Shown: positions 1 through 64,000 of the stretch, piece by piece
Layout: each line of letters starts with the position of its first letter
How positions within the stretch are numbered: the stretch's first letter is position 1
Assembly: GCA_947247005.1 (NCBI GenBank)
Contig: OX365955.1
Span: 34,575,822-34,639,821, forward strand
From: Spisula solida
Taxonomy: Eukaryota; Mollusca; Bivalvia; Venerida; Mactridae
Length of the DNA: 64,000 nt
Reading direction: 5' to 3'
Made by a program: the position numbers and the translations under genes
The notes under the pieces: model-generated
Seen by the model: the letters and a program-made list of their open reading frames with translations, nothing else
Told to the model about the DNA's origin: nothing
The model's database searches: none

Positions 1-577
1 GTTTTCAGCAACCAGTTTATTATTTCTCAACAATTATAGCACTTTTGCGAGTTAAGGATCTCACAATGTATAGAAGTGAATTATCATAAACTTGTGTTTA
101 CCATTAAATAATACATCCCTGCTCGTGATAGGCTTAGTTTTATGCACACTTATCAACTCATTCTTGAATTATTTGAATTCAAAATATGCCAATTCTACGT
201 GTTTAAAGTACACTTTTTATGTTAATGTTTAGCAAGTTTGGTTACTCTATGTCCGTCATAAATTATTATAGATAAACATGACTGTATGATAAACAATACT
301 TTTGAAACTTATAAAGCAGGGTTAATTTATATACAGTTGGTGTCTATGTTTTACGTAATTACAGTATACAACCGGAAACTCCCCGCTGAGACTACTGAGA
401 CAATATGAGATTACTGTCTAGATATGAATGTACCGATCACAAGTTCAATACAATTAAACCGCCCTCCCTTTGTGTAATCTACATAATTTTGTCTGTGACA
501 GTAATTAAATCGTTGTATCTGTTACACCACAGGAACTTGCATTCAAATAATTAAAAACATTACTATACAGTATACAC
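1..577. repeat. AT-rich flank with one copy of a degenerate ~197-bp repeat
   Basis: Positions 1-240 resemble 8942-9138 and 9139-9330: a GTTTTCAG start, then a GGATCTC..AATGTATA block, then ACATCCCTGCTCG. About 240-577 shows no gene or recognisable element. Confidence 0.55.
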
Positions 578-1657
578 TGACGTAACGTCAAAAGTTGCGA
601 CCCATCAGCGTAACACAATACGCGTAACGTCAAAATTTTGCGAAATTCTATAGTTTGTACACAGTAAAAGAGATCACCTAAATGATATAATTTTACATCA
701 GGCATATTTTTATTTCATGTTATATTTTTAATACATAACATATTACCATTAATCCATATTTCAAATGTAATACAAACACTATAAACGTGCATATAATTCG
801 CTTAAATAACACCTCAATATAAGTGTGTTTTTTCTTTCAAATGGCGTCATTTTTTTAAGGTGGGACAATTTTAAAAATCGCTCATCTGTATATAGAAATG
901 TCATTATTGCAGGTATTTCAAAGACAAGACCCTTATTTTACACAAGAAAATAAGCGAAATTGATAAAACAAATTAAAATACAAAAAGCAAATATGGGAAC
1001 GTGTTTATTTTTGTATATTGAAATACTTCTGAGTATTTTTTGGTTATTTTTGTTAAAGTGGGACAATTTTAAGTACTCGTATTCCGGTCACTACAAACAA
1101 AGCAAATGCTTATATTTCGTTTATTATTACTTATACAGATTCTGTGAAGAAAGCGAACGAAACTTATCTAACAATCGTTAAATTTTATGAGTTAATAAAT
1201 TTTTGTCATCATTTTAAAGCTCAACATGTCTTATTTTTTAGGTATTTTAAGGGAAAATGACGCAACACACTATCTCCGAAAAACACACCCATCTCGTTTA
1301 TTAACATATGCACAACAGTCAAAATTACACCACTAACGTATTCACGTTCCAAGACAACGCATGCAAAATTTGCCGAATTTTCAGTTCCGCTCAATAGAAT
1401 AATTTAATATAAGGTACTGCGTCTTATGTTACATATGACGCACGCGTTTCTGGCATTTTTTACACACAATTGGTGTGTTTTTACGTATTAACGTTATTAA
1501 ACTATTACACTTTTAATAATTTATTAAAGCCCTATAATGTCTGTGTATTTTGATACTTTTGTGAAGAAAATAGGATGAATAGTAATTAAATACTTCACAT
1601 TTTTAATTATCACATCAACGAATTTTAGCATGGGTCGCAACTTTTGACGTTACGTCA
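578..1657. mobile_element. 1.08-kb element with perfect 28-bp terminal inverted repeats
   Basis: The ends 578-605 and 1630-1657 are perfect inverted copies (outer end TGACGTAACGTCAAAAGTTG). The inside is AT-rich. It has two copies of GTGGGACAATTTTAA (863-877 and 1057-1073 area) and a subterminal GCGTAACGTCAAAA echo near 621. There is no long ORF, so it looks like a non-autonomous DNA transposon (MITE-like). The target duplication is unclear, so no superfamily is assigned. Confidence 0.75.
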
Positions 1658-1794
1658 CTATTAAATTATAATTAAATACCATTCATTGAAAAAGGTATGA
1701 TCAACACGCTAATCGCTCTCGCTGTCCACGATACTGGCCATTTAGCAAGTTAATGATCTCAAAATGTATAGTATATATATATATGTATATATAT

Positions 1795-2934
1795 CTTTAT
1801 TTACAAACTCGGCACATACGTGCCTTTGGTAATATAACACAAAACAGCACAAATACATTCAATACATACATACTCTCATACATGCAAGAACATTCATATA
1901 AATACATACAAACAAAAAGTACATGGAAACAAACATGATTAAATGGTGGTCGGTAAATACAATTAAATACCGTGGTTGGTTATAAAGACTTTAAAAGAAG
2001 AAATTTTAGTTATTTAATTTAGATTTTTCAACTGGTCATTTCTGATAGAAAAGGCTTCTCTTAAAAAAGTAGCAATTTTATATAAATGTTTTTTATTCTT
2101 TGAGGACATTATGTTAATAAATTTGTTCTAAGTAGGCCATGGTGTATTTCCTAGATATTAATTTCGAATATTACTGTATAGAGGACAACACATTACAAAG
2201 TGGAATTCAGATTCAACCTGATTAAGCGGGCACAATTTACATATACGATTTTGTCTTGGAATATTGTTTGCTCTACCCGTTTCTATATTAAGGGAATGTG
2301 AAGATAGTCTAATAGATGTCATATGTTTTTGCAAATAATCATTATCAATTAATCAAATGAAATCAGAACACTCACAGACGCTCTTAACTTTTTTGAAATA
2401 TTCTAGTCTTGACATATCGTGTACAGTTGATTGCCATTCCTGAATAAATTGATCACGAAGTCGTCTTTTAAGCAAAGGGAGATAATTCATATTTATGTCA
2501 AAGTTTTCAAAGATATTTGTACATCCTAATTCATCAAAGATTCTTTTCATTATATTAGCCCAACAGTTCGTATTATTTGTTTGGCGTTGTTCATCAAAAA
2601 CCTGTCGAATAAAAGATTCATTGTCTGACATAATTTTAAACAAGAATTTTAATGACCTCTCTTTTGCTAAAACGTATAAGAGATATCTACCCAGCTCCCC
2701 AAGAACAGCAAAATTTGGTGTATTCGCACGCACACCTAATATCTTTTTGCAAAATTTGGTATGTAATTTATCAATTTCTTTAAACTGATATACCCCCAAA
2801 CTTCTGAACCGTATAATAATATTGGTACAACCATTGTGTCAAATAGATGCAGTTTAATTTTTATATTTAAATTTATTCTGTCAAATAGTGGTAGCAAATT
2901 ATGGTACGCTTTTAATGCTTGATCGCACAACGTT
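1795..2934 (-). pseudogene. LINE 3' part: RT thumb/connection and C-terminal Cys/His region
   Basis: Minus-strand reading from 2934 gives CDQALKAYHN and ILLYGSEVWG, then after a frameshift near 2800 a 140-residue block (LGVRANTPN, LKRRLRDQFIQEWQ). Below 2350 it continues in another frame to RICKLCPLNQVESEFHF and CCPLYSNIRN. These are typical C-terminal motifs of Jockey/CR1-group LINE ORF2. At least two frame changes and stops make it non-functional. It continues the RT fragment at 5601-6235 and was separated from it by the inserted TIR element. Confidence 0.75.
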
Positions 2935-2959
2935 TATGGCAAGCCAACTGTCCAATAAT

Positions 2960-3890
2960 TGCGTAAACCCATGTTCACGGTCGTAAAACTAGGTTTTACG
3001 GTCGATAAACTAGGTTTTACGAACGTAAAACCAGGTTTTATGAATGTTAACCTGTATTTTCGAACGAAAACATAGGATAACAGTCGTAAACCATAGTTCA
3101 CGTTCGTGAACATGGGTTTACGTTCGATAAACTAGGTTTCTCGATTGAACTATGAATTTCGACCGTTATCCTATGTTTACGGCCGTTATCCTATGTTTAC
3201 GCTCGTAAACCCCGGTTCACGAGCGTAAACCATAGTTTACGAACATTAACCTGTGTTTTCGACCGTAAACATACGTTTACACCCGTGAACATGGGTTTAC
3301 GAACGTGAACATGGGTTTACGAGCGTAAACATGGGTTCACACTCGTGAACATAGGATAACGACTGAAATTGATAGTTATGTCCGAGAAACTTAGTTTATC
3401 GAACGTAAACATAGGTTCACGTTCGTGAACTATGGTTTACGCTCGTAAGCCCAAGTTCACGCCCGTTAACATAGGTTGTTGTTCGTAAAATATGGTAATT
3501 GCAAGTAAATTGTCCAATTATTACGTTAACCCATGTTCACGTTCGAAAAACTAGGTTTTTCGATAGAAAACATATGATTACTAGCGTAAACCATAGTTTA
3601 CGAACGTGAACCCATGTCTACGGTCGAAAAACTAGGTTTCTCGATTAAAATATATATTTCGGCCGTTATCCCATGTTTACGAGCGTGAACTATAGTTTAC
3701 GAACGTGAACCATAGTTTACGAGCGTAAACCTATTTTTACGAACTGCAACCCATGTTTTCGACCGTAAACATATGTTCACGCCCGTAAACTATGGTTTAC
3801 GAATGTCGTATCTATGATTTACCCTCGTAACTATGTTTTACGCTCCCGTATCCATGCATTACGGACTTGTATCTATGGTTTACGAGTTCA
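2960..3890. repeat. Array of ~20-bp palindromes, left block
   Basis: Degenerate dyads of the form CGTAAAC-nnn-GTTTACG are strung together with ~3-bp spacers. There are about 45 units in 930 bp. Arm variants include CGTGAAC, CGATAAAC and CGTTATC. Each unit is self-complementary, so single strands could form runs of small hairpins. A copy of the element-end motif (TTGTCCAATTATTACG) recurs at about 3510-3525, suggesting growth by nested or repeated copying. Confidence 0.85.
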
Positions 3891-4869
3891 GCCAATCGAA
3901 TCACACCTTCTGTTTTCAGATCCCCACATCGTCCATTAAAGGTAGTTATTCCGATTTGGGCCGGAAAACCAGCATAGTTTAACAACAAGCTAATTCACAT
4001 TCAATCAACGTAAATTCGCAAATACTAACCCAAAATGTAAAAGATATGACATTGTACGTGTTTTCAATAAAATAGGACTTAAACCAGTTTTCACAAACCG
4101 AAAGTACAAGCGCTCACGAAATCCTCGATTTATTTTTATCCGACAGTCGAGACATACGCACTAAACGCCAGTCACGCTAATTAGGGGTCGGCTCAAAACT
4201 ATTTATGTTGTAGCAATATGACGTCATACGCAAAAAACGATCATATTAAATATTCAAGATAGCTGTCTATAGATCTTCGTTGATGTTCGCATATTCTTAT
4301 TTTTGCATTATGATACGATGCTAGGCAATTAATAGAACATTAATTTCGCTGTAGAATCGGTTTTTATAAAATCATGTGTTAGTAATCCTAGTCTAATTAT
4401 ACATGTAGGCCCGAGAAAGATCTACTTTGAAGTCTAGATAGATCTACGTACGCTTACGTCGTGTATATAACATCAATAACATGTATATAAAATGATTAAA
4501 TCATCTACCATAAGAGTAAATAACTAGTTCAAAAAGGTCTTATAGCTCTGTGCTATTGGACTAGGCTGTCAATCCAGAGCACAGGTCCATGAAAAGTGAT
4601 CTAGCCCACCTATATATACATCTATATGTGCAAGGAAGCTGTGTATCGGTGTTATACACTGGACACATTAAAAAGCCACACTTTCTAAACGAAATTAGAG
4701 GTAGGTGCACTCATGCAGTGCTTAGCATGCTTGTACATGTTGTACGCATATGTATCTAAGGTCTCCCTCCCTTCCGTGGGGTTTCATCCAGCCTGGTCTG
4801 TCCCTCTGGTCCGATCATGTATTATCAGTACTGGAAGAGGATGTACCCGAGCCCGTGTGGCTGTATCAC
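3891..4869. other. Unique core of the palindrome-array element
   Basis: About 980 bp without palindromes separates the two arrays. No ORF longer than 76 codons is present and none resembles a transposase. The core includes a CT-rich stretch at about 4760-4800. No function can be assigned. Confidence 0.5.
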
Positions 4870-5580
4870 TATGGTAAGCATCTTAGTACGAGCGTGAACC
4901 TATGTTTACGAACTGCAACCCATGTTTTCGACCGTAAATATACTAGGTTTACGAACATGAACCTATGTTTACGAGCGTGAACTATAGTTTACGGCGTTAT
5001 CCTATGATTTCGATTGAAAAAAACAGCTTAATTTGCATTTACGTTCGAAAAACCTAGTTTATCGATCGTTAATCCTAGTTTTTCGACCGTAAACCATGGT
5101 TCACGTAATAACTGGACACAAGAAATAAATGCCAGGCCCGTGAACCGAAAACATGGGTTAACGTTCGTAAACATAGGTTCACGTTCGTAAACATAGGTTT
5201 ACGCCCGAAATTCATAGTTTATTTGAAAATCTTAGTTTTACGTTTGATAAACTAGGTTTCTCGATTTAACTACTGATTTCGGTCGTTATCCTATGTTTAC
5301 GACCATTAACCTATGTTTACGCTGGTAAACCCTGGTTCACGCTCGTAAACCATAGTTTACGAAATACAACCCATGTTTTCGACCGTAAACATAGGTTTAC
5401 GAACGTGAACCTATGTTTACGAACGTGAACCTATGTTTACGAGCGTGAACTATGGTTTACGACGTTACGTTATCCTATGTTTTCGCTCGAAATTATGGGT
5501 TAACATTCGTAAAACCTGGTTTTATGTTCGTAAAACCTAGTTTATCGACCGTGAACTATGGTTTACGAAATTATTGGACA
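4870..5580. repeat. Array of ~20-bp palindromes, right block
   Basis: The same degenerate CGTAAAC..GTTTACG dyads as in the left block, about 33 units. An inner copy of the end motif (CACGTAATAACTGGACA) lies at about 5103-5119. Confidence 0.85.
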
Positions 5581-5600
5581 TTTGGCTTGCCATAAACGTT

Positions 5601-6235
5601 TTTACTGCATGCTTCAAATTCCCATTGCTAGTGAAATAGATACCAAGGTAAGTAAAGTGATCAACAATCTCAAGCGCATCATTATTGATGAAAAATTGTT
5701 CGTTATGTAATTGTTTTCTTTTTTCAAAAACACAAATTTTAGTTTGATTTACATTTATTTTCAATCCCCATTTAATCGAGTAAGTATTAATATGATTAAT
5801 TTGAGCTTGTAAGCTTTGAGGGTCGGTCGTAAACAAAACGATGTCATCCGCGAAGAGGATTAAATACCTTGAGAGTAGACTTGTGTCGTTCTCTGTTAAT
5901 GAGTCAATGTTTATACAATTTGTAATGTCATTTATAAATAGGATGAATAATAACGGAGATAAGGGCTCACCTTTTCTCAGGCCTACGGTTACATCGAAAA
6001 TGTTCATGTGAGAAGACAACTTTACGCATGATTTAACCGATGTGTACATAGCTTTAAGAATATTTAAAATTTTACAGCTGATTCCAGATTCCAACAATTT
6101 GACCCATAATCCATCACGAATTACCGTATCGAAAGCACGTTGGTAGTCAATGAAAACACACCATAGTTTGTTATTTTTCGATAATATTTTTTGAATAATA
6201 CTGTGTAAAATAATCAAAGCACTGAGAGTACAGTT
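5601..6235 (-). pseudogene. LINE reverse transcriptase palm fragment
   Basis: The minus frame is open for about 200 residues and carries FIDYQRAFDTV (motif A), GLRKGEPLSPLLFILFINDI (motif B), LILFADDIVLF (the catalytic aspartates of motif C) and a YLGIYFTSNG block. Key catalytic residues survive, but the fragment lacks the fingers region upstream and is cut at its C-terminus by the 2935-5594 insertion. Confidence 0.85.
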
Positions 6236-6945
6236 CGGAGGCGATCTGGTTGCTGCTACTAAAGCTTAAACCGACTTTACACGTTTAATGTTCGTTTTCT
6301 TACTGCCGATCTTGTCTTGAATGTCAAAATAGGCGTATGTGACTATATAGGCATGTTGGGTATCTAAATAATTGTTAAAAGGTGCATATTAATTTATATG
6401 TAATACGTGTATTGAATGCGTATATCAAAAGTGGCTTTAAAATAATACTAGGCGCCTATTTATCAGATTCTACAGTACCGTCTTGTAATCACTTCCCTCA
6501 CAGCGTGAGACAGTCTATAGAAAGCGGCTAGCTAGTACAGCGACACCATATGATTGCATAACAGTACTTTGCAGACCGTATACGATTCATTGATAAAACC
6601 ATCACTTGACCGTAGTCTGAAGTTTCTAAAAATAGCTTTACAGCCGGGACATTTGATGAACACGTCATTTTCGTACTATGAAACAAGTACGGTATCGGCC
6701 GGTGTAGTGATTTTTTTGCAAAAATATCGATTTAACCAACAGTTTCACAATAATGTTTGATCTTAGAATAAACAAAAGTTGCTGATTGGCTTAAATCAGT
6801 TAAAAAATTTGGAGAAACATGTGTAGCAGTATTGGGAATGTTGACAGTTTCTGGAACTACTTGAATGCGGATTGACATAGCAGCCTAAAGGCGGTTAATT
6901 TTGTATTAAGAAATGGGCAATGGTAGTAATGAGAGGCTTAAACGC
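6236..6945. other. Unassigned ~0.7-kb segment interrupting the LINE RT domain
   Basis: LINE homology stops near 6235 and resumes near 6946, with about 60-70 expected RT residues missing. GGAGGCG at about 6238 and CGCCTCC at about 6944 face each other as a short inverted pair, which might mark an insertion. No ORF of note. Confidence 0.4.
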
Positions 6946-7930
6946 CTCCCAAAAAACATTACATAGATAAGGAGAAATAAAGTCACAGGAGTCTATAAAA
7001 AAATCAGCAACATTATTATTGATATCGCAACTTTTATTGCGCTTCAGCTGATGGATTGTTTTTCTTACTTCTTCGATAGACAATGGGGAATCAAGTTGAT
7101 CGATATAAAGCGTAGAGTCACACTCATTTATATATTCGTTTTTATGAAAATCGCAATGTGGTGTATTTGAGATATTTTCAAAATGTTGTAAGAATTCTTC
7201 CATTCCTACGTTTGAAATATCTTGTTTTTTCTTATTTTTGAATTTATTGATAGATTTCCAGAATTTCCTTGGTGAGGTTTTACTCATGTTCTCCAATTTA
7301 TTCGATTCTTTACAGAAATGTCTGTATGGGCGTAGAGTCACACTCATTTATATATTCGTTTTTATTAAAATCGCAATGTGGTGTATTTGAGATATTTTCA
7401 AAATGTTGTAAGAATTCTTCCATTCCTACGTTTGAAATATCTTGTTTTTTCTTATTTTTGAATTTATTGATATATTTCCAGAATTACTTGGTGAGGTTTT
7501 ACTCATGTTCTCCAATTTATTCGATTCTTTACAGAAATGTCTGTTTTTACATTTACGTTTCACTTTTGCATTATTTGCTCGGCAGTTTAAAAATGAAATT
7601 TTATTGAGATCTGTGGGGTTAGATTTAAATTTTCTTTTTCCGTTTAGAAAACTAGATTTAGAAATTCTACATTCATCATTAAACCAGTCCGCCTTATTTT
7701 TAAGAGGCTTACGTGTGTTAGAACAAGTTTTGCCGAAGTGTGTGAATGATATTTTGGAAATGGTATTTGTAAATTGATCAATACATTGATTAATATCAAT
7801 TTCATTGGATGAAAGGTTATTAAAAATATCGTCAAATATATGACGCTGGGATTCAAGGTTGGTTACGGGAACTATCCCATACAACTCTGTCAGTAGTATT
7901 ATTAACACTATTTGGTAAATCATTAAAATT
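6946..7930 (-). pseudogene. LINE inter-domain region and RT N-terminus, with internal duplication
   Basis: The minus reading has CRISKSSFLNGKRKFK, KSNPTDLNKISFLNCR and SPRKFWKSINKFKNKK, the linker usually found between endonuclease and RT in this LINE group. It is followed by LSIEEVRKTIHQLKRNKSC, the usual RT entry motif. The segment 7111-7330 is repeated at 7331-7545, which breaks colinearity. Confidence 0.75.
7111..7545. repeat. 220-bp tandem duplication inside the LINE
   Basis: CGTAGAGTCACACTCATTTA starts at 7111 and again at 7331. The two copies are nearly identical through TTTACAGAAATGTCTGT, so the duplication is younger than most LINE decay. Confidence 0.9.
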
Positions 7931-8815
7931 ACATGCTAAAGAAAATATCAACGGACAGTGGTCTGAAAACTAGGTCATATCCATAACACACATGCTGGAT
8001 ATATATTGAAAATTATCGTATTGTGAGATTAAATAATCAACAGTACTAGAAATAGTTTTATTTCTGCATACAGAATTATAAGTAAATGATCCCTCCTCTA
8101 ATCTGCCATTTGTAATAAAAATATCATTGCTTTTGCACAAATTTAGTAGTTTTAATCCGAAAGAATTTACTACACTATCGCAGTTTTTAAGATCAGGTAA
8201 ATTAGCTGGTGGCTTTTCATCACAAGGTAAGTCAACAAATTTACCAAGATTAAGATACGTGATCGGGTAGAATACCCGTGCGAGAATTGAGATCTCCAGT
8301 TAGGTAAATTGTGCCTAACTCACTATAATGACTTATATCGCTATTCAATGTATCAAAGAAGTCAAAATTATGTAAATTTGACCTGGGATTGGTATAAACA
8401 GGTGAGTTTTCTGGAGGTATGTATTGTCTGTCACTTTTAACTTGTCATTCATGAATATCCATGCTTATCCGTTGTCCAATTAGAGTTGTTATTATAACTC
8501 ATCAAAACATTCTTACTGTACAAAAACGAAAAGATACGGAGATTAATTAGCGATAGGTCAAAAGTATTCGACAATAACATAAACATATAAATACATCAGA
8601 GTCATGCAAGGTGAGTTCTTTACTAATTTTAAACCACAATATACCGTTGCTAGTGTGGCTTGAAAGAGTAATATAAATACGGTATTTATTTTTGAAATAT
8701 ACTGCTGAACCGCCACTAAACCGTTTCGCAGAACGGTTAGTCTTCGGACGGGGACATGATAAATAATCAAAACCTTTAATCGACAGATTCGAAATGTCCG
8801 AGCTTTAGTAGCAAA
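7931..8815 (-). pseudogene. LINE endonuclease (APE-like) domain, broken
   Basis: Minus-strand frames give a CPRPKTNRSAKRFSGGSAVYF block near 8750-8690, YIPPENSPVYTNPRSNL near 8425-8370 and YLTGDLNSRTGILPDH near 8310-8265. These are the conserved blocks of LINE exonuclease/endonuclease/phosphatase domains. Stops, frameshifts and a ~115-bp foreign stretch at about 8430-8550 disrupt it. Confidence 0.7.
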
Positions 8816-9330
8816 TTATCTAAAACTTGTTTTTACCATTACATAATTCATCCCTAATCGCGGTAGGCATAGTTTTATGTACATATTTTAACTAGTTTTG
8901 GAACTACATGTATTTGAATTCAGAATACGCCTTTTCGTCATGTTTTCAGTAACGACTTTATTATTTATATAGTAATTTTGAAGCTTAAGGATCTCGAAAT
9001 GTATAAAGATAGATTATCTAAAACTTATTTTTAACATTACACAATACATCCTTGCTCGATATAGTCATAACTTTATGCCCATTTTTTTAACATTTGAATT
9101 ATTTCACTTCAACATACGCAAACTCTGTGTGCTTTCAGTACACTTTTTCATTCCTTCACGTTAGTTATAGCAATTTTCCAGCTCCATGATGTCAAAATGA
9201 TTGAAAGCAAATTATGTCAAACTTATTTATAACATCACATAATAAATCCCTGCTCGGAAAAGGCATACTTTTATGCACATTTATTTATACAATTTTAAAA
9301 TATTGCAATTAAAAATCACGCATGTTAATT
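8816..9330. repeat. Degenerate ~197-bp tandem repeat, about 2.5 copies
   Basis: Copies start near 8942 and 9139 (GTTTTCAG / GCTTTCAG). A partial copy at 8816 directly follows the LINE. Each has an ACATCCCTGCTCG-like block and AT-rich filler. The LINE sits inside this array. Confidence 0.65.
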
Positions 9331-9499
9331 AGAGAAAGAAAATACTACCGGACCGTATAAGCGGCCGTTATACACTCCGCTTATCTGCTTATCTTTGACC
9401 GACAGGTTAGATATAGATAACGCTATATGAGGTCATATAGACACTATTCCTTCTATTATACGTCCATGTTGAAATCAAACCAATGGTAACAAAGGAAAA
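9331..9499. other. Intergenic, no feature seen
   Basis: Unique-looking sequence; no ORF or repeat end recognised. Confidence 0.4.
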
Positions 9500-10046
9500 A
9501 TTCATAAGTGTAAAAAAACAAAGGGCCATAACTCCCTTAAAATTAATCCTATTAATGAGTGTCGAGGATATGCACAACTAGACTTAGTACTGACCATTCA
9601 TGCAAAGTTTCATTGAAATTCGACCATTGATAACAGAGAAATAGCTCTGAATTTTTTTTATAAGTGTAAAAAACAAAGGGCCATAACTCCCTTAAAATTT
9701 ATCCGACCAATGTGTGCCGAGGATATGCACAACTAGACTTGGTACTGATCATTCATGCAAAGTTTCATTGAAATCCAACTATTGGTAACAGAGAGTTAGC
9801 GCGGACAAAACTTATTAGTGTAAAAAACAAAGGGCCATAACTCCCTTAAAATTTATCCGACCGGCTTATGCCAACGATATGCTAGTTACAACTAGACTTG
9901 GTACTGATTAATCATGCAAAGTTTTGATTAAATCCGACCAATGGTTACAGAGAAATAGCGCGGACAAAATTATACGGACCAACCAACCAACCATCCTCAA
10001 GCATGGCTCCAATACAGCCCCCATATACTATGTATCTGGGGGTATA
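9500..10046 (+). mobile_element. HINE/pearl-like element, family C (GGGCCATAACTCCC core, ~155-bp units)
   Basis: Three units start at about 9521, 9676 and 9830 with AAGGGCCATAACTCCC. The end is a short hairpin (GCCCCCATA .. TGGGGGTATAATAA, to about 10046), following ACCAACCAACCAACC. The tandem core, microsatellite and hairpin tail match the bivalve pearl/Helentron-associated layout. Confidence 0.65.
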
Positions 10047-10465
10047 ATAAGCGAATCGGTACGGTACATCAAAATTGATTTCATGACCCTTAGCAAAGTT
10101 TGAGTAGTATACTATATACCCGGATAGTGAGATCTATTAATTAATAATTGCTTCCGTCGGAGCAGGTCTCGTTGTTATGTCTATCTCATGGTAAAACGGG
10201 GGCTCCGGTTTCGATCCAATTACATGATCATTACATGCTCTCTGCATTTGGCGACCAGCGAATAAACCACAAAGTTTCATGACTGGTCAGTAGCCGTGGT
10301 TGGCTCAGCTAGTGTCAAAGGATGACTGTCGGAAAATTCAAACCAAATAAATATTAATACAACGTAATTCCATTACTAAAAACAACTGGATGTTTATTGA
10401 TTAACTACTTTTTATTTCATCCGATGCCGATTCGTATTTTGTTGAAAGGATCGAGTTGATTCTAT
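10047..10465. other. Intergenic; possible tRNA-type B box only
   Basis: GGTTTCGATCC near 10207 resembles a pol III B box and could be part of a SINE. No clear A box, so it is not called as one. No ORF. Confidence 0.3.
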
Positions 10466-11551
10466 ACAACAAGAGAGCCCAAAGGGCCATAGGTCGCTCA
10501 CCTGTCCTAGTAGTTCATGCACCCCTAATGGTAGCCTCTACTGCATGTACAAGGTTTTCATATTGTCTTATGCTTTATAATTTACAATATATTTAGAACC
10601 AATTACATATTGACGTGATTTGACCTTGTGACCTAGTTTTTGACCCAGATGACCCAATATCAAACATGACCTAGATTTTGTTGAGATGATTAATGTAACT
10701 ACGTTTCATGAAGATTAGGCCAAAATTGTGACCTCCAGTGACTACACAGGGTTATTCTATGATTTGACCTTGTGACCAAGTTTTTGACCCCAGATGACCC
10801 AATATTAAACATGACCTAGATTTTGTTGAGATGATTAATGTAACTACGTTTCATGAAGATTAGGCCAAAATTGTGACCTCCAGTGACTACACAGGGTTAT
10901 TCTATGATTTGACCTTGTGACCAAGTTTTTGACCCCAGATGACCCAATATTAAACATGACCTAGATTTTGATGAGATGATCATTGTGACCAAGTTTCATA
11001 AATATTAAGTTAAAATTGTGACCTCTAGTGACAACACAAGATTAATTCATGATTTGATCTTGTGACCTAGATTTTGACCACGGATGACCCAATATCGAAC
11101 TTGACCTAGATTTTGTTAAGATGATCATTGTGACCAAGTTTCATTACGATTAGGCCAAAATTGTGACTTTTAGTGACTACACAAGGTTTTTCTACGATTT
11201 GACCTTTTGACCTAGTTTTTTACCCCGGATGACCCAATATCGAACTTGGCCTAGATTTTGTTGAGCTGATCATTGTGACCTTGTTTCATTAAGATTAGGC
11301 CAAAATTGTGACCTCTACTGACTACGCAAGGTGTTTCTATGATTGGACCTTGTGACCTAGTTTTTGACCTCGGATGACCCAATATCGAACTTGACCTAGA
11401 TTTTGTTGAGATGATCATTGTGACCAAGTTTCATAATGATTAGGCTAAAACTGTGACCTCTAGTGTCTACACAAGTAAATTGTGGACGGACGGACAGACG
11501 GACGGACGACGGACGAAGAGTGATCACAAAAGCTCACTCAGGTGAGCTAAA
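10466..11551 (+). mobile_element. HINE/pearl-like element, family A (GCTCACCTG ends, ~145-bp core units), full copy
   Basis: The head is AAGAGAGCCCAAAGGGCC then GGTCGCTCACCTGTC. The core is about six ~145-bp units (GACCTTGTGACCTAGTTTTT .. TTTTGTTGAGATGATCATTG). Then comes a GGAC/GACGG microsatellite, GAAGAGTGATCACAAAAGC and a tail hairpin AGCTCACTCAGGTGAGCTAA. The head GCTCACCTG and tail CAGGTGAGC are inverted. This is the commonest family in the window. Confidence 0.8.
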
Positions 11552-11775
11552 AAAATGCTTTGAAGTTGTAGCAAGATTTAATTCTTAAGTTCATTCCAGA
11601 CTTATGATTAGGGTCACTAGAAATTGTCAACAGAACAACATGGTTTTACCACAAAACATTTTATGTTCCATCCTGAATTATGTAATTCATTCTACTACAG
11701 TTAGTCAAGTGTATCATCGTGCTTATAATTATTATGATGGTTTATAGAAAGCAAATTATAAACGTATCTTTTCAG
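11552..11775 (+). other. Intron end upstream of the zinc-finger exon
   Basis: AT-rich sequence ending in a CTTTTCAG acceptor (AG at 11774-11775). Confidence 0.6.
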
Positions 11776-12632
11776 GCAATAAGCCGGTGGTGTGCGAAAT
11801 TTGTGGGAAGCGTTTTGGCAAAAGTCAACAAATGATAGCGCACTATCATAAACACAGAGAAGCACGTTTACAGGAGTTTGCGATACTAAAAAAGCGAAGA
11901 CAACCAGACCTTGTGTCTGAAACAGAAAGTGGATCTTTACAAACAGTTGGTTCATTTCACAGAGTTCCCAAAGCTTTAAGGGGCTGTAAATCGGAACCCT
12001 ATCAGTTGCCTAAATCGTACGGAACTGAACAATCTTATAACATAAGCAGAAAAGCTCACCGATCCAGGGAGGATAAACTACCGATGATAAGTGTCGGGAA
12101 AAGTAGCGAAACCCAAAAAGAACTGACACAATACTTCCATGCCCGTCCAGATGGTACCTTACCAATGATCAAAGGATCCGCTGTGAACGACTCAAATTCA
12201 GGAAATGAACATATCAGTAGCTCAGCTTCCGTTACGCTACCCAGACTTAGTCCTAAACAGAGAGTTCCAGGCCCGGATCCAGGGCATATATCTGTCATTG
12301 ACAATGTGTTGGGTGTTGGTCAGGTAATAGAAACCAGTGAGGAATCAGGATTTGTTCAGCAGATAGAAGAAGAATTAATCCAATCACGTATGGATGTTGT
12401 TGCCCTTGCTGGTCGTTCACCAACACCACAATCTTTCAGATCGCGATCAGCTGTTAAAGAACTCCGAAAACCGAAGTATTTAGTGAACAAGGAATTCTGG
12501 GACACCGGAAGTCAGGTGACAGACAGACTTAGTGGTTACACGGTATCAGGTTACGACCCTAACTATAGGAAGAATCGAAGTGGCAGAGTTAAACATAGAA
12601 AAATGACTGTTTCATTGCCGAGCATTCGATGA
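11776..12632 (+). CDS. Last coding exon of a C2H2 zinc-finger protein (partial gene)
   Basis: The exon starts after a TTTTCAG acceptor. Its first two bases complete a codon begun in a missing upstream exon, and TGA is at 12630-12632, giving 284 full codons. It opens with NKPVVCEICGKRFG, then one classic finger: C-x2-C-x12-H-x3-H (CEIC..HYHKH). NKP after a likely glycine fits an inter-finger linker, so further fingers probably lie in earlier exons. The remaining ~260 residues are polar, Ser/Pro/Arg-rich and look disordered, with a basic end (GRVKHRKMT). The finger suggests nucleic-acid binding; the family is not recognised. There is no in-frame ATG near the start, which supports it being a 3' exon. 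No upstream exon was found in 1-11775, so the preceding intron is at least about 11.8 kb and contains the LINE. Confidence 0.8.
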
Positions 12633-12844
12633 TTTTAAACATAACATTTCTTAATACTTTTAACTTGTTCGTCAAAGAAACACAATCCAAGCTTTGGAGG
12701 GTGGCAGCTTGTCAAACCATTCACTTTAAGCAAATTCAGCAAAACTATAAATGACTAGAAGTGAGGCAAAAGTGGAAGAAACGAAAAACGAGCTCAATAT
12801 TACAACTTATCCTTTTAACTGTGACATGTATTATGTGGTTCAAT
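12633..12844 (+). other. Probable 3' UTR / flank of the zinc-finger gene
   Basis: No AATAAA is seen in this stretch, so the transcript end was not located. Confidence 0.35.
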
Positions 12845-13245
12845 GGAAAGTTACACATGGACAGTTCTGACATGGAGCCATGTAATTCATGGGCAGTTCT
12901 TAAATGGAGCCATGTAGTACATGGGACAGTTCTGACATGGTTACTCATAATACATGGACAGTTCTGACATGGAGCCATGTAATACATGGACAGTTCTGAC
13001 ATGGAGCCATGTAATACATGGACAGTTCTGACATGGTACCTCGTAATACATGGACAGCTCTGACATAGAGCCACGTAATACATGGACAGTTCTGACATGG
13101 TACCTCGTAATACATGGACAGCTCTGACATAGAGCCACGTAATACATGGACAGTTCTGACATGGCACCTCATAATACATGGACTGTTCTCACATGGAGCC
13201 ACGTAATACATGGACAGTTCTGACATGGTACCTCGTAATACAGTA
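12845..13245. repeat. Minisatellite, ~33-bp unit (ACATGGACAGTTCTGACATG)
   Basis: About 12 units with variants (GGAGCCATGTAATAC, GTACCTCGTAATAC, AGAGCCACGTAATAC). A two-unit remnant sits at about 17698-17755. Overlapping long minus-strand ORFs are by-products of the period. Confidence 0.9.
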
Positions 13246-13596
13246 AACTCCCTGAAAACTGGACTCCCTGAAATCAGAATCCCCATAAAATCGGACGGTT
13301 TCTTAGCGCCCAAATTTTCTCCTTATTAAATCAAATAAAAAAGCTTCCGCAATACCGGACTCTCAGAATTCTATACGGTACTATGGGTCCGCTGACAATA
13401 TATTTAACTATAATTACTTTCGAAATACTGGACATGTACATTTTATATATTGTAAGTGACACATGTCACATTGTGAATTGTTAGTTAAAAGATGGGTTCA
13501 TAATAAAAGGTGTTATTAACAAGTTTTGATTTCTATTGTTTACTATTTTAATGGTGTCACATGTCATAGCACATGTATGAGAAATACTATGTGAAC
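13246..13596. other. Intergenic, no gene
   Basis: Begins ACAGTAAACTCCCTGAAAAC, which may be a repeat edge. The rest is AT-rich. Confidence 0.35.
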
Positions 13597-14862
13597 AAAC
13601 AAGAGCTGTCCACGAACAGCGCACTACACTATTCGCAGCGCCATGCTAGGATAGTACAATTATTATATATTCAAGACAAAATGCTTCATAACAGCAGCAT
13701 TACCTTCTGCTGTGTAGAGGTTTGGGCTTCTAAGTCGAAAAAGGGGGATAATTTGGACAAATTATGCAGGACCGTTGCCTACTCATATGTAGGTCCCCTT
13801 GGTCATGAAGGTAAACAAATAAGCATTTCTTAGTCCAAAAAGGGGTATAATTTCAACAAAATGCTTAATAGTTATCTTCTCCTGTGTAGGGGTTGGGGTC
13901 ATGATGGTGAACAAGTATGGAAAGTATCAAAGCAATATATCAATTCACTTTGAAGTTATAAGGGGTTAAGAAACCTGTACCTAAACTTAAACATTTGCAT
14001 TTCCAAGTCCAAAAGGGGGCATAATTTCAACAAAATGCTTGATAGAGTTACCCACCCCTGTGTAGGGGTTGGGGTCATGATGAAAAACAAGTATGCATAG
14101 CATTATGTGAATGCACTTTGAAAATATTAGAGGTGGAAAAACCTGTACCTAAACTTTAACATTTGCACTAAGTTGAAAAAAGGGGACATAATTTCACCAA
14201 AATGCTTGATAGAGTTACCTACCCCTGTTTATGGGTTGGGGTAATGATGGTGAACAAGTATGCAAAGTATCAAAGCAATATGTCAATGCACTTTGAAGAT
14301 ATTAGAGGTTAAACAAGACTGCGTTCAATAAACGCTTATGCCCCCTGTGGAAGCCTTGTCCATAAATAAGTCTAAGTCCAAAATTAGGTCAAGGTGAAGG
14401 TTAAAATGGGGTTAGGTGATACTGGCGTGTGGAGAGTGTTCATACACAACATCCATGCAAGTATGAAAGCTTTGTAGCAAGCCATATTAATGCTAGAAGA
14501 AACGGTCAATTTGGGTTAACCAGGACGGACGGACGAACAGACGAACGGACGAACGGACGGACAGGTGAATCACTATATGCCTCCCCATCTATCGATAGGG
14601 GGGCATAAAAACCCGTACCTAAACTTTAACATTTGCATTTCCAAGTCCAAAAGGGAGCATAATTTCAACAAAATGCTTGATAGAGTTACCCACCCCTGTG
14701 TAGGGGTTGGGGTCATGATGAAAAACAAGTATGCATAGCATTATGTGAATGCACTTTAAAAATATTAGGTGAAAAAACCTGTACCTAAACTTTAACATTT
14801 GCACTAAGTCGAAAAAAGGGGGCATATGGGTTAGGGTCATGATGGCAAACAAGTATGCAAAG
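13597..14862 (+). mobile_element. HINE/pearl-like element, family D (GGGGCATAATTTCAACAAAATG units), with a nested copy
   Basis: The head is AACAAGAGCTGTCC at 13597. Several ~165-bp units follow, carrying CCAAAAGGGGGCATAATTTC, GTGTAGGGGTTGGGGTCATG and CCTGTACCTAAACTTTAAC. The core is interrupted at 14312-14610 by a related element and resumes afterwards. It is truncated at about 14862 where a family A core begins. Confidence 0.7.
14312..14610 (+). mobile_element. Nested HINE-like element, family J (GCGTTCAATAAACGC head)
   Basis: Runs from AACAAGACTGCGTTCAATAA to a GGACGAACGG microsatellite and the hairpin tail GCCTCCCCATC..GGGGGGCATAAAAA. The host array continues on both sides. A sister copy lies in PTDSS2 intron 7 (37936-38602). 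Confidence 0.7.
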
Positions 14863-15662
14863 TATACTTAGTGACTTAGTTTTTGACCCCGGATGACCCA
14901 GTAATGAACTTGACCTAGATTTTGTTGAGATGATCATTGTGACCAAGTTTCATAAAGATTAGGTCAAAATCGTGACCTCTAGTGACTACACAAGGTTTTT
15001 CTATGATTTGACCTTGTGACCTAGCTTTTGACCCCGGATGACCCAATATCGAACTTGACCTAGATTTTGTTGAGATGATCATTGTGACCAAGTTTCATAA
15101 AGATTAATTCAAAATTTTGACCTCTAGTGACTACACAAGGTTTTTCTATGATTTGACCTTGTGACCTAGTTTGTGACCCCAGATGACCCAATAATGAACT
15201 TGACCTAGATTTGGTTGAGATGATCATTGTCACAAAGTTTCATAAAGATTAGGTCAAAATCGTGACCTCTAGTGACTACACAAGGTTTTTCTATGATTTG
15301 ACCTTGTGACCTAGCTTTTGACCCCGGATGACCCAATATCGAACTTGACCTAGATTTTGTTGAGATGATCATTGTGACCAAGTTTCATAAATATTAAGTC
15401 AAAATTGTGACCTCTAGTGACTACACAAGGTTTTTCTATAATTTGACCTAGTGACCTAGTTTTTGACCCCAGATGACCCAATATCGAACTTGGCCTAGAT
15501 TTTGTTGAGATGATCATTGTGACCAAGTTTCATAAGGATTAGGCTAAAATTGTGACCCCTAGTGTCTACACAAGCCAATTGTTGACGGACGGACGGACGA
15601 CGGACGACGGACGAAGAGTGATCACAAAAGCTCACTCTGTCACTTTGTGACAGGTGAGCTAA
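14863..15662 (+). mobile_element. HINE/pearl-like element, family A, 5'-truncated
   Basis: About five ~145-bp core units, then GGACGGACGGACGACGG and the tail hairpin AGCTCACTCTGTCACTTTG .. CAGGTGAGCTAA. The head is missing; it joins the family D array at 14862. Confidence 0.75.
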
Positions 15663-16805
15663 TAAAAACACAAATAAAAGTATCACTGTCGTCTTTTGCT
15701 GTGTCGAAATTCCTGGACAAAAGTGTATTACCCGGGACTCGGAGTCGATAAAGTCGTCTAATTCCTACCTGTCGGGAAGATTCATCTGTCTAATTTCCCC
15801 TGTATCCCATGGGCGGGCATAATATTGACTGGTGCATAAAGGACAAATTATGAATAATTCAGAGTTTATTTATTATGTAAGAGATAGTAACATTCATACA
15901 TGTTTGAAATTACTACATGATTGACTTTCCCAGTTAAGGTATCAGAGGATAATTTATAGTGAGATTAAGCATGTTTTGTAAAAAAGCATTTTATTCTTAA
16001 AATTGAAATGTGTTGGGTACAGTAAGCATAGTATTAAGATGCACTACATGTTATTGTACTCATGAAGTTCAACCCAAAATAAATATTGATAAAGAGAATT
16101 TATTGAAGCATGACAACATTTGTTTTGCAAATCTTACTCGTTTACAAACAAAGTCAACATGGCATTAAGAGTCAAAGTTTGTTGTCGCGGACATAGCTGA
16201 TAGTATAAGGAACAAACTCTTACACAGAAATGATTATGAAACAATTTCATGAATTTGTATCATGCAAAAAATCAATGATCACCAATGACCTTGCAAACCG
16301 AAAGTAGAAACATGGCAGTGTTTTTTGAATATCTTTCAAAGTATACATTTTTCAGTCTTAAACTAAGTAAGAGTTTGTTCCCTAGAATTATATTGTAAGA
16401 ATGATATACATTATAGCAAGTACCGTTGGGCAGTTTTTGTGTTTGTGAACGAGCAAGATTTACAATGAAAATGCTGTCATACTTCAATAAATTCACTTTA
16501 TTAATATTTATTTTTTGTTTAACTTCAAGGGTATATGTAGTGCATCATAATGCTATGCTTACTGAACCCATCAAATATCAAGTTGAAGATTAAAATGCAT
16601 TTGAAAAAAGCATACACCCACCCACTATAGATTATCCCCCATGTCCTTAAGACATCCAATAGTACAATACAGTAAAATGCTGTTTCCATGAGTATTTGGA
16701 ACATGGCAAGATTCCTTGAACAACTAAAGCCATTTTGACTATCTGAACAATAATGTAGATTTACCACTAATTAAACAAGTAATTAAGAATTGCAAGCAAT
16801 ACAGA
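15663..16805. other. Intergenic AT-rich DNA, no feature seen
   Basis: Only short ORFs with no recognisable domain, on either strand. Confidence 0.4.
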
Positions 16806-17431
16806 AGTCCCCTACCAGTTTGAAGCCATTTTAGCTCACCTGTCACAAAGTGACAGAGTGAGCTTTTGTGATCACTCTTCGTCCGTTGTCCGTCAACAAT
16901 TTGGTTGTGTCCTCTCTAGAGGTCACAATTTTGGCCTAATCTTTATGAAACTTGGTCACAATGATCATCTCAACAAAATCTAGGCCAAGTTCAATATTGG
17001 GTCATCTGAGGTAAAAAACTAGGTCACTAGGTCAAATTATAGAAAAACCTTGTGGAGTCACCGGAGGTCATATTTTTTTATAAATCTTTAAGAAACTTGG
17101 TCACGATCATCATGTCAACAAAATCTAGGTCAAGTTCGATTTTGGGTCATCTGGGATCAAAAACAAGGTCACAATGTCAATTATAAAAATCACAATGTCA
17201 ATTGACATTTTCCTGATGGTCGTGGGTTCTCTTGTTAATGTTTCTGTTGCCATAGCAACCACAATTTTTGTCAGAATCAAAATATTTTAAGACGTGCATT
17301 ATCCCGGAAATCCCCTGATTGCCCCCTATCCACATATCAAGTTTCCAGGATCCAGATTTTTTGACGGACAGACTGACTGACCGACCGATGGCAAACCTAT
17401 AGTCCCCTCCGCTCAAAAACCGGTAGGGGAA
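16806..17431. mobile_element. HINE-like element, family B (GTCCCCTACCGG ends), carrying a nested family A fragment
   Basis: The ends AAGTCCCCTACCAGTTTGA (about 16806) and CTCAAAAACCGGTAGGGGA (to about 17431) are inverted. Inner blocks GTTGCCATAGCAACCACAAT and CCCCCTATCCACATATCAAG recur in the copy at 33129-34768. The family A fragment occupies 16831-17205. Confidence 0.7.
16831..17205 (-). mobile_element. Family A fragment nested in family B
   Basis: Starts with the minus-strand tail TTAGCTCACCTGTCACAAAG, followed by AGTGATCACTCTTCGTCC-type sequence and about two core units. The head is missing. Confidence 0.75.
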
Positions 17432-18100
17432 TAACAAGTATATGATGCATCTTATGTTCAAATTTCAAATCAATCAGTTAAAATTTTTGGAACTTATGGA
17501 CAGTAATATCAACCGTTTCGACTACTAATATAGTTATTACCTTATTTTCTCGACATTCCAGTGTTCCAATTGCAATAATGTCTTATTGGTTCGCAACATG
17601 AAAGTTATATCTTTCTGAAAATATCCACTTTTATACACATTGATTGGATAGTAAACATGCCATTTGCCACTGATTAATACTTTAAAGGGCTCTGGTACAT
17701 GGAAAGTTCTGACATAGAGCCATGTAATATGTGGTAAGTTCTAACATGGAGCGACATATGAATAATTTCAAAATCAACAACAATAACTCCTTGAAAAACA
17801 ACAACACTTTCTACTAAACATATCTATTTATTATTGAGGCATGTTTTTATATGATCACAATGTTGCTAACATATGTCTACATTCATATCAAGTATACAGT
17901 CATTATGTACACTATGGTGCAATATTATACATAATTGTCTACTTGCATGATGAAAATTGTTGTACAATATGAATATCTGTATTACGTATAAACTTCTCTA
18001 CATGTCAAATATAAACCCTGTGTTCCACACCAACCCATAAGATAAAGACATTCATGGTGGAAAAACATGAAAATAAATACATGTAGTAACATATCTATTC
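17432..18100. repeat. Intergenic, with a remnant of the 33-bp minisatellite at 17698-17755
   Basis: GTACATGGAAAGTTCTGACATAG and the next half unit match the array at 12845-13245. The rest is AT-rich without genes. Confidence 0.5.
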
Positions 18101-18204
18101 ATACGAGGGGTGTTCCAAACGTATCAGGAAAAGTTTCATAAATTATTTATTAATATGGTGATCAAAATAAAATTTACTTTGATATATGAGACATTCATGA
18201 TGGA

Positions 18205-18467
18205 AAGATTCAGGTAGAGCAGAAACATGTTCATGGTAGCTATATATTCATACAAGGACATGTTCATGGTAGCTATCTATTCATACAAGGACATGTTCAT
18301 GGTAGCTGTCTATTCATACAAGGACATTTCATGGTAGCTATCTATTCATACAAGGACATGTTCATGGTAGCTGTCTATTCATACAAGGACATGTTCATGG
18401 TTGCTATCTATTCATACAAGGACATGTTCATGGTAGCTATCTATTCATACAAGGACATGTTCATGGA
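18205..18467. repeat. Minisatellite, ~32-bp unit (CTATTCATACAAGGACATGT)
   Basis: About eight nearly identical units of TTCATGGTAGCTATCTATTC plus ATACAAGGACATG. An imperfect direct repeat of about 45 bp flanks it (18111-18165 and 18470-18516; CCAAACGTATCAGGAAAAGT type). Confidence 0.9.
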
Positions 18468-18517
18468 CATTTCCAAACATATAAGGAAAAGTTTCAAATA
18501 TAATTTATTAATATGGT

Positions 18518-19012
18518 TAGGCCAGAGTTCATTGATTTTTCGTTACTCCGACCCTCCTGCCCTATATTTTGGCATTTTCCAAAAAAAAATTGGAAATCTA
18601 AAATTGTACAAATGAACACATTTTTTATATCAAATATTTTGATGGTAATGTTACTATACACCTTGTTTTATTATGTATTTCAATACTTTACTAGTGATAA
18701 GTAGGTATAGTGCTATCATTTACCACTGTGCCATAGATATCATTGAAAAAATCTTTAACTGAAATTTATTTTTAAATAAAATGTACATATAATTAAATTT
18801 CTGTAAATGTTTTAAACTTCTTTATCAAAGATACAAATACATGTGCATTGTATTTGTTATAAGATAAATTTGCTGTTAGAACTAACATTGTTGCTTTCAA
18901 TAATGGACCCATCATTGACTACAATCCACAATCAATTACATTTTGGGAGTTTTTATTTTTTTTCCCTCCTCCTGTGGATTTTTTTCTCAAAAATTAAAAA
19001 ACTCTGGCCTTA
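18518..19012. mobile_element. ~0.5-kb TIR element, TTAGGCC family
   Basis: The ends TTAGGCCAGAGTTCATTGAT and (inverted) ATAAGGCCAGAGTTTTTTAA face each other, with TTTCC-rich inner ends. A sister structure with TTTAGGCCTAA ends is at 43993-44367. No coding capacity. Confidence 0.55.
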
Positions 19013-19352
19013 TCAAAATAAAAAACTTCCAAAGTGATACTGGTACTTTTAATTAGTTTGGACATATTATGAAAGAACAAATGATACAAATTGCCCTGAA
19101 GCAAAATCCACAGTCATTATGGCAACTTCAGGAAAGTTGAGAAACTTTGGTATGCATTAACCTTAGAATACATGTAGATGCAAACTGGTTTTTTGACACG
19201 AGTAGAAATTGATACATACATTAGTTATTAACTGCAATAACTGAAACTGAAATTTTGAATCTTTAACTGAAATAAGACATAAACAAGCGCAACATAGATA
19301 GGCTACTGAACACAAGCTATGGTAATATATGGGTTCATAGCAAATCAAGACA
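19013..19352. other. Intergenic, no feature seen
   Basis: AT-rich sequence; no ORF of note. Confidence 0.35.
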
Positions 19353-19629
19353 AACGGGTCCTGAGGCATAATGCACAATCCCGAAAAAAAGACGCAAATT
19401 TGTTTCGGATGCCTAATCATAGCACACATTCCTAATTTCCTACACAAAAACTCTGATTCAAACTCTGTTTGATAGTTAAAATTCAGCATATGAAACTAAC
19501 TTCAAATGACTATAACTCAAGTCAATTCTTCTGTTCATCAAATAACTTTTATTTCCTGCAGACAAGTTCATTCTTTCTAGTGCTTAAAATCCAGATTTCC
19601 GGATTATTCAGGAATTATAGGACCCCTGA
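19353..19629. mobile_element. ~280-bp MITE-like repeat, CAGGGGTC family, copy 1
   Basis: Opens with CGGGTCCTGAGGCATAATGC, closes with TATAGGACCCCTGAC, and contains TAGCACACATTCCTAATTTCC and CATCAAATAACTTTTATTTC. Similar copies lie at 54451-54665 and 58576-58797. Confidence 0.65.
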
Positions 19630-19984
19630 CAAATGATACAATTATGTATATGAAGAAAGCAACTATTTGGAATATTGTGAGAGATATGGTGAATATACTA
19701 GGTAAACAGGTAACATATAGGAAATAACAAGGCAGTCCAGAAGATGGCTATAATCCCCCGCTGCATAAATGTATAGTGAACTGTGACCTTGTCTGTATGC
19801 CAGCCAGCTTGGTTGAAACTTGGTTCTGCAGGCTGCCATAGTGTGTCAAAATTTTATGGCGGGGGGGGGGGGGTAAATACACAGGTATGTAGCACATAAT
19901 TATAATGTCATGTAATAAATGCTCAGGATCATATCTTGATATAAACATCACAATTAACATACAGTAAAAATCTTGCCCTGAACA
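19630..19984. other. Intergenic, with a 13-bp G run at 19861-19873
   Basis: The G run is a probable slippage site. No gene. Confidence 0.4.
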
Positions 19985-20372
19985 GTATGATAAACAAGAG
20001 CATCGCCTACGAGTGCTGGACACTCGACTTTCTCGTACTTGATAGTAACCTTGTTCATCTGAAGTCAAAATTCTAAGAGTAACAAGGGCAGATAACTCAT
20101 AAATATAGGTCAAAGGGTTACCAGCCTTGTCTGTATGAACTCCCTTCTGATCATGAATAACTATGCTGAGATTCAAGTGAATACCTTTGATAGTCTTTGG
20201 GTTATTGGTTTCAGAGTTATCAACCTTGTCAGTATGGACTGACTCCCATTGTGATTGTGAATAACTATGTTGAGTTTCAAGTTGATACCTTAAATAGCCT
20301 TTGAGAAAATGACTCGGACAATAAACTTAACCAACGCACACACAGACGATCCCGCCACGACAATATATCTTC
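19985..20372 (+). mobile_element. HINE-like fragment, family I (AACAAGAGCATCGCC head)
   Basis: The head AAACAAGAGCATCGCC matches the ACAAGAG start of the other families. Two units share AGTTATCAACCTTGTC / GGTTACCAGCCTTGTC and GATCATGAATAACTATG. No hairpin tail is seen. Confidence 0.45.
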
Positions 20373-20819
20373 TTAAAGTCAAGCTAACAAGGATTTAATC
20401 AAAGCTGATCAAATAAATTCTTTGTTTGGAGTTACCCAACCTACTCAAGAAAATCCCATTATCATTATTTACACTATGAGTGTATGTAAAAAAGAATTTT
20501 AAATCAACCCCAACCCACATAACTCCAAACAAAGATCTTTTAAGGCCTGTCTTATAACTCGCAGAGAAAGAAGCATTTACAAGATATCACAAAGTTGATT
20601 GTTCACCAATACACACAATGATTATGCATTAAATGTAAAATATTCAATTATTCTAATCGATAAATTCTACTGCGCATATTGAAAGCCAATGATTAAGATT
20701 ATCATTGAAGTCTATTTCGCTGACACTATTTCTTTCAAATAAACAATAGTCAGTAACAATGTTTGAAAACTATCAAAAGATAGCAGCCCAGTTTACTGAA
20801 ACCAGAAATATTTTTGGAA
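20373..20819. other. Intergenic, no feature seen
   Basis: AAAGATCTTTT / TTCTTTGTTTGGAGTTA inverted segments near 20419 and 20520 suggest a small decayed TIR repeat. No gene. Confidence 0.3.
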
Positions 20820-22125
20820 ACTATAACATTTGACCTCTAAGTGTGACCTTGACCTTTGAGCTAGGGCCTGGGTCTTACGCATGGCAGAGCAGACACTACT
20901 TGCATGACTATTTAACCTTTGACCTCTAAGTGTGACCTTGACCTTTGACTACACCGTCTTGATGTGGTGAACATTTGAACCAAGCAATTTTAAAATCCAG
21001 TAAGAAACTAGAACTGCCACAGAGTGACTAATGATACCCCACATACCGCTTTGTCACAGACGTATGGCAAAACTGTCACATGGTGGACAACAATTGTCAG
21101 GTCTTTTTAAATTCAACAATATATGACGTTAGGGGCTGGGCAAGCTAAATTTTGGCCATTTTTAACCTTTGAACTCCAATGTGACATTGACCTTGGAGAT
21201 ATTGACCTTATTGTTTCGTATGACACACTGTCTGGTAGAAATGAACATTTGTGGCAAATTATTTTGAAATCCCACTATAAATGACTAAGTTATGCGCCGG
21301 ACAAGCTCAATTTGGGCTATTTTTGACCTTTGAACTCCAAGTGTGATCATGACCTTTTAGATATTGACGTAATTGTTTTGCATGACACACCGTCTTATCA
21401 AGACGAACAAATATACCAAGTTATTTAAAAATCCTTCAATGCATACAGAAGATACAGCCTGGACAAACTTTGGGACAGAAGGACCGAAAAAGTGACACCT
21501 ATATAGCCCCCCCCCCCCCTACTTTAGTGGGGGTATAACAACAAAGTTACAGAGCAGACACTACTTGCACGACTATTTAACCTTTGACCTCTAAGTATGA
21601 CCTTGACCTTTGAGCTAGGGACCTGGATCTTGCACATGACACACCGTGTTGATGGGGTGAACATTTGAACCAAGCCATTTTAAAATCCAGTTAGAAACGA
21701 TAAAGTTACGGAGCGGACATGACTCGCATAACTATATAATCTTTGACCGTTAAGTGTGATCTTGGCCTTTGAGCTAGGGACATGGTTCCTGCGCATGACA
21801 TGCCGTCTTGATGTGGCAAATATTTGTACCAAGCCATTTTAAAACCTAGTAAGAGAAAACAAAGTTACACAGTGGACACTTCTTGCATGACTATATAACA
21901 TTTGACCTTTGAGAGTGACCTTGACCTTTCAGCTAGGGACCTGGGTCTTGCGCATGACAGACCCTGTTGATGATGTGAACATTTGTACCAAGCCATTTTA
22001 AAATCCAGCCAGAAACAACGAAGTTACAGAGCGGACACGATGCTAACAGACCAAACAGACTGATCGACCGCCCGCCCAACATAGTGACTCCAGTATATCC
22101 CCTTTGTTTGCGGGGGTATAAAAAT
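20820..22125 (+). mobile_element. HINE/pearl-like element, family E (GACCTCTAAGTGTGACCTTG units), with a nested copy
   Basis: About five ~170-bp units carry TTTGACCTCTAAGTGTGACC, GAGCTAGGGACCTGGGTC and CAAGCCATTTTAAAATCCAG. The tail is GTATATCCCCTTTG..GCGGGGGTATAAAAA. A related element (21008-21539) with its own poly-C hairpin tail is nested inside. Confidence 0.7.
21008..21539 (+). mobile_element. Nested HINE-like element in family E
   Basis: Starts TAGAACTGCCACAGAGTGAC and has two ~165-bp units (ATTTTTGACCTTTGAACTCC). Ends in a 14-C run and TAGTGGGGGTATAAC. The family E units continue on both sides. Confidence 0.65.
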
Positions 22126-22940
22126 CTGCCTTCCTCTTTTTAGAATAGATTTGTTAGGTTGGTTCCTGGTGAAAGGGCAAGTTAATACTAGTTAAAATAC
22201 AATACAGAAAAACTGATTAGGTTAAATCAGCCACGGTATCTAATTAAAAGATTGTTGAGAAACGACATTAAACAGGAATAAATTAAATCAATAAATGCTT
22301 AATTATTAAAGTACATGTAACATTTAAAATACAAACACATCAGCAGATTGAAGTCTTTAATACATATGCTGTAAGCTGATTGTATTGCAATACAATAACT
22401 ATTATATGCCTTATGCAGCTATTTTTTAAGGTTCTATGACTTGGACCTAATGAATTCACATGGGTTCATCATCGTGTTATAACCAAAATACCTCTTTATT
22501 GAGTTTGAGGAATGTACACTCATATGCTCTGTTTTTATCTATCAAATATAGTTTGATATACCCTTGGTAGACCCATGAACTACCTCAATCGGCCAACGAT
22601 TAAACAAGCATGTGCTAAGCAAGACGCCTACAGGCCATAGAAGGGGACATAACAATGTCAAACAGTAGCAAGAATGATTAGATTGACAATAAAAACATCA
22701 CAAGATACAGGCAATATGGTGTACAAAAATAAGCTATCATAAAGGATGCACATGTCTTATAGTAATAATTCATCTCAATATATATAAATGCTATCAAAAA
22801 AGCACTTGGCTTCAATGAAATACAAGTTAAGCATATACAAAGATAATATACATATAGTTAAATGGACTACATAATGATAATAAGGCTAACAAGTGAGCAA
22901 CCAGGGCTATAGGCAATTTTACAAATTTAACAAAGACATG
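22126..22940. other. Intergenic AT-rich DNA, no gene
   Basis: No ORF over 60 codons and no clear repeat ends. Confidence 0.4.
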
Positions 22941-24006
22941 TTAAGGACGTTTGATAGGGTTATTTTTTTTTTTTAAATGACACCAAAAAATATGCACAAT
23001 TATAGTTTAATATATACTGAAGCAATATGTGAAATAAAACAAGTATGTTGGGGTACTATTTAAGGGGTCATGGGCCCTTTTGCAAATTATGTCCATGTGT
23101 TCGTATGAACAAACACATATTATTGAAACATTCCTATACACTTTTGGTATTGAAAAAAAAATTCACAAATTTTTGACAAAAAAAGAATTGTCAAAATATC
23201 CGAAAAATGACTGCTAAAAAAGAAAAAAAATACACAAAATGGGCCGTAGCTCAAAAACGACCGCGTTGACCAACATATTTTTTATTGCTAATTTTGTTGA
23301 TAAAAGTGTACTCAATCCAAATATTAAATAAAAAATATAGGTCACGGGACTATGCGCTATGACGTCATTATTGTCCCCCTATATCATAAAAACCTTAGTG
23401 AAATTGCGTAAAAACGACGCAATATCTGCGCGTAAAAAATATTCTTATACCAAAAGAGTACTCACATTTGCATATTATGTACATGAAAGTATAGTTAATA
23501 TAAACTTAGAAGAAATTGGCGTGTAACAAGAATTATTTTAGCTGCAGTTACGTCATAATTGTGTCTCTTTGCATTGAAAATTGCGGTATAATGGCGGTAA
23601 AATGGTGCAGATGGGCCCTGAATCGCTCACTTGAATAATCTTCACAATTTTAGTCAAGATATCATTAATTCATTCCCTATACATCAGTAAAAGGAGACCT
23701 GTGTAGTCCCAGGCAATACAAACACTCATTATAAATTGGTACAGGTAACCCAAGTAATAATTTCTAATTTCACAAAAAATAAATGGAAATGTAACCGCTA
23801 TTTCACACAGAGTGTTTTCATATTATTTGCTCAGTGAAATTATTTTTTACCCCAAAATATCCATATTTATACTAACCCTAGATAGAATCACGACAAACAT
23901 TTTGCCCAATTTTCATGACGATCCAGTGCAAAACGCGGCCTCTATTCCCGTTTAAGCTATATGCGCAGAAATGATGCGCATAAACAACTGTATCAAACGT
24001 CCTTAA
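22941..24006. mobile_element. ~1.06-kb TIR element in a TTAA target (piggyBac- or Kolobok-type target)
   Basis: TTAA|GGACGTTTGATA opens at 22941 and TATCAAACGTCC|TTAA closes at 24006. TTAA duplication is characteristic of piggyBac and also Kolobok transposons. No transposase ORF is present, so it is a non-autonomous derivative. The inside is AT-rich with A-runs near 23160-23230. Confidence 0.75.
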
Positions 24007-24714
24007 TAGTGATCAATTTCTAAACATATTCAATTATTATAGTAGATGTGGTAATTACAAATTCAAATGAATGAACATACTGGTATAACACATCACATAT
24101 CATAATGAATAGACAGACAAATGTACAGGTATCAATATAGAGTAATGGATTTCTAATTTAAGGAGTATTTTTACAGTAATAATACATAACTACGAGTATT
24201 ACCAACTATAGCTGTATTTGCGTTGTAGACAAATATATAAAGGATCTATCAAAAGTGGTCAATTGATATAAACTTATATTAAACCAGTTCTGAAAATTTT
24301 ATTAAGGGAGCCTCTTAATGAGTTTTTATTTTTTTATTGTATGACAGTAATAACATGAAAATCAACATCTTTCTGTTGAAAAACAAACTCCCAAAAAACT
24401 GTCATTTATGGGATAGAATGACGCCATGTAGGAGATTTGAACATTATAATACACCAGTGTAGTATTAAAATATTTGTACTTGTTATACTTACCCAGATAC
24501 AAGGAAATACTATTCATACAAATTGTCAAGATTGCTTACAATAACTAGAAAGTTTTACAGGTAAAAACCAAAAAAAGTAACAACTTCAAAACTTCATGAC
24601 AACAAAATTGAAACACAAAATATGTGAATAATCAACAACAAATGAACAACAAACATTCCTGGTACATCAGAACATTAACCTGGTTTCTTTCTAAAACAAT
24701 AGCCTTCATTAACG
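24007..24714. other. Intergenic AT-rich DNA, no gene
   Basis: No supported ORF, repeat end or RNA gene. Confidence 0.4.
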
Positions 24715-25262
24715 GGTGATGCTCATCATGGGTGTTCGTCACGGAATAAGCACTCCAAAAATATTCAAAAGACAGTTATGGTTCTTTGGCATGGCATTAT
24801 AACTTAATGAGATTTATTTAACTATGAAGTTTCAAATTGATATATCCAATACTGTATGAGTTATGGCATGGACTTGAATTAAGTATAAAAAATTACAAAG
24901 GGGAATAACTCCAAAAATATGCATAAAAGAGTTATGGTTCTAGGGCATTGCACATCCCTCAAAGATATATATTCATCTATGAAGTTTCAAATTCATATCT
25001 CTAATACTGTTTGAATTATGGCCCGGACAAGAACTAAGTGTGAAAAATTACAAAGGGGAGTAACTAAAAAATATGTAATAAAGAGTTATGGTTCTTGTGC
25101 ACTGCACTTCCACTCAATGAGATCTATGCACATGCAAAGTTTCAAATTAATAGACCTGTGCAATAGTTTTAGAGTTATCATCTGGACAAAATATGTCGGA
25201 CGGATGGACGGACAAAGCAGCAACTATATGTTCCTCCAAAATTTTTTTTGGGGAGCATAATA
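24715..25262 (+). mobile_element. HINE-like element, family F (GAGTTATGGTTCTNGNGCA units)
   Basis: Three ~155-bp units (CTCCAAAAATAT, AGAGTTATGGTTCT, TGAAGTTTCAAATT), then GGACGGATGGACGGAC and the hairpin TGTTCCTCCAAAA..TTTTGGGGAGCATAATAA. Confidence 0.65.
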
Positions 25263-25375
25263 AGGTTAATGTAATAAACAATTCATAAAAAAATCAGCAA
25301 CACTGCAATTGAGAATAAAAATATAAAAAGATTGTATCATAAATATATTTATAGCATAGATAACAATCAATAAGA

Positions 25376-26971
25376 ACAAGAGTGCCAAAATGTCACAAAA
25401 TACGTGGGTCATGGTGAGTCTCAGGTCATGGTGAATGAAAAAAACAAACAATCCAACATTTTTTTTAATTAAAGGACCATAACCCAAGAAGGCCTAGGCT
25501 GATTTGACCTACAATTGAAATTGTCTTAGATATTATATCCATAAACATTGTCACAAAGTTTGAAGATACTCAGATGAAAACTCTTTGCACTAGAGAACAG
25601 ACAAGGTCAATTTCACATTTATTTTGGTAATTATAGGAACATAACCAAATAAGGCCTAGGCCGATTTGGCCTATAATCAAACTTGGTCTAGATATTATGC
25701 CCATAAGCATTGTCACAAAGTTTGAAGATGATTGGATGAAAACTGTTTGCGTTAGAGTACAGACAAGGCCAATTTCATACTTATTTGGTAATTAATTTAG
25801 GCCCTAACAAAATGAAGCCTAGGCCGATTTGGCCTATAATCGAACTTGGACTAGATATTATGCCCATAAGCATTGTCAGCAAGTTTGAAGATGATCAGAT
25901 GAAAACTGTTAGCGTAAGAGTACAGACAAGGCCAATTTCATACTTATTTGGTAATTAAAGGACCATAACCCAATAAGGCCTAGGCCGATTTGGCCTAAAA
26001 TCGCCCTTGGCCTAGATATTATGCCCATAAGCATTGTCAGCAAGTTTGAAGATGATCGGATGAAAACTGTTAGCGAAAGAGTACAGACAAGGCCAATTAC
26101 ATACTTATTTGGTTATTAAAGGACCATAACCCAATAAGGCCTAGACCGATTTGGCCTTTTATCGAACTTGGCCTAGATATTATGCCCATAAGCATTGTCA
26201 GCAAGTTTGAAGATGATCGGATGAAAACTGTTAGCGTAGGAGTACAGACAAGGCCAATTTCATACTTATTTGGTAATTAAAGGACCATAACCCAATAAGG
26301 CCTAGGCCGATTTGGCCTATTATGGAACTTGGCCTAGATATTATGCCCATAAGCATTGTCAGCAAGTTTGAAGATGATCGGATGAAAACTGTTAGCGTAA
26401 GAGTACAGACAAGGCCAATTTCATACTTATTTGGTAATTAAAGGACCATAACCCAATAAGGCCTAGGCCGATTTGGCCTAAAATCGAACTTGGCCTAGAT
26501 ATTATGCCCATAAGCATTGTCAGCAAGTTTGAAGATGATCGGATGAAAACTGTTAGCGTAAGAGTACAGACAAGGCCAATTTCATACTTATTTGGTAATT
26601 AAAGGACCATAACCCAATAAGGCCTAGGCCGATTTGGCCTAAAATCGAACTTGGCCTAGATATTATGCCCATAAGCATTGTCAGCAAGTTTAAAGATGAT
26701 CGGATGAAAACTGTTAGCGAAAGAGTACAGACAAGGCCAATTACATACTTATTTGGCAATTAAAGGACCATAACACAATAAGGCCTTGGCCGATTTGGCT
26801 TTTAATCGAACTTGGCCTAGATATTATGCCCACAAGCATTGTCAGCAAGTTTGAAAATGATCGGATGAAAAATGTTTGCGCTAGAGTACAGACAAATTAC
26901 TGGACGCCGCCGCCCGCACGCCCGCCAAGGGTGTCCACATAATACGTCCCGTTTTCAACGGGCGTATAAAA
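25376..26971 (+). mobile_element. HINE/pearl-like element, family G (AAGGCCTAGGCCGATTTGGCC units, ~163 bp, about nine copies)
   Basis: The head is AACAAGAGTGCCAAAATGTC. About nine units of ~163 bp share GACCATAACCCAATAAGGCC, TATTATGCCCATAAGCATTG and GTACAGACAAGGCCAATTTC; neighbouring central units are nearly identical. The tail is CGCCGCCCGCACGCCCGCC, then ATACGTCCCGTTTTCAACGG and GCGTATAAAAA. A short sister copy makes up most of PTDSS2 intron 6. Confidence 0.85.
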
Positions 26972-27442
26972 AGTAAAAAAAATGTAAAATTTATTGATGC
27001 ATTACAGTTATAGTACTGTAAAAGCAGAATAATTTGTAAGGGATTAATTTTTGCTATATTCGCGTGTTTGATGAATTAGCGAAAATTAATGCTAGTGAAA
27101 TTACTACCTTCATAATATCTTCAAATATGTTGAACTTCACTATTGATTAAGGCTAAGCGCCACCATTATCATGCTCCATCTGTCATGTGATTTGACACAC
27201 ACATGTTATATTTTGCAAGCAAATTTAAATTGCAACGTGCATGTATGCATGTACGATAAGCTACACATACACGTTCCTTTAGCAATCTCCCTATTATCTC
27301 ATAATGTACATCATACACATATTATACACTCAATCCATACCCTGGTTTTGGAGAAGATGTCATATAAAGTTTTCACTAAACACTCATAGACAACAAAGCG
27401 CAACTTCCAGGTGGCTACAATATTTACCGAATGTACTATTTA
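26972..27442. other. Intergenic, no feature seen
   Basis: No supported feature. Confidence 0.4.
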
Positions 27443-27650
27443 ATACAATCTTGTAAGAGGATCATTAAGCAATGCTACACACCATACAATCTTGTAAGAG
27501 GATCATTAAGCAATGCTACACACCATACAATCTTGTAAGAGGATCATTAAGCAATGCTACACACCATACAATCTTGTAAGAGGATCATTAAGCAATGCTA
27601 CACACCATACAATCTTGTAAGAGGATCATTAAGCAATGCTACACACCATA
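27443..27650. repeat. Minisatellite, 41-bp unit, five near-perfect copies
   Basis: The unit ATACAATCTTGTAAGAGG + ATCATTAAGCAATGCTACAC + ACC is repeated five times with almost no divergence, so it is recently amplified. Confidence 0.95.
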
Positions 27651-28796
27651 TTCCAAAGCTCAAGGTCTAGTGGTTGTGGACAGAAGTAGAAACAACAACT
27701 GGCTATTACTTTGTTGTGCAAAGATTGTACGACTTTTTATTTGGTACATATCTAAATAATTTATTTCCGTTTAAATGACACTGTTTATGCAGGAATTTAA
27801 GACAACTATTTATTTGCACATTCTAAAGACTGCAGTAACTTTAAGTCTCTCTTCAGCTCTCATTACCTACTTATGTACCAGATTGGGACCAGCATCGAAA
27901 ATTATCATCCCTGTGAAGTTTGGTTAAATCAAAATCCATTCAGAGGTTAAGGAGATGTTGCTTCAAGAAATTATTGATGTACACAACCAAGTTACCAAGA
28001 CTTCATGCTGCAGCGAGCTAAACATATTACAAAAGCAGCAAAATAATAAATATCTTAATTACATTGAATTATTTTGTCAAGTAAAAACCAGCAGTATTAC
28101 ACTAAGCACAGCATCCATGGCACATTATGATTTGATAAGAGACAACAATAGTCATTAAATTCTGATATCACATAAATGTTAACAATGAACTGTAAAATAA
28201 TTATTTTGATGAAGGTTTCATTTATTTTGTGGTTGAACCACGAAATCTAATTCCCACCAATACATTGAAGTTGATCTCTCAAATATTGAATAATGACTTT
28301 GCCCTTTCATGGATTGTAAAAAAAAGAATTAACAACCCCATGAAATCACACTTTATCAAAATCTATGAAATTTAATGCCCTTGAAAATAAGTGATTCTAC
28401 AGTATATTTGTTATTTTGGTAAATTAAATAACTTTACAAATGGCAGAGTAGATAATAAATCAATTTGAGCACACAGGTTGGACATTGTGCAGGATATCTC
28501 ACCAATATAAGCTATAATCCTCAACATGGAATGGTTTCAGTTTACATGATATTGTACATGTTGCATAATTTTCCCAAAACAAACCGACAGAAAAATCTGG
28601 CATTAAAAATACAGTAAAACTTACTAGCATAAAAAGATACAAGCTATATATAACAACATATTAAAATCTACATTGTTTACGGCATACATAGGTTTGTTTA
28701 ACTTCGGTGTCCTAAAAATCTGATTAAGAAAAGAAGTTTGAGAGGAAACTTTTATTCATATGTTTAAATGACATTTTTTATGTATTTCATAACAGT
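27651..28796. other. Intergenic AT-rich DNA downstream of PTDSS2
   Basis: No supported gene; only ORFs under 70 codons. Confidence 0.4.
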
Positions 28797-28875
28797 TCGT
28801 CCCTTTGGTGCAACAAGGTTGTATCTTACTATATACTGTATAGTGAGATACAACCTTGTTGCACCAAGGGGACGA
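28797..28875. other. 79-nt near-perfect hairpin
   Basis: Arms of 39 nt meet around 28836 with only two or three mismatched or wobble pairs. The outer arm is TCGTCCCTTTGGTGCAACAA. It could be a very short MITE, a fold-back or a miRNA-like precursor. Overlapping ORFs on both strands are artefacts of the palindrome. Confidence 0.85.
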
Positions 28876-29371
28876 GTTTCTGTTGACAGGATGTCTGATG
28901 ACATTCCAACCTTGTACAGAATAAATAAAGCCAAAATAAAATACTGTTTGTTTGCCCTTCCCAGGACCCTAGACAATTGGGGTTGGGTAGGTAGGCAGAT
29001 AAAATATTTTTTGTTTTCTTCAGCGAAATAATCTGATGGCAAAATTTCTTGAAATCACTGAAAATGTATGACAGCGTCGAGGACGTTATTGATGTTACCT
29101 TGTTACGCATACACTTATTATTCATATCCAATAAAAACATGGGCTCATTAGCTTTGTAACAAGTGTCAAACCACTTCTCTATCATAAAACCTGATAAACT
29201 TATTTATGTTATCAAATATTACTGATCACCCTGTATCAAACACAGTGCTATTATAATATACTAGTTTATCTCACTAATTGAGAACATTGTTAAATTCAGC
29301 TTTCAAATAACCATAACTTTGTTATGGTTTTCTTATCAAATAATAATATTATATATATAATTTTATTGTCT

Positions 29372-29455
29372 GCAGTAAAAGTGTTTTAATAATTTTTGAT
29401 CTGTAACTTTATAGTTTGCATAAATTGTTAGTAAAACAGATGACTGAGGTTTATT
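29372..29455 (-). promoter_or_regulatory. Candidate poly(A) signals for PTDSS2
   Basis: AATAAA on the minus strand at 29455-29450 and 29377-29372, about 200 and 280 nt beyond the stop codon. The choice between them is not decidable by eye. Confidence 0.35.
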
Positions 29456-29651
29456 TAACAAGAATGTTTCTTCTAAAACATACATATACTCTTCAACTTT
29501 ATACATCTTAAATCTTATCACAATAGTGAGGACTATGTAGTGTATAAATTCTCATAGAAAAATAGCATGTTGGAAATAAAAAGATAAACCCGATATATTC
29601 ACCACAGATAGAGCTTTGATAATGTAACATCAATTAAAATTTACAAACCAA

Positions 29652-29872
29652 TCATTGACCAGCAGATCCATTTTTTGGTTTAGGACGTTGGTAAAGATTA
29701 TTATTTAAGTTGGTTTTGCGTAGATTATAATGTTGTATTCCTTCCTCCTCTACTTGTTCTTCTTCTGGCAACTGAGTTAAATCTATCGACTGCTTCTTTT
29801 TCGGTTTCATACTAATGTCATTTTTGACATCTCTTTTAATGTAAAACTTCCATATTGTATATCCAACTAGAC
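29652..29872 (-). CDS. PTDSS2: PTDSS2 coding exon 12 (residues 402-474, stop)
   Basis: The acceptor is TTTATATTCAG; the first two bases complete G402. It encodes the end of the last membrane span ([15 protein letters not shown]), a KPKKK cluster, the acidic PEEEQVEEE run and an Asn/Lys-rich tail ending NGSAGQ, with TGA at 29654-29652. No KKxx retrieval signal is present. Confidence 0.93.
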
Positions 29873-32800
29873 CTGAATATAAACATATATAGTAAGGTAT
29901 ATTACATATTCTAACACGATCTGCAGATTAATCCATATACGCATAGAGCAAACCAGGGTATGTATCATTACCGCAACAAAATTTACCTGTCAAATTGGCT
30001 GTTACTATTTATGCCCCGTATCACGTAACATATTTATGAATGAATGAACGTAAACTTTATAGTAAAAACTTAAACGAGTTGCGAAGAAGGCAAGTTGCAG
30101 GATTATCAAGTGTTACAGCAATGAAGCATCTATTTTAAGAAACTCCCATATGCTCTATACACTAAGTTTTATAAAAACATCTAATAATCAATTAATTTAT
30201 ATTTTTCATTTCATGCAATAGATACCTTATGCTCGTGTTATTAAAATGGTTTCAATGTTTAAAATGTGTTCTTTCCATCAGAAAATTACGAAGCTCGTCT
30301 TCATTAACAAGGGAGGTAATTGTACCAGCTAATTGCTAATTTCAGCGTGGAATTATGTACAATGTAAAATGGGTGAAAATGGAATGCGCGCAGTTAAATA
30401 GTACTGGATATTAACGTGTTTAGAATCAAAATAAAAAGTCTGTTCTTGTATTTTGTCGGTGAATAAAACACGGGCACTTGTTAGCATGCGGAAAATTAAA
30501 TCACTCGTGCTACGCACTCGTGGTTTAATTTTTCCACATCCGAACTCCTGCCCATGTTTAATTCACTGACAAAATACAAGAACAGACTTTTATTTCTTAA
30601 CTATATACTATCATTAAAACATAAAGAATTAGATACATATGAGAACCATCTACAGGTCAAGCCGGAGTCTCAGTCGTAACTAAGAAATAGACACATATGA
30701 GAACCATCTACAGGTCAAGCTGGAGTCTCAGTCGTAACTAAGAAATAGACACATATCAGACCCGTCTATAGGGTGAGCCTGAGTCTCAGTCGTAACAAAG
30801 AAATAGACACATAGCAGACCCATCTACAGGGCGAGCCGGAGTCTCAGTCGTAACAAAGAAATAGACACATAGCAGAACCATCTAAAGGGCGAGCCTGAGT
30901 CTCAGTTGTAACTAAGAAATAGACACATAGCAGAACCATTTATAGGGCGAGCTGGAGTCTCAGACACATATCAGAACCATCTACAGGGCGAGCCCGAGTC
31001 TCAATCGTAACTAAGAAATAGACACATATCAGAACCATTTATAGGGCGAGCTGGAGTCTCAGACACATATCAGAACCATCTATAGGGCAAGCCCGAGCCT
31101 CAGCCGTCACTAAGTTTTGGAACTTCTGGCTCAAAAGCAATTGCCATATACTTCATTATTGGCAGTATTGTATGTATAAACTCAACATTTGTTCTAATAT
31201 ATTCCAAACTTCTAGAGATCATACGATCTTGTCTTTGGGGATCAACACTTCTTAAAGGAGTCTAGGAAACGCAAGTTATTAAGCAACCTTTGGCGAGCTT
31301 AAAAATTTGTTTTCGAGACGAGTTTAAGAAATGTTGATATCAAAGACAACAAGTTATGGATTCTTTTTATCATATTGCCATAGTAACCAGGTCAAAACGA
31401 CATCAGAAATAACAAATTTAAGCCATCAACATAAAGTTTTCAAGCCGAAAACCCAGTGACATCATCCATTTGTTGCAACAGACACGTTAGAGAACATTGT
31501 TCTGGGATTTGTTCTCACATGGAAGATCTTGGTATTTATGTTACAAAAGCCACACTGATCTCTACCGACAGTTAATCAACCAGTGTCATTCCACCCATAG
31601 AATAGCAGGAGGTCAAAGGTTCAAATCCAGACAGGGACTTGTTCTGATGACTGGTTTGTGAGCAGCCAGCTACTTAAATAATAAATAATGGTTACTGAAT
31701 GCCTACACGTGCCTGCTGCCTGACTTTCAGGGATAGGAATGAGGATGTACTGTGAACAGAACATAGGTTCCTCATCAAACAAATTGACATTACACCAGTT
31801 GGCAATAAATTACCTTTCAATCCATTTTAACAATAAATTATAATCACATGGTTCAAAGTCTTTGAAAGACAATGAGGATGAGTGATCTCTGCGTAATGTC
31901 AATTAGGTGGCCCCCTTTCATTAGGGCGTTGACACAATAAACACTAGTTGAAAATAGTGAACAAAACTAAACAAAATTTGTTTATCAAATATTTACCTAA
32001 AAATCCAAGAATCCAAAAACAAGCCACTGGTCTATCAAATGGTTTTGTGATGGTTTCAAAGGCAAACTTGACACAGATCAGAAGTTCAGTGATGATGATA
32101 GCCAGAATCATCCAAGATTGTCGTCCAAACTTACCACAGCCCCTGAAACAAAGAAATGATTGAATCAATGGTTGATCCCCTAAGTATGTGTGATTTATTT
32201 GCTTTTATTTATTTTCACCATCAGAAGACCCATACAAGTGATGGCCCTCAGAAGAGGTTAATTATTTTTTGTTTTTGAGGATATAGCATGATTCAGAAAA
32301 TGTCACAGTTCCAAAAATATCCCTGGTTCTTTTACATGCCTGATGTGAAGCCCAGGACCTTGGTTTTCAAAGCCTTATCCAAAAGATTGTTAGTGAAGTT
32401 TAGTGAAGTTAGTTATGTTAGGACAGCAAACTGAAAATAATTCTGTATTTATTTAACTGGAGACGAGATCCACAAGCTTCAGATCTACAATTAATACAGG
32501 TCTATACCATGATATCATTTTGTCCATCTATCACATAAATATGTGAGAGAATTGATGCTCCCTGATAAATGTACGTAAAGACAACAGATGAACGTCTAAA
32601 CATCTGCAATGAGTCTATGAACCATATCTGCAATTTGAACTTATTAAAGAATTCAAATTTGAGCATAAAGTTCAGTATCTCTGTAAGTGCTTTGATAAAA
32701 CAGAACCCATGTGTACAATTATCTTCACATGCTGATAAACATTTTTACACCTGTTCACTGCTGCAAGGAACTGCTGATTTTTCTAAACTAATTCCAATTT

Positions 32801-35800
32801 TCTCCATTAAAAAGACTCGTTAAATGTGGTATTAAAAAGTAAAACGTACGGATCATCAAGATATTGAAATGTCTCCCTCAAAGATGCTGCCCCCATAAAC
32901 AAGAAGAAGACGAGTCGGGTAAGGTTGAGATAATGTTCTGGTGGAATCCATAATACAAACTTCAGATAAAATGTGTTCAACTCGGCCAATAAAAACTGAA
33001 ATATAACATGTTTTAGAGTAATGCAATATAAACCATACAGGTGTGTATCAACTCCCCGGTCTCTCATTCATTGATTTAATAAACATTGATATAACAAGTA
33101 AATAAGAATTGCAAGCAATACAAAAGTCCCCTAGCGGTTTGAAGCCATTTTCAATGTTTATGTCTCCATAGCAACCACAATTTTTGTCAGAATCAAAATA
33201 TTTTTAGACGTGCATAATCCCCTTATTGCCCCCTATCCACATATCAAGTTTCATAAACCTAGCTTGAAAACTGTTTGAGTAATGGCAGGATCCAGTTTTT
33301 TTTGACAAACGGACAGACTTTCTCCCTGACTTGACTATGTGGGGTTTTCTTTTGTTCATTTTTTTGTTTGTAAAACCCCGTAAGCAACATTTTGCACCCG
33401 TAAGCAACGAAATGAATAGAATCTAAATATAGCCTATTGTTCCGCACCCCACAACGTCAAGTTGGTGCGTACGGACTGGACTGACTGACGGACGGATGGC
33501 AAACCTATAACCTAACAAGAGGGCCCAAAGGGCCATAGGTCGCTCACCTGTCCTAGTAGTTCTAGTAGTTCATGTACAAGGTTTTCATATTGTCTTATAA
33601 AGCGACGTTGCAATTTACATCACATAGACCAAATGGCATATTGAAGTTTAAGCCAAGTTTGACTATGATTTGACCTTGTGACCTAGTTTTTGACCCCGGA
33701 TGACCCAATATCGATCTTGACCTACATTTTGTTGACATGACCATTGTGACCAAATTTAATTAAGATTAGGTCAAAATTGTGACCTCTAGTGACTACACAA
33801 GGTTTTTCTATGATTTGACCTTGTGACCTAGTTTTTGACCCAGGATGACCCAATATTGAACTTGACCTAGATTTTGTTGAGATGATCAATTTGACCAAGC
33901 TTCATAAAGATTAGGCAAAAATTGTGACCTCTAGTGACTACACAAGGTTTTTCTATAATTTGACCTTGTGACCTAGTTTTTGACCCCAAGTGACCCAATA
34001 TCAAACTTGACCTAGATTTTGTGGAGATAATCATTGTGACCAAGTTTCATAAGGATTAGGTCGAAAATATGACCTCAACTGAATATACAGTGTTTTTCTA
34101 TGATTTGACCTAGTGACCTAGTTTTTGACCCCAGATGACCAAATATTGAACTTGACCTAGATTTTGTTGAGATGATCATTTTAACAAAGTTTCATAAAGA
34201 TTAGGTCAAAATTGTGACCTCTAGTGACTACACAAGGTTTTTCTATGATTTGACCTTATGACCTAGTTTTTGACCCCTGGTGACCCAATATTGAACTTGA
34301 CCTAGATTACCAAGTTTCGTAAAGATCAAGCCAAAACTGTGACCTCTAGTGACTACACAAGGTTTTTCTATGATTTGACCTTGTGACCTAGTTTTTGACC
34401 CCTGATGACCCATTATCAAACTTGACCTAGATTTTATTGAGATGATCATTGTGACCAAATTTTGTAAAGATTAGACCCAAAATGTGACCTCTAGTGACGA
34501 CACAAGGTTTTTCTATGATTTGACCTTGTGACCTAGTTTTTGACCCCGGATGACCCAATATCGAACTTGACCTAGATTTTGTTGAGATGATCATTGTGAC
34601 CAAGTTTCATGAAGATTAAGTAAAAATTGTCACCTCTAGTGACTACACAAGCCAATTGTTGACGGACGGACGGACGGACGACGGACGGACGGACGACGGA
34701 CGAAGAGTGATCACAAAAGCTCACTCTGTCACTTTGTGACAGGTGAGCTAAAAACCGGTAGGGGACTAATAAACAATTTAATATACAAAATAGAAGTTTA
34801 TCAAATATTGTTTCCTCCAAGAGCAAGCTAATATATTTATCTTCAAGATATTTATCTTCATGCTACTAGGTTTCCTCTATCTGTATATAGGGGCAAACTA
34901 CTAGGTTTCCTCTATCTGTAAATAGGGACAAATTACTAGGTTTTCTCTATCTGTATATAGGGGCAAACTACTAGGTTTCCTCTATCTGTAAATAGGGGCA
35001 AACTACTAGGTTTCCTCTTTCTGTAAATAGGGGCAAACTACTAGGTTTCCTCTATCTGTATATAGGTAGGGCAAACTACTAGGTTTCCTCTATCTGTATA
35101 TAGGGGCAAACTACTAGGTTTCCTCTATCTGTATATAGGTAGGGCAAACTACTAGGTTTCCTCTATCTGTATATAGGGGCAAACTACTAGGTTTCCTCTA
35201 TCTGTATATAGGTAGGGCAAACTACTAGGTTTCCTCTATCTGTAAATAGGGGCAAACTACTAGGTTTCCTCTATCTGTATATAGGTAGTGCAAACTACTA
35301 GGTTTCCTCTATCTGTATATAGGTAGGGCAAACTACTAGGTTTCCTCTATCTGTATATAGGTAGGGCAAACTACTAGGTTTCCTCTATCTGTATATAGGG
35401 GCAAACTACTAGGTTTCCTCTATCTGTATAGGTAGGGCAAACTACTAGGTTTCCTCTATCTGTAAATAGGGGCAAACTACTAGGTTTCCTCTATCTGTAT
35501 AGGTAGGGCAAACTACTAGGTTTCCTCTATCTGTATATATGTAGGGCAAACTACTAGGTTACCAATATCTGTATATAGGTAGGGCAAAATACTAGGTTTC
35601 CTCTATCTGTATATAGGTAGGGCAAACTACTAGGTTTCCTCTATCTGTATATAGGTAGGGCAAACTACTAGGTTACCAATATCTGTATATAGGTAGGGCA
35701 AAATACTAGGTTTCCTCTATCTGTATATAGGTAGGGCAAAATACTAGGTTTCCTCTATCTGTATATAGGTAGGGCAAACTACTAGGTTACCAATATCTGT

Positions 35801-38800
35801 ATATAGGTAGGGCAAAATACTAGGTTTCCTCTATCTGTATATAGGTAGGGCAAACTACTAGGTTTCCTCTATCTGTATATAGGTAGGGCAAACTACTAGG
35901 TTACCAATATCTGTATATAGGTAGGGCAAAATACTAGGTTACCAATATCTGTATATAGGTAGGGCAAAATACTAGGTTTCCTCTATCTGTATATAGGTAG
36001 GCAAACTACTAGGTTACCAATATCTGTATATAGGTAGGGCAAAATACTAGATATATAGGTATGGATATGTTAGAATGAAAGGTCATTTCTATCAAGAGGT
36101 TTTTAATTAACATCATTGAAAAATGTGTGATGAAAGATAAAACTGGTGGTGTTTTTCAATTGTAATACTTACTATTGTAATGATGCCTAATGTAGCAAAC
36201 CATCTGAGAAGACTTGAAGTAGGATTCCAGTTAAAATCTGTCCAACTGTATGGTGTAAACTGTAAAGCGACTCGCTTCATTTTCCCCCTGTAATAGTGTC
36301 ATAGTATTCTAGTTATTTCATGTAATTAACAATGATTTACACAACAACTGAACACAACAAGTCATCGATCAGTTACAGTGTTTATATACATAGTGAAGCT
36401 ACAGTGCCGTCGGCTAACTCTGCGCAACAAGTAATTGGCTTCCACGTTAGAGATTATTTTATTTGTAGAATAAATTGTGGCGCTGTTTGAATAGAAACAA
36501 CATCCATTGGAAAATGTTAACAATTCAAAAGGTTATACATACGCTAAACTAGGTGAAATATTTCCACACACACAGAGCACAGCCATGTTTGTAACAGCTG
36601 TTACACAGAGCACAGCCATGTTTGTAACACAGAGCACAGCCATGTTTGTAACACAGAGCACAGCCATGTTTGTAACAGCTATAACACAGAGCACAGCCAT
36701 GTTTGTAACACAGAGCACAGCCATGTTTGTAACACAGAGCACAGCCATGTTTCTAACAGCTGTAACACAGAGCACAGCCATGTTTCTAACAGCTGTAACA
36801 CAGAGCACAGCCATGATTGTAACAGCTGTAAACTTACCCATAGCTTGTAATATTCCACATCCCTCTCCAATGGTAAGGCTTCAAAGATAGATAATTCAAT
36901 GTCTTCATACCGAGATAAATTCCTAAACCATTACACACTATAGCATCCATAATCCACTGTAATATAAAACATTTATCCCTTGTGAAAATCTGCTTTAACC
37001 CTTGTTACAATTATGACTTCCATTACTATTATTGATAACAAATTAACAGGTAACTGTATCATTGATAAAGATTGTTTTATCAATGATACAGTTACCTGTG
37101 AACAAATTGGCAGGAAAAACCAACAAATTAGGTCAGGACTCTTTCTATAGTAATTGTAAATACAGTCTAACTTGTATTAAGCGACCACCCTGGGGAAGAT
37201 CTGAATACGGTCGCTTAACGGAATGGTCGTTTAGCACAATGTAAGAAACATTGAGTGTAATTAACGAATTTCCGATTTTAGGCTGTTTGAATACTATTCA
37301 ACTCCAATTGATAAACCTTAGTGAGTAAATATGTTTTATGATTATTCTATATGTGTATGCATCATCTTCATAAGCATTTAATTTATCATTTTAATAAACT
37401 TACTCATATATTACACAATGCAATTAATGCAAGTCAGTTTTGTTTGCACTCGAAGAAGAAGAAAAAACGAAATATACCGGGTGTGAGCCCAATCTAATTG
37501 GACGGTAAAAACAAGCTGAGTGCAGCAAAAGATACAACAATTAATCCGTAATAATGTGTGTAACCGGATTAAAATCACCTAGATGACATGCCAACGGACA
37601 CAATGGTGATAATCAATGCTGTTAATTGAGGTCCAGTTAACAAAAGACAAACTCGGAAGTGTGAAACAAACAATGATTTATGACGAGGTAAAGGTAATTA
37701 ACAACCTGTCACTACTGATGACCAGTGATTTACAATTTTTTGGTCACTTAAAGCAATTTTACCAATCAATTATGGTGCTTAAACAGTGGTTGCTAGTCGC
37801 GTAAGACAAAAGTCGCTAAATACAGTAGAAAAATAGAGCAAATATGGTCAGGAGGAAATGAAACCGGTCGTTTAAGACAAAGGTCGCTTTATACGCGTGG
37901 TCGCTAGTACAAAGTAGACTGTAAAAATCTTTAAAAACAAGAATGCGTTCAATAAATGCTTATGCCCCCATGGAAGCCTTGTCCATAAAAAAGCTAAGTC
38001 AATCAGGTGCCATAATTCTGTTAAAATGTTATGTTGGATAGTGTTACATGGTTTAGCTAATGTAAGGGGCTTATGATGGTAAACAAGTATGTCAAGTTTG
38101 AAGGCAACCTCTTGATGTAGACGAAACGGTCAATTTGGGTTAGCCAAGAATTGGACGCTTACTAAGTCTAAGTCCAAAATTAGGTCAATGTGAAGGTCAA
38201 AATTAGGTCAGGTGATTTAGGTGTGTGGAGAATGCAAAAGTATGAAAGCTTTGTAGCAATCAATATTAATAATAGACGAATCCGTCAATTTGGTTAACCA
38301 AGAATTTGGCCTTTCAGTAAGTCTAAGTCCATAATTAGGTCAAGGTGAAGGTCAAAATGGGGTCAGGTGATACAGGCATGTGGAGAGTGCTCATATAAAA
38401 CATCCATACAAGTATTGAAGCTTTGTAGCAAGCCGTAATAATGCTAAAAGAAACGGTCAATTTTGGTTAACCAGGACGGAGGGACGAACAAACAAACAAA
38501 CAAACGGACGGACGAACGAACGAACGAACGAACGAACGAACGAATGGACAGGTGAATCACTATACATGTATGCCTCCTGATCTATCGGTATGGGGCATAA
38601 AAACGGATCCAAACACAATTAGTGACATGTACTTACATGATCCCACCAACATTCACTGAAGTTAGGTAATTGATGTTCTAACGTATATTCCAAAATTTCA
38701 AACATCAGTGAAATCACCATACAAAACCACCAATCACGAATAATCAACGTCTGAAATAGAAAATAAATATTCCATGAATTTTCTTTGACAAAGAGTACAG

Positions 38801-41800
38801 ACAAGGCCAATTTCATACTTCTTTGGTAATTAAAGGACCATAACCCAATAAGGCCTAAGCCGATTTGGCATATAATCGAACTTGGCCTAGATATTATGCC
38901 CATAAGCATTGTCAGCAAGTTTGAAGATAATCGGATGAAAACTGCTTGCGTAAGAGTACAGACAAGGCCAATTTCATACTTATTTAGTAATTAAAGGACC
39001 ATAACCCAATAAGGCCTAGGCCGATTTGGCCTATAATCGAACTTGGCCTAGATATTATGCCCATTAGCATTGTCAGCAAGTTTGAAGATGATCGGATGAA
39101 AACTGTAGCGCTAGAGTACAGACAAATTACTGGACACCGCCGCCCGCACGCACGCCAAGGGTGTTCACATAATACGTCCTGTTTTCAACGGGCGTATAAA
39201 AAAGGACAAACCTTGAGCCACCAGCCAAAGAAATGTGTTGGAACAAAGCCATCCATCTTGTCCTGTGTAAATATAAAACATAATATCAGTTAGTACGAGG
39301 GTCAGTCAAAAACAACTGAGAGTTGGTAATTTAAGCCTTCAAAATCTGTTTGCAGTTGTACTTTCTACATGTTTTATTTTTCGTTAAATATTACCCCTGC
39401 GGATCTTATGAATGTCGTCATCAGATATAGGCTGATAAATATATAGTTTAACCTCAATAGAGCGACATTCGGCTGAGACAGAAAAAACTGCCACTCTGCG
39501 GAGGTGTCGCTCTGTAGAGGTCGATTGTTCTAGAATGTCGTTCATAGACTATTGAGTGTTTATAATCACGGTAATCTCAAATTGATGTCGTTTGTTTGTG
39601 ATTAAGTGCATAAGTTTGATATAATCGTAGCCGCGCGTTTTGCGATATAATTCTGACGATTATTTAATTAAGATCGTTGATTAGATACAAAAATACGTAC
39701 AATTCACGAGTCTAGTATTTATTGCTATTAAACGCAACGCTCAACATTGTACACCGAATCCATATTATTTTACACACATGCAATTGAATTGTTTACCTTC
39801 AAAGTGTTAAAATCTCTATTACGTCATAACGCTCACTACACAATTTGCACACGTGATCGGTAATTTGTTTACCTCTCACATGTAACTTGGTCAGTGCATA
39901 TGCTGAAATTGACAGTTTTAGACGACGTGATTAACTATTAACACGACGTGTATGTGAATTTCCTTTCTTAAATTGATTGATAAACGCGTATTGATATTTC
40001 ATTTATAGTTATTAACAAGTGGATCATAGATCCTGGGGCGCTCACCTGCTAAACATGGCCAAACATGAACTTGACCTTAAGTCATCAAGATAACGTTTGA
40101 CTAAACTTCATGAAGGTTAAAGCAAAACTGAGGCCTCCAGAGTGTTAACAAGGTTTCGCTATTATTGAACATATTGACCTAGTTTTTTACCCACATGACC
40201 CAACTTTAAACGTGACCTTAAGGTCATCAAGATAAACATTTTGACCAAAGTTGATGAAGATTAAAGCAAAAATATGGCCTCAAGAGTGTTTATAAGGTTT
40301 TTCTATTATTTGACCTTTTGACCTAGTTTTTGACCCCACATGAACCAACTTCGAACTTGACCTTAGGCTCACCAAGATAAACATTTTGACCAAACTTCAT
40401 GAAGATTGAAGCAAAAATATGGCCTCAAGAGTGTTAATAAGTTTTTTTTTTATTTGACCTATTGACCTAGTTTTTGACCCCACATGAACCAACTTCGAAC
40501 TTGACCTTAGGGTCACCGAGATAAACATTGTGATTAAACTTCATGAAGATGGAAGCAAAAATATGGCCTCTAGAGTGTTAGAAAGGTTTTGCTATCATTT
40601 GACCTAGTTTTTGACCCCACATGACCCAACTTCAAACTTGACCTTAAGGTCATCAAGATAAACATTTTGACCAAACTTCATGCAGATTGAAGCAAAAATA
40701 TGGCCTCAAGAGTGTTAATGGTTTTTTTTATTTGACCTATTGACCTAGTTTTTGACCCCACATGAACCAACTTCGAACTTGACCTTAGGGTCACCGAGAT
40801 AAACATTGTGATTAAACTTCATGAAGATGGAAGCAAAAATATGGCCTCTAGAGTGTTAAAAAGGTTTTGCTATCATTTGACCTTTTGACCTAGTTTTTGA
40901 CCCCACATGACCCAACTTCAAACTTGACCTTAAGGTCATCAAGATAAACATTTTGACCAAACTTCATGCAGATTGAAGCAAAAATATGGCCTCAAGAGTG
41001 TTAATGGTTTTTTTTATTTGACCTATTGACCTAGTTTTTGACCCCACATGAACCAACTTCGAACTTGACTTTAGGGTCACCGAGATAAACATTGTGACCA
41101 AACTTCATGAAGATGGAAGCAAAAGTATGGCCTCAAGAGTGTTAACAAGGTTTTGCTATCATTTGACCATTTGACCTAGTTTTTGACCCCACATGACCCA
41201 ACTTCGAACTTGACCTTAAGGTCACCAAGATAAACATTTTGACTAAACTTCATGAAGATTAAAGTAACAATGTGGCCTCCAGAGTGTTAACAAGGTTTTC
41301 CTATTATTCAACCTTTTGACCTAGTTTTTGACCCCACATGACCCAACTTTGAACTTGACCTTAAGGTTACCAAGATAAACATTTTGACAAAACTTAATGA
41401 AGATTAAAGCAACAAGAGGGCCATTGGCCCTAAAGCGCTCACCTGATGACAATAGGTGTATTTCTTAGTTATGCATGGTTATGTACTTTAACCATAGAGT
41501 TTATACAGTTAATCCCCTGTTTAGCTACCCAAGTTGGAAATTTACTATAGCAGTTTAGGCAGAATCAGTATTTGTTATGATATAAGACCTAAGTCACCTT
41601 GATATTTTATTTAGATGTTACAGTGACACACTTTGTGGCCAGGTTTGATAAAGATGAGGTAAAAATGTGACCTCTAAAGTATAAACAAGGTTTTTCTTTG
41701 ATGAGACCTGGTGACCTATATCATTACTCCAGATGACCTAATTTCGAACTTGACCTAGATTCTACAGATACACACATTGTGACCAAGTTTCATAAATATT

Positions 41801-44800
41801 AAGCAAACAAACATGACCTTTAGAGTGTTAACAGTGTTTTTCTTTGATGTGACCTAGTGACCTATACTTTGACCCCATATGACCAAGTTACGAACTTGAC
41901 CTAGATTCCATAGGGACAAACATTGTGACCAAGTTGTATAAAGATTAGGCAAATATTGTGACCTCTAGAGTGTAAACAATGTTTTTCTTCAATGTGACCT
42001 TGTGACCTAGTTTTTGACCCCAGATGACCCAGTTGCGAGCTTTACCTAGATTTAATAGAGACCTACATACAATAGAGGCTAACAACAAGTTGATTTTATT
42101 TTAAACTAGCATTCATTTGAAACACATTGGTGAAAACAGAATGAAAATCAGACAATTATTAATGGAGCTATTGCATTTTGAAACCCCCGTTTTGCGTCTT
42201 TTCAGCTAGTGCATGTAAGTCGCCATGTTGGAAAATTGCACACAATAACAGTAACTCTAACTCTACTACAGTACTCATACGCAGTGATCTCCCTTGCCGA
42301 TATGCTACATTTTCAACATCGTGACGCGTAATTTATGTGGTAAATTTTTGATTATACAATGCATAAGCATTTTAATTAACGGTTTATATGTGATGAATTG
42401 TGCATAATTTCTGAGTTAACAATAGTTAAGTGTTCGCAACATAAACAAGAGGGCCCAAAGGGCCCTAGGTCGCTCACCTGTCGAACTTGACCTAGATTTT
42501 GTTGAGATGATCATTGTCACCAAGTTTTATACAGATTAGGTCAATATTGTGACCTCTAGTGACTACACAAGGTTTTTATATGATTTGACCTAACAACCTA
42601 GTTTTTTACCCTAGATAAACTAATATCGAACTTGACCTAGATTTTGTTGAGATGATCATTGTGATCAAGTTACATAAAGATAAAGTCAAAATTGTGACCT
42701 CTAGTGACTACACAAGGTTTTTCTATGATTTGACCTTGTGACCTAGTTTTTGACCCCAGATAACTCAATATCAAACTTGACCTAGATTTTGTTGAGATGA
42801 TCATTGTGACCAAGTTTCATAAAGATTAGGCTAAAATTGTGACCTCTAGTGACTACACAAGGTTTTTCTATGATTTGTCCTTGTGACCTAGTTTTTGACG
42901 CCGGATGACCCAATATTGAACTTGACCTAGATTTTGTTGAGATGATCATAGTGACCAAGTTTCATAAAGATTAAGTCAAAATTGTGACCTCTAGTGACTA
43001 CACAAGGTTTTTCTATGATTTGACCTAGTGACCTAGTTTTTGACCCCAGATTACCCAATATCGAACTTGGCCTAGATTTTGTTGAGATGATCATTGTGAC
43101 CAAGTTTCATAAAGATTAGGCCAAAATTGTGACCTCTAGTGTCTACACAAGCCAATTGTTGACGGACGGACGGACAGACGACGGACGACGGACGAAGAGT
43201 GATCACAAAAGCTCACTCTGTCACTTTGTGACAGGTGAGCTAAAAATGATAGATCACACGGCCAGAAATAGATTATCTAGCTCGAATAGAATATGCCGAA
43301 TGATCGACTTGAAATCCGTTATGTTCATCGCTTTCGGCGTAAATTAGTTGTTTACACATTCTTATTTGTGTAGGCCATCATCTCGCAACTTATGTAACTG
43401 CCCGTAAGGAAAGTCAGCGGGTGTTCTAGTATGACACTGGTTGATATTACCAGACTATCTTGATCGGGGCTATATACATTCCAAACTGTATGTCACGCTG
43501 TTTTACGGCGGACAAAAAAGAAAGTTAAAACAATTACACAGCGAGAGGTCCCTTTAAAATCGATTAGATCAGCGACTCTATATTGATAGAGATTAGGATG
43601 ATAATCTATGACATCTACGAATCTATAACTGTCCATTTTAAATCTTGACAGATCTTTACGTTATGAATACATGTATGTTTAGAAAGTGTATGTATACGTA
43701 TAAAGCTGTTGTCACCCCTAGCAACCAAGGGGTGGTACATTTATGACTTATACATGTATAAATCATAATGTTGATGGTTGAGCAAAGTTATGTATTAAAC
43801 CAAAAGTAAATAAATATGCATTTTTGTACTATACTGTTTCTATGTCGGTATTGCGCGCAGTCGCATTATAGGCACAACCAAAGATCACACAAATCCCGTA
43901 TTGTTATTTGTCGTTCCAATTGATGCGTTGGATACCAATTAGTACATATTTTTTCTTTATGATATTAATTGGTCTATTGTGCAATAAACAACCTTTAGGC
44001 CTAACTCAATATATGTTTTGTTTCCCCATCCCGACCCAAGCAGAATTAGAATGGGTAGGTAGGTAGGTTAAATATTATTTTTAAATTTGTTTCAGGATGA
44101 TAGGTATTGATTGGTCAAGACATACAAATGAGGAAATTTAGTAATAACTAAGGAGAAAACCATGCAAGTCTTACATTTAAAATTAATAGGTACCAAATTT
44201 ACTACTAGTAAGAAACAAGCTTTTATACAAAAAATAATATTTTCATCCCCAATAATTCATAAAATTTTTTTTATTTCAATTTGGGCAATAAAATATTTTG
44301 GGTAGGGCCGCTTTTTTCGGGTAGGTAGGGGATGGGGAAACAAACAATATTTTATTTTAGGCCTTAATTTTCTGGTGTTCAAAGAAAAAATTGCATTTAT
44401 GAACTCTGAAGCCAAGAATAATGGCTATAGATCAAACAGGTTATCCTGTGCATTACACCAAATAGTATATCTATATCATAACCATGGATGACACTGGCCT
44501 ACAAGCATACAATTTTGAGCCTGAATACACGGAAGAGGGATTACACAAGTTGAACAACACAGACAACTAGACAGTTCACGTTCCAGTATAGCTAGTCAAC
44601 GGGTTACATTGGTAAATAAAGGTTAGTTAGATCTGGTGATTTAATAGCGCGCGTTCATTTCCCCGCAAGATCCTGTGGCGCGTCCGTCTTTAAACGTACG
44701 GTGAACGGGTTTTATTCACGGCTGATTACGACGAACGATAACTCAATGCTCATATAAGAGTTGTCGTTACTGTGTGTTAATTTACAAATGGCGATTCCCA

Positions 44801-47800
44801 TGCATATCACAAAACATTGATTTCAAAATGCCCTAGCTCCATTAATAATCGTCTGATTTTCATTCTGTTTGCGCCAATATGCTTCAAATGAACGCTAGTT
44901 TAAAACAAGAGGGCCCAAAGGGCCATAGGTCGCTCACCTGTCCTAGTAGTTCAGGCACCCCTAATGGTAGCCTCTATTGCATGTACAAGGTTTTCATATT
45001 GTCTTATGCTTTATAGTTTACATCACATTTAGACCCAATGACATATTGAAGTGATTGGACCTTGTGACCTAGTTTTTGACCCCGGATGATCCACTATTGA
45101 ACTTGATCTGGATTTTTTTGAGATGATCATTGTGACCAAGTTTCATAAAGATTAGACCAAAATTGTGACCTCTAGTGACTACACAAGGTTTTTCTATGAT
45201 TTGACCTTGTGACCTAGTTTGTGACCCAATATGACGCAATATCGAACTTGACCTAGATTTTGTTGAGATGATCATTGTGAGTAAGTTTCATAAAGATTAG
45301 ACCAAAATTGTGACCTCTAGTGACTACACAAGGTTTTTCTATTATTTGACCTTGTAACCTTGCTTTTGACCCCGGATGACCCAATATCAAACTTGACCTA
45401 GATTTTGTTGACATGATCATTGTGTACAAGTTTAATAATGATTAAGCTAAAACTGTGACCTCTAGTGACTACACAAGGTTTTTCTATGATTTGACCTTGT
45501 GACCTAGTTTTTGACCCCGGATGACCCAATATCGAACTTGACCTAGATTTTGTTGAGATGATCATTGTGACCAAGTTTCATAATGATTAGGCCAAAATTG
45601 TGACCTCTAACGACTACACAAGGTTTTTCTAATATTTGACCTTGTGACCTTGTTTTTGACCCCGGATGACCCGATATAGAACTTGACATAGATTTTGTTA
45701 ATATGATCATTGTGACCAAGTTTCATAAAGATTAGATTAAAATTGTGACCTCTAGTGACTACACAAGGTTTTTCTATCATTTGACCTTGTGACCTAGTTT
45801 TGACCCCGGACGACCCAATATCGAACTTGACCAAGATTTTGTTGAGATGATCATTGTCACCAAGTTTCATAAAGATTAGACCAAAATTATGACCTCTACT
45901 GACTACACAAGGTTTTCTATGATTTGACCATGTGACCTAGTTTTTGACCCCAGATGACCCAATATCGAACTTGACCTAGATTTTATTTAGATGATCATTG
46001 TGACCAAGTTTCATAAAGATTAGACCAAAATTGTGACCTCTAACGACTACTATGGACGGACTGAGAGCAAACCTCTAGTCCCATGCGGTCAAAATCCGGT
46101 AGGTGACTAAAAATGTGACCTCTAGAGTGTTAACAAGGTTTTTCTTTGATTTGACCTAGTGACATAGTTTTTGACCTAACATGACCCAGTAACATACTTA
46201 GCCTAGATTGTGTAGAGACAAACATTATGACCAAGTTTCAAAAAGATTAAATGAAAATTGTGATCTCTAGAGTGTTAACAGTCAAATTGTTGACGACAGA
46301 CAAAGGGGTGATCACAATAGCTCACCTTGAGCACTTAGGTGAGCTAAAAACTGAATTTAAACACACAATTACATTGCACAAACAAACCTTCAAATTATGC
46401 CAGGGATCCTCGACATTGTCTGGATCATATATATCACAACTTCCACCATAGCTTTTCTCAGGTAACGGCTTACCAAGATTGGTATCAATATGTTTCATCA
46501 CTTTACGTCCATCATCCGCAGTCTGTAAATAGTATAACGAACAAATAATTTAACAAATGTTACGAATACAAAATTTCCATAACTTTTGTTTACTTACTAA
46601 CTAGTTGGCATCAATCTGTTTACAAATATCTGTATAGAAATCTACTATAGATAAACCATGTTTTTTGAGCCGTGACTAATTTATGCAGCAAAGTTTATTC
46701 ACCCTAAAAGGGTATGTATATATAAGCAATACCAACATAAGTTAAATAAGTTGTTTAATAAAGTAACTGAATACGTGGCCCAACGGATAAGGCGATGTTC
46801 TATAACACTTACTTTTCTAGGTTCGATCCTTAGTAGAGTCGCTTTTTATATATTTTTTCAAATCCCTTGTTCAAGTAATATTACACAAGAAAGTTATGCA
46901 TTTCCTGGAATTTATTTAACACTGAGGCTTTATTAGTCAAAATTAAGTGTCCTTAGTCATAGTAACCGCGCTTTATTACATAATTTTGGCTGCGACTAGT
47001 AAAATTACTGGTGAAGATGCTTGTATGATAAAGAATATTTAACATGGTTCATATTTACAGAAATTGTGCAAGGAGTTTATATATAAAATAGCCTATGTGA
47101 ATTGAACTTGTATTGCCAGCAGGACACCAACACTGGCGTTAGATGTTGCAATAAACGGTCTTTAAGCACCCACTATATAATCAAATGCATCATCCGACTC
47201 GGACACAGACACAAATGACGGATCGCTAACCAATACACCAAGCTGAAATTCTTAGAGACAAGTTTAAGTATTGGATCCAGAAGGTAAATTAATACTTGGT
47301 CCGTGGAAAGAAATGAAAACAGTGAAACATGAAAACCCATTGCATGTAAATTGAAAAGTCATAATAATAAAATGACTTTAAACAATGTCTTCATGTTCTT
47401 GATGAAAAAGAAACCAAAAAATGTAGTTGAGAAAAAAGTGCAGTTATCAGGACTTGAACTCGCATATCTTAGACTGAAAATCAAGCTCTCTACCGATTGA
47501 GCCAGCGATACTGACAATGTCATGTCACAAAAAAAATATATATCAATACATTTTAAATGCATCTCAACAAGTATATTCACACACCATGACTAAATAGTGT
47601 TATCTCCCGTCACGGCTCAAAACTCGTGGTTGATCTATACACGGCGAACAAACTACACAAATGGGTGTGAAGAAAGGAAAATCAACATGCTATGTTGTTC
47701 ATGCAAATATTGTTCATAAACAAAGAGGGATATTGGCCTTAAATCTTTCACTCGAGTACATTGTAATTTCAGCAAACTTTGAATAGCAAGATTTTTATGG

Positions 47801-50800
47801 TGTGATCTAGTTTGGTGACACAAGTATTCAACATGACCTATATACATACAAACACTCAAGTAATTTGGTGCTTACAGCTGGAATCATTTTAATAATCAAC
47901 TCATAAAGCTAAAATTGTATTAACATACTAAAACAACATAAAGAGCTTACTTGAAAAAGGAGATAAACCAGGGCTAATTCATAGAGATAGCTTAGACACA
48001 GTATAAGTCTCCAAAATGCTGTAAAAATATAAAACGAAATACAAGAAATCAACATGTGATCATAACTGCTTAGGCCAAATCAAATAATTGTCATTTGTGT
48101 GGTTCTTGTAACATGCTGAACAAGAGGGCCCAAAGGGCCCTAGGTCGCTCACCTGTTATAGCAGTACATGCAAGACCTGTGATTTGACCTAGTGACCTAG
48201 TTCTTGGCCCCATATGACGCAATATCGCATTTGACCTAGATTTTGTTGAGATGATCACTCTGACCAAGTTTCATAAGGATTAGGCTAAAATTGTGACCTC
48301 TAGTGACTATACAAGGTTTTTCTATGATTTGACCTTGTGACCTAGTGTTTGACCCCAGATGACCCAATATCTAACTTGACCTAGATTTTGTTGTTATGAT
48401 CATTGTGACCAAGTTTCATAAAGATTAGGTCAAAATTGTGACCTCTAGTGACTACACAAGGTTTTTCTATGATTAGACCTTGTGACCTAGTTTTTGACCC
48501 CAGATGACCCAATATCGAACTTGACCTAGATTTTGTTGTGATGATCGTTGTGACCAAGTTTCATAAAGATTAGGTCAAAATTGTGACCTCCAGTGACTAC
48601 ACAAGGTTTTTTATGATTTGACCTTGTGACCTAGTTTTTGACCCCGGATGACCCAATATCGAACTTGACCTAGATTTTGTTGAGATGATCATTGTGACCA
48701 AGTTTCATAAAGATTAAGTCAAAATGGTGACCTCTAGTGTCTACACAAGGTTTTTTTATGATTTGACCTTGTGACCTAGTTTTTGACCCCGGATGACCCA
48801 ATATCGAACTTGACCTAGATTTTGTTGTGATAATCATTGTGACCAAGTTTCATAAAGATTAGGTCAAAATTGTGACCTCTAGTGACTACACAAGGTTTTT
48901 CTATGATTTGACCTTGTGACCTAGTTTTTGACCCCGAATGACCCAATATCGAACTTGGCCTAGATTTTGTTGAGATGATCATTGTGACCAAGTTTCATAA
49001 AGATTAAGTCAAAATTGTGACCTCTAGTGTCTACACAAGCAAATTGTTGACGGACGGACGGACGACCGACGACGGACGAAGAGTGATCACAAAAGCTCAC
49101 TCTGTCACTTTGTGACAGGTGAGCTAAAAATAGGGTAGGTATGTAGGAAAACATTTTTTATCAAATTTTGATTTTATGCACTGGAAAAATCAACTTTGCA
49201 CAATAAATTCGAGCTAAATACAGACAAAATGTTTAGGGTACGTAGTGTTACCAGTACCATAGGGTAGGTAGTGTTACCAGTACCACAGGGTAGGTAGTGT
49301 TACCAGTACCACAGGGTAGGTAGTGTTACCAGTACCACAGGGTAGGTAGTGTTACCAGTACCACAGGGTAGGTAGTGTTACCAGTACCACAGGGTAGGTA
49401 GTGTTACCAGTACCATAGTATTATTTTGTTTTGGCCTAAATAAACTATTTTACCTAGGGCGCGTTTGTAACGCTGTTCTGCACATCCCGGACAGTGGAAC
49501 ACACTTACGAACAAACCGGAACACTGTTCGGAACATGTTCTTCTTGTGCCCGCCACAGAGGTGGTGAACATCGTCATCATTAGTTAATATTTGGTATCAG
49601 TTTCATGCAATTCTGCCCAGGCATTAAAAGGTTATGGAGTGGACACGTAATGCAAGATTCTTACTTTTGACCTTAAATTGTGACCTTGACAGGTAGTGTT
49701 ACCAGTACCATAGGGTAGGTAGTGTTACCAGTACCACAGGGTAGGTAGTGTTACCAGTACCATAGAACACTGTTCGGAACATGTTCTTCCTGTGCCCGCC
49801 ACAGAGGTGGTGCAGCCAGAACAGTCACATGATTACAGCAAGAACAATGGTTGCTTGTGTCATAAAATAGAATATAATAAATTTATTTTCCAATTATTGG
49901 GCCATTGCGGGAAAACAGTCACATTTTAATATATCCACATGCATATTTCTTCCTCCAATATTACGGCTGCAACTACAATTTTAGTTATCTTAAACAATTT
50001 ACTTTCTGTTCCGTTTTGTTCGTAAGGTGTTTGGAGCAGAACATTTGGCACACTGTGCAAGACAGTTCCGTTTTGTTCGTAAGTTGTTCGGAGTAGAACA
50101 TCCGGCACAGTGTGCGGAACAGACAATACGAACATATCCCTAAAGTGCAGTAAAACGTATCATGATACATGCCATTACAAATAATATACAAGTACATTCA
50201 GTAAAAACATAAAACTAAACAGGGTTTTGATACAAAACGTAGACCATAACTTGGGCAAAAATCATCAGACCTAAAATTCTTGATAATATCCACAACTACG
50301 AAGGTCATTCAATATATAATGCGAACTAACACATACATTCTTAAAAACAATATTAATCATTCAAATATGGACACATCCATTCAAAGTAACATTCTATGTG
50401 ATCAATGACCAACTTCCATCATTTTGACAGACCTTCTACTCGCGTTGCTAGGCAGCTGCGCACATACACTCTATACTGCATGGCCGCAGCCTATTCATTC
50501 CGATGTAAATCAGGATGTCAAATCCCCAGGTTACTGTCGTCTCATTTGCCGCTGGTATGAACATATCTACGTCTCATCTATAGCTAATAGTATGTATAGA
50601 AAGTTTCGCCCTTCCACAATAAAGTGCTAAAGCAAGCCGGCAACTCGTTTGAAGCGACATTCTGTCTTTTCTGACGTCAACAATAAGGGCATGCATCGAG
50701 CGAAATCCTTGCACATGTTTAACCTGTTCCGCAAAATCGAATGAACCAAGCCAAAACTACTCTCCCTTTCCAGGACTTTCTCTACGCATGTGAATATTCT

Positions 50801-53800
50801 GTCTTCTTTCGCAAATTCTCTCATTTTTTGCTGTTTAGTATGGGCCATTGTATAGATATGCTGCCCCGAACACTGGTCTTCTTTGATTGTAATTCTTCCG
50901 ATTGTATTTTTATTTTATAGTCTTGCCTCTTCGGCATATGAAAGAGGACATTTTAACACAAGTCCCAGGTAAGGCAACAATAAATTGTGGACCTTTTGTT
51001 TTCGATGGCGCTCGATTGTTATGTTAACTACGTTGGTCTTGTGACGTTACCACATCCACGTTGTATTAAGTGACGTCGAAGGTAGGCGCACGCTGATGAC
51101 ATCATTGACGTAAAGGTTCTTAAATTTTCTGAACAAAACGAAAATGGCTTAAACAGTTATTATGCAAATTTTCGTTAAATAATCTTGACAGGTTTTAGGG
51201 ATAATTGAAAGTTCGCATTATATACTGAATGACCTTCGTAGAACAAACTTGTATCTTGAATGGTAATTTTCTGTTCTGAAACTTGTGTCTTGTATGGTAA
51301 TTTTCTGTTCTGAAAAGTGTGTATTGTATGGTAGTAGTCTGTTCTGAAACTTGCGTCTTGTATGGTAGTAGTCTGTTCTGAAACTTGCGTCTTGTATGGT
51401 AGTAGTCTGTTCTGAAACTTGTGTATTGTAAGGCAGTAGTCTGTTCTGAAACTTGCGTCTTGTATGGTAATTTTCAGTTCTGAAACTTGTGTCTTGTATA
51501 GTAATTTTCTGTTCTGAAAAATGTGTATTGTATGGTAATTTTCTGTTCTGAAACCTGTGTCTTGTATGGTAATTTTCTGTTCTGAAACTTGTGTCTTGTA
51601 TGGTAATTTTCTGTTCTGAAAAGTGTGTCTTGTATGGTAATTTTCTGTTCTGAAACCTGTGTCTTGTATGGCAATTTTCTGTTCTGAAAAGTGTGTCTTG
51701 TATGGTAGTAGTCTGTTCTGAAACTTGCGCCTTGTATGGTAATAGTCTGTTCTGAAGTGTGTATTGTATGGCAATAGTCTGTTCTGAAAATTGTCTATTG
51801 TATGGTAATTGTCTGTTCTAAAACTAGTGTCTTGTATAGTAATAGCCAGTTCTGAAACATGTGTCTTTTTTGGTAATAGTCTGTTCTAACTAGAACTGTC
51901 GCCATTCTGCAGACTAATATACCCCCGCGTGGCAAAAATCATTGCAGCTAATTCTTTTCTTTATGCACATCTACATGTTGAGGTTGTTAATCTGTTAAAG
52001 TTTAAAGAAAATGCTGCAAAAACTGTAGGAGAAGTTGCGTTGACAAGAACTATTCACTATATACACTATATATTGTATAGGCATAAAAGTACAAAGGGCC
52101 ATAATTCTGTCAAAATTTGTCGCAGCGCAAATTCTTTCCTTTATGCACATCTACATGTTGAGGTTGTTCATCTGTAAAAGTTTTAAGGAAATGCTGTAAA
52201 AACTGTAGAAGGAGTTACCTCCACAAGAATGCGTATACGGACAGACAGACAGACAAGCTGTATCTAGTATACCCCCCCTTACAACTTGTTGTGCGGGGGT
52301 ATAAAAAGTGTGTATTGTAATAAATTAAAAACTATGGTAATAGTCTGTTCTGAAAAGTGTGTATTGTATGGTAATTCTCTGTTCTTCAACTTGTGTCTTG
52401 TGTCTGTTTTGAAACGGGTGTATTGTATGGTAATTCTCTGTTCTTCAACTTGTGTCTTGTGTCTGTTTTGAAACGGGTGTATTGTATGGTAATTCTCTGT
52501 TCTTCAACTTGTGTCTGTTTTGAAACGGGTGTATTGTATGGTAATTCTCTGTTCTTCAACTTGTGTCTTGTGTCTGTTTTGAAACGGGTGTATTGTATGG
52601 TAATTCTCTGTTCTTCAACTTGTGTCTTGTGTCTGTTTTGAAACGGGTGTATTGTATGGTAATTCTCTGTTCTTCAACTTGTGTCTTGTGTCTGTTTTGA
52701 AACTGGTGTATTGTATGGTAATTCTCTGTTCTTCAACTTGTGTCTTGTGTCTGTTTTGAAACGGGTGTATTGTATGGTAATTCTCTGTTCTTCAAATTGT
52801 GTCTTGTGTCTGTTTTGAAATGGGTGTATTGTATGGTAATTCTCTGTTCTTCAACTTGTGTCTTGTGTCTGTTTTGAAACCGGTGTATTGTATGGTAATT
52901 CTCTTTTCTTCAACTTGTGTCTTGTGTCTGTTTTGAAACGGGTGTATTGTATGGTAATTCTCTGTTCTTCAACTTGTGTCTTGTGTCTGTTTTGAAACGG
53001 GTGTATTGTATGGTAATTCTCTGTTCTTCAACTTGTGTCTTGTGTCTGTTTTGAAACTGGTGTATTGTATGGTAATTCTCTGTTCTTCAACTTGTGTCTT
53101 GTGTCTGTTTTGAAACGGGTGTATTGTATGGTAATTCTCTGTTCTTCAAATTGTGTCTTGTGTCTGTTTTGAAACGGGTGTATTGTATGGTAATTCTCTG
53201 TTCTTCAACTTGTGTCTTGTGTCTGTTTTGAAACCGGTGTATTGTATGGTAATTCTCTTTTCTTCAACTTGTGTCTTGTGTCTGTTTTGAAACGGGTGTA
53301 TTGTATGGTAATTCTCTGTTCTTCAACTTGTGTCTTGTGTCTGTTTTGAAACGGGTGTATTGTATGGTAATTCTCTGTTCTTCAACTTGTGTCTTGTGTC
53401 TGTTTTGAAACGGGTGTATTGTATGGTAATTCTCTGTTCTTCAACTTGTGTCTTGTGTCTGTTTTGAAACGGGTGTATTGTATGGTAATTCTCTGTTCTT
53501 CAACTTGTGTCTTGTGTCTGTTTTGAAACGGGTGTATTGTATGGTAATAGTCTGTTCTGAAAAGTGTGTATGGTATGGTCATAGTCTGTTTTGAAAAGTG
53601 TGTATTGTCTGGTCATAGTCTGTTCTGAAAAGTGAGTATTGTATGGTCATAATCTGTTTTGAAAAGTGTGTATTGTATGGTAATAGTCTGTTCTGAAACT
53701 TGTGTCTTGTATGGCAATAGTCTGTTCTGAAAAGTGTGTATTGTATGGTAATAGTCTGTTCTGAAAAGTGTGTCTTGTATGGTAATAGTCTGTTCTGAAA

Positions 53801-56800
53801 AGTGTGTCTTGTATGGTAATAGTCTGTTCTGAAACTAGTGTCTTGTATGGTAATAGTCAGTTCTGAAACTTGTGTCTTGTATGGTAATAGTCTGTTCTGA
53901 AACTTGTGTCTTGTATGGTAATAGTCTGTTCTGAAACTTGTGTATTGTATGGTAATAGTCTGTTCTGAAACTTGTGTCTTGTATGGTAATAGTATGTTCT
54001 GAAACTTGTGCCTTGTATGGTAATAGTCTGTTCTGAAACTTGTGTCTTGTATGGTAATAGTCTGTTCTGAAACATGTGTTTTGTTTGGTTATAATCTGTT
54101 CTTAAATTGTCTATTGTACGGTAAAAGAACCATTAAGGCATTTTTTTTAAAGGTAGTTCTTTTCAAGGTTGAAACCAAATTCAAGGACAGTTTAAGGCTT
54201 GGGCGAACCTTGCTACCCAACTTATTTAAGGAGGGATTACAAGTAGATAGCTGATCTCATATCTACAGTCTGGATCACTAAATAAGCTAACTATATGTAG
54301 GTGTGGGAGTACAGTACCTGGATGAGGTCTTCTGAACACACCATCAGGAGTTTGTGTGACACCAAACAACAAGAATGCCAGACCCATAGCAGTAACACCT
54401 CTGTAACATTATTATATACACATTATATTTCATAAACAAGTCTAATATTCAGGGGTCCTAATAATGCAACATGCCCAATCCTGAAAATAAGATCCAAGTC
54501 TGTTCCTGGTGCGATTAGCACACATCCTTACACCAAAATCAGGTTTCAAACATTGTTATTGTTAAAATTCAGATTAAGGAACTTCAAATGACCATAACTT
54601 AGTCATTATTTTGAAAATTTTCACCAAATAAGTCTGGATTTTCTGATTATTTCAGAATTGCAGGGCCAATGAATATATAATGCTGATGTTGGAAGACTGA
54701 TTGCAAAAGCTCAACAGGGGTGTCAATGAAGCCAAATTAAAAACCAGCAAAAATCATAATGGCCAACCATTTTGGCCAAACAGGAGGCCTTCAACCATAT
54801 TGTTTTTCCATTGTTTGTGTTTATGAAAATCCTTCAGAGCAGATTTAATTGACCATAACATTGTCATTTCTTCATCATAAAGCTTTTATTTTGATCAGGA
54901 ATTCCGGATAAATCAGGAATATTGACACCAGATCATGCTTAAGCAAGTTACAAATACCGATCAACACATATCCATAAATAAGTGAATTAAAAAGTCTGTC
55001 TTCTTAAATACTATTTTATCACCTGACTGATCAACAGTATTTCAGTCATGATGGAGACTACCCAGTCACATTACCTAAAATTACCAAGCAAGGTTTTACA
55101 TGGGTACCACATTCAATGACTTTGGTATGTTTCGGCCTGGGATGGAAACCGCAACCTTTCAATCTGGATGCGGACACTCTAACCATCTGGCCATCGAGGA
55201 TAGTAAAAATAAATCACACTACAACCACTCAGTCACCAAGGATGGTAATCAAGAGGGCCTTGGGCCCTAGGTTGCTCACATGTGGTAATAGTTCATGAAG
55301 GCCCACATGGCAACATAAGAAATCATTTACAAATTCAAAGAATCAAGTTAGTAAATGCAGCCTCAGTTGCATGTACAAGGTTATCATATAGTCCTAACCA
55401 GCGACCTTGTTATTTACATCAGATAACCCATATTGACAGATAAGACCAAAATTGTGACCTCTAGTGCCTACACAAAGTTTTTCTTTGATTTGACCTAGTG
55501 ACCTATTTTGCTCCCGTTTGATCCAATATCAAACTTGACCTTGATTTAGTTGAATGATCATTGTGAACAAGTTTCATAAAGATTAAGTCATAATTGTGAT
55601 GTCTATAGTGAAAATACAAAGTTTTTCTAAGATTTGACTAAGTGACCTAGTTTATGACCTCACATGACCCAGTTTTCGATTTTGGTCTATATTTCATAGA
55701 GACAAACAATGTGACCACGTTTCATGAAGATTAAGTCATAATTTTGTCCTTTAATATGTTCACAAGCTTTTTCTAAGATTTGATATAGTGACCCAGCTTT
55801 TGAAACAACATGACCCAGTTTAAAACTTGACCAACATTTCATAGAAACAAACATTCTGACCAAGTTTCATGACGATTGGGCCATAACTGTGACCTCTAGT
55901 GTGTTCACAAGTTTTTTTCTAATATTTGACCTAGTGACCTAGTTTTTAACCCAATATAACCCAGTTTCAACCTTGACCTAGATTTTATACAGACCCACAT
56001 TCTGACCAGGTTTCATGAAGATTTGGCCATAATTGTGTCCTCTAATGTGTTCACAAGCTTTTTCTAAGATTTTAAATAGTGACCTAGTTTTTGACCCCAT
56101 ATGACCCAGTTTCAGACTTGACCTAGATTTCATAAAGAGAAACATTATGACGAAGTTTCATATAGATTGGGCCATAAATGTGGCCTCTAGTGTGTTCACA
56201 AGCAATTGTGGACGGACTGATGACGGACGAAGAGTGATCACAAAAGCTCACCCTGTCACTATGTGACAGGTGAGCTAAAAGTCACGACAACATCATTTTT
56301 ATTTACTCTGTTTGCACACAAAATTGAATTTAAAAAAAAGTTTATTAAACAAATTATCACAAGTTATGCAAATGATTAGATGTGAAGTCTTTAAAATGAT
56401 AAATTTGTTGTGAATGGTGTCTTACCTTTTGACATTATAATCTGAGTCCGACGACTGCTCTTCAAATACAGCAACATAGATCAGTATACAACTGAATATC
56501 AGTAACACAGTCAATGTGTGTGCACGCCTGTCAAATATAGCATACAAACAGTCAATGTGTTGACACGTCTATCAAATATAGCATACAAACAGTCAATGTG
56601 TGGCCAGGCTTTTCAAATATAGCATACAAACAGTCAACATGTGTGCACGCCTGTCAAGTATAGCATACACACAGTCAATGTGTGTGGGCAAGCCTATCAA
56701 ATATAGCATACAAACAGTCAACATGTGTGCACGCCTGTCAAATATAGCATACACACAGTCAATGTGTGTGGGCAAGTCTGTCAAATATAGCATACAAACA

Positions 56801-58988
56801 GTCAACATGTGTGCACGCCTGTCAAATATAGCATACACACAGTCAATGTGTGTGGGCAAGCCGGTCAAATATATAGCATACACACAGTCAATGTGTGGGC
56901 ACGCCTGTCAAATATAGCATACACACAGTCAATGTGTGGGCAAGCCTGTCAAATATAGCATACAAACAGTCAATGTGTGTGGGCAAGCCTGTCAAATATA
57001 GCATACAAACAGTCAATGTGTGTGGGCAAGCCTGTCAAATTTGGCATTCACACAGTCAATGTGTGGGCAAGCCTGTCAAATATAGCATACACACAGTCAA
57101 TGTGTGTGGGCAAGCTTGTCAAATATAGCATACACACAGTCAATGTGTGTGGGCAAGCCTGTCAAATATAGCATACAAACAGGCAACATGTGTGCAGTCC
57201 TGTCAAATATAGCATACACACAGTCAATGTATGTGCACGTCTGTCAAATATAGCATACAAACAGTCAACATGTGTGCACGCCTGTCAAATATAGCATACA
57301 AACAGTCAATGTGTGGCCAGACCTATCAAATATAGCATACACACAGTCAATGTGTGGGCAAGCCTGTCAAATATAGCATACACACAGTCAATGTGTGTGG
57401 GCAAGCCTGTCAAATATAGCATACACACAGTCAATGTATGTGGGCAAGTCTGTCAAATATAGCATACACACAGTCAATGTGTGTGGGCAAGCCTGTCAAA
57501 TATAGCATACACACAGTCAATGTGTGTGGGCAAGCCTATCAAATATAGCATACAAACAGTCAACATGTGTGCACGCCTGTCAAATATAGCATACAAACAG
57601 TCAATGTGTGGCCAGGCCTATCAAATATAGCATACAAACAGTCAACATGTGTGCACGCCTGTCAAATATAGCATACAAACAGTCAATGTGTGGCCAGGCC
57701 TATCAAAAATAGCATACAAACAGTCAACATGTGTGCACGCCTGTCAAATATAGCATACACACAGTCAATGTGTGTGCACGCCTGTCAAATATATCATACA
57801 AACAGTCAACATGTGTGCACGCCTGTCAAATATAGCATACACACAGTCAATGTGTGTGCACGCCTGTCAAATATATCATACAAACAGTCAATGTGTGGCC
57901 AGGCCTATCAAATATAGCATACAAACAGTCAATGTGTGGCCAGGCCTATCAAATATAGCATACAAACAGTCAACATGTGTGCACGCCTGTCAAATATAGC
58001 ATACACACAGTCAATGTGTGTGCACGCCTGTCAAATATATCATACAAACAGTCAACATGTGTGCACGCCTGTCAAATATAGCATACACACAGTCAATGTG
58101 TGTGCACGCCTGTCAAATATATCATACAAACAGTCAATGTGTGGCCAGGCCTATCAAATATAGCATACAAACAGTCAATGTGTGGCCAGGCCTATCAAAT
58201 ATAGCATACAAACAGTCAACATGTGTGCACGCCTGTCAAATATAGCATACAAACAGTCAATGTGTGGCCTGGCCTATCAAATATAGCATACAAACAGTCA
58301 ATGTGTGTGGGCAAGCCTGTCAAATATAGCATACACACAGTCAATGTATGTGCACGTCTGTCAAATATAGCATACAAACAGTCAACATGTGGCCACACCT
58401 GCACACACATGAACATAGCATTTGCCATTTTAAATCAAATCAAAACATATTCGATGGGTTAGAATTTTATCATATAACACAGAGTTCATTCATTTGAAGA
58501 TTTTACCCCAATTTATCACAGGGTAAGATTACATGCACCTTAACGCTTACATTATTTGCAAATAAAATGAAACCAGCAGGGGTTCTACTGAGGCATTATG
58601 CCCAATCCTGAAAATATGTTTCGAGTGCCATTAGCACACGTCCCTACACAAAAACTCTGTTTCTAACATCGCTCTGTTGGTTGAATTCAGCTTATCAAAT
58701 TTTAAATGACCATAAAAAAGTTGGTATTCTTCATCAAATAACTTTTCTGTATTTTGGGATGATTCTGGAATGGTAAGACCCCTGAACCAGGCACACGAGT
58801 GTTATCCACTTGACTACCGTATTACCCCTATAAATGCAGAGATGAATATTAAAGAGACTATACCAGAAGAATGACATAGTTCCATCATCTTTAATGTCCT
58901 TATATTTGTTCTTTTCCTCCTCCCAGTTATGTGCCGTCGTCGAGTGTAGACGTTGATAAATCATCATTTTCTTTGGTTCCGCCGGCAT
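29652..58988 (-). CDS. PTDSS2: Phosphatidylserine synthase 2, complete 12-exon gene (474 aa)
   Basis: An ER-membrane base-exchange enzyme that makes phosphatidylserine by replacing the ethanolamine of phosphatidylethanolamine with serine (known for the family). All 12 coding exons have GT-AG borders and compatible phases and total 1425 bp, giving 474 residues against 487 in human PSS2. Seen in the protein: [16 protein letters not shown] (34-49), RRPHPAFWR (99-107), [12 protein letters not shown] (175-186; H181), RDWW (193-196), E206/E209, [15 protein letters not shown] (212-226), VCNGLGIY (233-240), [16 protein letters not shown] (305-320) and TELL. About eight to ten hydrophobic spans. R100, just before PHP, matches the arginine linked to product feedback in mammalian synthases (inference). 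The tail is lysine-rich then acidic (424-445). [16 protein letters not shown] and [15 protein letters not shown] favour PSS2 over PSS1. Introns are repeat-packed. Confidence 0.95.
30429..30596. mobile_element. Fold-back element with ~80-bp arms
   Basis: AATAAAAAGTCTGTTCTTGT on the left matches the inverted right end, and pairing extends almost to the centre (ACTCGTGCTACGCACTCGTG). Essentially all hairpin; no coding. Flanking TSD not clear. Confidence 0.75.
30600..31110. repeat. Minisatellite, ~59-bp unit (AGAAATAGACACATATCAGA)
   Basis: About eight units carrying CAGAACCATCTACAGGGCGAG and GGAGTCTCAGTCGTAAC. The last units alternate with a shortened form lacking the GTAACTAAGAAATA part. Confidence 0.9.
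31570..31760 (+). repeat. Possible tRNA-derived SINE fragment
   Basis: AAAGGTTCAAATCCAGACAG near 31617 looks like a B box and is followed by a non-tRNA body. The A box is weak. Low confidence. Confidence 0.25.
31997..32142 (-). CDS. PTDSS2: PTDSS2 coding exon 11 (residues 353/354-401)
   Basis: Acceptor TTGTTTCAG; the first base completes P353. Encodes a membrane span ([20 protein letters not shown]) with the family TELL motif, a short loop, and the start of the last span (ACFWILGFL). Donor GTAAAT; one base is left for G402. Confidence 0.95.
32143..32849 (-). other. PTDSS2 intron 10, no repeat recognised
   Basis: 707 bp between the GTACGT donor and TTTCAG acceptor. The alternative donor four bases further on would put a stop into the frame and is excluded. 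Confidence 0.85.
32850..32995 (-). CDS. PTDSS2: PTDSS2 coding exon 10 (residues 305-352)
   Basis: Encodes [19 protein letters not shown] and [19 protein letters not shown], the most recognisable PSS2 stretch. Acceptor ATATTTCAG in phase 0; ends two bases into P353. Confidence 0.97.
33330..33468. mobile_element. ~140-bp MITE with CTTGAC..TGTGGGG inverted ends, copy 1
   Basis: Left TGACTTGACTATGTGGGG, right CCCCACAACGTCAAGTTGG. The inner AATGAATAGAATCTAAATAT is shared with 59372-59509 in a different host repeat. Confidence 0.7.
33515..34752 (+). mobile_element. HINE/pearl-like element, family A, full copy nested in family B
   Basis: Head AACAAGAGGGCCCAAAGGGC and GGTCGCTCACCTGTC, about seven ~145-bp units, GACGGACGG microsatellite, and the hairpin tail ending CAGGTGAGCTAA. 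Confidence 0.8.
34860..36055. repeat. Minisatellite, 31-37-bp unit (CTACTAGGTTTCCTCTATCT), about 34 copies
   Basis: Units end in GTATATAGGGGCAAA, GTAAATAGGGGCAAA or GTATATAGGTAGGGCAAA. Toward the right, a TTACCAATATCTG variant alternates with TTTCCTCTATCTG as a two- or three-unit higher-order pattern. Confidence 0.95.
36173..36287 (-). CDS. PTDSS2: PTDSS2 coding exon 9 (residues 266/267-304)
   Basis: Encodes [31 protein letters not shown] and the start of a span (GIITI). Acceptor CTATTACAG; the first base completes G266. Donor GTAAGT in phase 0. Confidence 0.95.
36288..36837 (-). other. PTDSS2 intron 8 (half minisatellite)
   Basis: 550 bp; the donor side is a 33-bp array (36570-36831) that begins a few bases past the GTAAGT. 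Confidence 0.9.
36570..36831. repeat. Minisatellite abutting the exon 8 donor, 21/33-bp units (CACAGAGCACAGCCATGTTT)
   Basis: About ten units, with or without a GTAACAGCTGT extension. On the gene strand each long unit contains TGTTACAG, an acceptor-like sequence. Confidence 0.92.
36838..36956 (-). CDS. PTDSS2: PTDSS2 coding exon 8 (residues 227-265)
   Basis: Encodes [20 protein letters not shown] and [18 protein letters not shown], following the CWWDH motif. Acceptor ATTACAG in phase 0; ends with two bases of G266 before GTAAGT. Confidence 0.96.
37047..37099. other. Perfect 24-bp-stem hairpin
   Basis: ACAGGTAACTGTATCATTGA pairs with its exact complement after a ~5-nt loop (GATTG). No coding. 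Confidence 0.85.
37161..37923. mobile_element. ~0.76-kb TIR element (TACAGTCTA ends)
   Basis: TACAGTCTAACTTGTATTAA and inverted TACAGTCTACTTTGTACTAG continue into GCGACCAC, with further GGTCGCTT repeats inside. No ORF over 62 codons. Similar GCGACA-type sequence near 39440-39540 may be a second, decayed copy. Confidence 0.65.
37936..38602 (+). mobile_element. HINE-like element, family J, longer copy
   Basis: Head AACAAGAATGCGTTCAATAA, two to three units (AAGTCTAAGTCCAAAATTAG), a long GAAC/GGAC microsatellite (38480-38545) and the hairpin tail GCCTCCTGATC..TATGGGGCATAAAAA. Confidence 0.7.
38637..38750 (-). CDS. PTDSS2: PTDSS2 coding exon 7 (residues 189-226)
   Basis: Encodes [20 protein letters not shown] and [15 protein letters not shown], the signature of the family's catalytic membrane region, with E206, E209, E213, E221 and D225 retained. 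Both borders are phase 0 (TTTCAG, GTAAGT). Confidence 0.98.
38751..39211 (-). other. PTDSS2 intron 6 (461 bp, ~90% transposable element)
   Basis: Family G sequence fills about 38790-39203, leaving about 8 bp to the exon 6 donor and about 40 bp to the exon 7 acceptor. Confidence 0.9.
38790..39203 (+). mobile_element. HINE/pearl-like element, family G, short copy filling intron 6
   Basis: Two ~163-bp units and the family G tail (CGCCGCCCGCACGC, ACGTCCTGTTTTCAACGGGC, GTATAAAAAA). The head is absent. Confidence 0.85.
39212..39262 (-). CDS. PTDSS2: PTDSS2 coding exon 6 (residues 172-188)
   Basis: A 51-bp exon encoding [17 protein letters not shown], with the conserved H181 ahead of the GWW. Acceptor TTACACAG, donor GTTTGT, phase 0 on both sides. 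The short size and weak donor make it a candidate for skipping, which would keep the frame but remove the histidine. Confidence 0.96.
40021..41407 (+). mobile_element. HINE-like element, family K (GACCCCACATGACCCAACTT units, ~150 bp, about nine copies)
   Basis: A GGGGCGCTCACCTGC head motif, then units with TTGACCTTAAGGTCATCAAG and GCAAAAATATGGCCTCAAG. Related to family A, but with a different core. It runs directly into the next head at 41408. Confidence 0.7.
41408..42085 (+). mobile_element. HINE-like element, family A-related, tail missing
   Basis: Head AACAAGAGGGCCATTGGCCC and AAAGCGCTCACCTGATG, then three to four units (TCTTTGATGTGACCTAGTGA). Ends without microsatellite or hairpin just before the long inverted-repeat element. 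Confidence 0.65.
42445..43243 (+). mobile_element. HINE/pearl-like element, family A, full copy
   Basis: Head AACAAGAGGGCCCAAAGGGC, four to five ~145-bp units, GACGGACGGACAGACG and the complete CTCACTCTGTCACTTTG..CAGGTGAGCTAA tail. Confidence 0.8.
43993..44367. mobile_element. ~375-bp TIR element, TTTAGGCC family, with GGGTAGGTAGG motifs
   Basis: TTTAGGCCTAAC..TTTCCCCATCCC and the inverted right end (TTAAGGCCTAAAA..TTTCCCCATCCCC) match over about 40 bp. GGGTAGGTAGGTAGG lies near both inner ends. Confidence 0.7.
44905..46107 (+). mobile_element. Chimeric HINE-like element: family A head and core, family B tail
   Basis: Starts AACAAGAGGGCCCAAAGGGC and has about seven family A units. At about 46052 it switches to GGACGGACTGAGAGCAAACC, TAGTCCCATGCGGTC and CCGGTAGGTGACTAAA, the family B terminus. 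Confidence 0.75.
46108..46351 (+). mobile_element. HINE-like partial element with variant family A tail
   Basis: One and a half units (GTGACCTCTAGAGTGTTAAC), GACGACAGACAAAGGGGTG, and the hairpin AGCTCACCTTGAGCACTTAGG with GTGAGCTAAAAA. It ends 37 bp from the exon 5 donor. Confidence 0.6.
46388..46522 (-). CDS. PTDSS2: PTDSS2 coding exon 5 (residues 127-171)
   Basis: Encodes the lumenal/loop segment with [40 protein letters not shown] and LK, colinear with human PSS2. Acceptor ATTTACAG and donor GTTTGT, both phase 0. Confidence 0.97.
46775..46843 (+). pseudogene. tRNA-Arg-like relic or SINE head
   Basis: GTGGCCCAACGGATAAGGC (A-box region) and AGGTTCGATCC (B box) have tRNA-like spacing. The anticodon stem does not pair, so this is not a working tRNA. 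Confidence 0.4.
47441..47514 (-). pseudogene. tRNA-like relic, TTC in anticodon position
   Basis: On the minus strand: TGGCTCAATCGGTAGAG (A box, D stem GCTC/GAGC), loop TTTTCAG and GAGTTCAAGTCC (B box). The acceptor arms CAGTATC / GATAACTG pair with a bulge. The anticodon and T stems have mismatches and no CCA is encoded. Probably a pseudogene or SINE head. Confidence 0.45.
47951..48018 (-). CDS. PTDSS2: PTDSS2 coding exon 4 (residues 104/105-126)
   Basis: Encodes [20 protein letters not shown] and FQ, a membrane span. The first two bases complete A104 of the RPHPAFW motif. Acceptor TTTTTACAG, donor GTAAGC. Confidence 0.95.
48118..49130 (+). mobile_element. HINE/pearl-like element, family A, full copy
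   Basis: Head AACAAGAGGGCCCAAAGGGC and GGTCGCTCACCTGTT, about six units, GACGGACGGACGGACG microsatellite and the full hairpin tail CAGGTGAGCTAA. Confidence 0.8.
49233..49425. repeat. Minisatellite, 26-bp unit (GGTAGGTAGTGTTACCAGTA)
   Basis: About seven near-identical units ending CCACAG. Three more units are at about 49690-49765 after an intervening segment. Confidence 0.92.
49454..50144. mobile_element. ~0.69-kb TIR-like element (TAGGG..GTTCBGCACA ends)
   Basis: CTAGGGCGCGTTTGTAACGC / TGTTCTGCACA faces the inverted TTTAGGGATATGTTCGTATT / TGTTCCGCACA. Inner copies of GTTCCGTTTTGTTCGTAAG and inverted TTACGAACAAACCGGAAC add symmetry. A duplicated block (49521-49565 and 49767-49812) contains GAACACTGTTCGGAACATG. 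Confidence 0.55.
50400..51150. promoter_or_regulatory. CG-richer, non-repetitive island in intron 3 with CRE- and X-box-like motifs
   Basis: A perfect palindromic TGACGTCA (50672-50679), further TGACGT half sites near 51040, 51068 and 51103, and GTTGCTAGGCAGC (50444-50456), which resembles an RFX X box. It is the only CpG-bearing non-repeat stretch of this size in the gene, so an intronic enhancer or alternative promoter is possible. Motif matches alone are weak evidence. Confidence 0.3.
50627..50848 (-). CDS. Unrecognised 73-codon ORF inside intron 3
   Basis: Runs from ATG at 50848 to TAG at 50627 and encodes a basic, cysteine-containing protein ([19 protein letters not shown] ..). It is not made of repeats, unlike nearly all other ORFs here. 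The CG-richer DNA lies upstream of its start. No domain is recognised. It may be chance, an exon of a nested gene or a cassette exon. Confidence 0.2.
   Translation of the reverse strand: MAHTKQQKMREFAKEDRIFTCVEKVLERESSFGLVHSILRNRLNMCKDFARCMPLLLTSEKTECRFKRVAGLL
51240..54120. repeat. Compound minisatellite, ~33-bp unit with a 59-bp higher-order form
   Basis: The outer parts are ~33-bp units (GTCTTGTATGGTAATAGTCTG + TTCTGAAACTT). The centre (about 52373-53540) is about 20 copies of a 59-bp dimer (TTCTTCAACTTGTGTCTTGT + GTCTGTTTTGAAACGGGTGT + ATTGTATGGTAATTCTCTG). It is interrupted at 51888-52306. Confidence 0.95.
51888..52306 (+). mobile_element. HINE-like element, family H, inserted in the minisatellite
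   Basis: Head AACTAGAACTGTCGCC, two units (TCTTTATGCACATCTACATG, GAGGTTGTTAATCTG), GACAGACAGACA, and tail TATACCCCCCC..GCGGGGGTATAAAAA. The sister copy is at 59161-59578. Confidence 0.75.
54318..54400 (-). CDS. PTDSS2: PTDSS2 coding exon 3 (residues 76/77-103)
   Basis: Encodes [20 protein letters not shown] and VFRRPHP. R100 aligns with the feedback-linked arginine of mammalian PSS1/PSS2. Acceptor AATGTTACAG; the first base completes R76. Donor GTACTG. Confidence 0.95.
54451..54665. mobile_element. MITE-like repeat, CAGGGGTC family, copy 2
   Basis: TTCAGGGGTCCTAATAATGC, ATTAGCACACATCC and CCATAACTTAGTCATT align with the copies at 19353 and 58576. Confidence 0.65.
55120..55200 (-). repeat. 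tRNA-derived SINE head
   Basis: Minus strand: GATGGCCAGATGGTTAGAGTG (A-box region) and GGTTGCGGTTTCCATCCC (degenerate B box), as in molluscan tRNA-type SINEs. Body not delimited. Confidence 0.4.
55250..56279 (+). mobile_element. HINE/pearl-like element, family A, divergent full copy
   Basis: Head TCAAGAGGGCCTTGGGCCC and GGTTGCTCACATGTGG, about five diverged units, GGACGGACTGATGACGGACG and tail CTCACCCTGTCACTATG..CAGGTGAGCTAA. It ends about 146 bp before exon 2. It is the most diverged family A copy here, so likely the oldest. Confidence 0.75.
56426..56527 (-). CDS. PTDSS2: PTDSS2 coding exon 2 (residues 42/43-75)
   Basis: Encodes [20 protein letters not shown] and [13 protein letters not shown]: the first membrane span, then a lumenal acidic loop. 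Acceptor TATATTTGACAG; the first base completes W42. Donor GTAAGA after two bases of R76. Its first ~20 bases and acceptor are the template of the adjoining minisatellite. Confidence 0.96.
56507..58410 (-). repeat. Minisatellite, 41-bp unit, built from the exon 2 splice acceptor (about 45 copies)
   Basis: On the gene strand the unit is TTTGTATGCTATATTTGACAG then GCGTGCACACACATTGACTG, i.e. the end of intron 1 plus the first 20 bases of exon 2 (coding RAHTLT). The last unit is the real exon boundary. Variants include GCTTGCCCACAC, GCCTGGCCACAC and ACATGTTGACTG. Most copies keep the AG, some read GATAG. Confidence 0.95.
56528..58863 (-). other. PTDSS2 intron 1 (mostly minisatellite)
   Basis: 2.3 kb: the exon-derived array (to 58410) and MITE copy 58576-58797 on the donor side. 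Borders GTATAG..GACAG. Confidence 0.9.
58576..58797. mobile_element. MITE-like repeat, CAGGGGTC family, copy 3
   Basis: GCAGGGGTTCTACTGAGGC, TGCCCAATCCTGAAAAT, CATTAGCACACGTCCC and closing TAAGACCCCTGA. It lies about 65 bp from the exon 1 donor. Confidence 0.65.
58864..58988 (-). CDS. PTDSS2: PTDSS2 coding exon 1 (residues 1-41/42)
   Basis: ATG at 58988-58986. Encodes a cytosolic N-terminus ([20 protein letters not shown] .. [14 protein letters not shown]) and two bases of W42. The DDGTxxFFW end matches human PSS2 and fixes frame and donor (GTATAG). No signal peptide, as in the family. A two-codon upstream ORF precedes it. Confidence 0.93.
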
Positions 58989-59160
58989 CTTGTTATTTCA
59001 TCTAGTTACAACCATTTACTGTTAATATAAATATCTTCAATAGTCAAATAATATGCTACAAATTTCAACAAATTTTGATGGTAAAGGGTCGAGTCAAACT
59101 TGGATTGCAACGCACACAGTTTTACACATGTAGTCAAGTGGTGGCTCAGGTCAGAAATTA
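58989..59160 (-). promoter_or_regulatory. PTDSS2 5' UTR / proximal promoter region
   Basis: 170 bp between the start codon and the upstream HINE-like element. A two-codon uORF (ATGAAATAA) is at 59001-58993. TATTAACAG at about 59020 could be an acceptor if a noncoding 5' exon exists. No TATA box is convincing. Confidence 0.4.
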
Positions 59161-59578
59161 ACTAGAGCTGTCACCAGTCGGCAGACTAATATACCCCTGC
59201 GGGCAAAGGGCCATAATTCTGCCAAAATTCATCGCAGCGCATATTCCTTTCTTTATGCACATCCATATGTTGAGGTTGTTCATCTGTGAAAGTTTGAGCG
59301 AAATCCTGCCAAAACTGTAGGAGTTGCGTCCACAAGAATGCGTCTACGGACGGACGTTGAGACTCCTTGACTTGACGCTGTGGGGATTTCTTTTTTTCAT
59401 TCTTTTTTTTGTAAACACCATAAGTGACATTTTGCACCCCGTAAGCAACGGAATGAATAGAATCTAAATATAGCCTATTGTTCCACACCCCACAAGGTCA
59501 AGTGGGTGCATACGGACGGCAAGACAGACAGACAGACTCCATATACCCACCTTACAACTCGTTGTGCGGGGGTATAAA
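59161..59578 (+). mobile_element. HINE-like element, family H, upstream of PTDSS2, with nested MITE
   Basis: AACTAGAGCTGTCACCAGTC head, one unit (TTCATCGCAGCGCATATTCC), ACGGACGG, MITE at 59372-59509, GACAGACAGACAGAC, and tail TATACCCACC..GCGGGGGTATAAAG. Confidence 0.75.
59372..59509. mobile_element. ~140-bp MITE with CTTGAC..TGTGGGG inverted ends, copy 2
   Basis: TTGACTTGACGCTGTGGGG and CCCCACAAGGTCAAGTGGG ends. The inside matches 33330-33468 (AGCAACGGAATGAATAGAAT). Confidence 0.75.
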
Positions 59579-59975
59579 GAGCAGCCATGCTAAGAGACAC
59601 CAAGCTAAGTGTCTACAGAAGTGTACCAAAGGTAGAAAGGTTGTCGTATACACAATGTACATGTATATCAGACACTTAGTTCAATGTGGTTCACTAATGT
59701 CAAATCAAAGACTTTATAACAATTTGTCAACATTGGAAAACGAAAATAACAGTAAGTATTTCTATTACGATTTCTGTGAAACATACATCAGTCTAAGGGG
59801 AAAAATATAAGCTTTCCACAAAATAAAGGATCCTGAATGAGATACTTTACTTCGTGGAAGCATTTATTTTTTGGCGTCTGTTTCATAGAAATTGATGAAG
59901 AAATATAATACTTACAGCTATTTTTGTTTTCAAAGCCAAGCCAATGTTGACAAATTTCATCTAGGATTTTATGTG
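59579..59975. other. Upstream flank, no feature seen
   Basis: No supported ORF or repeat. Confidence 0.4.
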
Positions 59976-60656
59976 TGATGTCAGAGTCATGTGGTATTAA
60001 TAGTTACACGTTAAGTAATGTCCTTACACTTTATCATGTGGTATTAATAGTTACACTGTTAAGTAATGTCCTTACACTTTATCATGTGGTATTAATAGTT
60101 ACACTGTTAAGTAATGTCCATACATTTTATCATGTGGTATTAATAGTTACACGTTAAGTAATGTCCTTACACTTTATCATGTGGTATTAATAGTTACACT
60201 GTTAAGTAATGTCCTTACATTTTATCATGTGGTATTAATAGTTACACGTTAAGTAATGTCCATACATTTTATCATGTGGTATTAATAGTTACACGTTAAG
60301 TAATGTCCTTACACTTTATCATGTGGTATTAATAGTTACACTGTTAAGTAATGTCCATACATTTTATCATGTGGTATTAATAGTTACACGTTAAGTAATG
60401 TCCTTACACTTTATCATGTGGTATTAATAGTTACACTGTTAAGTAATGTCCTTACACTTTATCATGTGGTATTAATAGTTACACTGTTAAGTAATGTCCA
60501 TACACTTTATCATGTGGTATTAATAGTTACACGTTAAGTAATGTCCTTACACTTTATCATGTGGTATTAATAGTTACACTGTTAAGTAATTTCCTTACAC
60601 TTTATCATGTGGTATTAATAGTTACACTGTTAAGTAATGTCCTTACACTTTATCAT
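59976..60656. repeat. Minisatellite, 46-48-bp unit (CATGTGGTATTAATAGTTAC), about 14 copies
   Basis: Units are TTATCATGTGGTATTAATAG + TTACACTGTTAAGTAATGTC + CTTACACT. Copies alternate between ACACTGTTAAG and ACACGTTAAG and between CCTTACA and CCATACA. Confidence 0.95.
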
Positions 60657-60719
60657 GAAAAAAGGTTTACTAACAATTTTTAAATGTTTTCTACTGTACA
60701 TGTACATCAATTCAAACAT

Positions 60720-60929
60720 TACAGTAGAACTTACCTGTATCGAGTGGATTCACTGTGAATCACCGACATTCACCGCGTTTTATCGGCATCATGCATCGCG
60801 GCGGTCGCGGTGACGGTGATTGACTGACAAGTGGAATCACTCAGAAAATCACGGTGATTTTCCACTCCAAGTCAGATTTGGTCACAGTGACAAATTGATT
60901 AAGGCAAAAGTCGCCCGAGTTGTACTGTA
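60720..60929. mobile_element. ~210-bp small TIR element (TACAGTAGAACT ends), rich in inner palindromes
   Basis: TACAGTAGAACT and AGTTGTACTGTA face each other. GATTCACTGTGAATC and AAAATCACGGTGATTTT are internal dyads. CG-rich centre (CATCGCGGCGGTCGCGGTGA). Confidence 0.55.
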
Positions 60930-62250
60930 CATCAAACCTATTAGTGGGGTGACAATTTGTGATCTTTTGTGGTGAGGTGACAACTAAAGTAGAACAAGCA
61001 ATGTTATATACCAAAATGTTTGTCTATGTCTGTACTATATGGAATTGCCGGGATAAATTGTCAATGCGTGGTGAGGACCCCGAAATCCAAGATGGCGTCC
61101 AAGATGGCCGCCATGATTTACAAATACACTTGAAATTATATGTTCTCTTGCAATTTTTCTATTTATGTATGTAGTCACAAATATTTGCTTGGATATTATT
61201 CATTTGATAATGTACATCAAATGGGCATACAAGACTGACCACTTTGAGGTCAAGGTCATTTCAAAGTCAAATTACAAAAAATAGCTGAAAAAATTATGTT
61301 TCCTCACTTGTTTCTTATTTTAGCAGATGTTTTCCATTCAAGTTGGTATTAAAAGTGATAAAAAGTGTTGGTAAACACATATTCTCTAATAATTAGTTCA
61401 ATTTTTAATTAAAAATATTAAAACTTTGTCGAAACTGACATTATTATGCATGTACATGTTGGCCGAGAAAGAATTCTTAGATTGCTGCTTCCCTATTTAA
61501 AATTTTAGTATTCAACTATTGACAGTATTATTTCCAACGGTATGATTAAATGTTTGTCTAAACATTATTCACTTCGTATTGTACGCCAAATGGACTTAAA
61601 AAATGCTCACTCAAGGTCAATGTCATTTTAAGGTCAAACTACCAAAAATACCTGAAAATTCGATATTTCGTTGCAAAGTATTATTATAAAGTATGTTGAA
61701 CATTGTATTTTGTTTTAGATGTGATAGCAGGTATTCTAAGTGAAAATTCTTTCATTAGAAGTGATATATTTTTACTGGAAGTAGAAAATCTATTTAAATT
61801 TTGTGACGGAACATTATTTCCTGAAAGCGATTCTACGTAATGTACAATATGGCAGTCGTGAATTGTTTTTCCTTGATCGTTGAATCTCTATATTTGACAA
61901 TATAATTGTTAATGGTTTGACAACATTTTATTAGACAGTTATTATATATTATAATGCACCTGTCAATATTTCCCCCCAGGGTGGGGGAGCGGCGGGCATA
62001 CAGGGGACTTTAGATAGAAGACATTTCCCGACAGATGGGATTTTGACACGCTATTTGGCTCTGGATCCCGGGAAATAGTCTTTGGGGTGCTCATACCCAA
62101 TGAATTACAGCCATACCAGGTCCTATGGGGTACACACAAGTCACAACAATATGGTACAGACATCCAAGGCCCAATTAACACCACCAATAACCATTGAGTA
62201 CAGTCACACCTGACCCTTGTTGTACTTACCACCACCGGTTAGTAAACGGG
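60930..62250. repeat. Intergenic, with two copies of a ~120-bp block about 400 bp apart
   Basis: AGGTCAAGGTCATTTCAAAGTCAAATTAC (61240 area) resembles AGGTCAATGTCATTTTAAGGTCAAACTAC (61615 area), each after an ATTATTCA..ATGTACATCAAATGG-like stretch. No gene. Confidence 0.45.
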
Positions 62251-63397
62251 TTACAGCCACACTATGTCCTAAGGGGTGCTTGACCAACTGAGTACAGCCA
62301 TACCAGGTGTAATACAGCCATCATAGGTCCTATTTGTTAATTCACAACCACTAGTTATGGACACACTAATCCCTATGGGGTTGTCGCAACCACTAAATAC
62401 AGCCATACCAGATCATATGTGGTCATTACCACTACCAATTACAGCCACCCTAGGCCCTACCCACAACCATTGTGTATAGCCATACTATGCCTGAGGGTAC
62501 TCACATCCACTGAGAACAGCCATTCAATGCCCTATTTGGTACTTAACACTGCCTAGTACAGCCGTCCCAGGCCAGTTTATGTTCTCAGCTCCAAAAGTTC
62601 AACCATCCAAGGCCAATTAGGGTACCCACCACCACCAATTAAAGTCATATCAGGTCTTATAGAGTACTCACCACCACTAAGTACAGCCATCCTAGGCCCT
62701 ATTGGATACTCACCATCACAGACATCAGCCACCCCAGGTTCTATTTGGTACCCACCACCTTGAGTACTGCCATCTCAGTCCATATTTGATACCCACCACC
62801 TCTGAGGACTGTCATCCCTGGCCCTATTAAAAGCTATTTAGTAACCACCACCACAGAAAACAGCCATCCCAGGCAATATTGAATACTCTATACCACAGAC
62901 AACATCCAGCCTAGGCCCTTTGGTACCTACTACATCTGAGTACAGTCATCCCAGGCCCTTTTGGGTACCCACCACAACAGAAAACAGCCATCCTAGGCCC
63001 TATTGAATACCCTATACCACAGAGAACGATTAGCCCAGGCCCCATTTGGTACCCACTACCTCTGAGTACAGTCATCCCAGGCCTTATTGAGTACACACCC
63101 TTACAGATTTCAGCCATCCCAGGCCATATTGAGTACCCAGCATTAAAGATTACAGCCATCCAATGCCCTATTGAGTAACCACCATCACAGATTACAGCCA
63201 TCCCAGGCCCTATTGAGTACTCACCATCACAAATTACAGCCATTCCAAGCCCTAATGTGTACCCGGCCTCAGAGATTTCAGCCATTCTAGGCCCTATTGT
63301 GTACCCACCATCACAGATTACAGCCATCCCAGGCCCCAGTGAGTACCCACCATCACAGATTTCAGTCAACCAAAGCCCTATTGAGTACCTACCCAGA
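62251..63397. repeat. Degenerate minisatellite, ~42-bp unit (CAGCCATCCCAGGCCCTATT)
   Basis: Units read TGAGTACCCACCATCACAGA + TTACAGCCATCCCAGGCCC + TAT. Order rises from left (very diverged) to right (regular). Confidence 0.85.
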
Positions 63398-63792
63398 CAT
63401 TATGAAAGTTGGCAAAAACGATCGGACATTGGTCCGATAATGTCTTGCAAACTGCCGGACCAAAAGCAAAACTGCCGGACAAAACAAAATTGCTAAAAAA
63501 AATTTTTTTTGGAACTCAAAATAATGTGTTTCAACACGCAATTTTTGTCTGATTTAACTAACCAGCTATGAAATATCATCCATTTTTCATGGAAAGTATA
63601 TGTTCTCCCGTTTCTTTATACTCTATGCAGACGGCCGCACTTAAATCAATCATTTTACATGCTCCCGCATCGGCTTCGTCGTTTATCGACGCCATTTTTG
63701 TTTTGACAGTTGCGGATAAAGGCCGGTCAGTCGGACCGGTTCCGGAATGAAAAACGGCGGACCGTATCAAAATTTGCCGGACTTTCAGAATG
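63398..63792. mobile_element. ~395-bp TIR element interrupting the 42-bp array
   Basis: CATTATGAAAGTTGGCAAAA faces inverted CATTCTGAAAGTCCGGCAAA, continuing to GATCGGAC / GATACGGTCC. Rich in CGGACC motifs. The array resumes at once after 63792. Confidence 0.75.
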
Positions 63793-64000
63793 AATGCCTA
63801 CCATCACAGATTTCAGCCATCCCAAACCCTATTGTGTACCCACCATCACAGATTAAGCCATCCCAGGCCCCAGTGAGTACCCACCATCACAGATTTCAGT
63901 CATCCAAAGCCCTATTGAGTACCTACCATCACAGATTTCAGCCATCCCAAACCCTATTGTGTACCCACCCTCACAGATTTCAGCCATCCCAGACCCTATT
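63793..64000. repeat. Continuation of the ~42-bp minisatellite to the window edge
   Basis: Five more units (ACCATCACAGATTTCAGCC). The array runs out of the window. Confidence 0.88.

Follow-up and report, generated by a model that had tools for sequence, protein, structure and literature searches.

The first intron of a phosphatidylserine synthase 2 gene (PTDSS2) carries a 41-bp minisatellite, each of whose 45 units straddles a copy of the acceptor of the gene's own second exon. Minisatellite-like duplications of intron-exon boundaries have been named "mirages" in amphioxus (Ebner et al., 2010; PMC3087553). We favor, with a probability of about 0.7, the reading that the PTDSS2 array is a mirage that was seeded at the exon 2 junction, that its last unit is the one spliced, and that the array is a tolerated by-product and not an adaptation. 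As we picture it, a segment of about 41 bp astride the junction of intron 1 and exon 2 would have been duplicated in tandem to seed a minisatellite, which was then enlarged and partly homogenized, probably by unequal exchange or slippage. Nearly every copy has the parts of a 3' splice site, namely an exon-derived, branch-point-like TTGAC, a short tract, and an AG. Productive splicing would have to use the last unit, as the upstream starts are computed to give a stop codon. Only that unit runs on into the remainder of exon 2 with its strong donor, and exon definition would most likely pick it, such that the other copies leave with the intron and messages arising from their mistaken use probably decay.

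PTDSS2, the exon 2 boundary, and the array

The window analyzed was a stretch of 64,000 nucleotides with a GC content of 36.1%, and all coordinates refer to it. The protein encoded by exons 1 to 7 matched the phosphatidylserine synthase 2 PDB chain 9n0x_A (E = 2.8e-94) and the Pfam family PSS (E = 2e-52), and it matched synthase 1 more weakly than synthase 2 (E = 3e-33). Four further PTDSS2 exons were found at ~36.9, 36.3, 33.0, and 32.1 kb, with a human fragment as the query. Homology to the synthase 2 chain and to PSS thus upholds the initial annotation of the gene, which on this evidence is PTDSS2, lying on the minus strand and extending over at least 27 kb. The features on which the argument turns are as follows.

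58864..58988, minus strand: coding part of PTDSS2 exon 1, 125 nt, ending in TTCTTCTG and followed by the donor GTATAG
56528..58863, minus strand: PTDSS2 intron 1, 2,336 nt, containing 67 AGs
56507..58385, minus strand: 41-bp minisatellite (TRF), cut into 45 units that each include a copied exon 2 acceptor
56860..56861, minus strand: site of the lost AG in one unit (GACCGG)
56551..56555, minus strand: branch-point-like TTGAC of the true acceptor, in an exon-derived copy, with a putative function
56528..56529, minus strand: AG of the true exon 2 acceptor, in the last unit of the array, placed by reading frame and FFW/RAHTLTV homology
56505..56527, minus strand: first 23 nt of exon 2, matched exactly in four upstream units
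56426..56527, minus strand: PTDSS2 exon 2, 102 nt, with the donor AAAAG/GTAAGA
54318..54400, minus strand: PTDSS2 exon 3

Exon 1 translates as MPAEPKK...DDGTMSFF, which is homologous to 9n0x_A, and exons 1 (58988-58864), 2 (56527-56426), and 3 (54400-54318) form a single open frame when translated on the minus strand. Joining the end of exon 1, TTCTTCTG, to the start of exon 2, GCGTGCACAC, gives the codons TGG CGT GCA CAC and so fixes the acceptor AG at 56529-56528. An 11-residue stretch across this junction (FFW/RAHTLTV) is identical in the synthase 2 PDB chain, and among the 45 unit positions only the last keeps the frame open through exons 1-2-3. The homology and the open frame bear out the exon 2 boundary that had been proposed. 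Coding potential and homology are the grounds on which splicing is assigned to the last acceptor.

TRF reported a tandem, head-to-tail array at 56507-58385 with a 41-bp period and 45.2 copies. It occupies 80% of intron 1 and extends without a break past the true acceptor to take in 23 nt of exon 2. Read on the minus strand, the commonest unit comprises 20 nt of intron end, TTGTATGCTATATTTGACAG, followed by ~21 nt of exon start, the exon-start part of the true unit being GCGTGCACACACATTGACTGT. A junction-spanning 22-mer had 33 matches with three or fewer mismatches in the window, all of them within the array, and none in 100 shuffles; similarly, the 50 nt around the true acceptor aligned with the rest of intron 1 with a score of 91, compared with a mean of 16.5 and a maximum of 26 in 300 shuffles. 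These junction copies, together with an exon part that encodes RAHTLTV as in the synthase 2 chain, support the earlier suggestion that the unit was derived from the exon 2 acceptor. At the distal edge, the sequence at 58391-58440 was no closer to the unit in alignment than shuffled sequence was (p = 0.199), so that an extra diverged copy there is unsupported and the array is best ended near 58390. The array had been placed at 56507..58410, which is correct in location and slightly too far at its end.

We cut the array at the acceptor, which gave 45 units, the true one counted. An AG lies at or beside the acceptor position in 44 of them; it is in register in 42, is displaced in two in which the G has changed and the AG has moved by one base, and is lost in one. 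Of the 67 AGs in intron 1, 45 fall inside the array, and these comprise the 44 unit acceptors (again counting the true one) and one extra AG at 58269. The description of a field of acceptor-like copies, about 45 in number and most with the AG, ahead of the true acceptor therefore stands. Each unit was also said to carry the first ~20 bases of exon 2. This is exactly so in four upstream units, which match over 21 to 23 nt; the other 40 differ from the exon 2 start by substitutions or a 2-nt insertion.

Choice among the acceptors

When the core of the acceptor is taken as 20 intron and 3 exon bases, the upstream units at 58233, 57659, 57577, and 57282 are identical to the true site, and 16 further units are one base away from it. 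No model of this 23-nt core alone can separate those four decoys from the true acceptor. What decides among them must therefore lie in the context (exon body, donor, position, and perhaps structure) and not in the core.

In each unit, the 46 nt ending at the AG were searched for a branch-point-like YTNAY motif. In 41 of the 45 units (true one counted) its A precedes the G of the AG by 24 nt; the distance is 25 nt in two and 28 nt in one, and the motif is absent from one; it is a short motif, with a background of 0.011 per nt in intron 3. In the 46-nt stretch of the true acceptor, TTGAC, with which the copied exon part ends, is the sole YTNAY at least 12 nt before the AG. Furthermore, the nearest upstream unit AG is 41 nt from the true AG, such that the branch point of the true acceptor should fall within these 41 nt. 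Under the usual rules of AG choice, that branch point most likely lies in exon-derived sequence.

A premature stop resulted from each of the 44 upstream starts, 43 of which have an AG, the closest stop being 145 nt before the exon 2/3 junction, and so of these sites only the last unit can make protein. Such an outcome would be expected of a functional decoy field, in which upstream acceptors capture some splicing, the products decay, and copy number sets the level of PTDSS2 protein. Exons starting at the first four upstream units would be 143, 183, 225, and 268 nt long; these are ordinary exon sizes, in keeping with a decoy field, so that exon length alone would not exclude those units. The stops, however, are not evidence of design, because a unit whose length is not divisible by three and which has a stop in some frame yields them anyway.

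The pattern of variation among the units also bears on this question. In favor of a decoy field, almost all copies retain the motif, the tract, and the AG, and it is the exon body that varies: variable columns cluster at -3 to +14 (scan p = 0.02), and from the branch-point-like motif to the AG the units are nearly invariant. A block picked after inspection contained variable columns at 10 of 16 positions, compared with 2 of 25 elsewhere (Fisher p = 0.0003). The AG, however, is not specially conserved, since 25 of the 39 adjacent column pairs, with the AG pair counted, vary as little or less, and we saw no selection on it; nor did intron and exon columns differ in variability (4 of 20 versus 8 of 21; Fisher p = 0.31). 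The near-invariant stretch could reflect selection on the copies as splice sites, although shared descent from a few unit types could produce it too. Exchange spreads unit types, so that the units are not independent observations, and the column statistics are to be read with that limit. Against a decoy field there is also the report that the amphioxus cases do not disturb splicing (PMC3087553, PMC3902484). We consider a functional decoy field unlikely, and we are similarly doubtful that an exon-derived branch point and a ladder of splice sites together let copy number set the share of unproductive splicing. Were the ladder to prove real, it would be a natural, length-variable experiment on how the spliceosome chooses among identical acceptors, outside the cephalochordates.

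The units had in addition been described as micro-exon-like, which finds little favor in the strength of their donors. Among 139 GTs in 58385-56548, the best predicted U1 pairing was -4.7 kcal/mol, at one site, and the next best was -3.6. Seven donors of the gene (those of exons 7, 9, and 10 were left out of the scoring) ranged from -4.5 to -10.3 kcal/mol, the exon 1 donor, at -5.3, being itself weak. Thus, at 138 of the 139 array GTs the predicted U1 pairing falls short of that of the weakest scored donor, by a measure that is coarse, given that the 328 GTs of intron 3 average -2.1 kcal/mol and 5% of them reach -5.4, close to the exon 1 donor. We therefore rejected tandem micro-exons, since the units appear to have no usable donor, and regard it as unlikely that they act in this way.

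A recursive splice site is defined by AG/GT, an acceptor followed directly by a donor. This arrangement was present in one of the 45 units (57323, TAG/GTC), and recursive splice sites were rejected as an account of the array. A CAG/GT also occurs at 58399, past the distal array edge.

RNA structure might play a part in acceptor choice, to judge from folding predictions. A six-unit stretch folded slightly better than shuffled sequence (z = -1.80; 7 of 200 shuffles were as good). The true AG had a predicted unpaired probability of 0.52, compared with a decoy mean of 0.25 (sd 0.17), and the true TTGAC region was predicted to be less open than its counterparts (0.30 versus a decoy mean of 0.41, sd 0.22). 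In predicted accessibility of the whole core, the true site ranked 20th of 45.

Origin and history of the array

There are 25 distinct sequences among the 45 units, with a mean pairwise identity of 0.892. Six units, with AGs from 58192 to 57987, are repeated exactly by the units with AGs from 57946 to 57741, a 246-bp duplication without a single difference (246/246) that points to recent exchange. This repeat lies in the distal half of the array, and singleton unit types tend to be commoner toward the exon.

Long, near-identical arrays are, as a matter of general knowledge, often misassembled, and an exactly duplicated six-unit block is what a collapsed or expanded repeat or joined haplotypes might leave behind. 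An assembly product of this kind, affecting the array or its copy number, is nevertheless improbable, given the 25 distinct unit sequences and the fact that both edges of the array run into intron and exon sequence. The reverse order of events, in which the repeat was intronic at the outset and the exon 2 boundary later shifted into it, would fit the continuity of the last unit with the array but is very improbable indeed, since the exon part encodes a RAHTLTV identical to that of the synthase 2 PDB chain and the junction phase fits, which implies that the exon sequence came first and that the copies in the array derive from it.

We tested 20 exon boundaries of the gene (the exon 4 donor at a position one base off), and only the exon 2 acceptor was found duplicated. 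The exon 8 donor beat 300 shuffles, but its match starts at intron position +9, and the junction alone gave p = 0.088. Behind this donor (GTAAGT) lies a 24/33-bp array at 36570-36827, with similarity beginning ~9 nt inside intron 8. Neither the exon 4 acceptor, whose match (p = 0.02) falls in T-rich intron sequence, nor the exon 10 acceptor, at p = 0.084, was accepted as a copied junction. A version of the test with 6-kb flanks was set aside because, in this repeat-rich gene, 82 of 200 random control positions scored 60 or more. Large minisatellites also occupy 51245-54124 (34/59 bp, intron 3) and 34863-36050 (38 bp, intron 9), where the boundaries have no copied junction.

How often would such an array straddle a boundary by chance? 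We modeled founder units placed at random over the 27-kb span with its 20 exon boundaries, with at least 5 nt on each side of the boundary. The input was nine TRF minisatellite rows with periods of 26 to 59 bp, one row per array; longer-period repeats, 4-bp repeats, and overlapping rows were left out. Under this model, 0.20 arrays are expected to straddle an exon boundary, and the probability of at least one is 0.18. It is therefore plausible that a single boundary-straddling array in this minisatellite-dense gene is an accident.

Known relatives and other features of the window

Amphioxus mirages are known from Adh3, the globins BflGb6 and BflGb9, troponin C, and PGBD5 (PMC3087553, PMC3902484), the last two having been added by the PGBD5 paper (PMC3902484). 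Regular splicing is reported to be undisturbed in them, length instability between alleles or in soma counts as a further mark of a mirage, and Ebner et al. (2010) proposed mirages as a route to new introns (PMC3087553). Judged by its sequence, the PTDSS2 array has the structure by which a mirage is defined: it is a head-to-tail array, its unit lies astride a boundary and is continuous with the true one, and the AG is present in 44 of 45 units. It shares with the amphioxus cases tandem copies of an intron-exon boundary, many of them keeping the splice signal, and perhaps also a homogenized cluster with deviating edge units. It differs in copy number (45 units, compared with 6 and 3 in two BflGb6 haplotypes) and in unit length (41 bp, compared with 150 to 160 bp in BflGb6, 157 bp in BflGb9, and 10 to 72 bp in Adh3). 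The gene is also a different one, and the host is probably not a lancelet.

A search of part of the literature found no such array in molluscs, and none is described in the available portions of two mollusc papers (PMC3862624, PMC7931591); the term "mirage" was not found in the amphioxus huntingtin paper (PMC2206037). The repeat families of the window give the impression of a bivalve mollusc, and should the host be a mollusc, mirages would extend beyond the lancelets. A scan of bacterial and archaeal contigs gave eight single matches, which we ascribe to chance, and viral contigs gave none. Its identical decoys make the array a natural test of acceptor choice on a very large scale, one in which the choice is open to direct experiment, and the array suggests a way in which coding sequence may be turned into an intron signal.

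Internal tandem repeats that alter introns or create them were reportedly described by Zhuo in 2007 and by Gao and Lynch in 2009. In human segmental duplications, tandem repeats at exon-intron boundaries are reported to have given rise to novel introns or longer exons (PMC2812944). Those repeats and the PTDSS2 array both touch splice sites at exon-intron boundaries; the PTDSS2 copies, in contrast, sit inside an intron and have no good donors. Minisatellites have also been described in intron 1 of an earthworm metallothionein gene (PMC12783039), likewise a large array in an invertebrate first intron. In the text consulted, no splice acceptor is described in the earthworm monomer.

Several other features of the window were recorded. 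A second 41-bp array, at 27443-27650, has 5.1 copies with 100% matches (TRF) and is probably very young. A reverse transcriptase fragment at 5540-6265 on the minus strand (Pfam RVT_1, E = 2.5e-21) is probably part of a retrotransposon remnant. On the plus strand, a 294-codon open frame at 11748-12629 has, by eye, a zinc-finger-like CEICGKRF...H...H near its start and had no Pfam match at a threshold of 0.001. Upstream of PTDSS2, a 42-bp (14-codon) repeat in two blocks spans 62596-64000 and holds open stretches of 162 codons on the minus strand and of 105 and 93 codons on the plus strand. Finally, tandem repeats of ~145 bp, GTGACCTAGTTTTTGACCCC... and variants, which by eye resemble one family, occur at many sites in the window.

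10616-11475, 14871-15574, 33663-34651, 42481-43151, 45052-46050, 48180-49039, and 55446-56203: sites of the ~145-bp repeat
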